From a virus, in the IMG/VR virus record IMGVR_UViG_3300025122_000013, positions 1 to 64,000 of that record: DNA of 64,000 bases; one strand, given 5' to 3'. The translations under genes were made by a program, and so were the position numbers. Position 1 is the stretch's first letter. Every line of letters begins with the position of its first letter. The notes below the pieces were generated by a model, which worked only from the letters and a program-made list of their open reading frames with translations, was not told the origin of the DNA and made no database searches. This document shows, piece after piece, positions 1-64,000 of this stretch.

Positions 1-1538
1 TTTCTTCTAGTATACTTCAAGAGATAAGCTGGCTCAATCCCAGACGTTGTTTGCGTCAATACGGAAACTGACCCTGCCGGTGCTGTTGTCGTGAGAGCTA
101 TATTTCTTCTTCCATATTTCTCATTCATATCTAGAAGCTTTGGATTTTCTTCCCATATTCTTCTTAAAAATGGATGATATGTTTCCTTTCTAAAATCGTG
201 AACTGGAAATGCTCCCCTCTCTTTTGCAAGAATACAAGAGGACATATATGAATTTATACAAAGAGTCTTATAGATCTTTTCAACAATATCAATGGATGCT
301 TTAGATCCGTATCTTACATTAAGTGCGGCAAGCGTATCACCAACTGAGGTCACACCCAATCCTGTTCTTCTTCCGCGCCGGGCTCTATCTTTTATCTGTT
401 TCCACATATTTTTTTCATTTAGCTTAACTATGTCAGGCTCAGGATCAGAGTTAATTTTTTCAAGAATTTTATCTATCTGCTCTATTTCAAGATCAATCAT
501 ATCATCCATTAGTCTCTGTGCTTTTTGCACAACCTCAGACATTTTCTTAAAATTAAATGCTGCACTATCACAAAATTCATCATCAACAAATGAAGAAAGA
601 TTTATCAACATCAGCCTACATGAATCATATGGAGATAAAATTATTTCTCCACATGGATTTGTAGAAACAGACCCAAATCCTTCATTTTCATAAATGTCAG
701 AAGGTGTAAGCTGTTTTGCATTATCCCAGAAGAGAATTCCCGGCTCTGCAGAAGCATGAGCTGACTCAATTATATCATTCCACAATTCTTTAGCTTTAGC
801 TCTATCCTTTATCTTAGGTGTCTCTTCATCAACTGGCCATCTTAATTCTACATCTTCATCATCTACAACAGCATTCATAAACTCATCTGTTATTTTAATG
901 GATATATTAGCACCTGTTACTCTTGTTAGATCTCTCTTAATCTTTATAAAGTCTCTAATTTGAGGATGGTGAACAGAGATAGTAAGCATAAGTGCTCCGC
1001 GACGTCCGCCCTGAGCCACCTCCCTGCAAGAATTTGAAAATCTATCCATAAAAACTTCAATTCCATCTGTAGTCCTCGCACAATTTCCTGTTGACTGTCC
1101 TTTTGGTCTAATTGTCGATATATCAAATCCAACTCCTCCTCTACGTTTAGCTATTTGAACAAGCTCTTGATCGGTTTTTAGAATTCCACCATATGAGTCA
1201 TGCGGAGGCTCTATCACAAAGCAATTAGATAAAGATTGAATTTGAAAATTATTTCCAATTCCCGCCATGGGACTTCCCTGAGGAACTATGTATTTGAAAT
1301 CTTTTAGAAGAGAATATATCTCATCTTCGCTCATTGAATTTTCATACTTTCTTTCAATTCTAGAAAATTCCTTTGCTATTCTCTTGTGCATGTCATCGGG
1401 AGTTAATTCATAAAAATTTCCATCTCTATCACAAAGCGCATATTTTGTAGCGAATACATTTGCAGCGAGCTCATCTCCATCAAAATACTTTACGCTTTCA
1501 TTAAAAACTTCATCGAAATTATACACACTCGCTCCCAT
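1..1538 (-). CDS. Ribonucleotide reductase, class II-like large subunit (3' part outside window)
   Basis: About 512 codons can be read without a stop from an ATG at 1538, preceded by AGAAGGA, to the window edge, so the C-terminus is missing. The enzyme would reduce ribonucleotides to deoxyribonucleotides for phage DNA synthesis. Visible active-site motifs are SNCFVI (Cys about 106), GGVGFD (about 134-139) and NPCGEI (Asn294, Cys296, Glu298), followed near the edge by a PAGSVS...SGIEP stretch. The SGIEP form and the MAGIGNNFQ start of the core resemble the adenosylcobalamin-dependent class II enzymes (NrdJ type) rather than the class I NrdA of T4. The C-terminal redox cysteines would lie outside the window. 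It follows the helicase gene by 16 nt and probably shares its transcript. The family is secure; the class is an inference. Confidence 0.88.
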   Translation of the reverse strand, partial: MGASVYNFDEVFNESVKYFDGDELAANVFATKYALCDRDGNFYELTPDDMHKRIAKEFSRIERKYENSMSEDEIYSLLKDFKYIVPQGSPMAGIGNNFQIQSLSNCFVIEPPHDSYGGILKTDQELVQIAKRRGGVGFDISTIRPKGQSTGNCARTTDGIEVFMDRFSNSCREVAQGGRRGALMLTISVHHPQIRDFIKIKRDLTRVTGANISIKITDEFMNAVVDDEDVELRWPVDEETPKIKDRAKAKELWNDIIESAHASAEPGILFWDNAKQLTPSDIYENEGFGSVSTNPCGEIILSPYDSCRLMLINLSSFVDDEFCDSAAFNFKKMSEVVQKAQRLMDDMIDLEIEQIDKILEKINSDPEPDIVKLNEKNMWKQIKDRARRGRRTGLGVTSVGDTLAALNVRYGSKASIDIVEKIYKTLCINSYMSSCILAKERGAFPVHDFRKETYHPFLRRIWEENPKLLDMNEKYGRRNIALTTTAPAGSVSVLTQTTSGIEPAYLLKYTRR

Positions 1539-1554
1539 TCCTTCTAAAAATTTA

Positions 1555-2937
1555 TCACACGGCTGTGTCGCCGTTAACCTCTTTCCACTTATCTTTCAAT
1601 AACTTCTTCATTGAGTTACTATCTGTCTCAATAACATCACCTAGCGTCATTTCCTCTGCATTTTCTACTACAAATAACTTTGATATAGATGTGTCCAGGT
1701 GAATAGGAAATAACACGCCATCCCTTCCGGCTCGATTTTTTGCTACAAATAGCCTACCGCAACCTGATGCCTTTTCAGTGGGCTTTCTTGAAATAGAAAG
1801 GACTATATCTGCTACCATAGCTTTTCCATACGCCTCAGACATATTTTCTAATCCAACAATTGAAGAATTAGCTGCATCTCTATTAGCTTGAGATGCGGTC
1901 CAGACTGGAACATTTAAACTCATAGCCAAGTTTCTAAGTTCCTCATATATAAGTTTTAATTCATGTCGCAAAGATTCAAACTTCCTAGTAGCCTTCATGA
2001 TATCTGCATAATCAATAATTATCAGGCTGGGAACGAAAGACTTGAGTAAAAGCTTTTCAATGTGACTTTTAATTGTTAAAACGCTAGGATACCCTGTTGG
2101 GTATTCCTTAATGATAAGTCGACCTACGTCCATTCCCTCATACATTTTAATGACATCTTCTTTTCTTTCTATTACTTCATCACTTGGAATATGACATAGA
2201 TTGCTATCATATCTTATTCCGACAGCTCTTTCAGATAATTCAAATGTGTAATGCACAACATTTTTCCCACGACGTAAAGCTTCACATCCTGCATGAACTA
2301 AGAAATGAGACTTTCCTACACCGGTATTTGCTATCATTACCCCAAGCTCTCCTCTTCCAAGCCCACCATTCAATATTCCTTTTTTATCTATTTGTGGAAT
2401 TCCTGTAGGGCATGCTGATCTATTAATGATAGAAAATCTTGACTCATAGTCTTCAAAAAAATCATGACCTAGCGTGTTTGGCATTCCGACAGAAATAGCA
2501 TCTTTCATAAGTGATACAACAGACTCATAGTCGTCAGAAGCAATGAGTTCAACTGATTTCTCTAGCGCATCCTTAAGCGCCTGCTTTCTACAAAACTCTA
2601 ATGTTTTATCTTTTACATACTGTAAATCTCCAGGATTTGGATTTGTTTTTACTCTATGCAAAAATTCAACAATTTGATCTCTTAATATTGCGTCATTTCC
2701 CTCTCTTAGGTCATCACGTATGATTGAAACGAGCAAAGATAGGGTGGGAAAAGACTTATATTTTTCATAATATTTAAAATATCTTTCTGTCAAGTATTTT
2801 AAATATCTTAAATCAAAATATTCAGACGTCATCACGTCCGACATCTGGGTAGACCACTGATGATCTATAAGAAAGCACTGAAAAATCTTTTCTTGAAATT
2901 GTTTTCCATACTGCCCAAAGTATGATGAGTCAGACAT
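1555..2937 (-). CDS. Replicative DNA helicase, DnaB/T4 gp41 family
   Basis: This 460-residue protein matches the size and layout of hexameric replicative helicases. It has an N-terminal helical part (1-170) and a RecA-like ATPase core. Walker A is ANTGVGKS (203-210) and Walker B is LIIIDYAD (about 305-312). An ASQANRDA segment (about 350) fits the DNA-binding/sensor region of DnaB proteins. It would unwind the replication fork together with the primase encoded at 47841-48794. Its start overlaps the end of the exonuclease gene by 8 nt, which suggests translational coupling. The gene sits in the replication operon with exonuclease, recombinase and ssDNA-binding protein. Confidence 0.9.
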   Translation of the reverse strand: MSDSSYFGQYGKQFQEKIFQCFLIDHQWSTQMSDVMTSEYFDLRYLKYLTERYFKYYEKYKSFPTLSLLVSIIRDDLREGNDAILRDQIVEFLHRVKTNPNPGDLQYVKDKTLEFCRKQALKDALEKSVELIASDDYESVVSLMKDAISVGMPNTLGHDFFEDYESRFSIINRSACPTGIPQIDKKGILNGGLGRGELGVMIANTGVGKSHFLVHAGCEALRRGKNVVHYTFELSERAVGIRYDSNLCHIPSDEVIERKEDVIKMYEGMDVGRLIIKEYPTGYPSVLTIKSHIEKLLLKSFVPSLIIIDYADIMKATRKFESLRHELKLIYEELRNLAMSLNVPVWTASQANRDAANSSIVGLENMSEAYGKAMVADIVLSISRKPTEKASGCGRLFVAKNRAGRDGVLFPIHLDTSISKLFVVENAEEMTLGDVIETDSNSMKKLLKDKWKEVNGDTAV

Positions 2938-3907
2938 TCTTTTTACCCATGTGATTCATTGACAAAAACATTCTATCCACATTGAAGGTCTGAATACCTT
3001 CTTTAATTAAAGTTCTCATCACGTTTATTTTATTTCTTGAATCTGAAAAAGTATCAACAGAATTAACAATTTTAGATATCTGAAATTCTGATAAATTTGA
3101 AGTATCAAGATATATTAACTTCCAGTTTCTTCTTATTAAAGACTCTGACTCAGCTATTCTTTCAAATGCTTTTATTTTGCTACCCTCTGATATGTTTTGC
3201 TTTGCTACTGCAATGATGTCTGATATCATGATATCTTCATCTGATAGTAATTCTGGAAATCTTTTAGCTAAAGTCTTGAATCCAACTCCCTTTACACCCG
3301 ATATATTATCAGACGGGTCTCCGCAAATTGACTTAGCAAGACAAAAATTTCTAGGAGATATCTTAAACTTCTCCTTTACCTCTTTTTCTGTAACTAGTTT
3401 TTTCCAAGTTGGTGAATAAATAATTGTTTTTTTATCAAGAAGCTGATAAAAATCCTTATCAGAAGAAATTATTAACTTTCTACAATCACGAAGTCTGTAC
3501 TTATTAAGATATCCTATCACATCATCTGCCTCACAATCTGGTATGTACAGCTGTTCTATTGGAAGATCCTTTATAATATTAACAAGTGTTGAAATCTGAT
3601 GATTTCTATTTTCAATAGTATCAGGTATGTCGTCGTCATAATATCTATTAAGTCGCTCTGGACGTCGTCGAGACTTATAATCTTTAAATAAATTTCTTCT
3701 ACGGGTGGACCCACCGCCTTCCCATACTACAATCATCTGCGCTGGTCTATACCTCTCTGCAAGATCTATTACTGCATAAAGAAATCCAACTATTCCACCC
3801 ACGTGCTCACCATTTGAACTAACAGCTGGGTGTGCTACAAAATGTCTTGTAAAGAGATTTAGTGCATCAACCAAGATAACAAGATGTCTATCTTTTTCTT
3901 CCTGCAC
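2930..3907 (-). CDS. 5'-3' exonuclease / RNase H, FEN family
   Basis: The 325-residue protein has the pattern of flap endonuclease-type nucleases such as T4 RNase H and the 5' nuclease of Pol I. An N-terminal VDALNLF carries the first metal-binding Asp (14). An acidic DCEADDVIG segment lies near 134-142 and SSDKDFYQLL near 158-167. A helix-hairpin-helix-like GVKGVGFKT follows. Such enzymes remove RNA primers and 5' flaps from lagging-strand fragments. This is relevant here because the phage polymerase at 8477-9679 has no 5' nuclease domain of its own. It lies 3 nt after the recombinase gene and overlaps the helicase start. Confidence 0.88.
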   Translation of the reverse strand: MQEEKDRHLVILVDALNLFTRHFVAHPAVSSNGEHVGGIVGFLYAVIDLAERYRPAQMIVVWEGGGSTRRRNLFKDYKSRRRPERLNRYYDDDIPDTIENRNHQISTLVNIIKDLPIEQLYIPDCEADDVIGYLNKYRLRDCRKLIISSDKDFYQLLDKKTIIYSPTWKKLVTEKEVKEKFKISPRNFCLAKSICGDPSDNISGVKGVGFKTLAKRFPELLSDEDIMISDIIAVAKQNISEGSKIKAFERIAESESLIRRNWKLIYLDTSNLSEFQISKIVNSVDTFSDSRNKINVMRTLIKEGIQTFNVDRMFLSMNHMGKKNV

Positions 3908-3910
3908 ATT

Positions 3911-5086
3911 CTAGCCTTCTGGATCAATTAATTCATCATCAATAGAATCTACTAATGCACTTACCTCAACATATGAATTAACATCTACATCTAAATCATC
4001 ATTATTCATACTTTTGACCATGACCTTTTCCAAAAGGTCATCTATATAATGGGAATACTCTGGATTATTCATTATCTCATTAAACTTAGGTTTATGAAAC
4101 TTCTTTTCAATTATACACTCACCTGTACCAGCATCTACAACAGACAGAGTCTTCCACGATCCTGTTCCAGAAATAGATACCTCATTTCCGTCTACTATCT
4201 CTGGACCATGTTTTCTCAAAATATCGAATACTTGTTCATGCTCTTTTATACCGACTCCGAAGTGTATCTCAAAGTCAATCTTTCTAAATGGTGCCGCAAC
4301 CTTGTTCTTAATTGTCTTTGCAGAAACATGAATACCGATTACGTCATCGCCATCTTTTATCTGTTGCCCTGCACCGAGCTTAATTCTTGTAGAAGCATGA
4401 AACGGAATTGCCTTTCCGCCGGGCGTCGTCGTAGGATCACCAAACATGACACCAATTTTTGTTCTAGTCTGATTCAAGATCACAAATAAGACGCTCTGAT
4501 TTGCAATAACCCCCGTGATCTTTCGCATGCCCTTGGAGATCGCTCGGGCCTGCAGGCCAATTGATTCCTTGTCATAATCACCCAGAAGCTCTGCCTTAGG
4601 TGATGAGGCTGCCACAGAATCCCACACAATAGTAACTGGTATATCCTTATCCATTGCCTTTGCTTTCATAATGGTTGCTTCAGCAATAGACAAAACTTCT
4701 TCTGTGCAGTGTGTGTCAACATAGACAAAGCGCCTTGAAACATCAACACCAAGCATTCCTAAATTTTCAACAGATGTGGCATTCTCTGTGTCGATATACA
4801 CAACAATTCCACCCATCTGTTGTGTAGTCCTAGCGATCTGCGTTGCTATATGTGACTTTCCAATTGACGGTGGGCCAAAGATCTCTACTATTCTTCCTTC
4901 AGGAAGACCTCCACCTCTTCTATTAGAACAGATATAATCAAGTAATCTTGACCCTGTAGAAATCCATCGCTTTACATGTGTTGGAGATTCATCATATGCA
5001 AGATTGTAAGCAATCCTGCTACCGTGTTCCTTGTTGAGTGACTGAATAAGATCAGACGTAAAATCTTCTGTTCCTTTTGACGACAT
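3911..5086 (-). CDS. uvsX: RecA/UvsX-like recombinase
   Basis: The 391-residue protein is a strand-exchange ATPase. Walker A is GPPSIGKS (71-78), an unusual variant of the GPESSGKT type. DTEN (100-103) supplies the catalytic Glu equivalent to RecA Glu96. VTIVWDSVAA (151-160) is Walker B. A TPGGKAIPFHAS segment matches the RecA DNA-binding loop 2 region. It would act with the gp32-like protein and the SbcD-SbcC fusion in recombination-dependent replication. A candidate promoter and a hairpin lie directly upstream, so it may start its own transcript with the exonuclease and helicase. The acidic C-terminus resembles that of other RecA-family proteins. Confidence 0.9.
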   Translation of the reverse strand: MSSKGTEDFTSDLIQSLNKEHGSRIAYNLAYDESPTHVKRWISTGSRLLDYICSNRRGGGLPEGRIVEIFGPPSIGKSHIATQIARTTQQMGGIVVYIDTENATSVENLGMLGVDVSRRFVYVDTHCTEEVLSIAEATIMKAKAMDKDIPVTIVWDSVAASSPKAELLGDYDKESIGLQARAISKGMRKITGVIANQSVLFVILNQTRTKIGVMFGDPTTTPGGKAIPFHASTRIKLGAGQQIKDGDDVIGIHVSAKTIKNKVAAPFRKIDFEIHFGVGIKEHEQVFDILRKHGPEIVDGNEVSISGTGSWKTLSVVDAGTGECIIEKKFHKPKFNEIMNNPEYSHYIDDLLEKVMVKSMNNDDLDVDVNSYVEVSALVDSIDDELIDPEG

Positions 5087-5109
5087 TATTTATTACCTAA
5101 GTATGTTAT

Positions 5110-5138
5110 ATCTTACACCTACGGTAGGACATTGTTCA
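5110..5138 (-). promoter_or_regulatory. Candidate promoter with internal dyad upstream of the recombinase
   Basis: On the minus strand TGAACA (5138-5133) and TAAGAT (5115-5110) are separated by 17 nt, as in sigma70-like promoters. The spacer contains an 11-nt dyad, CCTACCGTAGG (5118-5128). The recombinase ATG follows 24 nt downstream. Both hexamers are imperfect, so this is a candidate only. Confidence 0.4.
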
Positions 5139-5144
5139 TAACGA

Positions 5145-5171
5145 ATTCCCCGCACAATTTGTGCGGGGAAT
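5145..5171 (-). terminator. Hairpin behind the ssDNA-binding protein gene
   Basis: A perfect 13-bp inverted repeat with a one-base centre (practical loop a few bases) lies just after the ssDNA-binding protein stop codon. The core of the arm is CCCCGCACAA. There is no U-tract behind it in the minus direction. It could be a weak or factor-assisted terminator, or a 3' end protecting hairpin for the abundant ssb message. Confidence 0.6.
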
Positions 5172-5179
5172 CATTTTAA

Positions 5180-5974
5180 TTAACTATCGTCAGACATCAA
5201 GTCAGCAAAGGCGTCATCTATGCTGCTATATCCTGATGCAGGTACAGTAGACTCAGAAGTACTAGTATCTGAATTTGACGAACTGTCGTCCTTGTCACTA
5301 CTCTCTGTGAGAGCTTCATCATCATTCAGCCAGTCATTTATAATCTTTGTGAGCTCATCACTAGTCTTGCATTGATACATTTCATCTAGATCTGGAATCT
5401 CAGAGACCCAAGTCTTTACCTGATTATTGTCATCTGAAAGCTTTGTTTGCTTTCCTCTTGGCCTGACCTCTGTCATGGCCCATCGCTTTCCAGGCTGCTT
5501 AGAGCAGACGACCTTGATATCTCTCCCATCTACTAGATCTGTGATATCTCCATAGTCCTCATCAAGCATGAGCCCAAGAAGTGTCTGGTAGACCATCTTT
5601 CCAAAACCCCAGATTTGAACACCCTTATCTTCCTCTCCTCGTACAATAACTGGAGCATATGTCCTCATCTTCGGATATAGCTTCTTAGCCAGCTCATACG
5701 ACTCTTTTGTACCTTCTTCACGAAGCTTAGTGATAAGATCTTGAATTGGGTCCGGATCTCCAAACTGATAGGGAGCTAAAAGTCCCCTGTTAGTTCCAAT
5801 ATTATAATAGAACCACCTTTCCTTAAAGGGTTGTCCATCATTGTTGGGGAATGAAAGCAAACGAACTGTATGTTCTTCACCCTCAACAGGCCTCCATGTG
5901 GATGACCTATTTGTATTATTTCCGCTTAGCCTCTCAAGCTTTTTACGGATAGCATCAAAATCAATATTTGCCAT
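5180..5974 (-). CDS. Single-stranded DNA-binding protein, T4 gp32-like
   Basis: The 264-residue protein has the gp32 layout. A basic N-terminal stretch (about 1-25) fits the cooperativity region. The core begins with WRPVEGEEHTVRLL. The C-terminal tail, about 210-264, is rich in Asp and Ser and ends DDAFADLMSDDS, the acidic tail by which gp32-type proteins recruit replication partners. I do not see the CX..C zinc set of T4 gp32, as in many distant homologues. It has its own upstream promoter candidate, a strong AAGGAG ribosome site and a hairpin behind it, consistent with high expression of a stoichiometric DNA-coating protein. Confidence 0.85.
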   Translation of the reverse strand: MANIDFDAIRKKLERLSGNNTNRSSTWRPVEGEEHTVRLLSFPNNDGQPFKERWFYYNIGTNRGLLAPYQFGDPDPIQDLITKLREEGTKESYELAKKLYPKMRTYAPVIVRGEEDKGVQIWGFGKMVYQTLLGLMLDEDYGDITDLVDGRDIKVVCSKQPGKRWAMTEVRPRGKQTKLSDDNNQVKTWVSEIPDLDEMYQCKTSDELTKIINDWLNDDEALTESSDKDDSSSNSDTSTSESTVPASGYSSIDDAFADLMSDDS

Positions 5975-6019
5975 GTTTAACTCCTTAATGTTTAATATGC
6001 AATGTTTGTCAGCAATTCA

Positions 6020-6048
6020 ATAATATAGTTTTTAATAGTAATGTTCAA
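6020..6048 (-). promoter_or_regulatory. Sigma70-like promoter for the ssDNA-binding protein gene
   Basis: TTGAAC (6048-6043) and TATTAT (6025-6020) on the minus strand are spaced by exactly 17 nt. The transcript would have a leader of about 40 nt that contains AAGGAG before the ATG at 5974. Both hexamers are close to consensus, making this the best promoter candidate in the window. Confidence 0.6.
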
Positions 6049-6056
6049 GTTTTAAT

Positions 6057-6284
6057 TTATTTCTTTTTCTTCTTTCTTATCTTCTTCTTTCTTATCTTCT
6101 TTAAGCTAGTCGGATCTGCAAGCTTTGCTCCTCCGAATGCGTCTCCTGCAGCCTTCCACGCTGGCCTTCTTTTTCTTCCAAATGTTGGTGTAGACATTCC
6201 AAGTGGCAGATTAGGACCGCCCCCAAGATTTGCAACTACGTTTTGCTCATCTATGTCGTCTTCATGATGATCTTTATCATCTAC
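6057..6284 (-). CDS. Minus-one-frame extension of the 524-codon ORF (75 codons)
   Basis: This stretch would otherwise be an unexplained gap of about 300 bases. It is open in the frame reached by a -1 shift on the A11 tract at 6285-6295. The product begins VDDKDHHEDDID, contains GGGPNLPLGMSTPTFG and ends in a lysine-rich tail with a doubled KKIRK-type unit before TAA at 6059-6057. No plausible start with a ribosome site precedes it; the only internal ATG would give about 44 residues. It could therefore be made by ribosomal or transcriptional slippage as a C-terminal extension, or the A-tract length in the assembly may be off by one. Function unknown. Confidence 0.6.
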   Translation of the reverse strand, partial: VDDKDHHEDDIDEQNVVANLGGGPNLPLGMSTPTFGRKRRPAWKAAGDAFGGAKLADPTSLKKIRKKKIRKKKKK

Positions 6285-7855
6285 TTTTTTTTTTTGCTCT
6301 CTAGAATTCTTTCAATTCCCTGACGAATAAGATTTCTTAAAGCCTTCTCTTCTAGAGATCTTGCCTGATAATTAACAATTCCACCATCTGCTTTATATGC
6401 GACAGAAAAATCATCATAGTCATCTAACCTGTCAAAGACTGATTCAGCCTCTTGCTTCGTAACAATAGTGGGAACATTTCTTGACTTATACCCAACAGGC
6501 TTATCCTCATGATACGAGCTATAGTCAGGATAAATTGACTCTCTAATAAATCTTTTTAATTCTGATAGGGCAGGTGAGACGCCATTGCTTTGCATCGGGA
6601 TCGTGTTTAGTGCTGTTATATCAGTTGGAAGACCACCTGCTTCTGCAGATAATAGGTTTAAAAAGCTGTCCTTATCCATGTCGAGCACACCTTTTTTAAC
6701 GAGCTGAGTAGGTGCATCTTCTGGTTCTGCATGTAGTGCCCTATAGAACTCTCCCAACCTTCTAAATGATCTTACTGGGCTAAAAATTACTCCTGCTAGA
6801 CCGGGTCCGCCTTCCTCTGCTAACTGTTCTAAACTTTCAGCTGCTTCAGGGCTACTAGTTCTCATTATTTCGAATACATCCTCAACTACCCCTGCTCCGC
6901 TTGCTGCCATGTCAAAAAGAAATCTCTCTACAGGAACTATGTCTGCTACAAAGCCTCCTATACCAGTAATAAGATTTGCTAAAGGAACAGTGACAAGTTC
7001 CTCAGGAACTGCAGCCTGTGGTCCGAGCATTCCAGCAGCTGTCGTTACGACTGAGTCCATAGACTGAATCAAGAGTATGAAAAATGACTTGAGTCTATCT
7101 AAAAATTGATCAAATACAGCCTTGAGCTGAACTGTGTCAGATCCCTGAATAGAAGCTATTACCTGCTGCCACGCACCTTCATCCTGTTCAGATAGCGCCT
7201 CAAAAAATGCATTTTCTGGAATATCTAAGAGACTAATCAGCTCATCAGAGTCACTTTTCAACTTCATAACAGAATACGTTCCAAGAAGGCCTCCGAGAAT
7301 AACATCAATATATGGTATAGATAGACCAAGAGATGTAAGTCCCTTTTTGGCACCCTTTACCAGCATTGTGTCACTAATCCCTTCTTCCATTCTGTGATCT
7401 AATAGGCTATATCTACTTTTAAAAACCGGCGTATTTTCATCAAATTCCATTTTCTCTTTTAACCCCTTTTGCTTAGGACGCATTATCCTAAAGTTATTTG
7501 GAAGCTTTCTGCTTCTAATTGGTTCGATATCCCAGGAATAAATATCACCCACTTCCTCTTCTTGCTCAGGAAACATAGGCATATATTCTACTGCCTTATC
7601 ATAATCATCATATCCAGTATTTACGCGTGCAAGGTATGATGAGAATGTTGAATCTGCTCCTTGAGTTGGTCTTCCAGTTCTAAAGTCAGGAAGCTTTCCG
7701 CGACCAATCTTTTGCTTATAGTCGTCGCCGCCACCAATGGCACCGGCGACAGGTATCCCGATCCCCCTGCCAGACCACACACCCTTTTCAGGAATGTTGT
7801 CCATAGATGTTGCGTATAGCTTTTTAAACTCTTTAGATGTGAGACGTGGCATCAT
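6281..7855 (-). CDS. Unknown protein, possibly virion-associated, with slippery 3' end
   Basis: I do not recognise a family for this 524-residue protein. The N-terminal 170 residues are charged and Gly/Pro-rich. The middle part (about 180-370) has several hydrophobic stretches, including SIPYIDVILGGLLGTYSVM and a region rich in Gly, Ala and Val, which could be amphipathic or membrane-associated. The C-terminus carries short helices LKRFIRESI and LRNLIRQGI, a pattern also seen in small head-cluster proteins of this phage. The frame ends in four Lys codons made by an A11 run and then TAG, while the -1 frame stays open for 75 more codons. It lies between the HD-domain gene and ssb, so a replication-side or early role is as possible as a structural one. 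Confidence 0.6.
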   Translation of the reverse strand: MMPRLTSKEFKKLYATSMDNIPEKGVWSGRGIGIPVAGAIGGGDDYKQKIGRGKLPDFRTGRPTQGADSTFSSYLARVNTGYDDYDKAVEYMPMFPEQEEEVGDIYSWDIEPIRSRKLPNNFRIMRPKQKGLKEKMEFDENTPVFKSRYSLLDHRMEEGISDTMLVKGAKKGLTSLGLSIPYIDVILGGLLGTYSVMKLKSDSDELISLLDIPENAFFEALSEQDEGAWQQVIASIQGSDTVQLKAVFDQFLDRLKSFFILLIQSMDSVVTTAAGMLGPQAAVPEELVTVPLANLITGIGGFVADIVPVERFLFDMAASGAGVVEDVFEIMRTSSPEAAESLEQLAEEGGPGLAGVIFSPVRSFRRLGEFYRALHAEPEDAPTQLVKKGVLDMDKDSFLNLLSAEAGGLPTDITALNTIPMQSNGVSPALSELKRFIRESIYPDYSSYHEDKPVGYKSRNVPTIVTKQEAESVFDRLDDYDDFSVAYKADGGIVNYQARSLEEKALRNLIRQGIERILESKKKK

Positions 7856-7885
7856 TCATAAATATCTCACATAGATAGATAATAT

Positions 7886-8458
7886 CTATTTTTCACTATG
7901 AATGACAAATGTTTTTGCTTGCTGGAGAATTATTGCCAAGGTTGGCTCGTGTCCCACATAAAATCTATTTTCCTCGAAATGAGATCCCTGAGATAGCTGA
8001 ATAGCTAACCACTCATCAGATGTAAGGACTATTCCAAAGTTTTGTAAAATACATAGCGTCCTGTGAGAAACTGACATTCTATTAAGATCCTCATTAAACT
8101 TATACAGCTTTCCTAGTTTTTCTCTGTGCCAACTAGAGTCTTCTTCTATAAAATTATCTGTGGTTAGATCTCCTATTTTTCCAATGTCATGCAATAGACC
8201 TGTCTTTAATATAGACGACACAGAAAGGTCCAAGTTATATGCATCATTTAGCTTTCTCATAGTCGCAGTTACCTTTAGAGCATGATCAACAAGACCTCCG
8301 GGATAGCATCCGTATTGATCAACTCTTATTGATGCAGGGCAGGCTAGAATCCTCTCTCCAAGTTCATCGATACAATTATCTAAATTGTCGTCAGAAAGTC
8401 TCTTGCAAAGAGATTCAAATTTTCCCCAATTATCTTTTATTTTTTCAAAATTATTCAT
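7886..8458 (-). CDS. HD-domain phosphohydrolase
   Basis: The 190-residue protein carries the metal-dependent HD signature: His59 in LVDHALKVT, then His90-Asp91 in LLHDIGKIGDL, and later conserved-looking His residues in VSHRTL and GHEPT. HD-domain enzymes hydrolyse phosphate esters, typically nucleotides. In a phage, dNTP pool control or removal of a signalling nucleotide would be logical, but the substrate cannot be read from the sequence. It lies directly behind the DNA polymerase gene (18 nt gap) and probably shares its transcript. An AGAGAGAC stretch precedes the ATG. Confidence 0.75.
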   Translation of the reverse strand: MNNFEKIKDNWGKFESLCKRLSDDNLDNCIDELGERILACPASIRVDQYGCYPGGLVDHALKVTATMRKLNDAYNLDLSVSSILKTGLLHDIGKIGDLTTDNFIEEDSSWHREKLGKLYKFNEDLNRMSVSHRTLCILQNFGIVLTSDEWLAIQLSQGSHFEENRFYVGHEPTLAIILQQAKTFVIHSEK

Positions 8459-8476
8459 AAGTCTCTCTCTATTATT

Positions 8477-9679
8477 TTAACAAATATTTTCTATTGTTAC
8501 AGGAAAATTTTTATTTAATTTTGGCACAGGAATACCATCCTTGATAATATCTGCTATTTTATCTACACCTGACTCAACATCTAAAATTATAGCATCATGT
8601 ATAACAAATACCGGAATAGCACTTATACCTTCTTCATCAATTCTATTAATTAGCCACTTGAATGACTGGAGTGAGACATCCACACCTGTCGACTGTAAAT
8701 AGTGGTTCACAAATGCGTCTCCTGATTTTATCCTTCTTCCATAAAAATTTTCAATAAATCCACTTCTCTTATACTGATCTTTAAGTCTAGATTCTAAAAA
8801 TGGAATGTCGAAATATGCTTTAACATCTGACAGCACATTTTGTGCGTCGATTGTATCAGGTAGTCTTTTAGATAGTGCCCATGCTGACATACCGTATAGA
8901 CAGCTAATTGTAGCTATCTTTGCTTGATTTCTTGTTACCTCTCCCATAAGAACGTTGTCTCTAACCCAGCTATATATGTCATATGGTATCTCACTTTCAG
9001 ACACAGAGAGAGCTATTCTGGGTTCAAGAGAAACTATATCTATTTGAATTAGTCTTCCCCCGGGATATCTTGACTTAAAGATACTACGATTGCTTCTCTT
9101 TAGCGTAAGAATATTTGGCCCACTTTTTATTGTTAGCCTTCCCGTTATTGATCCAGATTGACAATAGTTTACCGTAGGAGAAAACCCGTCATCAGAATAA
9201 AATTTTTGAAGTTCAGACTTATTTGAAATTAACTTATCCTTCATTAAATTTTGAATAATATCCTTATCTATAGCAGATCGTTTGAGTCTCAATAGAAGCT
9301 CTCTGTTGCTTACAAACTCATTCATATAGTAACCATCGATCTCATCTCTAGTGATCATCCAGAGCTGATCTAGAGCATCTAGCAGATATCTTTTAAACTG
9401 ATCTGACGGTATCACATCCACCCATGGTATTCCGATCATATCTTCTTTGTTGTTTTTTAATATTTCTCTCCACACTGATCCATGAGGAGTTTTTAAAAAA
9501 TCAAATACATCGGCACCAATCGCCTCAGATATAGATCTAAGATCTCTTATAGCCGGAATATCATCAAGAATCCATGCATCATCTGGAATATTTGAGACCC
9601 ACTGAAACCTCTCGCGCTCATCGCTATTAACAAGATGTTTTTGTGTGCCAAGTATTCTAGATGAAATTGCTATCTTCAC
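8477..9679 (-). CDS. Minimal family A DNA polymerase
   Basis: At 400 residues this is a polymerase core without 3'-5' or 5'-3' exonuclease domains. Family A motifs appear in order: TGRL (179-182) with PNI, motif A QIDIVSLEPRI (Asp214, Glu219), motif B from Arg250 to Gly263 with Lys254, the NFYGRR segment (311-316), NHYLQSTG (326-333) and motif C VIHDA (His361, Asp362). Two positions are atypical. The residue equivalent to E. coli Phe762 is Ile258, and the Glu after the motif C Asp is Ala363. The start is GTG at 9679, because an in-frame TAA lies two codons upstream and there is no ribosome site. T4-type phages normally carry a family B polymerase, so this is a lineage-specific replacement or a second polymerase. 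Confidence 0.85.
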   Translation of the reverse strand: MKIAISSRILGTQKHLVNSDERERFQWVSNIPDDAWILDDIPAIRDLRSISEAIGADVFDFLKTPHGSVWREILKNNKEDMIGIPWVDVIPSDQFKRYLLDALDQLWMITRDEIDGYYMNEFVSNRELLLRLKRSAIDKDIIQNLMKDKLISNKSELQKFYSDDGFSPTVNYCQSGSITGRLTIKSGPNILTLKRSNRSIFKSRYPGGRLIQIDIVSLEPRIALSVSESEIPYDIYSWVRDNVLMGEVTRNQAKIATISCLYGMSAWALSKRLPDTIDAQNVLSDVKAYFDIPFLESRLKDQYKRSGFIENFYGRRIKSGDAFVNHYLQSTGVDVSLQSFKWLINRIDEEGISAIPVFVIHDAIILDVESGVDKIADIIKDGIPVPKLNKNFPVTIENIC

Positions 9680-9686
9680 ATGTTAT

Positions 9687-9714
9687 TTTATACCACACTC
9701 TGCTAGATTTTCAA
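9687..9714 (-). promoter_or_regulatory. Candidate promoter for the DNA polymerase gene
   Basis: On the minus strand TTGAAA (9714-9709) and TATAAA (9692-9687) are separated by 16 nt. Transcription would begin close to 9680, essentially at the GTG start codon at 9679, giving a leaderless or near-leaderless message. The -35 hexamer overlaps the end of the upstream gene. Confidence 0.45.
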
Positions 9715-12700
9715 CTAAGATGCATCAGATTCATTCTTTATTTCACCTAGCTTTGAAAGGCTGGCTGCAAGTATTGATCTAAAGCTATTCATAGTTCCAT
9801 TTGAACAGAAAGCCATACCAATATTTGTTGTAAATCTTCCTGCACTAATTGTGTGAGTTATCTTATTTACAGTGTACATATTATCTGCTGTTGTTCCAGT
9901 TCCTACATCGACAAAAAATTGCTGACCGTATTCTAGTAACGGGCATCCAAACATTTCAATATTAACTGAAGCAGGTATGACCTGTACATCCTCAAAAGGC
10001 TGCTGTGCTCCCTCTGCGACCTGTGGATCATTACTGTGACCTCTAGCGTTTAATATAAAGACATCAGAAGCCGGACCCGATGTAGTCGAGCTAAGAGAAA
10101 GATTTGTAATTGCAGAAAACTGGCTTCCAAATGTGAAACTGGGAACAGATGACTTTATCATTTTCTTTATGTCTGTGCTTGATAAATTTGTAGTTATCAC
10201 ATCCCATTCTGCTGTGCTTGTTGTTGCAGCAGGGGATGCGACATCTGTGTTTGTTGACTCTCCGCCCTCTGCACCTGTGGGTGCTGGAGCTGCAGGGACG
10301 TCTGACTCTGATGTTGAGGATGATGCTGCCTCAGAGTTTGCTGAACTTGATGCATTTTTAAGTGATATGGCTATATCTCCATCAGACATAGCTGATAACA
10401 AAAATAGCTCATGTGTGTGAGGAGTCGCTGCTGCATCAAATACGTGCACCCTAAGAATGACCTTTGATGGATCCGCATATACAGAAGGATATGTCGGATT
10501 TGTCTCCTCCACGGTCATTGCAGGAAGAGTTTCAAAATAAACTCTCACGTCTGGAAGATCGAACCTGGGCTGCCCACCACCTGATGCTCCATATGTTGTT
10601 CTAAGAAACTCATCTATCTCATCTTGAATAGCTTTTACAGCATTTTGCTTCTCCTTCTTGTCATCAGTTGTCTCAGCATCTGCGCCCTGAGCAGCAGTTA
10701 GCTGTCTATATTTTCCTGCTAGGTCGAATCCAAAATTATAATCAGACGGATTATTTGTGAAATTTTTATTTATAAAACCAATAAATCCTTGAACTGACAT
10801 CGCTGGATTAGATTTTATATATTTGTCTAGTAGTAAAAATAATTCATCATGATACACCTCAAAGCTAGCTATGGAGGGTAGCGTTCTTGCCTCTGCTGAA
10901 TTATTATTAAATCTATAAAACATCATCTGAACTTCATCAAACTTTCCTGAGCAAGCTAATGGGTAACCCACGAAGCTCAAGAATATATTTCCTAGAGATG
11001 TAAAGTTATCAGTCACGACGCCGGCTTTTATTGCCTTTTGTATGCAAAGCGGGTGATTCTCCATTTTAAATGGATCTGGTGTGGCAGGATTGCGAAGTCC
11101 AGTTAGTTTTGCCCTAACCTCATGTGCAAGCGACTCGTGACTTTCACTCTCCAGACCAGATATACCATCTTCTCCAACTAGTAGCTTTATCTCTTCTTCT
11201 AGCTCTGCAACTCCAGGCTCTGTATCTGTGTGCTTAAGAAGCGCAATAAATCTATCATATACTGATCTTGGAACAACAGTTGAGTTTCTTGCAACTGTGC
11301 TCATAGATACTGGCACCTTTTGAAGAATATCTCTTGACTGATGATCTTTTGCTCTACTTTTCTCTGCTGCAAGTCTCTTGGCCAGGTATGGAATTATCAT
11401 ACCCTTTAAAGGTGCTAGAGGCATAACATTTCCTATACCAATGGGAATAGTTCTTATATCTTGTGATCCTCTCGATGCTAGCTTAATAGTAATCTTTACC
11501 TGTCCGTCATTTTGAACATTAAAGTTTGTTGCAACTATATTGAATGCAGCTGTGCTTCTCATTGAATTTAAAAGAGCACCAAATACATTACTATCAGCAT
11601 CGCTTCCTTGTGGGTGAATCCACCCATATTCAACTATGATAAATGTAGATGAAAATAAATCCATCGATATCAATGGTGCTATGTCTGCCATCCTGGATCT
11701 GTCATGTAACGTAAATGATAGTGTTCCTGTTTTATTTGCTAGTAGGTGCTGACCAACACCAGCTACATCGACCTTTAGTTGATCTAGCGTGGCAAGAGGC
11801 ACCATTGGGTCCCTAACACGACCTGCTAGCCCACCAAAATCTTCACCTGGTTTATTCATATTGGCATTCACCATCATCTGGGGAGATGTAAAAAGCTCCA
11901 TTCCAGCAGAAGAAACAGAGGTGCCATATGTTGTTCCTGTCTCAGATGTTGCTGTAGTTAGAGCTGATGGATCTGAAAGTAGATATCCTTGTATATTTGT
12001 GGGAAGAGCATCACTCAATCCTATATTGTCCATGCCTTCCTGATCCATTCCTAAAAACCTTAAGATAGATAATTGCTTGGTTCTTTCACCTACAATTGGA
12101 GGAACCTCAGATACAAATTTTATATCAATGTGAGGAACACATCTTGACATCTCAAGTGTGGGTATAGAATTGCAAAACAAGGCGACGGCATCTGTATTTC
12201 TTGTTGGAGGCCCTACCCTAAGATTTGGAAATACAAATGCTGATAATGATGGAGATCCATCTGCTCCTGTTCTGTCTGGATTTGCAGCTACATTAACCTT
12301 AGAATCTAGCAGTGACTGAGTGGGCCTCCACATTCCGTCGCCGTCAGTGCTATATGACCCAGGTCTTGTTATTTCATTTATGTCATATGAAGAAAGCAGA
12401 CCGGCAGACTGTAATTCTCCTGGAGCTGTGTGAGTCCATCCTGAATCCTCATTATATACAGCTGAAGATTCTCCACTAACGTGGCCCGGTGTATATACCA
12501 CCCTTACATACTTATCAATTCCGTCATACTGATTTCCTCCTGCATCAACAGAGGTATTAACATCGAACTTAGACCTTAAGTACTTTGTATTCAGGATGTC
12601 TTTTGTAAAAAAAGCTCCCTCTGTGTTATCCATCAATATATACATAAGGTCCTTTATAACCTGCACATCTAAATCACCCGTGGGTGATGAATCTCCCCCA

Positions 12701-12852
12701 CCAAGATCTGCAGATGATAAGGACATTAAAGCATCCTCACTTCCCTGTGTTCCCTCTATCATCATAGATATCACATCTGATCTACCAAGCATGCTAAAAT
12801 ACTGGCCCAGATTTTTTACAGCAGCTGATAGATTATTTACAGAATTTGACAT
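9715..12852 (-). CDS. Large baseplate/tail hub-like structural protein
   Basis: I do not recognise a full-length family for this 1045-residue protein. The last 100 residues contain the series MYTVNKITHTISAGRFTTNI, which resembles the C-terminal beta domain of tail hub proteins (gp27/late control D type) that closes with a statement of the form 'sensitivity to position along the tail'. An Ala/Ser/Thr/Pro-rich linker (about 810-870) separates the N-terminal bulk from this domain. It lies directly after the gp53/LysM-like gene in the baseplate cluster, with the previous stop codon inside its ribosome-site spacer. A baseplate hub or hub-adjacent role is the best inference. No lysozyme or peptidase motif is visible. 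Confidence 0.6.
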   Translation of the reverse strand: MSNSVNNLSAAVKNLGQYFSMLGRSDVISMMIEGTQGSEDALMSLSSADLGGGDSSPTGDLDVQVIKDLMYILMDNTEGAFFTKDILNTKYLRSKFDVNTSVDAGGNQYDGIDKYVRVVYTPGHVSGESSAVYNEDSGWTHTAPGELQSAGLLSSYDINEITRPGSYSTDGDGMWRPTQSLLDSKVNVAANPDRTGADGSPSLSAFVFPNLRVGPPTRNTDAVALFCNSIPTLEMSRCVPHIDIKFVSEVPPIVGERTKQLSILRFLGMDQEGMDNIGLSDALPTNIQGYLLSDPSALTTATSETGTTYGTSVSSAGMELFTSPQMMVNANMNKPGEDFGGLAGRVRDPMVPLATLDQLKVDVAGVGQHLLANKTGTLSFTLHDRSRMADIAPLISMDLFSSTFIIVEYGWIHPQGSDADSNVFGALLNSMRSTAAFNIVATNFNVQNDGQVKITIKLASRGSQDIRTIPIGIGNVMPLAPLKGMIIPYLAKRLAAEKSRAKDHQSRDILQKVPVSMSTVARNSTVVPRSVYDRFIALLKHTDTEPGVAELEEEIKLLVGEDGISGLESESHESLAHEVRAKLTGLRNPATPDPFKMENHPLCIQKAIKAGVVTDNFTSLGNIFLSFVGYPLACSGKFDEVQMMFYRFNNNSAEARTLPSIASFEVYHDELFLLLDKYIKSNPAMSVQGFIGFINKNFTNNPSDYNFGFDLAGKYRQLTAAQGADAETTDDKKEKQNAVKAIQDEIDEFLRTTYGASGGGQPRFDLPDVRVYFETLPAMTVEETNPTYPSVYADPSKVILRVHVFDAAATPHTHELFLLSAMSDGDIAISLKNASSSANSEAASSSTSESDVPAAPAPTGAEGGESTNTDVASPAATTSTAEWDVITTNLSSTDIKKMIKSSVPSFTFGSQFSAITNLSLSSTTSGPASDVFILNARGHSNDPQVAEGAQQPFEDVQVIPASVNIEMFGCPLLEYGQQFFVDVGTGTTADNMYTVNKITHTISAGRFTTNIGMAFCSNGTMNSFRSILAASLSKLGEIKNESDAS

Positions 12853-12854
12853 TT

Positions 12855-13151
12855 TTATCTCACAAGACTAAAGATTGCACCCATATCACTTGGAATCCTA
12901 ATTATTGTTCCTGGAGGTACCTGTAGCCCCCATCCTATTCCACTAGCTGCCGCCAGAACCCACCAGAGAGAGGATGCCCCATATGCACCTCCAGCAATAT
13001 GATCTAATCTCTGTGACTCCTTTAAGATCATAGTTGTATACGGAATGGATCCATTATTAATTGCATAGTATATTCTAGAAGAGACTGATGGCGTTGCCAA
13101 TGTTGACCTACCCAATATTCTAGGAGTATACTCGTATCTACTAGTTGCCAT
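12855..13151 (-). CDS. gp53/LysM-like baseplate protein
   Basis: The 98-residue protein matches the short LysM-like baseplate wedge proteins (T4 gp53, P2 gpX type). After the initial strand it reads DHIAGGAYGASSLWWVLA, then a glycine turn and LQVPPGTIIRIPSD, the typical pattern of 'runs of Tyr-Gly, Trp-Trp, ... Pro-Gly-Thr ... Ile-Pro'. It is shorter than T4 gp53, so it comprises little more than the LysM-like domain. Its role would be to link wedge or tube components around the hub. Its neighbours on both sides are large tail proteins. Confidence 0.75.
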   Translation of the reverse strand: MATSRYEYTPRILGRSTLATPSVSSRIYYAINNGSIPYTTMILKESQRLDHIAGGAYGASSLWWVLAAASGIGWGLQVPPGTIIRIPSDMGAIFSLVR

Positions 13152-13160
13152 TACCTATCC

Positions 13161-16100
13161 TCATTCATCATTAACCCATGTCTTAGGATCAGCATACTCA
13201 TATGGAGATTCAGGATTATTAGATGCTGCGCCTGTGCCTCCGTGTCTCGTGTATGAGTCCTCTGATGCAGCACCATCGTCTGGGTAGGGATCGCCGGCAA
13301 CATACCTCATTATCTCACCAACATTGTAGACTGGTGCCCTGTTGTACCCAGAGTGATCGAGGCCTGGGGGAAGATCGTGTATTGGTGTGAATGCTATGTC
13401 AACCTTGACACCCATAGGAGCTCTTGAATTCCAGTCAATTTCCCAGTTAAAAGACTCATCAAGCCAGTCAAATTCTAGCCTTGTTAGGACACCAGCAAGT
13501 CCCCTTCCCGCTGTGCTTGCAAATGCCTTTGTAATCGGATTGTTATTCTCATCCATGAATCTGGCAGAATCTGACATCCATATGTTTAGTTGGTCTGTAG
13601 GAATACCAGATGCAGTTGCTCCTTCGTCTACTAGGGCTTGTGCGGTTCCCTTCCCTAAAGCCTCACCTGATATTGTTGGCATGACTGTTGAATTAAACAA
13701 AAGATTAGGATCAGGAAGAAGATCACTGTGATCAACCATAAATAGCTTTGCCATTAAATGAATGGGAGCTCCAAGATCTATCACAGTTACAGCATACGAC
13801 GTCTTCTGTGTTGGGTTTCCCCTTCTCTTTGGTCCTTTGAATGTTGGAGATGAATGTGCTGCGCTCTTTCCTTCTAGTGCCACAGATGATCTAAATATCA
13901 CCATGGCTTTTAGTGGTCTAGTAACCCTATACTCTGAGCTATTATCTGGATGCTGTACAACATTTCCACCATCAAGTGAGGCAACCTTATATAATTTTCC
14001 AGTTGTCGCCTTAAGATAGACTATCTCTGAGGGTTTATATCCCGTGAGCCAGTCCAGTGGTAGTCCTGTTCCAGCTGTACCTGCTGATAATACAGACGTT
14101 CCAGTTGCCAATGCACCTGCAACCGTGGGAGATAGCGGAATGATGTTTGTAGACCTATCTGGATCCTGCATCCTAGAGACTATTGCACTTATACCTAGCG
14201 GATTTGCAAATCCATTAACAAGAAGCTGAGATAGTAATGCCCTAGCAATTCTTGTATTATTGGGTCCGTCTCCTAGCAATGTCAGCGGCGACGAAAATAA
14301 TGCACTAAAAGCCTTTGTTCCAAATGGCTCAGCTCGGAGCTTTGACTTAACAGCTATTGCAACTGGAACAGGGGGTGTCGCGCTTACAGCGGCATCCTCT
14401 CCCTGAACTACAGGCATCACATCTTCATCTCCTATACCAAACATCCGCGCTAGGTTAAACTTAGAATAATTTCCCTTTATAACATCTCCAACTCTCATGC
14501 GTATTACTGGAGACGCTCCAAGAATCTGACTAAACGGCTGGGTGAATACAGATTCCGTAGCATCTGATCCAACAGTTACCTTAGTTCCCTTTGTCCAGGA
14601 TGGATACACTAGTGTTGTAAGCTTGTTGATCTTCCACCACATCTCATTAAAGTCATCTTTTGATGTCGCAACTACATAAAAAGACAGTGCAATACTTCGA
14701 GTTGTATTCTTATATACCTGAACCTCATCCAACCGACCGTATCCTGATGTTCTAACATATGATGGAGTGAAGCTGTCTGTTAGTCTTGTCAGAAATGCGT
14801 GGAATGAGACTATCTCATTTGTTCTAAGATCATGAAAATAGAATGGAACATACTCTGCATCTAGTGTATTTTCCATCCTCTCTACTATTTCTCCTGGAAT
14901 TCTAGCATTAGGCCCTTCAGCAGAAGCATCTATGTATGTTTTCTTTATCAAGTTAGATCCCATCATCCCCTTTAGCGGATTAGTCCCATTAACTAATGTT
15001 CCCATATCCTCTGCTGCCCTCATCACATTTCTTGGAATCATGTATAGCGCAGGTGTAGAGCTAGTCCTCCATGCTAATGACAAAGATGTAAGACCGTCCT
15101 GTGTTCTACTCTTGGATATTCTAGTTCCTGGGCCGTCTGCAAGAGAATCTATATTCCACGGACCGACTGAATGATTTGAGTTTATTCCGGGCATTCCGCC
15201 ATTCATCTTTAGTGATACATCTCCTATTGTTGCTGCAACATTAAGAATATTAAGAATGCCTGACATAGAGATTGAATTAAGTATGTTTGATAGTGAACTT
15301 GATGATGATGACGTGACACTTCCATTCATTATGTCACTATTTACTGTGGCAAAATATTCAAAGCTTCTTAAGACACTTCTTGCAACTGCTAGCCAAAATC
15401 CTGGTGCCTCCTGCACCTGCTGGTATTTTCCTATCTCGTCTGCCTGAGATGGATCTCCTCCAACAGACCCGTCGAATAAGACCAAAAATCCCTGATTTAC
15501 AGCATCTGAATAAGGATACGTTGTGGGTGTTAAAACAGTATTTCTAATTAGCTCAAACTTTGCCTTAGTTGCTATTATTGTTGACTGACCTGCAAAGTAT
15601 GGACCGTTTCCTAATCTAGCTCTCTTATTAACCATGTTGCTTATCTGACCAAATGTCTCCTGTGCAACAACAAGCATCGCAGCTATAGCAGCTGCTGCCT
15701 GTGCTATTAAGATATCTTGATTAAACTCAGATGAAAACTGTGTGTCAGACGTGTTGGTTGTACCAAAAGAGTATGTATATTTTGTGCTTGATAGATCGTC
15801 CTGAGTTAAGAAGCTTCCCTTTCCAGCTCTTGTAGACATTCCAGTCTTTGGAAATTGAGGAGTGTTATACGCTGATCTAGCTCTAAATAGCTCTGGGTCT
15901 ATTTGGCGCATGGGTGTGTTAGGGTTATCTAGATTGTCATCCTTATCAAAATCAAAGGTATCTGGGTTAGAGCTGTCGCCAGGTGTAACTGAACTGTCCC
16001 AGCCTGCCATCTTTAGTAAGAGAGATGAGCCCACATCCTTAAGATTATCATTGATCATCTTAATTGAATTTTTATCAAATTTTCCTATCTGTGACTGAGA

Positions 16101-16808
16101 TGTTGACGTTCCTGCGTCATTATTTCCAGCATCAAAGCTAGTCGTATCTGTTGGAACTGGTGCGTATGCCTTAAAGTCTACATTTGAGGGACTGAATCTA
16201 TTGTTATTGGTTATAAAGCTTTCAACAGCCTCTTGGGCTAGTGACTCAGGGGTGTATGAAGTTGAATCTACCTCTGTGATTCCACTTTGTGGAATGGCAT
16301 CTTCTCCATCAATGCTGCTTAGAAGGGTATTTCCAGATCGAAGCGGGCCCCCATTAACAACCTCTGTTCCGTCGTACTGCATCTTGGGACTCACCTTTCC
16401 AGTCTTATCAAGAATCTTATCAAGATCTTCACCAAACATACCACTATTTGAGTACGATGACATTACACTCCCAAGTGTGTCTCCCTGAGTTATAAAAGGC
16501 TTTGTTACGCCTGTATTTTCTGCTAGAACAATGCTGTCACCACGATTTCCTGAAGCTGCCTCTTTGTTTCCTCCTTCTACAGTAAATAAATTATCTGACA
16601 TATCTACTATGAATTTTGCATAATCGCCTAGCAGTCCTATTGCCTCCACGTCAAGATCTACGAGAGGCTGTCCTGTTCCCGGATCTATTCCTAGATCATC
16701 TCCCACCTTTGCAAGACCGTCAAAATCTTCGTCCTCAACTGTGTACGTTATCTTATCAGATGTCGCTCCAATTGATCTTAAAAAATCTTTTAATTTTTCT
16801 CTTGCCAT
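13161..16808 (-). CDS. Very large tail/baseplate structural protein
   Basis: This 1215-residue protein has a Ser/Asp/Gly-rich N-terminal third of low complexity and a folded central part. Around residues 660-760 it has YFHDLRTNEIVSFHAF, then LTDSF, SGYGRLDEVQVYKNT and LTTLVYPSW. I recognise this arrangement from a conserved baseplate/tail protein of T4-like marine phages (the VrlC-like group), where an FHAFL ... YGR ... YKNT ... LYP pattern recurs. The C-terminus includes an Asp/Trp-rich stretch. It overlaps the preceding small gene by 19 nt. A structural role in the tail tip or baseplate is likely; the exact position in the particle is unknown. Confidence 0.6.
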   Translation of the reverse strand: MAREKLKDFLRSIGATSDKITYTVEDEDFDGLAKVGDDLGIDPGTGQPLVDLDVEAIGLLGDYAKFIVDMSDNLFTVEGGNKEAASGNRGDSIVLAENTGVTKPFITQGDTLGSVMSSYSNSGMFGEDLDKILDKTGKVSPKMQYDGTEVVNGGPLRSGNTLLSSIDGEDAIPQSGITEVDSTSYTPESLAQEAVESFITNNNRFSPSNVDFKAYAPVPTDTTSFDAGNNDAGTSTSQSQIGKFDKNSIKMINDNLKDVGSSLLLKMAGWDSSVTPGDSSNPDTFDFDKDDNLDNPNTPMRQIDPELFRARSAYNTPQFPKTGMSTRAGKGSFLTQDDLSSTKYTYSFGTTNTSDTQFSSEFNQDILIAQAAAAIAAMLVVAQETFGQISNMVNKRARLGNGPYFAGQSTIIATKAKFELIRNTVLTPTTYPYSDAVNQGFLVLFDGSVGGDPSQADEIGKYQQVQEAPGFWLAVARSVLRSFEYFATVNSDIMNGSVTSSSSSSLSNILNSISMSGILNILNVAATIGDVSLKMNGGMPGINSNHSVGPWNIDSLADGPGTRISKSRTQDGLTSLSLAWRTSSTPALYMIPRNVMRAAEDMGTLVNGTNPLKGMMGSNLIKKTYIDASAEGPNARIPGEIVERMENTLDAEYVPFYFHDLRTNEIVSFHAFLTRLTDSFTPSYVRTSGYGRLDEVQVYKNTTRSIALSFYVVATSKDDFNEMWWKINKLTTLVYPSWTKGTKVTVGSDATESVFTQPFSQILGASPVIRMRVGDVIKGNYSKFNLARMFGIGDEDVMPVVQGEDAAVSATPPVPVAIAVKSKLRAEPFGTKAFSALFSSPLTLLGDGPNNTRIARALLSQLLVNGFANPLGISAIVSRMQDPDRSTNIIPLSPTVAGALATGTSVLSAGTAGTGLPLDWLTGYKPSEIVYLKATTGKLYKVASLDGGNVVQHPDNSSEYRVTRPLKAMVIFRSSVALEGKSAAHSSPTFKGPKRRGNPTQKTSYAVTVIDLGAPIHLMAKLFMVDHSDLLPDPNLLFNSTVMPTISGEALGKGTAQALVDEGATASGIPTDQLNIWMSDSARFMDENNNPITKAFASTAGRGLAGVLTRLEFDWLDESFNWEIDWNSRAPMGVKVDIAFTPIHDLPPGLDHSGYNRAPVYNVGEIMRYVAGDPYPDDGAASEDSYTRHGGTGAASNNPESPYEYADPKTWVNDE

Positions 16809-17029
16809 TCTTTTACACCCTCTTCAGACGTTAAGTGGTCAAGATTTTCTACCACGTTTTGAAATCCATCATCTGTTGATATTTTTTCACCAAAATCATT
16901 GATAAATCTCTCGTATCCCTCTAGTATTTTCATCATGTCATTCTCAAGCTTTTCACGATCTTCGTCGCTTAGCTTTTCAGCACAGCTTTTATACATTGGA
17001 TTGTTCCTAACCTTATCTATTAATGACAT
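16790..17029 (-). CDS. Small acidic protein of unknown function
   Basis: The 79-residue protein is predicted helical and acidic, with no recognised domain. It has a GGTGAG ribosome site and an ATG start at 17029. Its 3' end overlaps the start of the 1215-residue tail protein by 19 nt, a strong sign of coupled translation. Its position between the tape measure gene and the large tail protein suggests a tail assembly factor, as small helical proteins in this position often are. This is an inference from position only. Confidence 0.6.
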   Translation of the reverse strand: MSLIDKVRNNPMYKSCAEKLSDEDREKLENDMMKILEGYERFINDFGEKISTDDGFQNVVENLDHLTSEEGVKEWQEKN

Positions 17030-17040
17030 AAATATCTCAC

Positions 17041-19623
17041 CTATTCTACATTACCAAATGTGACTATTGTCTCTCCTGGTGATATTCCCAGGACCTGCTC
17101 TAATTTTTCTCTACCTATCTGTATCGTTAGTTGAACAGGCACCTCTGATGTCTGTGCGGCTGTGTTTGCATCTGACAATAGCTCTTTTATAGATAGCAGG
17201 TAGCTTGCAGACTCTACACTTTGCTCTAATACAGACTCAGCCATCTCCTCGCCTGCTCTCCTTGTTAGTTCAAGAATGTTTGCTATTGTGCTAGAACTTT
17301 CCTGTGCCTGCTCAGAGTTTATAGCAAGGACATTTGCAACCGTTCCACCAGGTTCTTCCTCTATAGTCTCATCATCTCCGACAAGAAGTTGGAATATACC
17401 CTGATTACTTGTGCGTATTTCCTCGATATGACTGGTTGCTGCTGCGCCTAGCCCGCCAGTAGCGGCTCGTCTACCCTCACCGGCTGCTGCCTCCGCCTGT
17501 GCCGCTGTTGCCTCCTCTGTGGCTTTTCTTTGAGCATCTGCTGAGCTAGCAAGCTGTGACCATGTTGTTGTACCACCAGAAACAAAATCCCTTATCTCTT
17601 CTGAGCTCGCTGGAAGCATCTCTCTAACACTGGATATTGTGTCTTCGGTTATCGCACCCCCTTCTGACTTTATCTGCTCTAGAAGGGCCTTTGCGGTCTC
17701 CTGATCTGCCATGGTCTGTCTCTCTGCAGATGCAGCCTGGCTATTGAATATAAGCTGTAACTCTTCCTCCCAGTCCTCTCCTAGCTTCATTCTCTCTGCC
17801 AGTGATTTTCTCTCTTCCTTAGTTAAGTCTGAGTAGCTTGCTCCTAGACGGCCTATCTGCTTTGCCATCTCATTGTACATGGTTCCTGACGTTTTGACCT
17901 GTTTCTTGAGTTCCTTTGTAGCGATATCTGTCATATTGCTAAATGAATTCTGAGCGCCAGCATCTATCCTATCAAACGAGGCATCAAAACCCTCTCTCAT
18001 CATTCTAGAGACCTCAGACTCAGACTTACCTGCTAGGCCAGAATCTTTCCACAACTCCTTCATTCGTTTGATCATGGCATCGAATTTAGACTCGATACGT
18101 CCGTAGGCTTCAGTGAATCCGTCCACCATGGTATTAGGAATCTCACCATTGACACCTGCTGCTTCTGCCATAGTGGTCGCTGAGGTTGAAGCCATCTCTG
18201 TCAATTCGGCGGCTATATGTGATGTGGATTGTTCAACAGACAGTGCAGCATCTTGCATGCCAGACGTGAGATCTCTTTCAACCATGGTACGCAGTGCTTC
18301 TCCTGATAGGTGAGCAGCATCCCTGATCATGTCTATGTCATCTGTGACCGCTGCGAGTGAGTCCTTTGGATCCATATCTTCGGATGCGGCGGCTAGGTCC
18401 TCCATACCACTTATTGCAGCCCGTGGATCTAGAAGCCTCTCAACAGACTCAACATCCTTAAGCTGCAGCTGAGACTGAATAAATCTCTTCTCATAGAGGG
18501 TTAGCGTGTCTACAGACTTTCCTGCAGCGAGAAAGCTCTCCCTCATGTCCCTTAGGAACTTGTCCTGATCAGTGTTTGCAGACTCCATCATGGCCATTGC
18601 ATCCATCTGAAGACCGAATACAGAGGTTAGATTGCTAACTGTTCCAGCTGCCTGATCAAACCCCTGGAATTTTCCAAGCATGCTCCCAAGGTCCTGGTAG
18701 TCTATCCCTATCTGCAATAGCGCTGTAGAGATTCTAGCTGCCTCTTGTACATTAACATTTCCAAAGTTTTGAGTGTCAGCTATTATTCCCTCTATATTCT
18801 TTGATATCAGCTTCGATGATATTCCAGTTCGTGCCTCAATCCCCTTTGCTGCAGCAGCGGCTTCCCTGAGCATGTCAGTGCCAGCCTTTCCTGTGAGGCT
18901 TATCTGACGCTGAACGAATGTTCCAATCTGATCCTGAGATAGTCCTAGACCCTTTCCAAAGACAGCCATCTCCCTGACAGTCTCTTCTGTGGCATCTCGT
19001 GTCATTCTTAGTGAGTTTATCGGATCATATGCGACCTTATTAAAGTACGACATATAATCTTCCAGATTATTAAATGCCATCTGTATTGGCTGATTCTGGA
19101 TCCTGAATGCTGTCTCCCCGACATTCGTATAATCTTCGTACGTGGCTCTAACAATTTTTCTCATCTGGTTGGATAATTCGTGTGCACCAACGTTTATATC
19201 TTCTCCAAGACCTCCAAACTGTCGCTGTATTTCGCTTACAGCCCTTCTATTCTCATCGTCGACATACGATGAGATCGACTTCCCAGCTCCATCCCACGTT
19301 TTCTCAATATTTGATAAAAGGCCCTGTGACGCAGCGCCTACCGTGGCCATTCCCTCTGCTGCCTCTGATGCTCCGGCTGCGAAGCCTCCGACTCCATCCT
19401 GGAGGTCCTCTGAGCCTGTCCTAAGATTAGAACCAGCCTCTCTATATGCCGCTGATATCTCTGCGTCAACTGACGCCATATCTAAAGCAGCACCCTCTGC
19501 CTTTTGCTGTATAAGACCGTGTATTCGAACCTGCTCTAAGAGAGATTCATTAGCAAGCTTTATAGATTCATTAACTGCATCTACTAGACGTTTTTGCTCT
19601 TGTAATTCTCGTGAAGTAGCCAC
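17041..19623 (-). CDS. Tail tape measure protein
   Basis: The 860-residue protein is almost entirely helical and rich in Ala, Glu, Gln and Ser, with heptad-like spacing, and has the size and position of a tape measure protein. A phrase FQGFDQAAGTVSNL (about 310-325) resembles a conserved segment in tape measure proteins of T4-like marine phages. At about 0.15 nm per residue it would specify a tail near 130 nm. The start is GTG at 19623 behind GGAGG (6 nt spacing). It follows the overlapping chaperone-like pair, the usual order in tailed phages. No peptidoglycan hydrolase domain is evident. Confidence 0.8.
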   Translation of the reverse strand: MATSRELQEQKRLVDAVNESIKLANESLLEQVRIHGLIQQKAEGAALDMASVDAEISAAYREAGSNLRTGSEDLQDGVGGFAAGASEAAEGMATVGAASQGLLSNIEKTWDGAGKSISSYVDDENRRAVSEIQRQFGGLGEDINVGAHELSNQMRKIVRATYEDYTNVGETAFRIQNQPIQMAFNNLEDYMSYFNKVAYDPINSLRMTRDATEETVREMAVFGKGLGLSQDQIGTFVQRQISLTGKAGTDMLREAAAAAKGIEARTGISSKLISKNIEGIIADTQNFGNVNVQEAARISTALLQIGIDYQDLGSMLGKFQGFDQAAGTVSNLTSVFGLQMDAMAMMESANTDQDKFLRDMRESFLAAGKSVDTLTLYEKRFIQSQLQLKDVESVERLLDPRAAISGMEDLAAASEDMDPKDSLAAVTDDIDMIRDAAHLSGEALRTMVERDLTSGMQDAALSVEQSTSHIAAELTEMASTSATTMAEAAGVNGEIPNTMVDGFTEAYGRIESKFDAMIKRMKELWKDSGLAGKSESEVSRMMREGFDASFDRIDAGAQNSFSNMTDIATKELKKQVKTSGTMYNEMAKQIGRLGASYSDLTKEERKSLAERMKLGEDWEEELQLIFNSQAASAERQTMADQETAKALLEQIKSEGGAITEDTISSVREMLPASSEEIRDFVSGGTTTWSQLASSADAQRKATEEATAAQAEAAAGEGRRAATGGLGAAATSHIEEIRTSNQGIFQLLVGDDETIEEEPGGTVANVLAINSEQAQESSSTIANILELTRRAGEEMAESVLEQSVESASYLLSIKELLSDANTAAQTSEVPVQLTIQIGREKLEQVLGISPGETIVTFGNVE

Positions 19624-19659
19624 GCAAGCCTCCGGCTATACATATTCAGTAAACGAAGA

Positions 19660-19962
19660 TCACTTAAAGCTCTTTTCACCAGAAGACTTAATCATATCAT
19701 CGACACGCTTCATGTTATCCTGCATGCTTGATGGTCTTTCCGTCTCCTGTTGACCCATTTTTTTCTTTCTTGCGTCTGATCTCTTCTTAAACTCTGTGCT
19801 AAGACGATCTATAAACCACCGCCTATATGTCACAGGAAGCCCTCTTACATCAGAGTAACTCATATTGAGGTGATACTGAAGTAGAAATGCCTCTTCTAGA
19901 AAAGACTCTCTCCACTCAGTCCGACGGCCAAAAAAACCCGGCGCCGATCGGAAGAGAGACAC
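19660..19962 (-). CDS. Small tail assembly chaperone-like protein overlapping the gp26-like gene
   Basis: The 100-residue frame opens with GTG at 19962 and overlaps the end of the gp26-like gene by 47 nt in the +1 (equivalently -2) frame. An AGGA lies 5 nt before the GTG, so independent initiation is possible. The segment FLLQYHLNMSYSDVRGLP then YRRWFIDRLSTEFKKR resembles the second product of tail assembly chaperone pairs and small hub-assembly proteins (gp51-like) of T4-like phages. The C-terminus is basic and polar. The overlap contains T7 (19930-19936), so it could also be made as a C-terminal extension of the gp26-like protein. Placement immediately upstream of the tape measure gene fits a chaperone. 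Confidence 0.65.
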   Translation of the reverse strand: MSLFRSAPGFFGRRTEWRESFLEEAFLLQYHLNMSYSDVRGLPVTYRRWFIDRLSTEFKKRSDARKKKMGQQETERPSSMQDNMKRVDDMIKSSGEKSFK

Positions 19963-20728
19963 GAGATTCCTGATTGCATTGAGCGCAGTTCATCCATACA
20001 GACATATCAATTCCTGGCTCATTATTCTCGATAAATGTTCTTAACTTTCTCGAGTCTAGGGCAGGCATGTCTTTGACAAATGCGTTTATCTTGTTTCTAT
20101 CACTTACTCCATCAATTGAAACAATTAGCTGCTCAAGTCTAGAAGTGACAAGACTATCAATTTTTGCGTCAGGCATCATCTTTCTGCGGCGCTCAGCCGT
20201 CAGATTCATCTCTTCCTCATCAGCCCCCCTTAGGAATCTGAAATGGACCTCTTTCCCTGTGACGGGAAGAGTAAATAAGAATATATTCTCTCCTTCTCTA
20301 ATGGGATCTAAAGACAACCTTTTTATTTCAAGCCCAGATAGGTCAAAATCTTGGTTGCCTTTCTTTCCACATTCTGGACAGCTAACATCTGCCTTATATG
20401 CAGTCCCATACCCGGTGATTCTCACCGCAACCATTAGAGCATTTCTATCTCCAATTAGCATATCTCTAACGTCAACATTATCATCAACTAGACAAGACTC
20501 TAAAAGTGTAGTTATCACTATTCCCTGCTGAATAAGCGCTCGAGATGAAAGAATATCCTCCTCTCTAGCTGTCATAGACTTAACATGCAGAATATTTCTA
20601 TTATGAAGTGCTGATCCCTGTGGATAAACCTTACCCTCAGAGGGAACAGGAACTGCTTCAACAGGCACATCCCATCCAAAATCATCCTTCATTACACTGT
20701 GTTTTTGAATACTTGGTTGGTCTGACAA
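19916..20728 (-). CDS. T4 gp26-like baseplate hub/tail assembly protein
   Basis: The 270-residue protein begins, after a short tail, with the pattern VPVPSEGKVYPQGSAL, then KSMTAREEDIL and a LIGDRNALMVAVRITGYG segment, which is typical of the T4 baseplate family represented by gp26. Two CX2C pairs (Cys117/Cys120 and a pair in NCAQCN near 250) suggest a zinc site. The start is TTG at 20728 behind GAGGAAG. The end overlaps the next frame by 47 nt. It follows the terminator of the tail tube gene, so it may be the first gene of the hub/tape measure transcript. Confidence 0.8.
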   Translation of the reverse strand: MSDQPSIQKHSVMKDDFGWDVPVEAVPVPSEGKVYPQGSALHNRNILHVKSMTAREEDILSSRALIQQGIVITTLLESCLVDDNVDVRDMLIGDRNALMVAVRITGYGTAYKADVSCPECGKKGNQDFDLSGLEIKRLSLDPIREGENIFLFTLPVTGKEVHFRFLRGADEEEMNLTAERRRKMMPDAKIDSLVTSRLEQLIVSIDGVSDRNKINAFVKDMPALDSRKLRTFIENNEPGIDMSVWMNCAQCNQESRVSLPIGAGFFWPSD

Positions 20729-20789
20729 AACTTCCTCTTTCTTTATTCTAAAATAATACTAGGATATGTGTAAAGGTAAATTAAAATAA

Positions 20790-20816
20790 AAAGCCCTCCT
20801 GAATCAGGAGGGCTTT
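20790..20816 (-). terminator. Intrinsic terminator after the tail tube gene
   Basis: A perfect 13-bp stem (arm AAAGCCCTCCTGA) around a single central base is followed on the minus strand by a T-rich run TTTTTATTTT. It lies 22 nt after the tail tube stop codon. It ends the sheath/tube transcript and would insulate the gp26-like and tape measure genes. Confidence 0.9.
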
Positions 20817-20837
20817 AAATAAATAAAATTTTTAAAA

Positions 20838-21329
20838 TCAGTATTGTAATACGGCGTTATCGTACCGTAGTGTGATGGATATCTCTACAGGGTCTGTGTC
20901 ATTTTCATATGTAAGGTTATTAAATGTTGCGTCCTGTAAAAACGCTCCCTTTATATCCCAGAGCTCCACCACTGTTCCAATGGGATCAAGAAGCTTGAGC
21001 TGACAGTCACGCTTATAAAAGTCTGCATACCCAGCACGTCCAGACACAGACTCATAGTGTGTTCTAATCCACTCCATGACTTGTTGAGCTCCCGAGGGTG
21101 CGATCGGATCATACAGTGTTAGCGCGATCGGATCAAATGTGAGCCTCCCTGATACATAACGCTTCGCGTTGATCCAGGGAATTTCCTTTTGAGCCAGAGT
21201 AAATTTAGGTCTGCTAGTTGTTTTCATCAAAAAGGCATCAATGCCCTCTATCGCAAAAATCCACCTAAACTGCCTTTTGGGCTCAAATTTATTAGGTAAC
21301 ATATCGGTGACGGATAACGTCTCAGCCAT
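20838..21329 (-). CDS. Tail tube protein, T4 gp19-like
   Basis: The 163-residue protein has the length and pattern of contractile-tail tube proteins: RQFRWIFAIEGID at the N-terminus, the loop WINAKRYVSGRLTFDPI, then LTLYDPIAPSGAQQVMEWI, and a final beta-rich half with a closing VEISITLRYDNAVL. These features match the gp19 family. It polymerises inside the sheath, with the tape measure protein in the lumen. It lies directly behind the two sheath genes and is followed by a strong terminator, consistent with high expression. Confidence 0.92.
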   Translation of the reverse strand: MAETLSVTDMLPNKFEPKRQFRWIFAIEGIDAFLMKTTSRPKFTLAQKEIPWINAKRYVSGRLTFDPIALTLYDPIAPSGAQQVMEWIRTHYESVSGRAGYADFYKRDCQLKLLDPIGTVVELWDIKGAFLQDATFNNLTYENDTDPVEISITLRYDNAVLQY

Positions 21330-21386
21330 TTTTTCTATCTCCTAAAGAGTTTATCATTCTTAAGTATCTACCTTGCAAAATTTATT

Positions 21387-24300
21387 CTATGCATTTTGAA
21401 ACGCATCTCCTGCATTTGTAACAACAAAGTCAAGTGCTATAAATTCTGCCGTACGTGTAGGCTGCAAGAATATCTTACCCCTTAGGGTGTTATTCTCAAT
21501 ATCAGCCTGCGTTGTTGTTGTTGCATCGATTACAACCTTGTATCTATCAACACCACTTCTCTCCTGCACGCTCTGCAATATTGGCGTAACAAGAGCATTA
21601 AACCTATCAAGAGTCTCCTGTCTATTTGGTTCAAATAGCATAGTATTTGCAACAGCTCTAACAGATCTTCTCACGTTTATGAGAAGCCTTCTAACATTGA
21701 CCCTGTCTAGTGAAGAGTCTGTTGCAAGAAGAGTCTTTTGACCAAAGACCATCAATCCTGTTCCTGGGAATGCTGTGATCGGATTTATATCTGCATCATA
21801 GAGTGTATCCATATTTGCCTTGCTAACAGGAACCTTGGCATACAAGGAGTCCTTTAGCGCGCCTCTTGTAAATCCTGCCGGTGCAAACCATGGGTACCCA
21901 ATTGAATCGTTTATTGCAAATGCGCCCAATACTGCGACTGAGGGCGGTGCCTGAACATTTGTTTTTGTCGTGGGATCTGTCATGATAACATCAGGAAAAT
22001 ACGCCGCAGCAAAGGAGGAATTTAATCCTCTATTCTTAAAGGCTGCCACCGTGTAGGCTACACTTGGATTAGAGACTGATGATGTTACAACTGTATTTAT
22101 CTCATCTCTCTCCTCTATGTCCATTATATAAAGTGCATCAAATCTATCTTCAATAGCATCTATTGCGTATGTTGTAACAGAAGAATGCCTTATTCCAGGT
22201 ATAACTAAGAGATTTATATCTACGTCTGCCTTTGTTGCCATCATGTCGACGGCCTTTCTATATGCAGCTACTGTGGGACCATTTGTTCCCCCTTGATTTG
22301 ATTCATCATCCATCTCTCTTTTAACTGCTGCATTTGCAAGAGCCACTCTATCCCTATTGAACATGTCTGTTCCGTCAAATCCTCCCTGAAGGACGAACGT
22401 GAACTTTCCAAACCTTCTATTTCCCTGAGTCTTTAGATCCGAGACCTTTAGTGCTCTAGTCTTATTTGACTCATTTGCAGTTATGGATCCTTTTCTCACG
22501 TAAGATGCGCTAACCCACTCGTTAACATCCGCTATAGTGTCTGATCCTGTTCTAACCTTAATTCTCTCAAGAGAGAATAGATTATTATTAAATCTATCAC
22601 AGTCTAATACTGTTCCTCCTGAATCTGCTACTCCAGGATTATTTCCAACAGAAAATTTTCTGTTAGAGACTGCGAAATCTGGGAAATATTTTACTCTAGA
22701 TCTCCATGTATTATCTTGAACAGCAGAAAGATTGGGCTTTGAAACTGATACCTTTCTAGAAAACTGACATCCCCAATAGAAAGCTGAATTTGTCTTCTTA
22801 TTGGGAGATGTTCCTACTGCTACACTTTCTCTAAACTGAACTGGCGGCGTTACAGCTCTTCTATATGAAATAGCACCTTGCCCCTGAAAGCGCGGGTTGC
22901 TTGTGGCATTACCAACTGTAGACAATATGCTGCTTCCAGATGTGACAAGGTGACTAAGACCTCTAAATCCTAGCGGAAGCGAGTCCTGTGGAACCTCTCC
23001 TGCCTTGAGCCCAGCACTCTGTTCTATCCTAATGTAATTTGACATGACAGGGTGATTTCCCTTGACAACTAACTTTTGTGATGCTGTTGCTTGATCAAAG
23101 TCAAAATACGTATTTTGATCCCCAATGACACGAGCTATAAACTTATCACTAGAAGGATCAAGTGAAAGACCTCTATAGGACTCTAGAGGAATCTTCTCTT
23201 CATCTGTGTCATCAAACGCTCTTACAACAAGATCAAAGGTTCCATATAGATATGAGTCAACCAATGACGGCTTTATATTCTCAATTGATATCTTAAAGAG
23301 ATCATTACTAAATTCTCCATCTGATATTGAGAATATTCTGAATAGACTGTGCCTTGTTCCTGCATAGTCTTGTGATATTACGGCAGGAGATCGCGGTGCC
23401 CTGAATCTATCCTCAAACGACTCATAGTCTGGAACTGATGTATTTCCTGTATCTCTAGCTAATGAGCTAGTTAGAATAAACGCTATATCTTCCTGTACAC
23501 CAGCTGATGTATAGCCTTGGAATCCCGGATGTATGATTCCTGATCCTGTTGCCTTGCAGAATGCTGGGTGGATGTCGTATCTAGCATATAGCAGGTGACC
23601 CTTCTTCTCCATCTCAAGCGGATCTGTGTTAAGAACGTTTCCAAAGTAAGCTGGAGACTCTAGGTCAAATGACGCTGTAATTATATTTGGACCGTCACCT
23701 GAATTCTTGTGACCGTTTATAAGCATTACGAAATTCTGAGTCGCAAGATTCATTGTTCCTGTCATCGCGCCGCCGTATGCGAAGCTGGCGGGACCTATCA
23801 TTCCGTTTCCAGCTGATGCTGTAACAGCACCAGTTCCAGGAGTATTGCTGGCCTGACCTGATCCAGACAGCGACAGTATAACCCCGGACGGAGCCATGAG
23901 GACACCGCGAATAATAGGGTGAGCTCCTGTTCCGGCTAAAATTGAAGCGCCTTGTATTCCGGCATCTCTAAGCAGTGAAGACCCCGCTGAGTCAGAAAGG
24001 AAACATCCAAGGAAGTATGTCCTACCCAGGTCACTGTACGGGCTAGTTGCGTAAGAATTTCTTGCTACAACACCTCTCTCTGATACCTGCTGTGATCCAA
24101 CGACAAATCCTGCGCTTGTAACCTTTCCTGTGCTAGTACTTCTCTTCTTACAATCTCCTGCTCCAAGTACCCTTATATATGTTAGAGCCTGTGCTGTCTT
24201 TAAAAACTGACTAACTGCGAGTGGGCCAAATTTTTCACCGTCTGTGTTTCCAAATAGTTGTGCAAAATTTCTATAACTGGCTATCGTAACTGGGACAAAA

Positions 24301-24425
24301 GCAGGTCCCTGATTAGCAGTTCCCACAACACCCGCAGGGGTTCCCACAGGACCTGCAACTGAGGGCGCTGAAAGGTCTATTTCAGTTGCTGTAACACCGG
24401 CACTGTTAAAAACTGTCTCAGCCAT
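21387..24425 (-). CDS. Tail sheath protein, second copy in transcript order
   Basis: The 1012-residue protein starts with the sheath pattern GVTATEIDLSAPS, PAGVVGTANQGPAFVPVT, then FGPLAVSQFL and YIRVLGAG. The C-terminus has SLDRVNVRRLL, then DIENNTLRGKIFLQPTR and IALDFVVTNAG, matching the conserved C-terminal sheath domain of gp18-type proteins. It is far longer than T4 gp18 (659 residues), with a large insertion between these two ends. It is a clear paralogue of the protein encoded at 24461-27643. An AGGAG site and ATG at 24425 define the start. Confidence 0.92.
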   Translation of the reverse strand: MAETVFNSAGVTATEIDLSAPSVAGPVGTPAGVVGTANQGPAFVPVTIASYRNFAQLFGNTDGEKFGPLAVSQFLKTAQALTYIRVLGAGDCKKRSTSTGKVTSAGFVVGSQQVSERGVVARNSYATSPYSDLGRTYFLGCFLSDSAGSSLLRDAGIQGASILAGTGAHPIIRGVLMAPSGVILSLSGSGQASNTPGTGAVTASAGNGMIGPASFAYGGAMTGTMNLATQNFVMLINGHKNSGDGPNIITASFDLESPAYFGNVLNTDPLEMEKKGHLLYARYDIHPAFCKATGSGIIHPGFQGYTSAGVQEDIAFILTSSLARDTGNTSVPDYESFEDRFRAPRSPAVISQDYAGTRHSLFRIFSISDGEFSNDLFKISIENIKPSLVDSYLYGTFDLVVRAFDDTDEEKIPLESYRGLSLDPSSDKFIARVIGDQNTYFDFDQATASQKLVVKGNHPVMSNYIRIEQSAGLKAGEVPQDSLPLGFRGLSHLVTSGSSILSTVGNATSNPRFQGQGAISYRRAVTPPVQFRESVAVGTSPNKKTNSAFYWGCQFSRKVSVSKPNLSAVQDNTWRSRVKYFPDFAVSNRKFSVGNNPGVADSGGTVLDCDRFNNNLFSLERIKVRTGSDTIADVNEWVSASYVRKGSITANESNKTRALKVSDLKTQGNRRFGKFTFVLQGGFDGTDMFNRDRVALANAAVKREMDDESNQGGTNGPTVAAYRKAVDMMATKADVDINLLVIPGIRHSSVTTYAIDAIEDRFDALYIMDIEERDEINTVVTSSVSNPSVAYTVAAFKNRGLNSSFAAAYFPDVIMTDPTTKTNVQAPPSVAVLGAFAINDSIGYPWFAPAGFTRGALKDSLYAKVPVSKANMDTLYDADINPITAFPGTGLMVFGQKTLLATDSSLDRVNVRRLLINVRRSVRAVANTMLFEPNRQETLDRFNALVTPILQSVQERSGVDRYKVVIDATTTTQADIENNTLRGKIFLQPTRTAEFIALDFVVTNAGDAFQNA

Positions 24426-24460
24426 TTATCTCTCCTAAAGATTCTATCAATATGTATCCG

Positions 24461-27400
24461 TTACTCAAAACTTACTCCAGCATTAGTGATGATAAAGTCT
24501 ATAGCTATAAACTCTACAGCTCTTGTAGGAACGACAACTATCCTTCCATTAAGAATGTTATTTTCCACATCCTCTTGAGTATTATTGCTGGAATCCATCA
24601 CAACCTTGAATTGATCAATTCCCTGCTGACTCTGAACCAGAGATAACAACGGCGTCGCCTGAGAAACGAACCTAGCTCTTGTCTCAGGTGTGTTTTGCTC
24701 AAAGACTATCTTACTTGCTACATCGACAATTATTCTCTTAACCTCTAGAAGCATCCTTCTCACATTAACCCTGTCAAGTGATGTTCTTGCCTGCTGTAGT
24801 GTCTTCTGTCCGAATATTACAAATCCCGCACGTGGGAATGTGGCAATTGGATTAATTTTAGCGTCATAAAGTTCATCTCTATCTGCCTGGTTTAGGCGAA
24901 CCTTTACGTTTGTTACAAAATCAAGTGAACCTCTGTTAAACCCAGCTGGAGCAAACCATGGGTAGGCAACATTATCACTAAACCCTATGGCACCAATAAC
25001 TGCAACAGATGCTGGTACATCAACTAACTGATTGTTAATTGGATCATTAATGGTAACATCTGGGAAATATGCTGCAGCATAATTGTTATCTAGTGCTCTA
25101 GATTCAAGATCTTCTAGTGTCTTGCTTACACTTGGGAGCCCGCCTCCCTCAAATACCCTGTTTCCATCAGAGTTATACCCGGGAATCTCCATTATATAGA
25201 ATCCTTTTCCATAATCCTCAAGCTGATCGAGAACATAGTCTGTTAGGGCTGAATCTCTGATTCCTGGAATTGCTATGATGTTTGCTCGAGATGACATTGG
25301 ATCTGTAAGAATTTTTGCTGCAGTCCTGTATGATGCTATGATATTGTTTGTCTTTCCTATCCCAAATGCATTTTCATTAGTATCTAGACCAATATCAAGC
25401 GTTGCTACAGCCTTTCCTCCAGTGTCTCCCGAAGATGCTCTATCATTCATTCTTGCCATATCTTTATCAAGAATATTAACACCATCAAATCCACCATACA
25501 TCATGTTTGTAAACTTTGAGTAATCTACAAACTTATTAAAGTATAGCGATGAAGTCATGGCTAGGAGTGTAGCAAATGTAACTCGCTTTGTTATATACCC
25601 ATCGTTAATAGCGTATGTTGAAAGATCTGGGAAGCCATCTCTAATATAAGCCGTCTCTAGCATGTGCTCCTTGACAGTTCCTGTTATTGCATTGTTTGCT
25701 GTGGTCCCAAGGTTATCTAGACCAGAAGACTGCTGTACTGCATTTTTAAGAGCAACACGCGCCAACGTAAACTTATTACAATTAAATTCATCTGCTCCTG
25801 AACCTGTGACGAGTGTGTCTAGCTTCTCTATACCTAAGAATTTTGAGTAGGATCTAAATAAACTATTTACCTCAGTTGAAGCATTTGAGTTTAAAATGGC
25901 ATTTGATAATGAGCCAGTTCTTGGAATGCTATCAAACTTGCATCCCCAGTAGTATCTTGAATCTGCTATCTCCTCAGATCCTTGTTGACCTACGAATGCA
26001 GGAGAGAGCTTAACACTTCCTCGTGTACACTTAAACCTAAGCGGTACTGGAGGAAGAATTGACATACTTAAAACAAGAGCTGTTCCGCCCAGTTCAGACG
26101 AACCAGGCTTTGAGAAAGTTAATCTTCCAGGACCAAGCGTTCCGTTTGCTGCAGAACCTCTACTAGCGCCTCCAGGATTAGAGTATGTCCCTCTAATGCT
26201 TCCAGAATAATCTGTTAGTGTGTCATTGGTCTTGACGACAGGAAGACCTCTGAATCCAAATGGCATCGCATCTTCTGGAACTTTTTTCTGTTCCATTTCT
26301 GTGCTTAGTATGACTCTGATCCTAGACGACTTGTTTGGATACTTACCCTTAACGAGCAATCTTCTCTCAGACTCTAGCTCTGCATCAAAGTTATAGTATG
26401 CCTTAAAATCACCTATTTTTTTCGATATAAAGTTAGGATCATTTGGATTCAGAGTACATAGCGGATATCTCTCAAGAACCTTCGGCGATGTGTCAGAGTC
26501 ATCAAATCCTCTAACCTCAACAGTAAATGTTCCATACGGATCCTTGGGATTTGTTGGCTTCTTTAGATTTGATATAGAAATCTTGTACTTCTCATTAGCA
26601 ACAGATCCATCTGATATAGTCTCGAAGTAAAATAAATTCCACTCTTTCCTTCCATACGGCTGTGATATGAAGTATGTTGATCTAGGTGTCGTGTACCTGG
26701 TGTCAAATCTACCAAATCCATCTCTATATGTTAGGCCAGATACTCCTGATGCAGCGGATCCTGAAGCTGATCCAGAACAAATAGCTATTGATCTATTAGA
26801 TGTGGCAACTGTCATGATCTCATCTGCTACAGGAAAATCAGCATAAAGAAGATGCTGTTCTGATTCAAACCTCTCTGGATCAGTATTAAGTACATTTCCA
26901 AAATAATTTTCATCTGTTGGATTAAGAGATGCTGTAAATACTTTTACGTTAGAATATCCATCTGCTGACCAGTTTGCTGCCGTAGATGAGAGGACGAGCT
27001 TAAATGTCTTGTAAAGCTTATCTGATGAGGTTGGGTTGACATTTGCCATGTCATCTGATACATTAGTCGGTGAATAGGTCTGATTATAATCTAGCACCTC
27101 AAATCTTGTTCCTGTAGCAGAAAAAAGCATACCGCGAACAATATTAAAGCCCTGATCCAGATCCTGGCCTTTAAAGCTATTGTTTGAAGAAAATATCGGA
27201 TATCCAACAGACTCATTAGAAGATGTTACGTGTCTAGCACATAAAAATTGTACACATCCTTTATGGCCTCCCAGTGTGGCATCTGATGAAACTGCCGTCC
27301 CTATTACCTTAAATCCTGCGTGTCTTACTATTCCTGCGACCCTAGTGTTCTCTATGTCAGTTGCTGTCTCATTTGCTCCTGCGCCCAATACCCTAACATA

Positions 27401-27643
27401 TGTTGCTGCAGTTCTATTCTTCAAGAACTCCCTTACAGCATATGGGCCGAACATCTTAGAGTTGAGGCTTCCAAATTTCTTTTCAAAATCTGAATATGAT
27501 CCAACAGTCACTGGAACGAATGCAGGCCCCATCTCAGATGTCCCTGCAACACCTGCTGGTACTCCAACGATCTCAGACACTCTCTGCGAGAGGTCGATTT
27601 CGTTTTCAAAGAATCCAGGTGATCTAAACGTTTGTTCAGCCAT
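24461..27643 (-). CDS. Tail sheath protein, first copy in transcript order
   Basis: I chose the ATG at 27643, because AGGAG lies 8 nt before it; two TTG codons in frame upstream are less likely. The about 1060-residue product has SPGFFENEIDLSQ, GVPAGVAGTSEMGPAFVPVT, YVRVLGAG and at the end SLDRVNVRRMLLEVKR, DVENNILNGRIVVVPTR and IAIDFIITNAG. These ends match those of the neighbouring sheath gene closely, while the central part differs much more. The pair is best explained by tandem duplication. Both may be in the particle, or one may form a special ring. Confidence 0.92.
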   Translation of the reverse strand: MAEQTFRSPGFFENEIDLSQRVSEIVGVPAGVAGTSEMGPAFVPVTVGSYSDFEKKFGSLNSKMFGPYAVREFLKNRTAATYVRVLGAGANETATDIENTRVAGIVRHAGFKVIGTAVSSDATLGGHKGCVQFLCARHVTSSNESVGYPIFSSNNSFKGQDLDQGFNIVRGMLFSATGTRFEVLDYNQTYSPTNVSDDMANVNPTSSDKLYKTFKLVLSSTAANWSADGYSNVKVFTASLNPTDENYFGNVLNTDPERFESEQHLLYADFPVADEIMTVATSNRSIAICSGSASGSAASGVSGLTYRDGFGRFDTRYTTPRSTYFISQPYGRKEWNLFYFETISDGSVANEKYKISISNLKKPTNPKDPYGTFTVEVRGFDDSDTSPKVLERYPLCTLNPNDPNFISKKIGDFKAYYNFDAELESERRLLVKGKYPNKSSRIRVILSTEMEQKKVPEDAMPFGFRGLPVVKTNDTLTDYSGSIRGTYSNPGGASRGSAANGTLGPGRLTFSKPGSSELGGTALVLSMSILPPVPLRFKCTRGSVKLSPAFVGQQGSEEIADSRYYWGCKFDSIPRTGSLSNAILNSNASTEVNSLFRSYSKFLGIEKLDTLVTGSGADEFNCNKFTLARVALKNAVQQSSGLDNLGTTANNAITGTVKEHMLETAYIRDGFPDLSTYAINDGYITKRVTFATLLAMTSSLYFNKFVDYSKFTNMMYGGFDGVNILDKDMARMNDRASSGDTGGKAVATLDIGLDTNENAFGIGKTNNIIASYRTAAKILTDPMSSRANIIAIPGIRDSALTDYVLDQLEDYGKGFYIMEIPGYNSDGNRVFEGGGLPSVSKTLEDLESRALDNNYAAAYFPDVTINDPINNQLVDVPASVAVIGAIGFSDNVAYPWFAPAGFNRGSLDFVTNVKVRLNQADRDELYDAKINPIATFPRAGFVIFGQKTLQQARTSLDRVNVRRMLLEVKRIIVDVASKIVFEQNTPETRARFVSQATPLLSLVQSQQGIDQFKVVMDSSNNTQEDVENNILNGRIVVVPTRAVEFIAIDFIITNAGVSFE

Positions 27644-27693
27644 CAACAAATCTCCTGTGCTTGTCTCTACAGTTATAACTATCGCTCAAACGA

Positions 27694-28914
27694 TCAATTG
27701 TCCTCATCAAGCACGGTATCAAATTGACTTTCTAGATCAACGACTATTCTTGAACTTGCAACTGTTTCCCCCGATCTCTGATGACGAGTTTTTATCTTAA
27801 CCCACCTCTTAGATTTTTCACCTGTAAATGGGTCAATTATTGTATCAAGAAGTCTTTCTGATCCCTGTCCTCTCATAGAGGGAGTATGCCCTTTGATGTC
27901 GATATTTTGAACATCATTTAAAATAAATTTATTTAAGTCTCTGTCTCCGTCTGGTGATCCATTAACAGTCTTCACCTCTGTGCTGACTTGATTATATCCA
28001 AATTCTATTTGAGGTGCTGAAATAAACTTTCTGAATGGCTTTGGTAGACCCTCATGCTGCTGTGCAAGAATATATGTCGGTACTGTCATATTAAATGAAT
28101 ATCTAACTATTCTTTCATCGGATGAAAAATCTGTCAGGTTGTCAGCAGACGTCAGTGTAGGTTTAAGAAAAGCCACATATTGATATCCATCTTTGGACTC
28201 TATGAGAAAATCGTGTCCCTGGCCGCTGAAAAATGAGAATAGCATTTCCATCATTTGATTCATATGCTGCATATACTGTGTCCAAAATATTATCTCATAG
28301 TCTATTGCAACAAATTTTGGGTATGGCACCGTTATTATCTCAAATATATTTTCACCTAAATTATTTTTTAAAAGGCTTCCATTTGGATCATCTAAGAATG
28401 AAAGATTATTATCATTTCTTCTAGATGCCACCTTTCCTACTTTTGAAATATTTCCTGGAAATATATTATTACTATCAAAATTAGACCTTGCAGCAACATT
28501 TGATTGATTTTTTAATCTTAGTTTATTAATAATTTTTTGATAATCTCTATCTCTAGGATCGAGCCTTTTTCTAACGACATAGCTCTGTTGATTTCTATAT
28601 GCTATGGCTGTCTTGTACCCACCTTGGCTAGGGCCATGATCAAGATTTGTTCTTCTAATTGAAATAATAGGAAGTATGAGAGCATTATTTCTATCACGTA
28701 TGGGTGACTTTCTTCTTGTAAGTGCAAACCTCTCTCCGGTTGCAAAAACCACGGGAACCATTTTAGTCGTATTATCTATCTTAATTTGAAATGGTATCGT
28801 TTCGTTAAATAGGTTAAACAATGCCCTATCTGTCTCTTCTATCCCCGATGCAGGAATAAAAAAGTCTTCAGGAACATTTCCTTCATACCCACCATCTAGT
28901 TTTCTATCAGACAT
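27694..28914 (-). CDS. Tail completion / sheath stabiliser, T4 gp15-like
   Basis: The 406-residue protein has the gp15 pattern: ETDRALFNLFN, then VPVVFATGERFAL, LILPIISIRR, and later a central VAIDYEIIFWTQYMQHM segment and RYSFNMTVPTYIL. T4 gp15 forms the terminal ring of the tail that meets the neck and stabilises sheath and tube. The length exceeds T4 gp15 (272 residues), with an extra C-terminal part of about 120 residues. It sits between the gp14-like neck gene and the first sheath gene, the order found in T4. Confidence 0.8.
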   Translation of the reverse strand: MSDRKLDGGYEGNVPEDFFIPASGIEETDRALFNLFNETIPFQIKIDNTTKMVPVVFATGERFALTRRKSPIRDRNNALILPIISIRRTNLDHGPSQGGYKTAIAYRNQQSYVVRKRLDPRDRDYQKIINKLRLKNQSNVAARSNFDSNNIFPGNISKVGKVASRRNDNNLSFLDDPNGSLLKNNLGENIFEIITVPYPKFVAIDYEIIFWTQYMQHMNQMMEMLFSFFSGQGHDFLIESKDGYQYVAFLKPTLTSADNLTDFSSDERIVRYSFNMTVPTYILAQQHEGLPKPFRKFISAPQIEFGYNQVSTEVKTVNGSPDGDRDLNKFILNDVQNIDIKGHTPSMRGQGSERLLDTIIDPFTGEKSKRWVKIKTRHQRSGETVASSRIVVDLESQFDTVLDEDN

Positions 28915-28920
28915 ATCTAA

Positions 28921-29583
28921 TTAACTCTCATCATAAAATGCAGAACCTGCTCTTCCTGCTCCCTTTGGTGTTACCTCTCCTGGTCCAGAAATAGGCTTTG
29001 TAAGAACATCGTTTTCCTGTAATGCTCTAATGTCTCCTGTCGGGCCTTCCACATTCATAGCAAAACCTCTCTGCTGCACAAAGGTTTCCTGGACTGCATC
29101 TGGATCTGAGTATGCTTCTGATGTTGGTCCAAATATCTTTGATGTAAATTGACCCTTTCTAGACTGCTTGCCGGTTATAGTCAAAAATCCTTTATGCTCG
29201 ATCTCTCCATATATTGTATTTGAATCTGGAGCCTGTATAACCTCAAAAAATACAGAGCCATAACTAAAAAAGTCGCCCTCAAGAATCTGTATTCCCTTAT
29301 CAAGCAGATCTCTTTCTTGTATATACGCTTCAATTGTATAATATTCCTCACTTCCAAATACATTTGCTCTAATTTCTTGAGGCTGATATTTTACAAGTGC
29401 TCCTATCTCTATGGGATTTTCAAAAACTTTTTCTGGTGCCTCTTCGTATACATCATGCACCTTTGATTTTATCTCAGATATAGGAAAATAATATATCTTC
29501 TGGCCCACTACATCCTTGACGATCTCTTTTCCAATATCGTTTATAAAATTTATCTCTCTTGGTGTTATAAAAAGCCTTGACAC
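28921..29583 (-). CDS. Neck protein, T4 gp14-like
   Basis: The 220-residue protein follows the gp13-like gene after 3 nt, with a GTG start at 29583 inside the stop region of that gene. It starts with ITPREINFINDIGKEIVKDV, a pattern I associate with neck proteins of T4-like phages, and has a beta-rich middle and Gly/Pro-rich tail. Assignment relies mainly on this N-terminus and on conserved order (gp13, gp14, gp15, gp18). It would join the portal end of the head to the tail. Confidence 0.7.
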   Translation of the reverse strand: MSRLFITPREINFINDIGKEIVKDVVGQKIYYFPISEIKSKVHDVYEEAPEKVFENPIEIGALVKYQPQEIRANVFGSEEYYTIEAYIQERDLLDKGIQILEGDFFSYGSVFFEVIQAPDSNTIYGEIEHKGFLTITGKQSRKGQFTSKIFGPTSEAYSDPDAVQETFVQQRGFAMNVEGPTGDIRALQENDVLTKPISGPGEVTPKGAGRAGSAFYDES

Positions 29584-29586
29584 TGT

Positions 29587-30768
29587 CTATCCCATAAATA
29601 TTGACCAGCCATTTGGCATTGGAACAAATTTTAATTGTTTATTAATAAACTCTGCTCTAGATGCAGCTGTTTCGGCTAGCTTATCATATGTCATTGTTTC
29701 AAGCATCTCTTTGAGCTTTGTAACAAGTGAATCTCTATCTGCTCTTCCTTGATCCACAAGAGATGTTCCGTTTAATGTAAGATCAGATCCAGGTATTGGA
29801 ATTGTGCTAAATTTTGACCTGATTAATCCAAGCTGCTCTCTACTTAAGGCCAATGTGTACTGTCTTATCCACTGTCTTCCTATGCTGTTAACGTTGTTAT
29901 ACTCAAGATTTCCAAACGGAATGTCAGATAGATTTGAAACACCTGATATTGTCTCATCAGTGAATGAGGGATTAAGGGGATCAGAAAAGAATTTCACTCT
30001 TAAGAATAACTTTTTAGGATTGATATTTGTCGGGCATGGATATATTCTTATATTTGTTCCGACCACCTTATATGAATAATTTGATCTTCTAACCCTGTTA
30101 GATAGATCAAGCTGTCCAGCTCTAAGAATGTCCTCAAAGACCGGCAATACATAAAATATTGTTTCTGGTGTAAAAGATTCAAATGAAAACTCATTATTCA
30201 GATAGTTAATCGCTGATGTTGTATCAAAAAATCTATATGCGGCCTGTGGTGAAAAGTGAAAAACCTCACTTATTTGAATCTTTGTTCTAGGGCTATTTCT
30301 ACTTCCTGAAACGATAAGATTTCCACTTGCATCCTTTAGCTCCTTATAGATATCATAGTCTTGTACGTCCTGTCTCAGCTCTATTGATCCAGACATCATA
30401 TTATATGCGCCACCGACTCCAGCCTCAGAAGCATACGGCTCGGCAACTCTTGTTAAGAAATCAAGATTTTCTCTAGGATATTTTCCTTCTGATCCAGACA
30501 TCACTCCTGATGATCCGGTTATTGGCATTCCTAAAAACTGAATCAGCTGTGACTTTGCCTGATATTGATTTAAAATTGAGCTAAACTCTAGTGTTGATTC
30601 TTCTAAGTTTGCCCATATCTGCTTTTTTGTCAGCTCAACTGATAATATGTCGTCGCCTAACTTTCTTTTAACAAAGACTATAACATTATCAGCCTCTGTT
30701 TGAAAGTTTGACTCACTATTAAAAAATCCAAATGGAGTTGGATTACTTGTATTAGCAAAAGTAGCCAC
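29587..30768 (-). CDS. Neck/head completion protein, T4 gp13-like
   Basis: The 393-residue protein has AEADNVIV-like N-terminal helices (FQTEADNVIVFVKRKLGDD), the ANLEESTLEFSSILNQY segment and a late segment IRQYTLALSREQLGLIRSKF, then LVDQGRADRDSLVTKL. The last part matches the gp13-type neck connectors, which bind the portal. It is the first gene of the neck and tail block, behind a gap of about 150 nt in which I see no gene or hairpin. Confidence 0.78.
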   Translation of the reverse strand: MATFANTSNPTPFGFFNSESNFQTEADNVIVFVKRKLGDDILSVELTKKQIWANLEESTLEFSSILNQYQAKSQLIQFLGMPITGSSGVMSGSEGKYPRENLDFLTRVAEPYASEAGVGGAYNMMSGSIELRQDVQDYDIYKELKDASGNLIVSGSRNSPRTKIQISEVFHFSPQAAYRFFDTTSAINYLNNEFSFESFTPETIFYVLPVFEDILRAGQLDLSNRVRRSNYSYKVVGTNIRIYPCPTNINPKKLFLRVKFFSDPLNPSFTDETISGVSNLSDIPFGNLEYNNVNSIGRQWIRQYTLALSREQLGLIRSKFSTIPIPGSDLTLNGTSLVDQGRADRDSLVTKLKEMLETMTYDKLAETAASRAEFINKQLKFVPMPNGWSIFMG

Positions 30769-30920
30769 ATGACACCTATGATTGAGAACAACTCTACCAA
30801 TAAGTATCTCTAAGACTTAAATGATTCTATCTTTCTTGTATCTGGTGACACTAAAAATGATATAAAATTAATAATAGTTTCTTTATATCTAACTGTAGCA
30901 GTGATATTAAAAATTATAAA

Positions 30921-31199
30921 TTACTTTTTAGAAGGTCTTCCTCTTTTTTTTGAAGCTGTAGTGCTATCACTTTTTACAGGTTCTGAAATCTGAACAGCAC
31001 TCTTCTCTAGTGCAGGAGGTGAATGAGCAGGCTGTGCGGTTGTCTGAGAATGTGTTTGCTGCTGATTTTGTGAAAATGATCTAACTGCTACACTTAAAAC
31101 CTCAGCCTCCTCAAGTGTGTAAATTCCCTTTCTCTGAGCAACTCTAACACCATTTACTAAAACTGTGAGAGCATTCAATTGATCCTCATACGTTGCCAT
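30921..31199 (-). CDS. Small protein with AT-hook-like basic tail
   Basis: The 92-residue protein has an N-terminal helical half (MATYEDQLNALTVLVNGVRV), a Gln/Ser/Thr/Pro linker, and ends KKRGRPSKK (84-92). RGRP flanked by basic residues is the AT-hook core that binds the minor groove of AT-rich DNA. It has its own promoter candidate and an AGGAG ribosome site, and follows the terminator of the 195-residue virion protein. A virion or DNA-condensing role is possible. No known family recognised. Confidence 0.65.
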   Translation of the reverse strand: MATYEDQLNALTVLVNGVRVAQRKGIYTLEEAEVLSVAVRSFSQNQQQTHSQTTAQPAHSPPALEKSAVQISEPVKSDSTTASKKRGRPSKK

Positions 31200-31225
31200 T
31201 ATTTCTCCTAATTCATTTATATGAA

Positions 31226-31254
31226 ATTATAATCACAAAAATCATGTTGTAACA
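31226..31254 (-). promoter_or_regulatory. Promoter candidate for the AT-hook-like gene
   Basis: TGTTAC (31254-31249) and a perfect TATAAT (31231-31226) on the minus strand are separated by 17 nt. A TATAAATG, near the T4 late promoter core, lies slightly downstream (31221-31214). The upstream neighbour is an intrinsic terminator, so a new start is needed here. Confidence 0.45.
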
Positions 31255-31265
31255 CGCACAATAAA

Positions 31266-31293
31266 AAAAAGGCGACTTAAAAGTCGCCTTTTT
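31266..31293 (-). terminator. Intrinsic terminator after the 195-residue virion protein gene
   Basis: A stem with GGCGACTT arms extended by A/T pairs, around a two-base loop, is followed on the minus strand by a run of eight T. It lies about 25 nt behind the stop codon at 31318. Confidence 0.92.
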
Positions 31294-31317
31294 AATTCAA
31301 ATATTCTAGAAAATATC

Positions 31318-31905
31318 TTAATCTTGTGCGAAACCAATGCAACTAATTGTTGGAGTCGTGGTTGTCGTAATAACTTCAACATCAACAAAGTCACCGGCTT
31401 GTACACCACTTGAGGCTATAAACTCCACCCCTACATTAGCATCATTGCCTTCGCTCAGGAAGACAATATCCGTTGCGGCTGCACCGGCTGCGTCTAGAAG
31501 CATTCCCTTGAATGGTGTCGCTGTACCGAGCGCACTAAACCCAGCAGAAGCTGTTAGGAAAATATTATTTGTTAGAACAGCTGCTTGAGAACCTGTAAGC
31601 GTGAACCTTGCCTTCCATCCAGCAACTGCTGGGATATGAACGGTATAGATTGCAGAGTGATCACCTAATAAAATTGTCTTTCCACTGTGAGATGCAGATA
31701 ACATACAGTCAGCACCGCTGAAACCAGTTTGCCCTGGAGCTACAACAACTCTCTCTGATAGCATTCCGCCGAGAGCGACCCCTCCTATCTTTACTGCTGC
31801 ATTGCATGTCAAAACTTTAGTGTGAGTTGTTTTACTTTGAACACTAACACCGGAACCAGCTTCTTGAACGATTCCCTTACCGTCTGTAATTGTTACCTTG
31901 GGCAT
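31318..31905 (-). CDS. Beta-rich small virion protein, probable head decoration or similar
   Basis: I do not recognise the family of this 195-residue protein. It is rich in Ala, Gly, Thr and Val in alternating patterns typical of beta-sandwich virion proteins, with a GADCMLSASHSGKTILLGDH segment resembling exposed loops. It is monocistronic, bounded by a terminator behind and a structured leader in front, with a strong AAGGAGAAA site and a third-position C/T pattern like the capsid gene. These features suggest a high-copy product. It lies in the head-to-neck interval, so a capsid decoration protein is the best guess. Confidence 0.6.
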   Translation of the reverse strand: MPKVTITDGKGIVQEAGSGVSVQSKTTHTKVLTCNAAVKIGGVALGGMLSERVVVAPGQTGFSGADCMLSASHSGKTILLGDHSAIYTVHIPAVAGWKARFTLTGSQAAVLTNNIFLTASAGFSALGTATPFKGMLLDAAGAAATDIVFLSEGNDANVGVEFIASSGVQAGDFVDVEVITTTTTPTISCIGFAQD

Positions 31906-31931
31906 AATCTTTCTCCTTTGTCCGCATGATT

Positions 31932-31969
31932 CCAGTTCACCGGCGGGGTCGGCTGATTATATGAACTGG
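31932..31969 (-). promoter_or_regulatory. Leader hairpin of the 195-residue virion protein gene
   Basis: Arms CCAGTTCA / TGAACTGG form an 8-bp stem around a 22-base loop that itself holds a small GC-rich stem (CCG/CGG). It lies in the leader 25-60 nt before the ATG. There is no T-run, so it is not a terminator. A message-stabilising or translation-controlling element is possible. Confidence 0.4.
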
Positions 31970-32026
31970 GCCTAATACTACATATCTCTATGGGGTTAAA
32001 ATATCATTATAAAGTAATATAATTAT

Positions 32027-33337
32027 CTAAAATCCAGCGATTACAGAAATTGCTATTAGTCCAGGTAACCTTTGCTTGACATACACACCTGAAAATAATG
32101 TATCTGTCCTTCCCCCTACATAAGAAAAAGCTGCTTCAAGGTTCTTGCTCACACCTGGATTAGATGCCATCTCAGGAGTAACTATTAACAGCATCACTCC
32201 TGTTGATGCTTTTCCAGCTGGAGCAGGGCATGGAGATGATTTTAAGCATCCCTGATAGAGAATTGATCCCAAATCTTGTCTGTTTACATCTCTAGCAACA
32301 GTGCTTCCAATAACCATTCTTCCTGTCGTGCTAAGAACTCTCTCAAGATCCTTGGAGTCAAATGATTGTATTGGAGACGTCTCATCTGCTAGCTTCAAAA
32401 CTTGCCATAGCAGCTTTGCAAAATTTCTATTCGCTGAGGGATATAGGTCAAGCATTCCGACCTTTCCCCTTAGCAGCTGAAGCTGTTTCTCATTATCAAT
32501 CATGATGTGTGGATGAAGAGCAACGTCAGACATTAAAGATTCATAATTTGCTGCTATTGTAGGATTGAGCAATTCCTGAGCAGTCGGTCTTGTAACAATA
32601 TATACTACCTGGCCCGCTGCCTCTACTGATCTGAGGTATCTATCAAATGCTCCACCTAGAATATTGGAAGCGCTTCCTGTTCCTCCGCCGCCGCCGGCAA
32701 TAACAAAAAGCCAGTCTACCTTTCCTATTCTAGTTCGAATAGCATCTTCAACAAGCGCACTATTATTTTCCAAAACCTTCTTTCCAAGTGCTATGTCTTT
32801 ACCGACTCCATCAGCACCAGGCAGCAAAAGAAAATGCTCAGCCGAGACTCCCTCTGGCTGATCCTTTACAGTTGTATTTATGAGAAGAGTCTTATTAAAT
32901 CCAAGATCTAGAAATGCCTTGGCGAGTTTTCCTCCCCCACCGCCGATTCCAAGAAATGCACACTTAATTGCAGATGCGGCAGAATTTTCAGGAAGCATCC
33001 TTTCATCTGCGGTAACCGGATCATCATCGTACGCTTCAACGAAATCAAAATCATCAAAATCACCCTCATCTACTACAGGTGATTCATATTGAGAATGTTC
33101 AGGTTCTTCTTGAACATTATGACCTTCATTTATCTGTGTGTCTGTATCTTGGTTGCTCATTTGGGGCTCCTGTATTTCTTGTGGAGGCTGTCGTTGATCT
33201 TTTAACTCATTCGCAACATCCTTTAATGTCTCCTTGGCTGCTTGCTGGTAAAAGCTATCATTTACATCTGACATTATCTTATTATCCTCTTGTTGTTCAT
33301 CTGCATAGAAAAAACTCGTCTTTATAGAGCTTGTCAT
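32027..33337 (-). CDS. Phage FtsZ/tubulin-family GTPase with acidic N-terminal extension
   Basis: After about 120 disordered acidic residues (Glu, Asp, Gln-rich) comes a complete FtsZ-like core. GIGGGGGKLA (130-139) matches the first nucleotide loop. LLINTT (151-156) matches the NTD loop. GGGGGTGSAS (215-224) is the tubulin signature. SFDSKDLERVL (325-335) matches the T7 synergy loop and keeps both acidic residues (Asp327, Asp330) needed for GTP hydrolysis; its first Asn is Ser. The protein ends IAISVIAGF, the last strand of the FtsZ fold, with no C-terminal tail for FtsA/ZipA-type partners. A second possible start, ATG at 33274, would shorten it by 21 residues. It lies right behind the major capsid gene, separated by a terminator. 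Filament formation in the infected cell or interference with host FtsZ are both possible. Confidence 0.87.
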   Translation of the reverse strand: MTSSIKTSFFYADEQQEDNKIMSDVNDSFYQQAAKETLKDVANELKDQRQPPQEIQEPQMSNQDTDTQINEGHNVQEEPEHSQYESPVVDEGDFDDFDFVEAYDDDPVTADERMLPENSAASAIKCAFLGIGGGGGKLAKAFLDLGFNKTLLINTTVKDQPEGVSAEHFLLLPGADGVGKDIALGKKVLENNSALVEDAIRTRIGKVDWLFVIAGGGGGTGSASNILGGAFDRYLRSVEAAGQVVYIVTRPTAQELLNPTIAANYESLMSDVALHPHIMIDNEKQLQLLRGKVGMLDLYPSANRNFAKLLWQVLKLADETSPIQSFDSKDLERVLSTTGRMVIGSTVARDVNRQDLGSILYQGCLKSSPCPAPAGKASTGVMLLIVTPEMASNPGVSKNLEAAFSYVGGRTDTLFSGVYVKQRLPGLIAISVIAGF

Positions 33338-33360
33338 GACATATATTACTCATTATTCCA

Positions 33361-33368
33361 CATTTATA
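33361..33368 (-). promoter_or_regulatory. T4-late-like promoter element before the FtsZ-like gene
   Basis: TATAAATG on the minus strand differs by one base from the T4 late core TATAAATA and lies 24 nt before the ATG at 33337, behind the capsid gene terminator. The sigma factor needed is not in this window, so this is a pattern match only. Confidence 0.3.
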
Positions 33369-33403
33369 AATATCTAGCTGACAAACATCTATCACAAATA
33401 AAA

Positions 33404-33430
33404 AAGGGGCGCCTCTATGAGGCGCCCCTT
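33404..33430 (-). terminator. Intrinsic terminator after the major capsid gene
   Basis: A 12-bp perfect stem (arm AAGGGGCGCCTC) with a three-base loop is followed by a T6-type run on the minus strand. It lies 24 nt behind the capsid gene stop codon. Confidence 0.93.
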
Positions 33431-33453
33431 AGTAGCTCATCTCTAAGGATATC

Positions 33454-35427
33454 TTAGATTATGTTAAGATCAAGAACCGTTACTGTTCCGTAGAAGTCAG
33501 CACGAACCATCTTCTTACCATACCGAGTCATCACGCCCTTGCGAGGTGTGAAGTCTTCGGGGGCGAAGATAGTAGGAGTGACGATCAACGGCACGTAAGG
33601 TGCGTAGACATATCCTGTCTCAAGGTAGCTTCCACCCTTGTATCCAACTAGGACCTTATTCCGTGGGAAATAGGGATCCTTGTAAACCGTGAAACGGTTA
33701 CTTAGGGAACCAATGGGTGTCGCACCAAGCGAGAATGGATTACTTGTCTGACCAGATCCATCAATAGTGATGTTGGGCTTGTAGAGCACCGAAGCCTCAA
33801 AGATCGTTGCGACCTCCGGGGAGCAAACCACGAAGTTAGCAGAACCTCTAAGGGTCTTACGGTGAATCTCATTAGCAACATCGATGATGGTCTCAACAAG
33901 AGTCTCATACCACTCACGAACTGTACCAGTGAACTGAGGACCTGAAGCTAATGTGCTAGCCTTTGTTGCCTCAGCTGCAGTCTTCTTGTTAACGAACTTA
34001 CCAGGCATACGTGACCAGTAGTAGTTAGCACCTCTCGCCTCTGTGAGAAGATCATTGAGAATCTCACGATCAATCTCTAGTGCGATCTGCTCGGAAAGGA
34101 TCTGAGTTAACTCAACCTCAGCGTCAAGGCTGTGGTATGCGTTAAGATCCTGTGCGAGTTCCGGTGACCAACGAGCACGTAGCTTACGAGTCGCGGCTGT
34201 AACTGCGATTGACTCAATCTTGATGTCAATCTCAGGAATGACCGGACTTGGTGTAGCTGCGAAGTTAGACTCAAAGGTCGGAATCGTCAACACATCACCA
34301 TCTGAACTATTAACACCAAGGTTAGGTGCCAGTGCATATGATGCAGTGAGGTCGGTAGACCCGTTCGCCGCTGCAGAGGGACCTGCATACGTTCCTGATA
34401 CGACCATTAACAGTGCCGCATTGGTTGTTGCTGTCGTAACCAATGGTTGGGACGTGAACTGTCCACCCGAGTACGTTCCAAGCTGGTTGAGACGTCTAAG
34501 GTTAAGCACGTTCTTTCCACCCTGCCACTCATCAGACAGAGCTGCAATAGAGTCTGCCAAGTTTGAGGGAGAGCTTTGGTTACTAGTACCTGTGTTAGTT
34601 CTACTTGCTGAGAACAATGTGATGTCCTTTGCATTAGTAAGATCAAGACCAGAAACACCACTAAGATCTGTGAGATCAAAGATTAAGAACTGGAATCGAC
34701 CACTGCCAACACCTGAGGTATCTCCCTCGATCTTCGTAGTGACCTGTGGATCAAACTGAAGGTGACGTCCATCACTTCCTGTTGCAGCAGCAAGACGACC
34801 ACTCTGTAACGAGGCATTACCCTGCCACGCGCCAGATGCTAGAAGTGTTAGTCTACTATTAGCAGAGGTTCCACTGATTGTCTTGTGAACCTTAGAGTAG
34901 GTAGCACCAACTAGATCATACTGGCCACCGGTTGCGAGTGATCCTGATCGGACACCTTTACCTGTGGGGTTGTTATAGATTGATGTTCCCTTCTGATAGG
35001 TCTCAGCAGCAGCAGTGCCCTCAGTTCCGTCTGTGAGACTTGCATCACCACCGACGTTATCACCGTAGGTGTAATCCAGATAGAAGAGCAGACCAGAAGG
35101 AAGGCTCATTGGCTGAATAGAAACAAGCTCGTTGGATACGAGACCACCGAAGACACGACGAACGATCGGGAATGCGATATTTGTGAAGCCTCTGACGTCG
35201 CCAGAGGAGGCGAGGTTACCGCCACCTGTTGATAGAGAGTTTTGCTCTCTCAGGAGCTGAGCAGCCTGATTTTCAAGAAGTCGAGACATGGTCTCCCGAC
35301 CATGATCATGCAGGCCTCGAAGAAGTCCTGTTCGGGACCACTTTTCGACCAGTCGCATACCTTCAGCACCAATATTTCTATCTCTGATGCCTTCAGTAAG
35401 CTGATTTAGTGTGAATGACTTTGCCAT
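33454..35427 (-). CDS. Major capsid protein, T4 gp23-like
   Basis: The 657-residue protein has the gp23 pattern: MSRLLENQAAQLLREQ, then GFTNIAFPIVRRVFGGL and VSIQPMSLPSGLLFYLDYTYG, and in the second half RKLRARWSPELAQDLNAYH and EIALEIDREILNDL. It is longer than T4 gp23 (521 residues), with a beta-rich, Gly/Ser/Thr-rich insertion around 140-390. The N-terminal 60-70 residues are probably removed by the prohead protease. Codon use is more C-rich than in the neighbours, as expected for the most abundant protein. A strong terminator follows. Confidence 0.95.
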   Translation of the reverse strand: MAKSFTLNQLTEGIRDRNIGAEGMRLVEKWSRTGLLRGLHDHGRETMSRLLENQAAQLLREQNSLSTGGGNLASSGDVRGFTNIAFPIVRRVFGGLVSNELVSIQPMSLPSGLLFYLDYTYGDNVGGDASLTDGTEGTAAAETYQKGTSIYNNPTGKGVRSGSLATGGQYDLVGATYSKVHKTISGTSANSRLTLLASGAWQGNASLQSGRLAAATGSDGRHLQFDPQVTTKIEGDTSGVGSGRFQFLIFDLTDLSGVSGLDLTNAKDITLFSASRTNTGTSNQSSPSNLADSIAALSDEWQGGKNVLNLRRLNQLGTYSGGQFTSQPLVTTATTNAALLMVVSGTYAGPSAAANGSTDLTASYALAPNLGVNSSDGDVLTIPTFESNFAATPSPVIPEIDIKIESIAVTAATRKLRARWSPELAQDLNAYHSLDAEVELTQILSEQIALEIDREILNDLLTEARGANYYWSRMPGKFVNKKTAAEATKASTLASGPQFTGTVREWYETLVETIIDVANEIHRKTLRGSANFVVCSPEVATIFEASVLYKPNITIDGSGQTSNPFSLGATPIGSLSNRFTVYKDPYFPRNKVLVGYKGGSYLETGYVYAPYVPLIVTPTIFAPEDFTPRKGVMTRYGKKMVRADFYGTVTVLDLNII

Positions 35428-35464
35428 TTTTATTTTTCTCCTATAATGCAGTTAATGATAAAAT

Positions 35465-36904
35465 TCACTTGATTCCGGCTAGCGTCGCCCATCTATTCAC
35501 CTGATCGTCAGCTGAGTTGGCCGAAGACCGCCCAGTGACCTTAGAAGATGATCCGATAGCTCTGCGAACCGAAGATTCATTCATTGATCCTGACTTGCCC
35601 TTATCAAAGGATTCCGTCAGGCTCCTGTAAAGTAGCTTTACTTCTCTCAAGCTTCTAGCATTGTCAATGGACTCAACAACCGACTTTCTCTGAGCCGGTG
35701 TTATTTCCTTGCTTTGCAGAAGCTTATTTACATAAAGAAGCTTAGCATTAAACAGGTTTAGATCTGTCAACTGCTCACGAAGTGTTTCAACAGCACCTCT
35801 GTATTCCTTGAGCCTCACCGAGAGAGATCGATTATTACGTCTCTCATTTCTAAGTTGTTCTGAAAGAACATTTAACTTAACTTGTAGAGGATCCTTTCCA
35901 GGTTTTCCTCCTCCGAAATCTGCGCCTCTTGGCATCTTACCACCAGAGCCGCCATAAGAATTCTTTACACCAGACTTTCCAGAGCCTTTTCCGCCCCAGC
36001 TATCTTGCATGTCGCTCTTTATTCCCTTAATCTTTGTGAGATCCTTGGCTTCAGAAAGATGCTGTCTGAGACGAACTAGCTCGCTACGAAGAATCTTTTC
36101 GTCGATCTCAAATACTTCATCAAGACCTTCAAAATCCTCCAGCTCAATATCCACCTCTTCTTCTTCTTCAGGAGCCTCTGCAGCCTCAAGATCTTCTTCA
36201 GACTCCTCTTCCTCTTCTTCGACTACTCGAATAGTAGGCATGAGGTCCTCTGGAATCTCGAGATCACCTAAGTCTATCTCTAGCCTTGCCTCATCAAGAC
36301 TATTAAGTCCTAGCATTGACATAATTTCCTTGATTTCTTGTGCCTCTGCTTTATCAATTGCATCCATGTTATCTCCAGATTTGAGCGTCTCTAGCTCAGA
36401 AAGATCAATTTCGTAAAGATTGTCATCATTCTTAGACGACAAATCATTGTTTGGATTATCATCCATATGACTACTTATTCTCTGTGAATCAAAAAGATCA
36501 TCACTTTCACTAAGTTTATCAGCCATTTTTAAAAGTTTTTCTCGACTGTCGCCGTCGAGTTCAGATATTGATTCTTTAATTGCATCCCTAACTACGTCCT
36601 TGTCAGACACGCTCTTGAAATCATCAGCTCCAAAAAGATTCAATAATGCAGACATTGCACTATCATCTAAAATAACTTCACTATTAGATTCTGAAAGATC
36701 TGATCCAACTATCTCAGAGGCAACGTCCTGTAATACATCTTCATTTGAACCATCATCAGAGGACTCTCCAATTAACTGCTCTTCTATAAACTCTCTTATC
36801 TTTGGAGTAACTGCTTCAATAATAGCATTTTTGGCATTCTTTTCCGCTGTATCTCTTAACAGCTTCGCCTCTGCTATCGCTTCCTCATAAAGAGATTTTG
36901 ACAT
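35465..36904 (-). CDS. Prohead scaffolding/core protein
   Basis: I start at ATG 36904, because AGAAGAGGA lies 6 nt before it; a TTG at 36922 would include the ribosome site in the coding part. The product (about 479 residues) is highly acidic, with poly-Glu runs near 230-260, a Gly/Lys-rich linker near 310-350 and a helical end. The helical part includes LNLFNAKLLYVNKLLQ and REVKLLYRSL, phrases I recognise from gp22-like core proteins of T4-like marine phages. It would direct assembly of the capsid protein and then be degraded. It is immediately upstream of the capsid gene. Confidence 0.8.
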   Translation of the reverse strand: MSKSLYEEAIAEAKLLRDTAEKNAKNAIIEAVTPKIREFIEEQLIGESSDDGSNEDVLQDVASEIVGSDLSESNSEVILDDSAMSALLNLFGADDFKSVSDKDVVRDAIKESISELDGDSREKLLKMADKLSESDDLFDSQRISSHMDDNPNNDLSSKNDDNLYEIDLSELETLKSGDNMDAIDKAEAQEIKEIMSMLGLNSLDEARLEIDLGDLEIPEDLMPTIRVVEEEEEESEEDLEAAEAPEEEEEVDIELEDFEGLDEVFEIDEKILRSELVRLRQHLSEAKDLTKIKGIKSDMQDSWGGKGSGKSGVKNSYGGSGGKMPRGADFGGGKPGKDPLQVKLNVLSEQLRNERRNNRSLSVRLKEYRGAVETLREQLTDLNLFNAKLLYVNKLLQSKEITPAQRKSVVESIDNARSLREVKLLYRSLTESFDKGKSGSMNESSVRRAIGSSSKVTGRSSANSADDQVNRWATLAGIK

Positions 36905-36929
36905 TATTGATCCTCTTCTCAATTAAATA

Positions 36930-37613
36930 TTATGTATTTTGTGAATTTGCATGTAGCGTTTCATCAATTTTATTGAAAAGCCTAAGCAATCTAATTCTCT
37001 GCCTTAAAATAGATCTCTCTGTGGGATCGAGATTAAAAATATCGTCCCATCCCATATTCTCTAAATCTTCATCTTCTAAATAGTCAATGGGTGCTCTAGA
37101 ACTACCATACTGTGTTCCGGCACCGCCCACTTTTCCTGGACCAGTTGTATTAAATGCTTGACCTGCACCTCCAGTTCCAAGCGGAGGACCATCAAATCCA
37201 TTTGGATACAATGTTCTATGAGAAAATGGAGCTATTCCACTCATCACAGCCGGCATATTATCAGACTCAGAAAGGTTTCCTATATCCCATCTCTGGAGAC
37301 CAACCATACTCCCCCTGTCTGCAGATCCTCTTCTTCCGACCTGCGGGTCTATTGCAAGGCGATCTCTACCAGTAACTGCGCTAACCTTTGATATTAATTC
37401 CATCTCATCTTCATCGATATCCTCAATAAAATCATCCTCATATTCTTCATATGAAGTTGGCATCTTATATATTCCTGTTTCTGCCCAGCCCATAGATGTC
37501 TCTGACCCTAGACCTGTCCCAAAGCTAGGAATTTTTTGTCCCTTTCCATAGCCATGACCTATCCTTTGATCAGAATTTGCAGTTGAAGGATTATAGTAAA
37601 GTCTGGTTGCCAA
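36930..37613 (-). CDS. Head-cluster protein of unknown function
   Basis: No family is recognised for this 227-residue protein. It is Gly-, Asp- and Arg-rich, with an acidic segment (EEYEDDFIEDIDEDEME, about 56-72) and a helical C-terminus LRQRIRLLRLFNKID. It lies between the 163-residue protein and the scaffold gene, each within a few nucleotides. Because nearby genes are head assembly factors, it is probably a minor head or core component, but there is no direct evidence. Confidence 0.6.
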   Translation of the reverse strand: MATRLYYNPSTANSDQRIGHGYGKGQKIPSFGTGLGSETSMGWAETGIYKMPTSYEEYEDDFIEDIDEDEMELISKVSAVTGRDRLAIDPQVGRRGSADRGSMVGLQRWDIGNLSESDNMPAVMSGIAPFSHRTLYPNGFDGPPLGTGGAGQAFNTTGPGKVGGAGTQYGSSRAPIDYLEDEDLENMGWDDIFNLDPTERSILRQRIRLLRLFNKIDETLHANSQNT

Positions 37614-37618
37614 AGAAA

Positions 37619-38110
37619 TTATCCCCTACCGTCAGATCCCTGATACGACCTTCCAGAAATATAATCACCCAACTTTTGGTCTGCTATATTTTCTGAAGTC
37701 TTAGAGGGAGATACTGTTCCTCCTAGTCCAGACCCGAACTCTGGAGCAGATCCATCCGGTAGTTCTCCTGTATATTCTGGTTGATCAGCAGGAAATACGC
37801 TTCCTGGACCGGGAGATGAAAGATTTGGAACGTATGGAGAGGCAGGCTTTCCTCCGCCTCCTGTTTCAACATCTGATAGATCAGGTGCATTAGAAAAATC
37901 TCTATTAAATGAATTTAATCCCAGACCTCCCACAACCGTTCCATCTAGTGCTAGTTCTTGAAAAACTTCTTTTCTTTCATCGTCATTTACATCACCAGCG
38001 TAAATTGGAGATGCTGAAAATGATGCTCGTAAATTTATACCGTTTCTAGATCCGTATGGCTTATCATCAGATGCAGCCGGTTCAACTATTGTCTGTGGTT
38101 GGTCAGCCAT
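37619..38110 (-). CDS. Gly/Pro/Ser-rich head-cluster protein of unknown function
   Basis: The 163-residue protein is of low complexity (Gly, Pro, Ser, Asp) and is probably disordered. It starts MADQPQTIVEP and has an AAGGA-like site in front. The stop codon lies 5 nt before the next gene. It may be a small internal head protein that is cleaved during maturation. I recognise no family. Confidence 0.55.
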   Translation of the reverse strand: MADQPQTIVEPAASDDKPYGSRNGINLRASFSASPIYAGDVNDDERKEVFQELALDGTVVGGLGLNSFNRDFSNAPDLSDVETGGGGKPASPYVPNLSSPGPGSVFPADQPEYTGELPDGSAPEFGSGLGGTVSPSKTSENIADQKLGDYISGRSYQGSDGRG

Positions 38111-38111
38111 T

Positions 38112-38363
38112 CTATAATTCCTTTAAAAGTCTTATTTTGAGAATATTTCTAGCTTTTGTAATTCTGTTTGCTCTTCTACGAAGCGTAGATTCTCTTAGGC
38201 CAAGAGCTTTAACATAATCAATTTTATTAACTAGGTTGTCACCACCCGCCCACGCATCATCAACAGTGTCAGAGGATAACAATCCCTCTTTTTCTAATTT
38301 CTTCTTTTCTTCGATAACTATTTTTCTAAGAACAGCCGGTGTTAATGTAGTGTGTCTTGACAT
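38112..38363 (-). CDS. Small basic helical protein
   Basis: I choose ATG at 38363, with GGAGAG seven nt in front; a longer frame starting upstream would begin with a non-ATG codon. The 83-residue product starts MSRHTTLTPAVLRKIVIEE. It has a LESTLRRRANRITKAR-like basic helix (GLRESTLRRRANRI). The LRKIVIEEKKKL motif resembles helices in other head-cluster proteins here. Function unknown. Confidence 0.6.
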   Translation of the reverse strand: MSRHTTLTPAVLRKIVIEEKKKLEKEGLLSSDTVDDAWAGGDNLVNKIDYVKALGLRESTLRRRANRITKARNILKIRLLKEL

Positions 38364-38426
38364 ATGATCTCTCCACAAAGTGTCTCAATCATACATATTA
38401 TGTAATGAAAGAATTAGCTACTCACA

Positions 38427-38900
38427 TTAAGATCTTTTTGCTGTCGTAGCGAACGCTAAATCTGCCCATTTTTGTGCAGACTCACCGAATAATTCCTGCG
38501 GGTCTGATTTAGATGCTACCACAGCTGCTACATCTCCGGATGCAGCAGTTGGTAGAGATGATCCCCCGGGTCCTGGCCTCTCAGCTCCTGCCTGTTCTTG
38601 CAGTGTCGTCATTGCAGTATCAGCCAGTATCGACGATAAGACTGGATCGGCTGTCATACTTCTTGTCGTTTCTCTTATATTTTTTTCAAAATTAGGATTT
38701 GGAATTTCATCTTTTTGTGAAGTCTTATTATAAACTATATTATCAAGCCCAGCTCTTCTATTCACGCTCTGGCTTCTAGATTCGGATCTTACTGATTCTG
38801 ATATCTGTACCTCTCTATGCTCTCCGATTCCTTCGCTTAATATCTCTATTAGGCATTCCTTTACTATTCCCTTTAATTTACTTCTAGCAGCTCTAGACAT
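38427..38900 (-). CDS. Small head-cluster protein of unknown function
   Basis: The ATG at 38900 is preferred to the in-frame TTG in front of it; the ribosome site is weak. The 157-residue product starts with a basic helix (ARSKLKGIVKECLIEILSEG) followed by a polar, Ser-rich, probably disordered region and a short helical end. It precedes the 83-residue gene. No family is recognised; a minor core or scaffold component is possible. Confidence 0.6.
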   Translation of the reverse strand: MSRAARSKLKGIVKECLIEILSEGIGEHREVQISESVRSESRSQSVNRRAGLDNIVYNKTSQKDEIPNPNFEKNIRETTRSMTADPVLSSILADTAMTTLQEQAGAERPGPGGSSLPTAASGDVAAVVASKSDPQELFGESAQKWADLAFATTAKRS

Positions 38901-38909
38901 CAAATTTAC

Positions 38910-39518
38910 CTACCACGACAATATATCATTAAAAATTCTATCTATTTTATCTGTTTTGGTAAAATTTTTATCAACATCACCGGGGTTTATAGTCTTTCCT
39001 TCACTTATCATAAATGCTCCAGGTGTAGAGGGTTCACTAACCATATCAAAACAAATCAATTGAAAATCTTCCTGGACAACCTGCCTATCTCCGTCGTTTC
39101 TAGTAGAGCCCACACCTCTAGAAGAAATTCCAAGTGTTACACCAGATTCAACGAGACTTTGAAGTATTTGTCCAGCGGGTGTATTAAGTAGCTCAACATG
39201 CCCAACAACAGAATCACCCTCTATGTGTGCTTCTCGGACTATATGTGAAACATTTTTCAGTTCTACCACCGAGGAATCCGGATGATCACATTCACCGAGC
39301 GCTCGATTCTCTTTAATAAATTTTTGATAATTTAGCATCTCTCGCTCTAATATAGATCTGGGATAAACCCTTCCATTCTGATTTAAAGTGTCACATTTTT
39401 GTAATACACCTCTTAGAACTATCTTTCCATCGTTTTTTTCACGAGACTCTTTAATCATATTAGATGTATAAGATAGAGGAGTCCACTCAGTCAAAAGTTT
39501 TAATTTAAAATCACTCAT
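38910..39518 (-). CDS. Prohead protease, T4 gp21-like
   Basis: The 202-residue protein has the S77-type prohead protease pattern. LRGVLQKCDTLNQNGRVYP is the substrate-cleft strand. GECDHPDS (76-82) carries the candidate His79. GISSRGVG (130-137) carries the Ser nucleophile. A later FDMVSEPSTPGAF segment fits the third catalytic region. It would cut scaffold and capsid N-termini during maturation. It overlaps the 285-residue gene by 8 nt. Confidence 0.9.
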   Translation of the reverse strand: MSDFKLKLLTEWTPLSYTSNMIKESREKNDGKIVLRGVLQKCDTLNQNGRVYPRSILEREMLNYQKFIKENRALGECDHPDSSVVELKNVSHIVREAHIEGDSVVGHVELLNTPAGQILQSLVESGVTLGISSRGVGSTRNDGDRQVVQEDFQLICFDMVSEPSTPGAFMISEGKTINPGDVDKNFTKTDKIDRIFNDILSW

Positions 39519-40368
39519 ATATCGCCTCCCTTAATTCTCTCTTTAGTTGAATTAATGTTAAGAACCTGGCTATAGACTCATCATTCATTTCATTTATTGA
39601 TTCATCATTAATTCTCTGTCTAACTGAATCAATTTTCTCTAATAAGAAGCCATTATCTGTCTTTTTCTCAAATTCATTTAAACTATTAAGTGTCTGATCT
39701 TTAATATTTTGAACTTTTTCTAATATAGATGTTCCACCGTCATGTGACATTGAAAAGACATATGACCGTATAATATCTCTCTGTTCTGAACAGAAATTAT
39801 TTTTATACTTTTCATTAATTTTTTCTGTCATTATTTTTACAACAAGCGAATCAACGTCATGATCTATATTCTCTTCTATTGTTTGACATTTATCTTTTTC
39901 AGATAACATTCTTTCTATAACTTTTGATTCATACTGTACAGTTCTTGAAAGATCTGATCTATCGTTTGATCTCCAGTCATTGAGCAGCGTCTGGATTGTC
40001 GCATAAACTTGGTATTCTGGAACTCTCCTATGATAGAACATCTTGTCGTCTAGAGTGTGATTTATTTCTTTAATAAGAAGAGATTTTTCCCTATCTAGTT
40101 TTCTAGAATCACACCTTCTCGCTGCTGATTTTGCCTCTGTTAAAATTGCAGCTGCAACAGCAGAATCACTTACAGTTGACTTAATTAGTGCATTAAAAAG
40201 CCGGAACTCTCTATAGAGCTCGCTGTCCTTGTTAAATCTAGATTCAATAATTTTAAGCGTTCTCTTGGCTGACTTCTTATCTCCCTGAATTAACAGGTTT
40301 GAAATGTTTCTAAGAAGCAGCTCATAGATTATTCCAACATTTCTTTTTTTATTATGATTCCTCGGCAT
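39511..40368 (-). CDS. Conserved head-cluster protein of unknown function
   Basis: The 285-residue protein starts MPRNHNKKRNVGIIYELLLR, a start I associate with a conserved but uncharacterised protein next to the portal in T4-like marine phages. It is mostly helical and charged, with no catalytic motif. It overlaps the portal gene by 17 nt and the protease gene by 8 nt. The tight coupling suggests a fixed ratio to the portal, such as an assembly or connector factor. Confidence 0.7.
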   Translation of the reverse strand: MPRNHNKKRNVGIIYELLLRNISNLLIQGDKKSAKRTLKIIESRFNKDSELYREFRLFNALIKSTVSDSAVAAAILTEAKSAARRCDSRKLDREKSLLIKEINHTLDDKMFYHRRVPEYQVYATIQTLLNDWRSNDRSDLSRTVQYESKVIERMLSEKDKCQTIEENIDHDVDSLVVKIMTEKINEKYKNNFCSEQRDIIRSYVFSMSHDGGTSILEKVQNIKDQTLNSLNEFEKKTDNGFLLEKIDSVRQRINDESINEMNDESIARFLTLIQLKRELREAIYE

Positions 40369-42382
40369 CGGGTATGCTTCCCTCCTCTGATGAATTTATC
40401 TCAGAGATTATAATCCCTTTATTACTTATCCTGCTCTCAAGTGATTTTAATGTAGATCTTATCTGTGATGTCATTTGTGTGTGATTTTTTATCTTTTCAT
40501 TAAAGAAATTTGATAAAAATTCATCTTCTGTCAATTTTGGAATTTTTGCTACATTTCTAAGCGGGTTTTTAGAGTCACTGTTTCTTTGATATTGGGCATT
40601 TTTTCTTCCAAATGGATGAAAAAGAGAGTCTGATGCATCCTTTCTATCATGACTATGATCTGGTGCCATTTGTGGAGATCTTCTTCTTCTAGGTGAGTTC
40701 CATATCACCTCTTTCTCTGCCGGCGTTAACTCTTTATCCTCCTCATCATCGTCGTCGTCTTCATCATCGACTATGACCTCAGATAATCTATCAACAGTAT
40801 TTTGAGCCCTTATGGGTGCATTAACATCTGATATGGATAGGCCCGATATATCTATGCTTTCATCTCCTGTTAAAAGGCCTAGCTGATCCTTATTTCTTGT
40901 GTCACCTGCCAGTTCCATTTCTGCTGGTACGGGTTCCTCAACTGCTGCGTCTGCGATTGCCTCTTCTTCTGCACCCGGTAGTCGAACTGCTTCAATTTCC
41001 AGATCTTGTTCTTTATCTACAATTCTCTGATCAAGAATCTGATCAAGAACCTCATCTGTCATATTAAAGATATTCTTTCTTATCCAGTCTCTACTAACAA
41101 GCCCCTCAACACCCACGGCAGATGTAGCTATTTCGAATCTTGTTCTATATAATTCCAGCTTCTGCTGTTGTGCAATTGTAGAAGGATTTGATAATTGAAG
41201 AGTAAAATCAAGAATATCCTCTCCCTCAAATCCATTACAATATAAGTGTATTATTGCCAGCTTATTTAACTCAGCTACAACAGTTCTTTGAATCCTTGCG
41301 ATCGTCCTAGAAAATCTAATATCCTCTTGAGATAGTGTTGCTTTTGCTCCCAGACCTTCATCATATCCAAGATATGCTTTTGGAATTTTTAATGCTGCAA
41401 ATAGCTTTTTCTGTATATATTCAACATCTTCTATGGCAGTAGCATTTGCTCCTCCAGCAAGAGTGTCAATCTTAGTTCCTGAAGAATCACCTCTCACAGG
41501 AAGGTAATAATCTTCATCAACAGAAAGTGGATTATATCTAAGATCAACTCTTCCTGTATCTTTATCTACGACCTGTGCTTTCTTTAATGTGGCTTGTACC
41601 TGCTCCATATAGTTTGGAATATCCTCTGGCGGAACATTTCCAACATCTATATAGAAAACTCTTCTTTCAGGAGACCTAACTACCCTGTAAACAAGCATTG
41701 CGTCCTCTACAAGAATAAGCTGTCTCCAGATTCTTCTTGCTGCCTCGAGAACAGATGACCCATAAGGTAAAAATGCATCATTGCCCAGAATTCTCATATG
41801 ACAAACTTGCCAATTTTCAAGAACCTGATTCCCCTGAGTAACCCACCTGAACCTCACTGCCATGGGATCTAGTGGATCAAACCCCTCTTCTCTCTCTACC
41901 TCATTTACAGGAATTGGAAACGCATTAATTACGCCGTGGTCTGGAGATACATCATTGAATAAAAAGAAATCTCCGTACTTACAAAGATTTCTAACCCATG
42001 CTGTCAAATTAAATTCCACATTTAAAGTATCATAAAATAATTCATCAAGTAATCTTTGAATCGTTGGATTTTCTGAATATATGTGAAGGACTGATCCTTT
42101 TTCATCTGCAGAAACTGTCTCCTCAGCGTATATGTCTAGAGCTGAACTTATCTCTGGTGTATATTCCATCTCAGAGAAGTCTGAATATCTAGCCATCCTA
42201 TCATATGTTCCATATGCACTCATTGCTGTGCTATAGACATGGCTCTGGGTCTTTCTAAAGACCTCGAATGCAGACGTTTGCTTGGATGACTTGCTAAAGT
42301 CACGTACCTTTCTCTTTATGACAGGCCCGCTTCTAAACAGCTGTGTTAGACGTCTAAATAATGTTTGGCTTTCCTGTGCCAC
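40352..42382 (-). CDS. Portal protein, T4 gp20-like
   Basis: The 676-residue protein has portal hallmarks: EYTPEISSALDIYAEETV, WVRNLCKYGDFFLF, LEAARRIWRQLILVEDAMLVYRV interrupted by SPERRVFYIDVGN, then YIQKKLFAALKIPKAYLGYD and ATLSQEDIRFSRTI. These match gp20. A C-terminal extension from about 460 is acidic (DDEDDDDDEED) and ends in a helical tail. It would form the dodecameric ring at the head vertex for DNA entry. Confidence 0.94.
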   Translation of the reverse strand: MAQESQTLFRRLTQLFRSGPVIKRKVRDFSKSSKQTSAFEVFRKTQSHVYSTAMSAYGTYDRMARYSDFSEMEYTPEISSALDIYAEETVSADEKGSVLHIYSENPTIQRLLDELFYDTLNVEFNLTAWVRNLCKYGDFFLFNDVSPDHGVINAFPIPVNEVEREEGFDPLDPMAVRFRWVTQGNQVLENWQVCHMRILGNDAFLPYGSSVLEAARRIWRQLILVEDAMLVYRVVRSPERRVFYIDVGNVPPEDIPNYMEQVQATLKKAQVVDKDTGRVDLRYNPLSVDEDYYLPVRGDSSGTKIDTLAGGANATAIEDVEYIQKKLFAALKIPKAYLGYDEGLGAKATLSQEDIRFSRTIARIQRTVVAELNKLAIIHLYCNGFEGEDILDFTLQLSNPSTIAQQQKLELYRTRFEIATSAVGVEGLVSRDWIRKNIFNMTDEVLDQILDQRIVDKEQDLEIEAVRLPGAEEEAIADAAVEEPVPAEMELAGDTRNKDQLGLLTGDESIDISGLSISDVNAPIRAQNTVDRLSEVIVDDEDDDDDEEDKELTPAEKEVIWNSPRRRRSPQMAPDHSHDRKDASDSLFHPFGRKNAQYQRNSDSKNPLRNVAKIPKLTEDEFLSNFFNEKIKNHTQMTSQIRSTLKSLESRISNKGIIISEINSSEEGSIPDAEES

Positions 42383-42390
42383 CTAAATCC

Positions 42391-44016
42391 TCACTTATAA
42401 ATCCAGTCAAATTCTTTTGCTAGCCTCATCTTGCTATTCCACCCTGCAGATAAAGAATTTTTTCTCTTATTTTCAGATCCTTCCTTAGGATTTCTAGATG
42501 GAGCACTATGAGGTCTTCCCTCTGTTATCGCACCAGGCATATCATCATACGAATTTCTTGTCATTTTCATACTTTTAAGCATAGCATCATTTAGCTCCTT
42601 TGAATGCTTGCTATGATCAGATGAGCTATCAAATAGCCACATTCCAATTGCAAAGCTTATTACAAGATCGTCGTTATACCCTTTCATTGCCTTCGCTTTG
42701 TTTCCAGCCCACGTGAAAGTCTTTAGTTCCTCATAAAATCTACTTGAATATATCTTAACATTTTTATTTCTAATTGTCTCTTCTAATTTAGATAATATTA
42801 AATTTCTAGTCTTTCCGCTCGTTGTAAAACCTGCTATATCACTATCTTTTGTTGGAACATAGTTTCCTATAAATACAGACTTTCTTTTCTTATGATACAA
42901 GTTTGGATAATCAAGATCCTTTAGCTTAATAATTGTAGCGAATCCATAGCTATTATTTTCAGGACAAAGAAGCGCATCGTTATATTTTTTTCCAAATTCA
43001 AATAATAATTCTCCAAATCTATCGGGAGGAATTTTTCCTCTATACTCTGCAACACACTCTCCTTCTCCGACATCAATGACGTGAAAAGTTGAAAAATCCT
43101 TAGAATCTCCCCTTGCAACATCAGCAGATATAATATAGGAATGTTCTGACAGTGCATGCTTCCATACCCACACATTCATATCATGCCCAGCTCTTTCTAT
43201 AGGAGATTTACACATTTCTCTTACCCACTCTATATCTCCGGGTGTTAGAAATGTTTCTCCTGATGAGGCAAAGTCACACAGATACTCTTGAGAAATCTGT
43301 CTATGTGATAAATTTTTGGTCGTCTTATCAAACCAGTCCTGACCTCTCTCAGGATGAACATCCCATTGAAGCTTAACTGAGATAAATTCATTAGATCGCT
43401 TCTCTGCGTCTGTGTAGAGTTTATAATACTGTCCGCCCACACCATTTGGAGTTGAAAGAAGTATTACGCGCCCACCTGTGGAAACTGTGGGGTATAGCCC
43501 AGTCCACAGCGTATCAAAATCTCTAACAAATGCTGCTTCATCAACAATTAATAGAGATAGTGCTTCTGATCGACCTGCGTCATCAGATGTAGGAATCGCC
43601 TTTATAGATGATCCATGGCTAAACTCTATAAGCTGCTTATTATTTGTGACTATTTCTGGAAGAACTATCCACTTTGGAAGACTTCTAATCATAGTCTTAA
43701 CCTTGGTAATAAAGTTTTGTGCGACGCTTAGCTTTGTTGCAATAATAAGAATATTCTTGTCTTTTTGAAATAGGGCCATCCATACCGCATATGCTGCAAC
43801 AAGTGTAGACATTCCAAGCTGTCGTGACTTTAATATAATTGTAAATCTATTTTCCAAGAATGTCTCAACACAATCATCTTGAAAATCATAAGTATCAAAT
43901 CCTATTAGACCCCTAACTGGGTGCTGTATCTTAAGATAGGAATTGAAAAAATACACAGGATCCTTACCAGATTTGATAATCTCCGATACCTGCCTAGATT
44001 TATTGACCCTTGACAT
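42391..44016 (-). CDS. Large terminase subunit, T4 gp17-like
   Basis: The 541-residue protein has both domains of the packaging motor. The ATPase has the phage-type Walker A LKSRQLGMST (62-71), Walker B LSLLIVDEAAF (about 150-160) and the coupling motif LLSTPNG (about 185). The nuclease half contains IISADVARGDSKDFS, the LCPENNSYG segment and DDLVISFAIG, which supply the acidic residues of the RNase H-like fold. It overlaps the small upstream gene by one base. The match to gp17 is strong. Confidence 0.95.
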   Translation of the reverse strand: MSRVNKSRQVSEIIKSGKDPVYFFNSYLKIQHPVRGLIGFDTYDFQDDCVETFLENRFTIILKSRQLGMSTLVAAYAVWMALFQKDKNILIIATKLSVAQNFITKVKTMIRSLPKWIVLPEIVTNNKQLIEFSHGSSIKAIPTSDDAGRSEALSLLIVDEAAFVRDFDTLWTGLYPTVSTGGRVILLSTPNGVGGQYYKLYTDAEKRSNEFISVKLQWDVHPERGQDWFDKTTKNLSHRQISQEYLCDFASSGETFLTPGDIEWVREMCKSPIERAGHDMNVWVWKHALSEHSYIISADVARGDSKDFSTFHVIDVGEGECVAEYRGKIPPDRFGELLFEFGKKYNDALLCPENNSYGFATIIKLKDLDYPNLYHKKRKSVFIGNYVPTKDSDIAGFTTSGKTRNLILSKLEETIRNKNVKIYSSRFYEELKTFTWAGNKAKAMKGYNDDLVISFAIGMWLFDSSSDHSKHSKELNDAMLKSMKMTRNSYDDMPGAITEGRPHSAPSRNPKEGSENKRKNSLSAGWNSKMRLAKEFDWIYK

Positions 44017-44396
44017 TATTCACATTTAAAATTGGTAAATCTTCTATAGTATGCAGTTTTTCTTGGTGTGAAGGGTGAAGATGTTATCATCTCAACACTA
44101 TCACTTGTTCCTAAGCTTTTAGCGCTTAATGATCTTCCCGATCCCTCTTTAAACTGCCTTTTTACATTCTTCATAAATTCATTTGTAATTTTTATAGATT
44201 CATCTTCAAACACTCTTACCTGATCTCTTAGGTTTCTTTCTGATGCTAGGTGAACAACTGTGACATACGAAACAGAAAGTGTGTCACCAGAAAGTGAAGC
44301 CTTAACAGACATTGTTGGAGATGAAATTGTTGAACTTTTTCCCCATGTTGAATCTAAAATTTGACCAAGAACGTTAACTTCTTCAGTACTAAACAT
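44016..44396 (-). CDS. Small conserved protein upstream of terminase
   Basis: The 126-residue protein starts MFSTEEVNVLGQILD and ends with SPFTPRKTAYYRRFTNFKC. I know this end pattern from uncharacterised proteins near the terminase of T4-like marine phages. A helical middle part precedes it. Position would fit a small terminase subunit, but I see no DNA-binding motif, so the role is open. Confidence 0.6.
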   Translation of the reverse strand: MFSTEEVNVLGQILDSTWGKSSTISSPTMSVKASLSGDTLSVSYVTVVHLASERNLRDQVRVFEDESIKITNEFMKNVKRQFKEGSGRSLSAKSLGTSDSVEMITSSPFTPRKTAYYRRFTNFKCE

Positions 44397-44423
44397 AATA
44401 ACTCCTGTTACTAATTATTGTGA

Positions 44424-44741
44424 TCATTCAAAAATAAAAAATGAAGATGCCTGTTTTATTATTTCTTTATGAGATAAAACTTCCTCATCTGACGGTCTCC
44501 AGCCTGATAACCACTTTTCTCTCATAGGTTCAGCCCATTTCATTCCACATTCAGAACAACACTTGAATCTTCTAATATAACTATAATCATCCGCTGTATT
44601 CATTGTAATTTGGCATACTGGACAAAATAGATAAGATTTTTCTTCTCTATCTTCTGTTATTATCACAAACTTATCTCTATACTCATATTTCTTTCCCGAG
44701 CTTGATTCTTTAAGGATGGGAAACTTTTGTATTTTTTTCAT
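44424..44741 (-). CDS. Zinc-ribbon protein
   Basis: The 105-residue protein has Cys40-Cys43 (CPVC) and Cys62-Cys65 (CSEC), a zinc ribbon. The rest is charged. Its start overlaps the end of the SbcD-SbcC fusion gene by 32 nt, so translation is probably coupled. Zinc-ribbon proteins in phages often bind DNA or host RNA polymerase. No further function can be read. Confidence 0.65.
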   Translation of the reverse strand: MKKIQKFPILKESSSGKKYEYRDKFVIITEDREEKSYLFCPVCQITMNTADDYSYIRRFKCCSECGMKWAEPMREKWLSGWRPSDEEVLSHKEIIKQASSFFIFE

Positions 44742-47700
44742 TCTTAATTATCTCCAAAGAGTTGTCTACTATATCTTTAATTTCATCCACATGAGATATT
44801 ATTATAATATTTCTAAACCATTTTTTAAGAGACTCTAATAGTCTACTGCATGCAGCGATATTTGTCTCATCAAGTGCACCAAATCCCTCATCAATAATTA
44901 GCATGTTCGTCTTAGTTAATGATGATACATTAATGAGAGCAACTCTTATTGCAAGAGAAGACATCATCTTCTCCATTCCAGAGGCTAGTTCAATAACCCT
45001 TCTACTATCTCCGTAATCTATAAAAACATCCATCGCATTTGTATCTATGTCTGCCTCTAGCTCAACAGTAAACCCCACAACACCTTGTAAAATTCTTGAA
45101 ATTTCAGCATTAATTAAGGGAAGCTGTGACATCATTATCTGAAGAGGTATACCTTTCTTAGACACAGCTTGCATAAAAAGATCATATGTTCTTAAATCTA
45201 TCTTGACTTTTTCAAATTCTTTTCTCTTATTTTCCATATCAGAGACCTGGACTCTAAGGCTTGCCACATCTTCAAATAGACCTAATCTTTTCTTATCAAT
45301 TCTTTGTATCTCATCTTCTAGAAGTATTATATTTGATCTAATAACTGATGCTGGATTTTCTTCATCCCTAACTAGCCTAGATGACATGCCATCTAAAATA
45401 GAAGATTCTCTTGACAGGCTTGATTCTAGCTGGCCCATCTCATTTTCAATATTATTATGTCTAACTATCAATGATGAGATTTGAACAGATAAATCTGACT
45501 GTTTTTTAATCATTGCGTTGTATTTTTTAATTTTTTTCTCAACATTCTCACTTAAAATTGATTCAAAGGATATCTTTGCATCTCTTAAGGATGAAATAGA
45601 TCTTTGTACTACCTCTCTCTGATCATTTATTATCTTCTTATCTCTATGTGAATCTTTAATAAATTTACAAGTTGGAAACTTGTCTCCACAAGGAACCTCT
45701 CCTAATTTTTTGATGGAGCCCACTTGGCGATCAAGCTCTCTTTTATTTTTTTCAAGCTGATGATCTAAATCAATAACTGCTCTATCAAGTTCTTTTTGAA
45801 TCTCAATCTTCATCTGTAGATCTTTTATAGAAAAGTCTGACTTTACCTGTTCTATTTTTGAATATCTTTTTTGCCTTAAAGCCACCTCACTGGTGATCTC
45901 TTCTTCCTTGTCTTTTAAGCTTTCTATATCTTTTTTATATCTTGAAACTATTTTTTTCTGGGCTTTGAGTTCTGACACTGTTATGATATCCGGATTGTCG
46001 GATGTAGCTAATTGAATATTGAGATCCTTTAGTGTGGTTCTTTTTTCAAATATATCTTTTTCAAGCAGCTCTATCTTCTCATCATTTTCAATTAAATAAA
46101 ACTTAATATTATCAATTTCCTCATCCCAGTCTATATCTGGATATGATTTTACTTTATTTCTTATATCATATGACTCTATCTTTGCTATTTCGTGCATCTT
46201 TTCAAACACACCCAGGTCGAGAAATTTTGTTAAAATCATTTTTCTTGATGTGGCGCCTTCTTTAACAAAAGTGCTCATCTCCCCTTGAGATGCTAGCGAT
46301 GTCATTAAGAAATCATCAGCTGTCCCAATAAGCTTTCTTAGAATCTTTTCTGTTTCTCTTCTTTGCTCCTCAGTGATATCCTCCTCGATATCTCCCAAAT
46401 TATTTAATTTGTATAGATTTAAAGAAGTTGATGCATAAATCTCTCCCTTTCTTGTCTGGTGTTTTATTGTTGATCTTATGATCCTATAGGGGTCACCATT
46501 TAAATTTATATCAACTACAGCCCTGGCGCTATTTTTTCTATTATTGATTATGTGAATATTTTTAATAGATCCTCTATCTGTTGTATTAAATAGACCATAC
46601 ATCAATGATCCAATTATAGATGACTTTCCTTTTGCATTTTTTCCAAAAATACCTGTTATCCCAGGAAGATTTTCAAAATTAACAATATTTTCATTTCCAT
46701 ACGAGAATAAGTTATCAAATCCCAGTGAATTAATTTCCCACCTGGTGTTTCTTAGAGTATCTTCTTCCCTCGTCACCTGTGACATGTATTTTTCTATTAG
46801 CTCATCAAATTTTTCAAAATATTTTTCATTTAATTTTCCATCTCTGTAGTACTCTCTAATTAATTTTTTATGAGTCTTTCCATCTCTAAGATTCTCCTTA
46901 TTAAATGTTCCAGAGGCTGTCTTTATCTTGGACGCATCAAATGTTGACTCTGACTTGAAGACTACCTCTGTGGCCTCTTTGACTCTCATTAGCTCATATT
47001 GTAATTGCTTACTATCTGCCTGAGCTATAACACTATCTGATTTTACTCTAAACCTTGAACAATTGGGATATTTGTCAGCTTCATCTAGTGTCTTTTCAAC
47101 AGATCCCTTCCAGCATATTGTTATAAATGGATTCAAATGTTGTATTTCATAAAATTTGCTATTAAATGAGTTTTTATTTTCAATATCCCAGAATAAAAAT
47201 CCTTTTCCTGTATCTTCACCATAATTTTGCTGTATAGATGATCCGCAGTATGCTATAGTTTTTTTATTGTCTAAATACTGTCTTTTGTGTATGTCTCCTA
47301 GAAGTGTGAAATCAAAATCACTAAAAAAATCAACAGTTATATCTCCATCTATCTCCCAGTTAATATCAGTTGTTGAACCCCACACAGCACCATGAAATAA
47401 TGCAATATTTATTTCGCCTTCAATAGGTTTAACATTCTGCCATCCCTCCTCATCAAAACATGAAAAAACACACCAATTATATCCAGGAATACCTGTCGGA
47501 TATGTTCCTGACCTTTTATAAAGAAAGATATTTGGATCATCTAATGCAGAGAGTATGGGAGATATCGCATCTTGTCTATCTGTATTGTGTTGTAATCCAT
47601 CGTGGTTACCAAGAATGACATGCACAGGTGCTATCCTAGACATCTCTGTAAACCACCAACAGAGACTGTCTATCAGCTCTGGAGATATCCCTTGGGTCTT

Positions 47701-47844
47701 ACTGTGTACAATATCACCCCCAAGATAAATTACATCTGGAGACAACTCTCTTATCTTTTCAAAGGCGTCAGAAAATGACTCTTTATACTCACTATGACGA
47801 GACAGCCCCCTCCAGTGAATATCAGCTAAATGAACAATTTTCAT
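44710..47844 (-). CDS. Fused SbcD-SbcC (T4 gp47-gp46) recombination nuclease-ATPase
   Basis: One 1044-residue chain holds both partners of the Mre11-Rad50 complex. The N-terminus is a calcineurin-like phosphoesterase: DIHWRG (Asp8, His10), GGDIVHS (Asp44), GNHD (79-82), HGAV (His151) and GDIH (Asp184, His186). From about 370 comes the SMC-like ATPase: Walker A FGKNAKGKS (400-408), a coiled coil with a CX6C hook at Cys719/Cys726, the signature ELASGMEK (952-959) and Walker B LIIDEGFGALD (982-992). In T4 these are two genes. The complex processes DNA ends for recombination-dependent replication. It overlaps the primase gene by 4 nt and the zinc-ribbon gene by 32 nt. Confidence 0.9.
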   Translation of the reverse strand: MKIVHLADIHWRGLSRHSEYKESFSDAFEKIRELSPDVIYLGGDIVHSKTQGISPELIDSLCWWFTEMSRIAPVHVILGNHDGLQHNTDRQDAISPILSALDDPNIFLYKRSGTYPTGIPGYNWCVFSCFDEEGWQNVKPIEGEINIALFHGAVWGSTTDINWEIDGDITVDFFSDFDFTLLGDIHKRQYLDNKKTIAYCGSSIQQNYGEDTGKGFLFWDIENKNSFNSKFYEIQHLNPFITICWKGSVEKTLDEADKYPNCSRFRVKSDSVIAQADSKQLQYELMRVKEATEVVFKSESTFDASKIKTASGTFNKENLRDGKTHKKLIREYYRDGKLNEKYFEKFDELIEKYMSQVTREEDTLRNTRWEINSLGFDNLFSYGNENIVNFENLPGITGIFGKNAKGKSSIIGSLMYGLFNTTDRGSIKNIHIINNRKNSARAVVDINLNGDPYRIIRSTIKHQTRKGEIYASTSLNLYKLNNLGDIEEDITEEQRRETEKILRKLIGTADDFLMTSLASQGEMSTFVKEGATSRKMILTKFLDLGVFEKMHEIAKIESYDIRNKVKSYPDIDWDEEIDNIKFYLIENDEKIELLEKDIFEKRTTLKDLNIQLATSDNPDIITVSELKAQKKIVSRYKKDIESLKDKEEEITSEVALRQKRYSKIEQVKSDFSIKDLQMKIEIQKELDRAVIDLDHQLEKNKRELDRQVGSIKKLGEVPCGDKFPTCKFIKDSHRDKKIINDQREVVQRSISSLRDAKISFESILSENVEKKIKKYNAMIKKQSDLSVQISSLIVRHNNIENEMGQLESSLSRESSILDGMSSRLVRDEENPASVIRSNIILLEDEIQRIDKKRLGLFEDVASLRVQVSDMENKRKEFEKVKIDLRTYDLFMQAVSKKGIPLQIMMSQLPLINAEISRILQGVVGFTVELEADIDTNAMDVFIDYGDSRRVIELASGMEKMMSSLAIRVALINVSSLTKTNMLIIDEGFGALDETNIAACSRLLESLKKWFRNIIIISHVDEIKDIVDNSLEIIKNEKNTKVSHP

Positions 47845-48794
47845 ACCAGCGTCCCTATCTTACCTACAAGAGATAAATCTCTAGACCAGAATATTGAATT
47901 TTTTCTTCTTTCTTTAAACTCATCTTTTGTCATTTCTCCTACATCTTGAAAATCACCCAGATCTATCACCCGTACATCACAGCAATATGAGCTTAAAAGA
48001 TCTGCATATTTTCTAGTTTTCTTTTTCATATCAGAGTCAAGTGATAATAGAACTGGCGTTCTATTTGAAATAATTTTTTTAAAAATATATGATTCCTCTC
48101 TAAGCGATGATCCAAGAAGACATGTAGAATTCTGGTTACAAGAAAAAAGATCAAATGGACCCTCTACAATGGTTAATTCCTTTTTCCAGTTTAAATTAAC
48201 CTCATTAAATACTATGTTCATCTTATCGGATTTTGAATTTATATATTTTGGCTTCCTATCTGGGTCTATTGACCTGGATACAAGATAATTTAATTTGCCA
48301 TCTGAATCAAATGATGGAATTATTATTCTTCTCCTATGCACACCTGTTGAAGATGTTCCTAGCCTAAAGTACCAAAAATCCTTTTTTGTGAGTCCTCTTC
48401 TAAGAAGATACCTTATGCAATCTTTAATATCTGGATCATTACTTTCAAAACTTTTACAAAGAAGAGTGAATTTTTCCGGAAGAAGCACGTTAAAGCTATC
48501 ATCTTCTCTCTCTAGATTATTGCATCCCTGATCATCCTTTAAAAATCTCTCCCTATACCTGTGTGCTACATCGTGACTAAAACTTTTCTTTAATATTAGA
48601 AATAGATTTCTACCTTTTGCGTCACAAACCCAGCAGTGACAGTTCCAAGTTTCCACATTAATAGAAAACTTCTTTTTTCCACTTTTATTTTCACATACCG
48701 GACAATAGACAGCTACATTTACACCATCTCTTGCTATCTCGACTTCTCCAAAGACATGTCTTAAAAAGTCAATCTTATTTGTAAAGGTTTCCAA
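47841..48794 (-). CDS. DNA primase, T4 gp61-like
   Basis: The 317-residue protein has a CHC2-type zinc finger (Cys31, Cys34, and the NCHCWVC cluster at 51-57) and a TOPRIM domain with TIVEGPFDLF (Glu211) and LLSLDSD (Asp253, Asp255). This is the layout of DnaG-type primases, and T4 gp61 is similarly short. It would lay RNA primers with the DnaB-like helicase encoded at 1555-2937. A KKKTRKY segment behind the Asp pair fits the TOPRIM fold. It is between RuvC-like and SbcD-SbcC genes. Confidence 0.88.
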   Translation of the reverse strand: METFTNKIDFLRHVFGEVEIARDGVNVAVYCPVCENKSGKKKFSINVETWNCHCWVCDAKGRNLFLILKKSFSHDVAHRYRERFLKDDQGCNNLEREDDSFNVLLPEKFTLLCKSFESNDPDIKDCIRYLLRRGLTKKDFWYFRLGTSSTGVHRRRIIIPSFDSDGKLNYLVSRSIDPDRKPKYINSKSDKMNIVFNEVNLNWKKELTIVEGPFDLFSCNQNSTCLLGSSLREESYIFKKIISNRTPVLLSLDSDMKKKTRKYADLLSSYCCDVRVIDLGDFQDVGEMTKDEFKERRKNSIFWSRDLSLVGKIGTLV

Positions 48795-48824
48795 TGTACC
48801 CTTTTAAAATATAATTCAAAAAAT

Positions 48825-49370
48825 CTAACTGTTCAATTTAATTCCAGAGGAAGCTATTACATACGCGTCGGCGGCATCGTAGCATCCTGGCTCTAATATT
48901 ATATTTCCTTTTCTTGGGCCAGATTTTAATTTTTTTGTCGGCCATTTAAAATTTATCTGGTTAGAGACCCATTGATGTACTTGTTCTTTAGTGGGTGCTC
49001 CTCCTTTTGATTTTCTTATGATTTTTAATCCTACAGACTTTCTAGCTATATTGACATTAATATATGATGGCTCACAAAAAAACTCTTGCTGTGATAGATA
49101 CCCAACTATTCCATTAAATCGCGCCAGAGTCAGTAGCGTCTTTGCAGAAGAGAGGCCTGGTCGAAAAGCCTGTAAGTTCTCTTCTATAAACACGTCTGTG
49201 ATATCATAGCTTATGTTAAGTGATGATAGAGATTCTTGAACTATTTGGGCCTTTTCAAATAAATTTTTTTCCTTAGATAGCGAAATATAACCTAGATTTA
49301 CAAACGATCCATCTTCATCTAATATACACCATCCCGTGCATGCTGTGGAAACATCTAATCCAAGAATCAA
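48825..49370 (-). CDS. RuvC-like Holliday junction resolvase
   Basis: The 181-residue protein has the RNase H-fold pattern of RuvC: ILGLDVSTACTGW with Asp6, FIEENLQAF with Glu63, and a late YDAADAY with Asp165 and Asp168, the fourth acidic site. Many T4-like phages use endonuclease VII (gp49) instead; here a RuvC-type enzyme probably resolves replicative branches before packaging. The gene leads the recombination block and lies 30 nt from the primase gene. Confidence 0.82.
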   Translation of the reverse strand: MILGLDVSTACTGWCILDEDGSFVNLGYISLSKEKNLFEKAQIVQESLSSLNISYDITDVFIEENLQAFRPGLSSAKTLLTLARFNGIVGYLSQQEFFCEPSYINVNIARKSVGLKIIRKSKGGAPTKEQVHQWVSNQINFKWPTKKLKSGPRKGNIILEPGCYDAADAYVIASSGIKLNS

Positions 49371-49371
49371 T

Positions 49372-51759
49372 TTAAAAATCCTTTTTAAATTTAATCAAAA
49401 ACTCATCACTTCTTCGCTTCTTGATGGGTTGTGCTAGGTTAGATCTCATTATAACATTTAAATTATCATCATGTAGGTTTAATCCGGTGATGTACACAAA
49501 ATCAGGATCATATTCATTTGGATCAAGAGATGCTGATATAGGCTTAAACATTGGATTAGATGAAGAATTAAACATTCCTACACCCGCCGGAATATTAACT
49601 GTTAACATGTGAATATTTTGCTCGCCCTTACATTTTAATTCAAATTCATCCTTTCCAAAAAATGGAATATTTGGAGACTTGATAACAGCCACACCCTCAT
49701 TGTAAAGAACAGTTCCCACATTTGCCCAAGTCGGGTGTGTTGTCAATGCATCTGCTCTAAACAGGCCACCCCTCCCATTATCTTTAAGTGATATTCTAAC
49801 TTTTCCTCCGGATCCGGTTACATTAGGGTCTGTTATAAAAAGTGATCCAGGAAGTATTCTATTTCCATAGAATAAATTAGACATATCAAAGACAGTCACC
49901 TCATTTGAGCTTGGGTCTAATGTTCTATCATAAATAGTTAAGACTGGACCGACTGAGGTTTCTATTCCACCAAGATCTGTAGGCGTGCATCCCGCTACAG
50001 CTTCTGAAATTTCTTGAGGAAGGAGCGGAAGAGCTGCAGAATCAGGGACCATATCATTAATATTGATTACAGAGAGGTCAATTCCACCCAATATATTTGT
50101 AAATTGTGACATATTTGTGCTGACTGATCCGCTTGTGAGAAGATCAAAGTCTGGAACAAACCTTCCATTGTCATTTGGAAGAACTGTTAGGTTTCTTTTT
50201 CTTGTTGATCCTGATGCATACACATACCCATTTGCTGTTATATCCAGCACTGTATGATCTAACGTAGATGCCGTTAAATTATAAAGTCTAGGATAATACC
50301 CTTTAACAAATTCTCTACTAAAGTTTTCTAAATTAAGAAGTCTTCCTCCCACACCAAAAGAAAAATTAACATTGAACGGATCAGTAGGTGCCTTTCTCTC
50401 AGTCTGAAAAGGTGTTATTAAAACATTTCTCTCTCTAGACTCTTTGGCAAAAAAAGGCGGCACATAAAATAATAGGTCTTTTGTATCTGATCTTCCTGAT
50501 GATATATTCTGCTTTATCTCATCACCATTTAAATCTCTATCGAATATTTTAATATCATGAATCTCTGCATTTAGTGGATGATCAAGATCAAAAAATATGG
50601 GATCGTTAGTAAGGCCCGCTGTTTTTGGAAAAAATCCTTCTCGGGAAGCTGCTGTAGTATTAAAAAACTTAGCCTCATTGTCCCATCCTTCATAATAATT
50701 TCCCAAAACTAACGCCTCTGAAGATACATGCTTCGGAGGAAGTATTGAGGAAGATGGCACAGAAAATGGATAATGATCATTATCTATCCAGATGCTTCCT
50801 GTTCCATCACTTACACTCTTTCCTCCCCACGCTATGGAGACATGATGCCAATTATTTTTACTTAAAGAATTATCAGCTGTTACAAAAATCAAATCTTCAG
50901 GATACGATCTTGTATTGTTTTTTGTATTTAAATTTACCCTAGATGGTCGTCTATCTGCACTATGACTAAGTTGAAGTAATATTCTATATCCACTTACATT
51001 CCCATCTCCATCTCTGCCGCTTCCCGAAACTAATGATACAGCAAATGCTGAAGAAAGATGCATAATCGTTCCGGCTTTGAAGTCTTTTCCGGGATCGTTT
51101 GTATATCTTGGGTTTATATAAAAATCTATTGTAAAAGATCCAGTCGGGTAATACGGCCTTGTCTCTCCTGCCTTTCTTTGAGCATTTGAGTATATTAGTG
51201 CTGAATCAGATGGAACTAGTGAAGAAGTAAAAAAGTTAAGAGTATGATAGTTTGTATACACAAATTGACAATTATCATAACTAGAAGCATAGTATGGCAT
51301 CAAAATATTTCTTACTATACTTTTTGCTGCTGTGTTCAGATTAAATAAGTATGGTGGGTCGAATCTTACAACATTAAATCGTTTTGAGTTTCTAGCGATT
51401 TGAGATGATGAATTAACTATCTCCATATAGTCAGACATGCTTGACCTAAGATCATAGCCTGTTCCAGCTTCAATTGCCTCAATTGCTGTTCTAGAAATAT
51501 TTTCTAAATCAATTGCTGCCGCATAATCTTCCTCATTAAACCCTGGAACACCAGAGCTTTCTGCATCATACGAATTCTCTCCCCATTGAGAAGGATCTAT
51601 TAGATTTTTAAAACACTTGCTAGGCCTAGCAGAAAGATGTGCAGAGCCTGTAGTTAATGCTGTTGCAGGTTGAAGAGATGAGCTAACAAAATCTATCTCT
51701 GGATGAAGTGTTAAAGAAAAGTGCTCTATGTATTCAGGAAGTATCTTTATAAGAGACAT
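49372..51759 (-). CDS. LamG/concanavalin-like virion protein, possible adhesin
   Basis: The 795-residue protein has a jelly-roll segment around 200-440: GSFTIDFYINPRY, then NWHHVSIAWGGKS, GSIWIDND, and AEIHDIKIFDRDLNGDEIK, typical of LamG/concanavalin-like carbohydrate-binding domains. The C-terminal 160 residues resemble the C-terminus of the neighbouring 425-residue protein (NxGxVLYNxG, FNSSSNP, a closing PIxK). It lies at the end of the large virion-protein cluster, and its stop is 2 nt before the resolvase start. A fibre or host-recognition part of the baseplate is likely. Confidence 0.65.
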   Translation of the reverse strand: MSLIKILPEYIEHFSLTLHPEIDFVSSSLQPATALTTGSAHLSARPSKCFKNLIDPSQWGENSYDAESSGVPGFNEEDYAAAIDLENISRTAIEAIEAGTGYDLRSSMSDYMEIVNSSSQIARNSKRFNVVRFDPPYLFNLNTAAKSIVRNILMPYYASSYDNCQFVYTNYHTLNFFTSSLVPSDSALIYSNAQRKAGETRPYYPTGSFTIDFYINPRYTNDPGKDFKAGTIMHLSSAFAVSLVSGSGRDGDGNVSGYRILLQLSHSADRRPSRVNLNTKNNTRSYPEDLIFVTADNSLSKNNWHHVSIAWGGKSVSDGTGSIWIDNDHYPFSVPSSSILPPKHVSSEALVLGNYYEGWDNEAKFFNTTAASREGFFPKTAGLTNDPIFFDLDHPLNAEIHDIKIFDRDLNGDEIKQNISSGRSDTKDLLFYVPPFFAKESRERNVLITPFQTERKAPTDPFNVNFSFGVGGRLLNLENFSREFVKGYYPRLYNLTASTLDHTVLDITANGYVYASGSTRKRNLTVLPNDNGRFVPDFDLLTSGSVSTNMSQFTNILGGIDLSVININDMVPDSAALPLLPQEISEAVAGCTPTDLGGIETSVGPVLTIYDRTLDPSSNEVTVFDMSNLFYGNRILPGSLFITDPNVTGSGGKVRISLKDNGRGGLFRADALTTHPTWANVGTVLYNEGVAVIKSPNIPFFGKDEFELKCKGEQNIHMLTVNIPAGVGMFNSSSNPMFKPISASLDPNEYDPDFVYITGLNLHDDNLNVIMRSNLAQPIKKRRSDEFLIKFKKDF

Positions 51760-51772
51760 TCAGCCCTCTCCG

Positions 51773-53050
51773 CTAGAAGTCTAGACGAACTCTTATTGTA
51801 AGGTCCTTCTCATCATTCTTTTCAATGGGTCTTGAGAGTTTGGCAACTGCTAAGAGATTATCTTTTGCATCATAAAGGCCTACTGTAGTTATGAAGCTAA
51901 AGGCTTTTTGAGTTGCCTCCTGGCCCGTTTCAATAACCCTTATCTTGTTGTCTGAGTCTGTGTAGGTTGGATTAGATGAATAATTAAATTCATCTGCTGT
52001 AGCCCTGCAGAAAATCAATGTTGAGTTTATATTTGTTAGATTTTGAAATGTCATCGCAGTATTAGATCCAGAGCTAAACCTACAACTTGCAAAGTGATCC
52101 ACTATATTATCAATCGATGCAGAAACCATAAAGTCTGGTATAAATCTAGCATTTGGATTTGCACCATTGCCGCCGCCTATTACCATTCTTCCTCTCGAAC
52201 CGCCTATCAAACTATTATTTAATGCAGATACAGTTCCAGAAACTGCCTCAGAACCAGATATAACCTTGTTTAAATTCATTATAGCTATACCTTGATCATA
52301 AAACATTAGTCCCACATTCTCTAGCGTATTTTCTGAGTTAACTATATTTCCGACATTTCCTCCATATGACATCTCTAGATTTAATGATGATCCCACATCT
52401 GTAAAGATCGCTGATCCTGACTCAGATGTCTGAAATAGATTAGGCTTTCTCGTTCCAGTTCCTACGTCTGTATCTCTAGTTAGCTCTTCATAGGCATGTG
52501 ATGCACTTCTATAGAACTTCATTGCAAAAGTCTCTCTCTTTATCTTGTCCCTTGCAAATAATCTTTTGAACGTTATAAATAGTGCCTCATCTATTACATC
52601 GGTTGCTGCTCTATCGTCTGTAGCTGATGTTGCCGCCACATAATTTGAAAAAGGAGAATAAAAAGTAGAATTTGCATCTCCTAGCAGCAATTGAGCAAAC
52701 TGTCTATAATTGCTTACTTTCTCACGCATCATCATGGAGGTTGAGGGAAATAACACCTTCCCAGCTGAATCTACTCCGGTAGATGATCCAGTAACAGCTG
52801 AGCTACCTGAAAACAATCCTACAGTTAGGTCTAGAACAGAATTTGCTGTCTGTAATGTAAAATCTTGATCAAATATTGTTTGAAATAATGAGGATGTTAC
52901 TCCTGGACCGACTCCTCCTGTAACATATACCTGATATTTTTTTCTAGTTGTAGAACCAGATATATCCTCTTGAATTACATCAACAAGCTGATTAAGAAAT
53001 GATTTTGTTGTTGAGATATCTCTACTACTTAGTTGTTTAAATGTGGGCAC
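51773..53050 (-). CDS. Virion structural protein sharing a C-terminal domain with the LamG protein
   Basis: The 425-residue protein is beta-rich and shows NVGLMFYDQGIAIMNL and a closing CRATADEFNYSSNPTY, then LSRPIEKNDEKDL, close to the equivalent regions in the 795-residue protein upstream in number (49372-51759). The N-terminal 100 residues are helical and polar. The shared domain may bind a common partner in the baseplate. I know the FNYSSNP phrase from structural proteins of T4-like marine phages. Function otherwise unknown. Confidence 0.6.
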   Translation of the reverse strand: MPTFKQLSSRDISTTKSFLNQLVDVIQEDISGSTTRKKYQVYVTGGVGPGVTSSLFQTIFDQDFTLQTANSVLDLTVGLFSGSSAVTGSSTGVDSAGKVLFPSTSMMMREKVSNYRQFAQLLLGDANSTFYSPFSNYVAATSATDDRAATDVIDEALFITFKRLFARDKIKRETFAMKFYRSASHAYEELTRDTDVGTGTRKPNLFQTSESGSAIFTDVGSSLNLEMSYGGNVGNIVNSENTLENVGLMFYDQGIAIMNLNKVISGSEAVSGTVSALNNSLIGGSRGRMVIGGGNGANPNARFIPDFMVSASIDNIVDHFASCRFSSGSNTAMTFQNLTNINSTLIFCRATADEFNYSSNPTYTDSDNKIRVIETGQEATQKAFSFITTVGLYDAKDNLLAVAKLSRPIEKNDEKDLTIRVRLDF

Positions 53051-53081
53051 TTAAAAACTCCAATTTTAAATTATTACGCCG

Positions 53082-53777
53082 TTATGTTATTTGAATTCTA
53101 AAGTTTATCGTCGCGCCTGAATTCATTCCAGAAACACTGACAATTCTTTCTACGACTGATGCACCCTTCTGCTGATACGTCTCAAATGTGGCATCTGAGA
53201 CTGCCTTTGCGACAACAGTGAATGATAGCTTAGAAAGACCTCTTGGTCCTATCGTTGGATCTGAATTGACAACGTAGGTGGCAACATTATCTTGATCTAT
53301 TGATATAGGCGTGCTAGACTGATATTTTAGAAATAGGTTATCCATTGTAACTCTGTATGAGTAATCTGTTAGATCTGGGTCCAGTGTTCCACCTCCAGCC
53401 AGCGTCTGATCGAGTATCATATTTCCAAAATTAGTTGTGGAAGAGGTTCTAGTTAGACTAAGAATACTATCAGTGAGGCCTGTTAAGGTTAGTGATGGAA
53501 GACGTGTTAAACTGGGATTATTAATTGATATGCATCTATTTTTTAATCCAAGATTTCCATGAGTTGAAGCCTCTAAAACAGGAGTATTTTTTTCAATTTT
53601 TTCCCTTCCGACAGTCCTTCCAAAAGACTTAAGGTGACCATAATCTACCTCATCATCACCAAAAGCAAATTTAAAAATATTAAAGCTGCCATCGTTTCTT
53701 GCTAGAGACTCTCTTCCCTTATCTGTAAGAACTGCGTCTAGTATAATATTATTTGTACTCTGGTCTAAAAAACCCAT
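53082..53777 (-). CDS. Conserved virion structural protein
   Basis: The 231-residue protein starts MGFLDQSTNNIILDAVLTD and has FAFGDDEVDYGHLKSFGRT, then KIEKNTPVLEA. I know this start from a conserved but unassigned structural protein of T4-like marine phages. The N-terminus resembles that of the 385-residue protein at 62811-63968 (DxVxTDxG). A GGAGATAAAA site and a promoter-like pair lie in front. Confidence 0.65.
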   Translation of the reverse strand: MGFLDQSTNNIILDAVLTDKGRESLARNDGSFNIFKFAFGDDEVDYGHLKSFGRTVGREKIEKNTPVLEASTHGNLGLKNRCISINNPSLTRLPSLTLTGLTDSILSLTRTSSTTNFGNMILDQTLAGGGTLDPDLTDYSYRVTMDNLFLKYQSSTPISIDQDNVATYVVNSDPTIGPRGLSKLSFTVVAKAVSDATFETYQQKGASVVERIVSVSGMNSGATINFRIQIT

Positions 53778-53795
53778 TTTTATCTCCTTATCTTA

Positions 53796-53825
53796 AATAT
53801 ACACCTTTTGAGTATTCTAAGTAAA
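53796..53825 (-). promoter_or_regulatory. Weak promoter candidate before the 231-residue structural gene
   Basis: TTTACT (53825-53820) and TATATT (53801-53796) are spaced by 18 nt on the minus strand, in the 65-nt gap ahead of the gene. The -35 hexamer is weak. Confidence 0.3.
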
Positions 53826-53842
53826 TATTCATCATTTCTATA

Positions 53843-55861
53843 TCATTCACCTTCTACAACGGCATTTTCTAACCCGAGCGTAACTACTGTTGCTCTATTA
53901 ACACCAATCTGTAGTGGTGGACCCGATTGATCGTCAATATTTATATTAACGATACTACTCATCTGATCATCGACGTTAATTATCTGTAACTTATACTGAG
54001 CTCCATCTGGAAGAAAATTTAAATCAACTGATTTAGATACTAATTTATTCGTCGTTTCAACTGAGTCGTATATCTCTACTAGTTGATTTTTAAATACCTT
54101 ATAGTACTCAGGATCAAAAAATACTCTTAGCCTTGAATGTCCGGAATCTCTCATTGTATCCACAAAAAGATCAGTATTTAAATATAGATTAGGATAGGGT
54201 TTTGGTGCTCCTGAAGATGATATAAGATCTAGCTCAACCTTATTTTTAAATTTATCAAATGAAACCATAAACTGTGCTGAATAGTTTGATGTTAATCCTC
54301 TTGCATCTACTGCGCATACCGAGTAAATATATTTTGACTCCTTTGTAAATTCTAAATCTCTAAATGTCTTTGCAGCTGAAGTTAATTTAACTATCTTATC
54401 CTCTGGAGCCTCTTCTTTTGTGGGCTGAATAGATGTCGACTGGTCAAAGTCTAGCATAGCTATTAGCGTAAATGGCACATCAATTGATGCCCTTCTAAAA
54501 ACCTGGTATCTAGTGACATCTCTCTGCGGATTCATTGGTGCATCCCACAGTATCATTAAATTATCATTGCCATAATCCCAGATAAATTTAATATCTGTGG
54601 GAACTCCTGGTGGGACATTTTCAACACATTCAACTGTATCAGTCCTTCCATCAGATGCAACCATGACTACAGCTGTAACAACCTGATCCTCGACCTCTCC
54701 GAAGTCATCCCTATCAACTGCTTCAAACCTTGTCAAACAAACAGTTTTAACATTGTATATATAAGACCCGCCGTATCTAACTGCAGTATCAAGAAGCTGA
54801 ATATCTCCATATTTATCAACTATTAATGGCGGATGTTCGATTCTGCTTCCGTCCGGTGCTATCTCTAATTTTTCCACATAAAACCCAATGGGATAAGATC
54901 CCTCATTAAATTTTCCCGAATCTTCCACAGCTGTGGCATCAACGGCAGACTCCCAGACTGGCTCTATTGTTATTTCATATTCATCAGCAGATATCGCACC
55001 AGGTATTGTAGTTGAAACGGACGCTAACTGTGCAGTCTCAGCGTGTTTTACCATTGATCTCATCTCATCTTCGTATATATTAGTTTTATCCTCTATCGAT
55101 CCTCTCACCATATTATTAAAAACAAGATTATTAATATTAATATCCCAGTCAAGAAATCTCACAGTCCTAAATGCATCAGATGTTACCTCTTGTCTAACAT
55201 CTGCTTCTGCATATGTTACTCCCTGTGACTGAATATTAGATAGCGCATCTCTTATAGCAGAGCCGTCTGATGACCAAGCAGAAGATGCATCTGTATATTC
55301 AATTAGCTCCTCTGACTCTGTATTACCATTTACATCAGTATCGAGACCAAAAAAATTAACAGAACCCTCTATCATTGTATAAAAACTTGAATCTATTTGA
55401 TCATCTTTTAGGTTAATTCCGCTAAAGTATGCTGATGCCACTGCACCTTCAAACATCAGCTGGTCTCTCATTTCTGATATTGTTAGTGTGCTGGCTATTC
55501 CTTCCAGAAATTCATCAGGATCAGTAAATTCTGCAGCTGATATATTAATAAGAGAATATCTAGGATATTTGTCTAATTTTGCTAATTGTATATTTTCCTG
55601 AGAGGTGTCATTTAAATTTACTACATCTAGAACCCCTGCAGAGTTTGTCCTCTCATCCTTTGTATAAAAATTATAGACGAACCCTGTTGTTACAGATATC
55701 GGCTCTGGTATATTGATGAGTGTTACAGGTCTAGAAGGATATGTTGTAAAATTCCACTCGTTGGATACGGGCTCAGATTCACTTTGCACTATTTCAGTTG
55801 CATCAAATCCGGCTCGCTTTGTAACAGATGATGCTGCATCGCTGGCAAATGGTTGTGCCAT
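53843..55861 (-). CDS. Virion structural protein with a fibronectin type III-like domain
   Basis: The 672-residue protein has an FN3-like segment near 420-540: GVPTDIKFIWDY, LMILWDAP, TRYQVFRR, then KYIYSVCAVDARG. The FN3 fold in phages sits on outer tail or baseplate surfaces. The rest is beta-rich with no recognised domain; the N-terminus has a RPVTLINIPEP phrase. It lies 57 nt behind the 1381-residue gene and belongs to the large virion-protein cluster. Confidence 0.6.
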   Translation of the reverse strand: MAQPFASDAASSVTKRAGFDATEIVQSESEPVSNEWNFTTYPSRPVTLINIPEPISVTTGFVYNFYTKDERTNSAGVLDVVNLNDTSQENIQLAKLDKYPRYSLINISAAEFTDPDEFLEGIASTLTISEMRDQLMFEGAVASAYFSGINLKDDQIDSSFYTMIEGSVNFFGLDTDVNGNTESEELIEYTDASSAWSSDGSAIRDALSNIQSQGVTYAEADVRQEVTSDAFRTVRFLDWDININNLVFNNMVRGSIEDKTNIYEDEMRSMVKHAETAQLASVSTTIPGAISADEYEITIEPVWESAVDATAVEDSGKFNEGSYPIGFYVEKLEIAPDGSRIEHPPLIVDKYGDIQLLDTAVRYGGSYIYNVKTVCLTRFEAVDRDDFGEVEDQVVTAVVMVASDGRTDTVECVENVPPGVPTDIKFIWDYGNDNLMILWDAPMNPQRDVTRYQVFRRASIDVPFTLIAMLDFDQSTSIQPTKEEAPEDKIVKLTSAAKTFRDLEFTKESKYIYSVCAVDARGLTSNYSAQFMVSFDKFKNKVELDLISSSGAPKPYPNLYLNTDLFVDTMRDSGHSRLRVFFDPEYYKVFKNQLVEIYDSVETTNKLVSKSVDLNFLPDGAQYKLQIINVDDQMSSIVNINIDDQSGPPLQIGVNRATVVTLGLENAVVEGE

Positions 55862-55918
55862 ATCTCATATCCTCCCTTTAATAAATAGTATAGTCATAGC
55901 TTATTCACTTATGCGACG

Positions 55919-58900
55919 TCACAGGTCCAGATAAGACTGCTTCCCTTCAGCGCCGCCCTGAGGCTCTGATAAGATATCATCTGCGGCCTGCTCCTCTGAT
56001 GCAGTACTTGTTTCTCGTGTCATATTCAGCGGACCGCGTGGTGCATCTGCACCGGTGACCCAGTCATCTGATCCTGCCATAATTAATGTTGCATCAGTTG
56101 CTGCTTCGGCGAGCTCTACAGGCATACTGGCAGGAAGCATTAAAGTCATGTCAGCAAAAAACTGATAATATGTTGGCTTTATGACATCTGCCGCAAGTGA
56201 AGACTGCTCATCGGGAAATGCCATAGATTCGTAGTCGGGCAATCCGGTGGATCCGTCAACTGCAAGATCAAGGGCGCTGTCTGCTGAAGCGTCATTCCAG
56301 TCGCTCTCATCAATCAATATACAAAAAACCCTATCAAAGATCTTTGGGTATAGTATTCTATTCCTATACTTTTTACCACTGAATACTATTGATCGCTGCA
56401 ACTCTCCTACAAGTCTACTGTAGTTGATGCTACTCACTACATCTCTTGTAGGAAACCTCTCTCCAAGCTCAAGCTTGAGCCTATCAAACTCCTGCTCCAG
56501 GCCAGGATCTGGTCCATCAAAAAATATCTCCTGTTCTAAAAAGGGAAAAATATCCTCATTGACATCTATACCAAGTGTTAGCATCATGTATAGCTTGAGA
56601 TAAAAATCATTGACATGATTTCTAAAAATTGTTTTATATACACTGTCTCTAAGATAATTCTTATCGTATGAATTATAGACATCTCCTTGTGTATCACCAG
56701 TAATTCCATCTACTCCGTAGCTGTAGACTGTAGTATTATCAAGAAGATCATTTACTGTCCACCCGTCTAAAAACACCTGAGCTGCATCTATATTATCTGC
56801 TTCAGACACCTGAACAATACCGGGTGTCGCTGAAGGCTTTGAGGATCTTCCCTCTATTATAAACTTTGATGTGTCAAAGATGTATTCTTTTGGAATCATC
56901 ACCTCTGAATCGTCTATGAGATTTCTTCTATAGATCCTGAGCTTTATAACCGTTGTCTCCCAATACTCTAGATTAGCTGTTGAATCTACGGCTGCATTTC
57001 TTAATCTCTCGATTGCTCCTGCTGGAATTCCAACAACAAGTATTCTTCTTCTACCTGACCTGTATGTTGTCATGAATTCACCATCCAGTGAGATGGTTGC
57101 AAGATCATTCATCTGATTAATCATAGTTGCCTTTGTGGCCGGCAGATATGGATACTCTCTATTTGCCTGGTTAAGAGAGTCCTTTAATGCATAGTTTAAA
57201 GACAGCGAATCTCTTGAAAGTGATGTAAGTGCTAGTCTTCCAAACTCTGGATCAGATTTGATCATCGCGAGGACCTCGTTTACATCAGAGCTTTCAATGT
57301 CTGTATCCTTTAAAAAGCTTGTTAGTGCATCAAGATCACCGCTTAACCTATCAAATGCTGCGACAAGGTAATAAACATTATTAACAATATTTACATCCTG
57401 TTCTAATATCCTCGTGTATGCAAACTGTGCTATATCGTATGCTGTTCTTATCTGTTCAAGTTCACCATACCTGTTATTTCCGGACCAGTCATAATGGCAG
57501 CCGCCGTCGTAACCTTCCAGTGTTGCCTGATAGTCCCAGTTTACTTGACCACCTTTTCTTAAAAATGTTATTGCGTCAAAGAGGCCTGCTCCTGCCCTTT
57601 TACTGTACCATATCTCTGCTCCTACATCAGCTTCTCCGCCGATGCTGGAGAAGCCAGTTTCTGAAGACATGTTTCCTCCAAACCACCCAGTCTTGACGGG
57701 GGGGTTGCTCGCCGGCTCCGGCTCCGGAGGGGGAGGTGTAACTCTTGCCCACATTGATCCAAGTAACATAGACTCTATGAACATGTAAGCGATTGCCACC
57801 CTTGTGTAATATGTCGCCGGCAGGTAGTCAGAGATGACATTATTAAAGGCCTGTGTGGAGCCTCCATATATAAGTGACATATGTGTCTGGAAGTCATTGA
57901 CTGCCCTCCAGCAGAGAGAAAGCGGAGATCGATTACCAGTTCCAGAAAGTGCCTCTGCAATTTGGTCCTGTGTTAATGAATCAGTTGTGTTTATACAGAG
58001 TTTTCTAATATCAGAATCTTCTGCATCACCTCGAAAACCAGCTCCACTTTGCACACTCACTCTATCAACATATTCTCCTGTTCCCGCGTGATTTCCTACA
58101 GAGATGCCATCTGAATTTGTGCACCAGCTATATATTGCGGCAGATGCTTCGTAAATATATTGGTCTCGTACCTCACTCATGTCTTCAGACTCATCTTGTC
58201 TATCTGCTGCGTGAGTCATTGCTATCTTGAATAGTAAAAATGAAATCTCCTCATCCGCAGCACCGATAAGCATGCACCACAGCTGAACAGCCTCCTGCCA
58301 GTCTAGATTTGTTCCATGGCCAGCCACATCACTACCGTAGCGCTGTAGCTCATCCAATATTATATCTAAAAATGATGCCGCTGATGTTTTTCCATTCAGG
58401 CCTATGGGAGCGGATACTTCGAGGGTGTTATTAAGGGACGCAAGGTCGTCGCTTACCGCAGTTGTATCGTGAAGGACAAGAAGATTTAACATATTTATCA
58501 ACTGAGATTTCATGACTTTAAGCTTGTCGCTAAATGCATCCATCCTGATAAGTGATTCGTCTATATTTGCGCTGAGTAGCTCTCCTAAAAGATATCTTTT
58601 TCCAGACTCCTGATTAAATGTTCCATCGGGAACATTGGTACCGATATTGAATGATAGGACCTTTCCGTCATCTCCGATTGGCGTAAGAAGCTCTAGTATA
58701 AGTGAGCCAGGCTCTCCTTTTGGGCTTATATTATTAATATTTGATTGCGAAGATGTAGGATCTAGACCAAGCATCGCATACAATGCACCGGCTACATTTA
58801 TAACTGTAGGTGAATCCGACACTCCGACTACCCCTGTCAGCAAGCTGCTTGCGACGTAGCTACTAAGCTTTGTAGTAGATGTCGCACTAAAGATATTATC

Positions 58901-60064
58901 AAATCCTAAATCTTCTAATGTGTATCTAGAAAAAGAATTTAATAAAATGTAATGTGACCCAATGATCCTGCATAAATATGCGACATTTAGTGCACCCGTC
59001 TCATCATCAAATATGAGATCTCTCATGGCCACATAATCACCGAGCGTAAAGGAAGCCGCGTCGGTAGTAGACGTGTTGGTTGAATTTGAAAATCCAACTG
59101 TTTTAAATCCGAAGCTATCTGAGCTTACGGTCCAAAATTCTGACGAAAATTGCCACGCTTGTAATATTGAAATCATACTCTGAGCTGTGTCAGCATTGAT
59201 TCCTATGATCTCACCACCGTCTGAAGATGATTTATTATTATATTGATTTCCACTAATTGGAAATAGTATTCTATTAATTGTGTCACAAAGTATCTGAACG
59301 AGCACAGCTGTATCAGTTGAATCCATTATGAAGCCGCTTCTAAAGAATAGATTTGTCGTGAGATGCTCTACTAGGCTTAGTACACCCTTTGACTTGTTTG
59401 TTACAATGTCATCATCAAATGAATCATATATCCCATCAATGGTGCTATTAGAATTATCTAAATACGAATTTGCCCTAACCTGCATAGAATATAGAATGGC
59501 AGTTATCAGTTTATAAAGTCTACTCAACCACTCAAGAACTGTCTGAGCCTCTTCCATATAGGAATTGTATTGATTTATCAATGCTTCAGAGTCGACCAAA
59601 AGAGACTCACTAGACTCTGTAGCTTCGAATTGTAAGGTTCCATCTACTGCGTGGAGGCCCATCTCCTGAGATAAAAACTCTAGGGCCTCTGAATATCTTA
59701 GCTGTTTTAATTGACCCTGCATATCCATTAATTCTGCTGCTGCTGATGAATACGTTGTTTCATTTATTCCTGTCTCAACTGCATCTAAGACACTTTCAAC
59801 AGGAGCCTTGTACTCTACAGATGACAAGATATCTAATCTTGTTTGAGAAAATCCTCTTTCAACCAATACTGCCTCTAGATCATCATTTTTGAAATCATTT
59901 CCATAATTATATCCAGATACAGCGGCTTGATCACTTGTTAGATCACTATCTACTTCAAAATTTGAAGAAATAATAGACGTGGGACTAAAGTTATAATCTG
60001 CCAGGTCTATGGGAACAATTGTCATGTCAGCATGACCCATAGAAAACTTTGATGGAATTGGCAT
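55919..60064 (-). CDS. Giant virion structural protein of unknown function
   Basis: At 1381 residues this is the longest gene in the window. It is acidic, mostly helical, with many Asp/Ser-rich segments and a proline-rich linker (PPPPEPEPASNPPVK, near 775-790). I recognise no catalytic domain. Tight spacing with the FN3-type genes on both sides implies one complex, probably a baseplate or tail appendage. The size and helical content could fit a long fibre, but this is not shown. Confidence 0.55.
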   Translation of the reverse strand: MPIPSKFSMGHADMTIVPIDLADYNFSPTSIISSNFEVDSDLTSDQAAVSGYNYGNDFKNDDLEAVLVERGFSQTRLDILSSVEYKAPVESVLDAVETGINETTYSSAAAELMDMQGQLKQLRYSEALEFLSQEMGLHAVDGTLQFEATESSESLLVDSEALINQYNSYMEEAQTVLEWLSRLYKLITAILYSMQVRANSYLDNSNSTIDGIYDSFDDDIVTNKSKGVLSLVEHLTTNLFFRSGFIMDSTDTAVLVQILCDTINRILFPISGNQYNNKSSSDGGEIIGINADTAQSMISILQAWQFSSEFWTVSSDSFGFKTVGFSNSTNTSTTDAASFTLGDYVAMRDLIFDDETGALNVAYLCRIIGSHYILLNSFSRYTLEDLGFDNIFSATSTTKLSSYVASSLLTGVVGVSDSPTVINVAGALYAMLGLDPTSSQSNINNISPKGEPGSLILELLTPIGDDGKVLSFNIGTNVPDGTFNQESGKRYLLGELLSANIDESLIRMDAFSDKLKVMKSQLINMLNLLVLHDTTAVSDDLASLNNTLEVSAPIGLNGKTSAASFLDIILDELQRYGSDVAGHGTNLDWQEAVQLWCMLIGAADEEISFLLFKIAMTHAADRQDESEDMSEVRDQYIYEASAAIYSWCTNSDGISVGNHAGTGEYVDRVSVQSGAGFRGDAEDSDIRKLCINTTDSLTQDQIAEALSGTGNRSPLSLCWRAVNDFQTHMSLIYGGSTQAFNNVISDYLPATYYTRVAIAYMFIESMLLGSMWARVTPPPPEPEPASNPPVKTGWFGGNMSSETGFSSIGGEADVGAEIWYSKRAGAGLFDAITFLRKGGQVNWDYQATLEGYDGGCHYDWSGNNRYGELEQIRTAYDIAQFAYTRILEQDVNIVNNVYYLVAAFDRLSGDLDALTSFLKDTDIESSDVNEVLAMIKSDPEFGRLALTSLSRDSLSLNYALKDSLNQANREYPYLPATKATMINQMNDLATISLDGEFMTTYRSGRRRILVVGIPAGAIERLRNAAVDSTANLEYWETTVIKLRIYRRNLIDDSEVMIPKEYIFDTSKFIIEGRSSKPSATPGIVQVSEADNIDAAQVFLDGWTVNDLLDNTTVYSYGVDGITGDTQGDVYNSYDKNYLRDSVYKTIFRNHVNDFYLKLYMMLTLGIDVNEDIFPFLEQEIFFDGPDPGLEQEFDRLKLELGERFPTRDVVSSINYSRLVGELQRSIVFSGKKYRNRILYPKIFDRVFCILIDESDWNDASADSALDLAVDGSTGLPDYESMAFPDEQSSLAADVIKPTYYQFFADMTLMLPASMPVELAEAATDATLIMAGSDDWVTGADAPRGPLNMTRETSTASEEQAADDILSEPQGGAEGKQSYLDL

Positions 60065-60069
60065 GTTCT

Positions 60070-62811
60070 TTATCCCCTGTATCCTAGAGCTTCAGTCTCT
60101 TTTTCTTGAATTATTGTTCCCAGTTTTGTAGTGGGTCCAATATCACCATCATAAAACACAGGCTGAATAAGATATTCTATTTTTCCAATAAATTTTTTAT
60201 TGGATGAATCAATAAATCTATACCCATCCTGAACTGATTCTCCAAATGATGTTCCTGCACAATATATTCTTTCATTCTTTTTTGCTTTTATGATAAAATA
60301 GTCAACTAGCCCATAGCTTGAAGAACCTGTTTTTCTAATAGACCACTTTATAAGATTTGATCCGCTACCAGTTCTTGAAATTCCTATTGGAGAAATTTCT
60401 ATTTCTCCTATGCCAGTATTCACCTTAAAATCAACAAAATCTCCGGTAATATTAACACCAAGAAGAGAAGATCTATGATTTTCCTGTAGTGCTAAACCCG
60501 TGCTTAGTGTTCCAGTTCCAAGTGAAATAGAGGAATATGACTTGTCTAGTGACATAACAGATAGTGAAGCCGCAGCGTTTTCTCCGCCAGAAGCTATATC
60601 TTGATTTAATGCAACTGTAGACTTTATTGATGCCAATGCCATTGGATCTCTTAAAAGTGCTGTTGAAGCTATAACGGGTTCTGATTGTGCAGCACCATAT
60701 GTAAGCTCATTTATAGCATCTTCAGGTGACACTAGAGCTGACATAACTCTATATGAGTATTTTCTTCCCAATTTTGGAGGAGATATGTTTGTTCCGTCAT
60801 CGTTTATTGTTCCTCCGGCGAAAACACCCATATACTCCATTTCACCTGATATCAAATCATCTCTATACACAGTATACGATATCAAATTTTGAAAATCAGA
60901 AGATATAGATTCAAGACCTTTATCATAATATCCCTGTAGCCCTGCGTCGTTTAAAAGGGCTACTAGCTTATCTGCATCTGTCTCTTTTATTTTTCCTTCT
61001 ACATCAAAGGATACAGATCCAACATTTTCATGTGATCTTGATGAGTTTTGAGACGCCTTATCAGAAAATGATATATTTGAAACTAATATTTCAACAATAC
61101 CTTGCGGCTCTATAAAATTATGAATTCTGGATACTGATGAGATCATATTTATTCCACTCTGCGTTACCAGTCCTACAGTATATTGATAAATCCTTCCCTC
61201 CATGACATTTCTATCTACTACCGTGTAGTTCTTAATTAGTGATCCCACACCTGCATATCTTGACAGCTTATCTCCTCCTTCATTTTCATCTCTCGTAATA
61301 GTTTTTGTAACAACCTCATACGTTCGTTGATGACATGTAAGATCTTTTCTCATTATATACGCTGCAGCAAATACTCCGGGAACATCTTTTATCACTACCT
61401 CGACTCCACCCTTTATTGATCTTGTGGAAAGCGTAACATGTCGAGATATATGATTTCCTGCGACAATAGATGATGTATTGAAATTTCCGTATCTTTTTCC
61501 TGATGTTCCAATTCCTATGACTCTAAATATATAAATTGATCCATCTTCAGGATTTGTAATCGTATTATCTACTTCCTTAATCAACGATCCGGGAGATGAA
61601 AAATTAATTCCTCTAGACTGAATTTTATTACGAGAAGGTGGTGAACTGAGCACAGTTGTGACTGGAAAAGTACCAATATTATAAAATCTTGAATCTAATA
61701 ATGCATGTGTATCTCTTATGACTCTAACATATACATCCCAGCCGGTTATTCTTGGATCATTTTTTTCACTAAACCTAAAGACGGTATTATTAGAAGGAAA
61801 TTCACCCTTTTCACATGAAATTTTTGGAAATGAATCCGGAGAAAGAAAATCTGATAGCATTGCTTGATGATCTACATCAAATCTAATTGTTTGCCCTATT
61901 ATTCCTCTCTCTCCCACTATGTCTACACTCACAGAAAATGTTGAATTTTTTATATCATTTGGAATTAATTTGCATACGACTTCCATCTCCCTTATAATAG
62001 CGGGCTCATCTACCATAAAGGCTATCAAGTCGCTTGATTTAAATTCACCTACAGAATTATTAGGCGGATTTGAGATATTTTGTGAAACAGAATCTCTCAT
62101 AGCATTCATGATATTGTCTTCATGCTTAGTTCCTCTTGATATGTCTGGTGTTACAAATGTTCCAACTTCGTCTATTGGAGTTTCATCGCTTGTGGCAAAG
62201 AAAAATGTTGAAGAATCTACTCCAGCTCTTAATGCCTCAACATAGTTTTCCCTAAAGTCATTTTGACTTACTCCATCACTTTTAAACTGTATTGCTCTCT
62301 GATGAACAATAGCATCTGCATCTCTATTTTGAAGACTTCCTGCTCGAACAAGTACGGTCTTTTTTTGTGTTCCAAACATATCTTTATCTGGAATCTTTCC
62401 AAAACTATTAATCTTAAAGCTATCAATGTACTTTCTAAGATCTATAAATTCTCTATAGATTATTCCTTTTTTGTCAGAAATAGATATCTGCCTCTTGTTG
62501 TCATCTGTCTTTCTTAAAACAGCTGCTGTTACACCCAAAGGAGTTGTCTTTTTCATATCACCAAACATTGTATACTTTCTTTTTTTAGCCTTTGACCTTA
62601 GCGTAATTCTGGCCTGGACACTATTTGACTTTAATGCCTTTTTTAAATTTGCATTAAATTTAAACTTATAAACGTAGTATGTTTTGGAATATGAATTAAT
62701 TTGATCATTTACAATATTGAAGTCTTCCTCTTTTATTATATCAATCAGCTTAGCATCTTCAAATGTAGCTCTAGATAGGATTCCAATATTTCTTTTCTTT
62801 TTAACAAACAT
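60070..62811 (-). CDS. Large virion protein with fibronectin-like repeats
   Basis: The 913-residue protein shows repeated FN3-like phrases such as GSIYIFRVIGIGTSGKRYG, GRIYQYTVGLVTQSG and GRKYSYRVMSAL, spaced about 100-130 residues apart. This indicates several beta-sandwich domains in tandem. The N-terminus has a basic segment (ARITLRSKAKKRKY). It overlaps the 385-residue gene by one base. It is probably an extended structural or adhesion protein of the tail. Confidence 0.6.
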   Translation of the reverse strand: MFVKKKRNIGILSRATFEDAKLIDIIKEEDFNIVNDQINSYSKTYYVYKFKFNANLKKALKSNSVQARITLRSKAKKRKYTMFGDMKKTTPLGVTAAVLRKTDDNKRQISISDKKGIIYREFIDLRKYIDSFKINSFGKIPDKDMFGTQKKTVLVRAGSLQNRDADAIVHQRAIQFKSDGVSQNDFRENYVEALRAGVDSSTFFFATSDETPIDEVGTFVTPDISRGTKHEDNIMNAMRDSVSQNISNPPNNSVGEFKSSDLIAFMVDEPAIIREMEVVCKLIPNDIKNSTFSVSVDIVGERGIIGQTIRFDVDHQAMLSDFLSPDSFPKISCEKGEFPSNNTVFRFSEKNDPRITGWDVYVRVIRDTHALLDSRFYNIGTFPVTTVLSSPPSRNKIQSRGINFSSPGSLIKEVDNTITNPEDGSIYIFRVIGIGTSGKRYGNFNTSSIVAGNHISRHVTLSTRSIKGGVEVVIKDVPGVFAAAYIMRKDLTCHQRTYEVVTKTITRDENEGGDKLSRYAGVGSLIKNYTVVDRNVMEGRIYQYTVGLVTQSGINMISSVSRIHNFIEPQGIVEILVSNISFSDKASQNSSRSHENVGSVSFDVEGKIKETDADKLVALLNDAGLQGYYDKGLESISSDFQNLISYTVYRDDLISGEMEYMGVFAGGTINDDGTNISPPKLGRKYSYRVMSALVSPEDAINELTYGAAQSEPVIASTALLRDPMALASIKSTVALNQDIASGGENAAASLSVMSLDKSYSSISLGTGTLSTGLALQENHRSSLLGVNITGDFVDFKVNTGIGEIEISPIGISRTGSGSNLIKWSIRKTGSSSYGLVDYFIIKAKKNERIYCAGTSFGESVQDGYRFIDSSNKKFIGKIEYLIQPVFYDGDIGPTTKLGTIIQEKETEALGYRG

Positions 62812-63968
62812 TAGTCTAAAATTATCGTGAATAGGTTAACAAATGTAGGGATTCCCTGAGCATCTAAGAATATCTTTCCTGCAAAAAATATATGTTTATT
62901 AGGCCTAATATCATCGCTTATAGAAAATTCTCCATAGTCTATGACATCAAGTTTTGTAAAATTAAGCTGATTATTATTTATTTCAAATAGCTGCATAACA
63001 ATATTATTTCCAACAGAGGTCTCTGTGAAATATAGGTTAAATCTTTCTCTTGCTACCTCTAGAGTTGAAAGGTTGATGACCCCTGTTTGTTGACCAAATG
63101 CCTCTGGGAGAGGATCTCCGGCCTGGATTGCGCCGGCGCGCACTCCAGATGTCCACGGAGTTAATGTACTTGAATCGGTATCTGTAAAAGAGTCAGGATC
63201 TAGACCCTCAGATCCCTCTCCATTTAAATGAATCATAAGGTCTTCATATGTTAACTCTGTAGGCCTATTGAGCATTACATAATCGTCGGGTGGCTTTGCA
63301 AGAAGACTTCCTGTGGGCTCTGTGTATATATCAAAAGGATTTGTTACAGGCTCATTTCCTAGAGGTGGAAGAAATTTAAAATTAGGAATGTGAGTTAATC
63401 TATCATCTGTAAAAAGCGGAGATATAGAATCGATATTTGTGACCATCTCACTTGGTCCCTGAATCCACGGAAAGGTATTTATTATTGTGTATGTTGTATC
63501 ATTCTGGCTTAAAGAAAAATTTCTTTTCGTATCGTCTCCAGCAAGAGTTCCTATCATGTATAGATTCTTAAAATTATCAATAGATGATGTTAATAATCCA
63601 CTTGAAAGACTTGCAAAGTCTCCGGACCCAGAGACAAACTTAAATGAATTGACATCTGCGCTTTCTCCATCTTTCTTGAATAGTTCTCCTCCCATTAATG
63701 TCAAAGAAGGGTCTATATTGTAGCCTAAAAGCTGACCAGAATCATCTGTCTCAAATGTTATAAAATCCTGTGGCCGGCTTGTGGCCTCAAAATATATTCT
63801 ATCTGTTGCATCTGTAGATCCGCTTACTGCATCAGCCTCATAATATGTCGCTCCATCTGTTAGAGATACATACTCAATTCTTAGCCTTCCGCTTGCTATT
63901 TGAGACTTTCCCTGATCTGTTACAACAGAATCAAAAATTCTAGTCTTGCTATCAAGTATACCTGCCAT
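62811..63968 (-). CDS. Virion structural protein, first gene of the cluster in this window
   Basis: The 385-residue protein begins MAGILDSKTRIFDSVVTDQG, related in pattern to the start of the 231-residue protein at 53082-53777 (DxVxTDxG then a short helix). It is beta-rich with no known catalytic motif. The ATG is at 63968. A near-late-promoter element lies 23 nt in front. The gene to its right is outside the window. Confidence 0.6.
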   Translation of the reverse strand: MAGILDSKTRIFDSVVTDQGKSQIASGRLRIEYVSLTDGATYYEADAVSGSTDATDRIYFEATSRPQDFITFETDDSGQLLGYNIDPSLTLMGGELFKKDGESADVNSFKFVSGSGDFASLSSGLLTSSIDNFKNLYMIGTLAGDDTKRNFSLSQNDTTYTIINTFPWIQGPSEMVTNIDSISPLFTDDRLTHIPNFKFLPPLGNEPVTNPFDIYTEPTGSLLAKPPDDYVMLNRPTELTYEDLMIHLNGEGSEGLDPDSFTDTDSSTLTPWTSGVRAGAIQAGDPLPEAFGQQTGVINLSTLEVARERFNLYFTETSVGNNIVMQLFEINNNQLNFTKLDVIDYGEFSISDDIRPNKHIFFAGKIFLDAQGIPTFVNLFTIILD

Positions 63969-63990
63969 ATATCTTCCGCCTGATTATACG

Positions 63991-63998
63991 TATTTATC
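63991..63998 (-). promoter_or_regulatory. T4-late-like element at the window end
   Basis: GATAAATA on the minus strand differs by one base from the T4 late core and lies 23 nt before the ATG at 63968, almost the same distance as the element before the FtsZ-like gene. Pattern match only. Confidence 0.25.
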
Positions 63999-64000
63999 TG

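Follow-up and report, generated by a model that had tools for sequence, protein, structure and literature searches.

We analysed a window of 64,000 nucleotides, positions 1 to 64,000 of IMG/VR virus record IMGVR_UViG_3300025122_000013 (64,137 bases). The record encodes a myovirus with a T4-type portal, head protease, major head protein and terminase, two tail-sheath genes, a family-A polymerase, UvsX, DnaB, primase and RuvC-like genes, and is classified here as an uncultured far-T4-like myovirus. The closest cultured relatives by terminase and ssb are Flavobacterium phage immuto and Microcystis phage Mel-JY01; these nearest relatives and the related contigs point to a marine source. The tail-sheath genes are adjacent (21387-24425, 1012 aa; 24461-27649, 1062 aa), and known sheaths match their C-terminal parts only. 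In the major head protein (33454-35427) the family match lies mainly in residues 386-639, and the preceding part may carry a large insertion. Four segments of the structural region (13161-16808, 17041-19623, 55919-60064 and 60070-62811) encode proteins of 860-1381 aa with no PHROG match.

The gene studied here, designated gene X, lies on the minus strand between an upstream HD-domain phosphohydrolase-like gene (7886-8458, minus strand) and ssb (gp32-like; 5180-5974, minus strand), the next gene downstream. Its frame 0 comprises 524 codons (7855-6281) and ends AGC AAA AAA AAA AAG TAG (6296-6281), matching base for base the initial annotation, in which a 524-codon minus-strand frame closed on AGC, eleven A's, G and TAG. 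The 524-aa short form (6281-7855) has a Gly-rich conserved N-terminus, a variable helical middle and a conserved C-terminus ending KKKK*. The A11 tract (6285-6295, minus strand) is read in frame 0 as AAA AAA AAA AAG and contains the ribosomal heptamer A_AAA_AAG; the TAG stop (6281-6283, minus strand) stands immediately 3' of it. In the -1 frame, the sequence past the Lys run continues ...KKK VDDKDHHEDDIDEQNVVANLGGGPNLPLGMSTPTFGRKRRPAWKAAGDAFGGAKLADPTSLKKIRKKKIRKKKKK, starting GTA GAT GAT, for 75 residues to a TAA at 6059-6057 (extension at 6057-6284, minus strand), giving a predicted slip product of 599 aa. The extension consists of an acidic stretch, a GGGPxxPLG-type motif, an FGGAKLADP motif and a Lys-rich tail, and includes the peptide stretch NLPLGMSTPTFGR. 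It covers all except 82 of the 306 bases between the frame-0 TAG and the ssb start (5974).

The A11 is the one run of at least nine A's or T's in the 64-kb window, against 1.7 expected under a first-order model of the same sequence. It is not simply compositional, because 45% of Lys codons are AAA and A runs are avoided in the Lys-rich tail of the extension, where none exceeds five. Within the first 40 codons of the extension the sole in-frame start is an ATG at codon 30, with no ribosome site, as had been claimed when the locus was first described. An open frame of this length has a probability of about 0.012 by chance in sequence of the same composition, and the conservation of the frame in relatives makes a chance origin far less likely.

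Relatives were sought in IMG/VR by a protein scan (9 loci), an alignment scan (25) and a pattern matching the adjacent ssb (63 stretches); the first 9 loci had 46-100% identity to gene X (tblastn) and the rest had lower identity. The gene upstream of ssb was read in all stretches, yielding 19 distinguishable lineages with an A tract, a count that rests on sequence difference and does not number independent events; all relatives are metagenomic contigs, some of them possibly re-assemblies of one and the same sample. Every tract-bearing lineage has an uninterrupted run (A9 in 11, A10 in 4 and A11 in 4). The extension lies in the -1 frame in 16 of the 19, in frame 0 in 2 and in the +1 frame in 1. 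Alignment with homologues, which the initial annotation had proposed as a check, finds the downstream segment conserved in 18 further lineages, always at an A9-A11 run; its claim that a -1 slip or an extra A opens 75 further codons is thereby upheld, with the downstream part joined at the same kind of run in the relatives. The alternative it had offered, that the true tract is A12 and the gene a plain single one, fails for the window lineage; three contigs of the same type from IMG data sets with different numbers (L001, L002 and L007) also read A11.

Four arrangements were distinguished. Class A, with a -1 extension at the same junction, comprises 14 lineages including the window type; L049 is alike but needs +1. 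Class B keeps the tract with the extension in frame, in L022 (A10) and in the L024 group, where the run is A11 in three contigs and A9 in two and a substitution preserves the frame. In class D (the L058 group and L068) an A9 tract is relocated to inside the extension, which is again reached by -1. Class C is tract-free with the extension in frame and includes L020, L054 and L089, as well as a form of about 200 aa that holds the N-terminal and extension segments only (L048, L050, L057, L061, L066, L067 and L092); tract-free in-frame relatives (L048, L057, L061 and others) share the same C-domain. On a quick ssb tree, 3 changes account for presence or absence of the tract, and 7 are needed for the full class label. 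The frames of L049 and L022 may each reflect a one-base homopolymer assembly error, since each is a single contig. The motif G-x-I-x-G-[WY]-x-x-P-[LM]-G ... F-[FY]-G-G-x-x-L-x-[DN]-P ..., followed by a Lys-rich part, is present, with variation, in the extensions of all classes. In L006, near 4590-4600, the extension carries one G more than that of L009 (TTTGGGAAG in L006, TTTGGAAG in L009), which disrupts the shifted frame, as an assembly error or a real indel.

Searches of annotated phage records and plasmids by DNA and by protein returned no relative of gene X, nor any of the tract-free L057 form; a 31-residue match to Phage zth2-2 (E 0.1) was discarded as noise. A pattern scan of genome contigs gave no match, and the proteins encoded at the syntenic position in Flavobacterium phage immuto and in Microcystis phage Mel-JY01 bear no resemblance to X by eye.

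The extension evolves as coding sequence in its shifted frame: third codon positions are the most variable, and most informative pairs have a dN/dS of 0.10-0.39 (0.67 in the L005/L010 pair, which differs at only 15 sites). Independent translation was considered and rejected, most lineages having no start preceded by a Shine-Dalgarno (SD) sequence before the conserved core and five (L003, L005, L017, L027 and L076) having no ATG, GTG or TTG at all in the first 40 extension codons. The shifted frame of L017 encodes, from the first residues behind the Lys codons, a GDSL/SGNH hydrolase (PF13472, E 9e-16, above the curated cut-off), followed by the usual extension tail; L017 (4590-5660, plus strand), and likewise L016 and L056, carries a hydrolase in the shifted frame that lacks its own start codon. 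Proteins of this kind are cut short by gene callers, and the enzyme domain of L017 would be missed or mis-started.

The short C-terminus is also kept. The short-form stop falls 0-7 codons past the tract (median 2) in the 19 lineages, whereas stops elsewhere in that frame come after about 30 codons on average, and in class B it is the -1 frame that meets a stop 0-2 codons past the tract; this placement indicates that neither C-terminus is lost when the genomic phase differs. The related stretches total 636 kb and contain 44 A/T runs of at least nine; this tract accounts for 40 of the 44, a total that counts some lineages repeatedly, several stretches being near-identical contigs. The remaining runs are an in-frame A9 close to the polA start in L068 and, in the L058 lineage, a T9 within a stretch that has short frames and is apparently non-coding.

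What the aligned sequences show directly is the tract, an extension that is conserved in a shifted frame under purifying selection and has no independent start, and the keeping of both C-termini across phases. Because the extension is conserved at the protein level and the tract is retained across lineages, we regard the two as functional, parts of a single gene with two C-termini. Retention of at least nine A's in 19 related phage lineages marks the tract as a working device and no sequencing error. On these comparisons, the poly-A run almost certainly makes a polymerase or a ribosome slip, yielding a short protein and one longer by 75 residues; in principle the long form might be a by-product that the phage can do without.

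The reading we favour, at a probability of roughly 0.7, is that gene X is a two-product gene operating mainly by slippage of RNA polymerase at A11/T11. The polymerase would slip on the tract in a sizeable share of transcripts; faithful mRNA would give the 524-aa short form, and one added A would open the -1 frame and give the 599-aa form with its 75-residue acidic, Lys-rich C-tail. A ribosomal -1 shift on A_AAA_AAG within the tract may contribute. The mainly transcriptional nature of the slippage and the ratio of the products are what we infer beyond the alignments. The initial annotation had put forward a -1 slip or a transcriptional extra A: the joining of the two frames stands, and between polymerase and ribosome, on which the sequences do not decide, transcription is favoured, probably ranking first, with the ribosome or a mixture of the two second. 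The modular body, the phase flips, the hydrolase and the protease-like site go beyond what that annotation noted.

Several observations carry this preference. The tract occupies codon phase 0 in 8 lineages, phase 1 in 3 and phase 2 in 8, and in every phase its minimum is 9 A's, although 8, 7 or 6 would be enough for A_AAA_AAN; a run that never falls below nine in any phase favours the polymerase. So does the lack of any downstream structure that stands out (z -1.5 to +1.7 against shuffles, nothing beyond, with pseudoknots outside the model) and of a conserved SD upstream of the tract; Rfam gave no match above its cut-off. With the tract in all three phases and the extension in -1, 0 and +1, the +1 case being one contig, L049 adds a direction that would also favour the polymerase; the close precedent of tssM1 and its Yersinia homologue (PMC4256274) points the same way. 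Two counterpoints are that -1, the direction expected of ribosomal slippage, is the one required in 16 of 19 lineages, and that a good ribosomal heptamer A_AAA_AAN is found in every lineage.

Those counterpoints belong to the best-placed alternative, programmed -1 ribosomal frameshifting, in which tRNA-Lys slips at A_AAA_AAG/A in the tract and the long A run merely improves the slip. The canonical heptamer, the prevailing -1 requirement and a stop immediately past the slip codons all agree with it, and in-frame lineages would give the short form by -1, like dnaX. We nevertheless consider it unlikely, given runs of at least nine A's where 6-8 suffice, neither a conserved stem-loop nor an upstream SD, and the +1 requirement of L049; A-run families that work in two directions have been interpreted as transcriptional on that ground (PMC3711429). 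Phase variation, in which the tract would change length during DNA replication and toggle the extension between phage particles, has parallels in bacterial homopolymer tracts that act so, and phase does vary between some lineages. It is highly improbable, since about 10 lineages with at least two assembled contigs show no within-lineage phase difference; where run length differs (L019/L059, L024/L095) a substitution preserves the frame, and -1 is almost always the dominant state. An error in sequencing or assembly, or gene decay that left the extension as a pseudogene tail, has in its favour that homopolymers are error-prone and that the L006 contig carries its extra G. It is given next to no weight, being contradicted by the same layout in many contigs of 19 lineages, purifying selection in the shifted frame and the L017 hydrolase domain.

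Transcriptional slippage at gene X would have counterparts in other genes. In dnaX, Thermus thermophilus uses an A9 for transcriptional slippage and Escherichia coli an A_AAA_AAG for ribosomal frameshifting. As in gene X, two C-terminal forms diverge at an A run, and those of dnaX occur in a set ratio; in contrast, the default of X is usually the short form, and X has neither the SD nor the stem-loop of E. coli dnaX. In Citrobacter rodentium tssM1, an A11 gives transcriptional slippage of 20-25%, shown on mRNA, and in Yersinia pseudotuberculosis tssM3 transcriptional slippage yields the short form (PMC4256274). These genes share with X an A11 just ahead of a stop (tssM1), short and long C-terminal forms, predicted in the case of X, and a phase flip between homologues; they differ in being a bacterial secretion gene for another protein, with transcript heterogeneity measured. 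In E. coli cassettes, 63, 40 and 10% shifting was recorded at 11, 9 and 7 A's (PMC3711429). Programmed frameshifts of tailed phages, namely the tail chaperone G-GT and C-terminal Ig-like extensions of capsid proteins, are described as ribosomal (PMC5009743). They resemble X in making a minority C-terminal extension whose direction varies among relatives or which is in frame; unlike them, X does not belong to the tail chaperones or the major capsid proteins, and its extension matches nothing Ig-like. In the open PMC literature searched, the nearest statement on a phage concerns a single Campylobacter phage methyltransferase and is offered there as a guess (PMC2853527).

The gene X protein has no Pfam or PHROG match, and its relatives gave chance-level matches only in Pfam and PHROGs, except for the L017 hydrolase. 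The conserved N-terminal segment (residues 1-138; 7442-7855, minus strand), with VWSGRGIGIPVAGAIGGGDDYKQKIGRGK, is Gly-rich and predicted to be disordered. The central hydrophobic helical region (residues 187-378; 6722-7297, minus strand) is variable between lineages: the middle has another sequence in L006, is missing in L008 and L018, and is a separate downstream gene in L071 and L082. In L071 (4208-5725, minus strand), and likewise in L082, the helical middle is a gene in its own right, 510 codons long and placed between X and ssb, and another helical unit resembling it apparently lies ahead of it. AlphaFold2 models the body of X as a central helical bundle (block pLDDT about 73-88) with the remainder disordered (mean 49); compared with the PDB, the model had no match at E <0.001.

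Two candidate prohead-protease sites were identified as motif matches: S1, (RF)IRE|S (residues 437-440; 6536-6547, minus strand), with a predicted cut after E439, and S2, (R)ILE|S (residues 517-520; 6296-6307, minus strand), with a predicted cut after E519, which sits one residue ahead of the tract. The cleavage motif of T4 gp21 is L/I-X-E (PMC9026906), and the candidate enzyme is the T4-type head maturation protease of the window (PHROG 207; 38910-39518, minus strand). S1 is found in nearly all of 15 X proteins scanned, and 14 of 17 lineages have [LI]xE within the last 6 residues before the tract, against a shuffle mean of 1.0, the lineages sharing ancestry. The T4 internal head proteins IPI-III and Alt, cut by gp21 (PMC9026906), similarly combine variable cargo with conserved segments and L/I-X-E sites, and a gp21-type protease is likewise encoded in the window; the X sites, in contrast, lie near the C-terminus, X has no visible sequence relation to these proteins, and the cleavage and virion location of X are putative. 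We tentatively suggest that X might be a head-internal protein processed by the prohead protease, from which the slippage-added tail could be removed, a proposal somewhat more apt to fail than to hold. A further version is doubtful: slippage would give a fixed minority of capsid-internal X a C-tail behind a protease site, which in one lineage would include the GDSL/SGNH enzyme, setting the number of tail or cargo copies in the head, which the protease would then free. L-x-x-[FIL]-[IV]-[RK]-E-like amphipathic motifs recur in genes adjoining the head protease (38427-38903 and 39511-40368), and a similar one ends the gene that Mel-JY01 carries in the slot of X (L097 3818-3878), at its C-terminus; they are possible targeting or cleavage tags.

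If the doubtful version were true, tailed phages would be using transcriptional slippage to control the stoichiometry of cargo that is packaged or injected. The conserved recoding known from these phages is mainly ribosomal frameshifting, in tail and capsid genes. The gene X family presents a deeply conserved poly-A device in an uncharacterised phage protein, and its phase flips, tract-free in-frame relatives, relocated tract and enzyme behind the shift amount to a natural experiment that addresses why a virus retains two C-termini and how slippage by the polymerase and by the ribosome can be distinguished.
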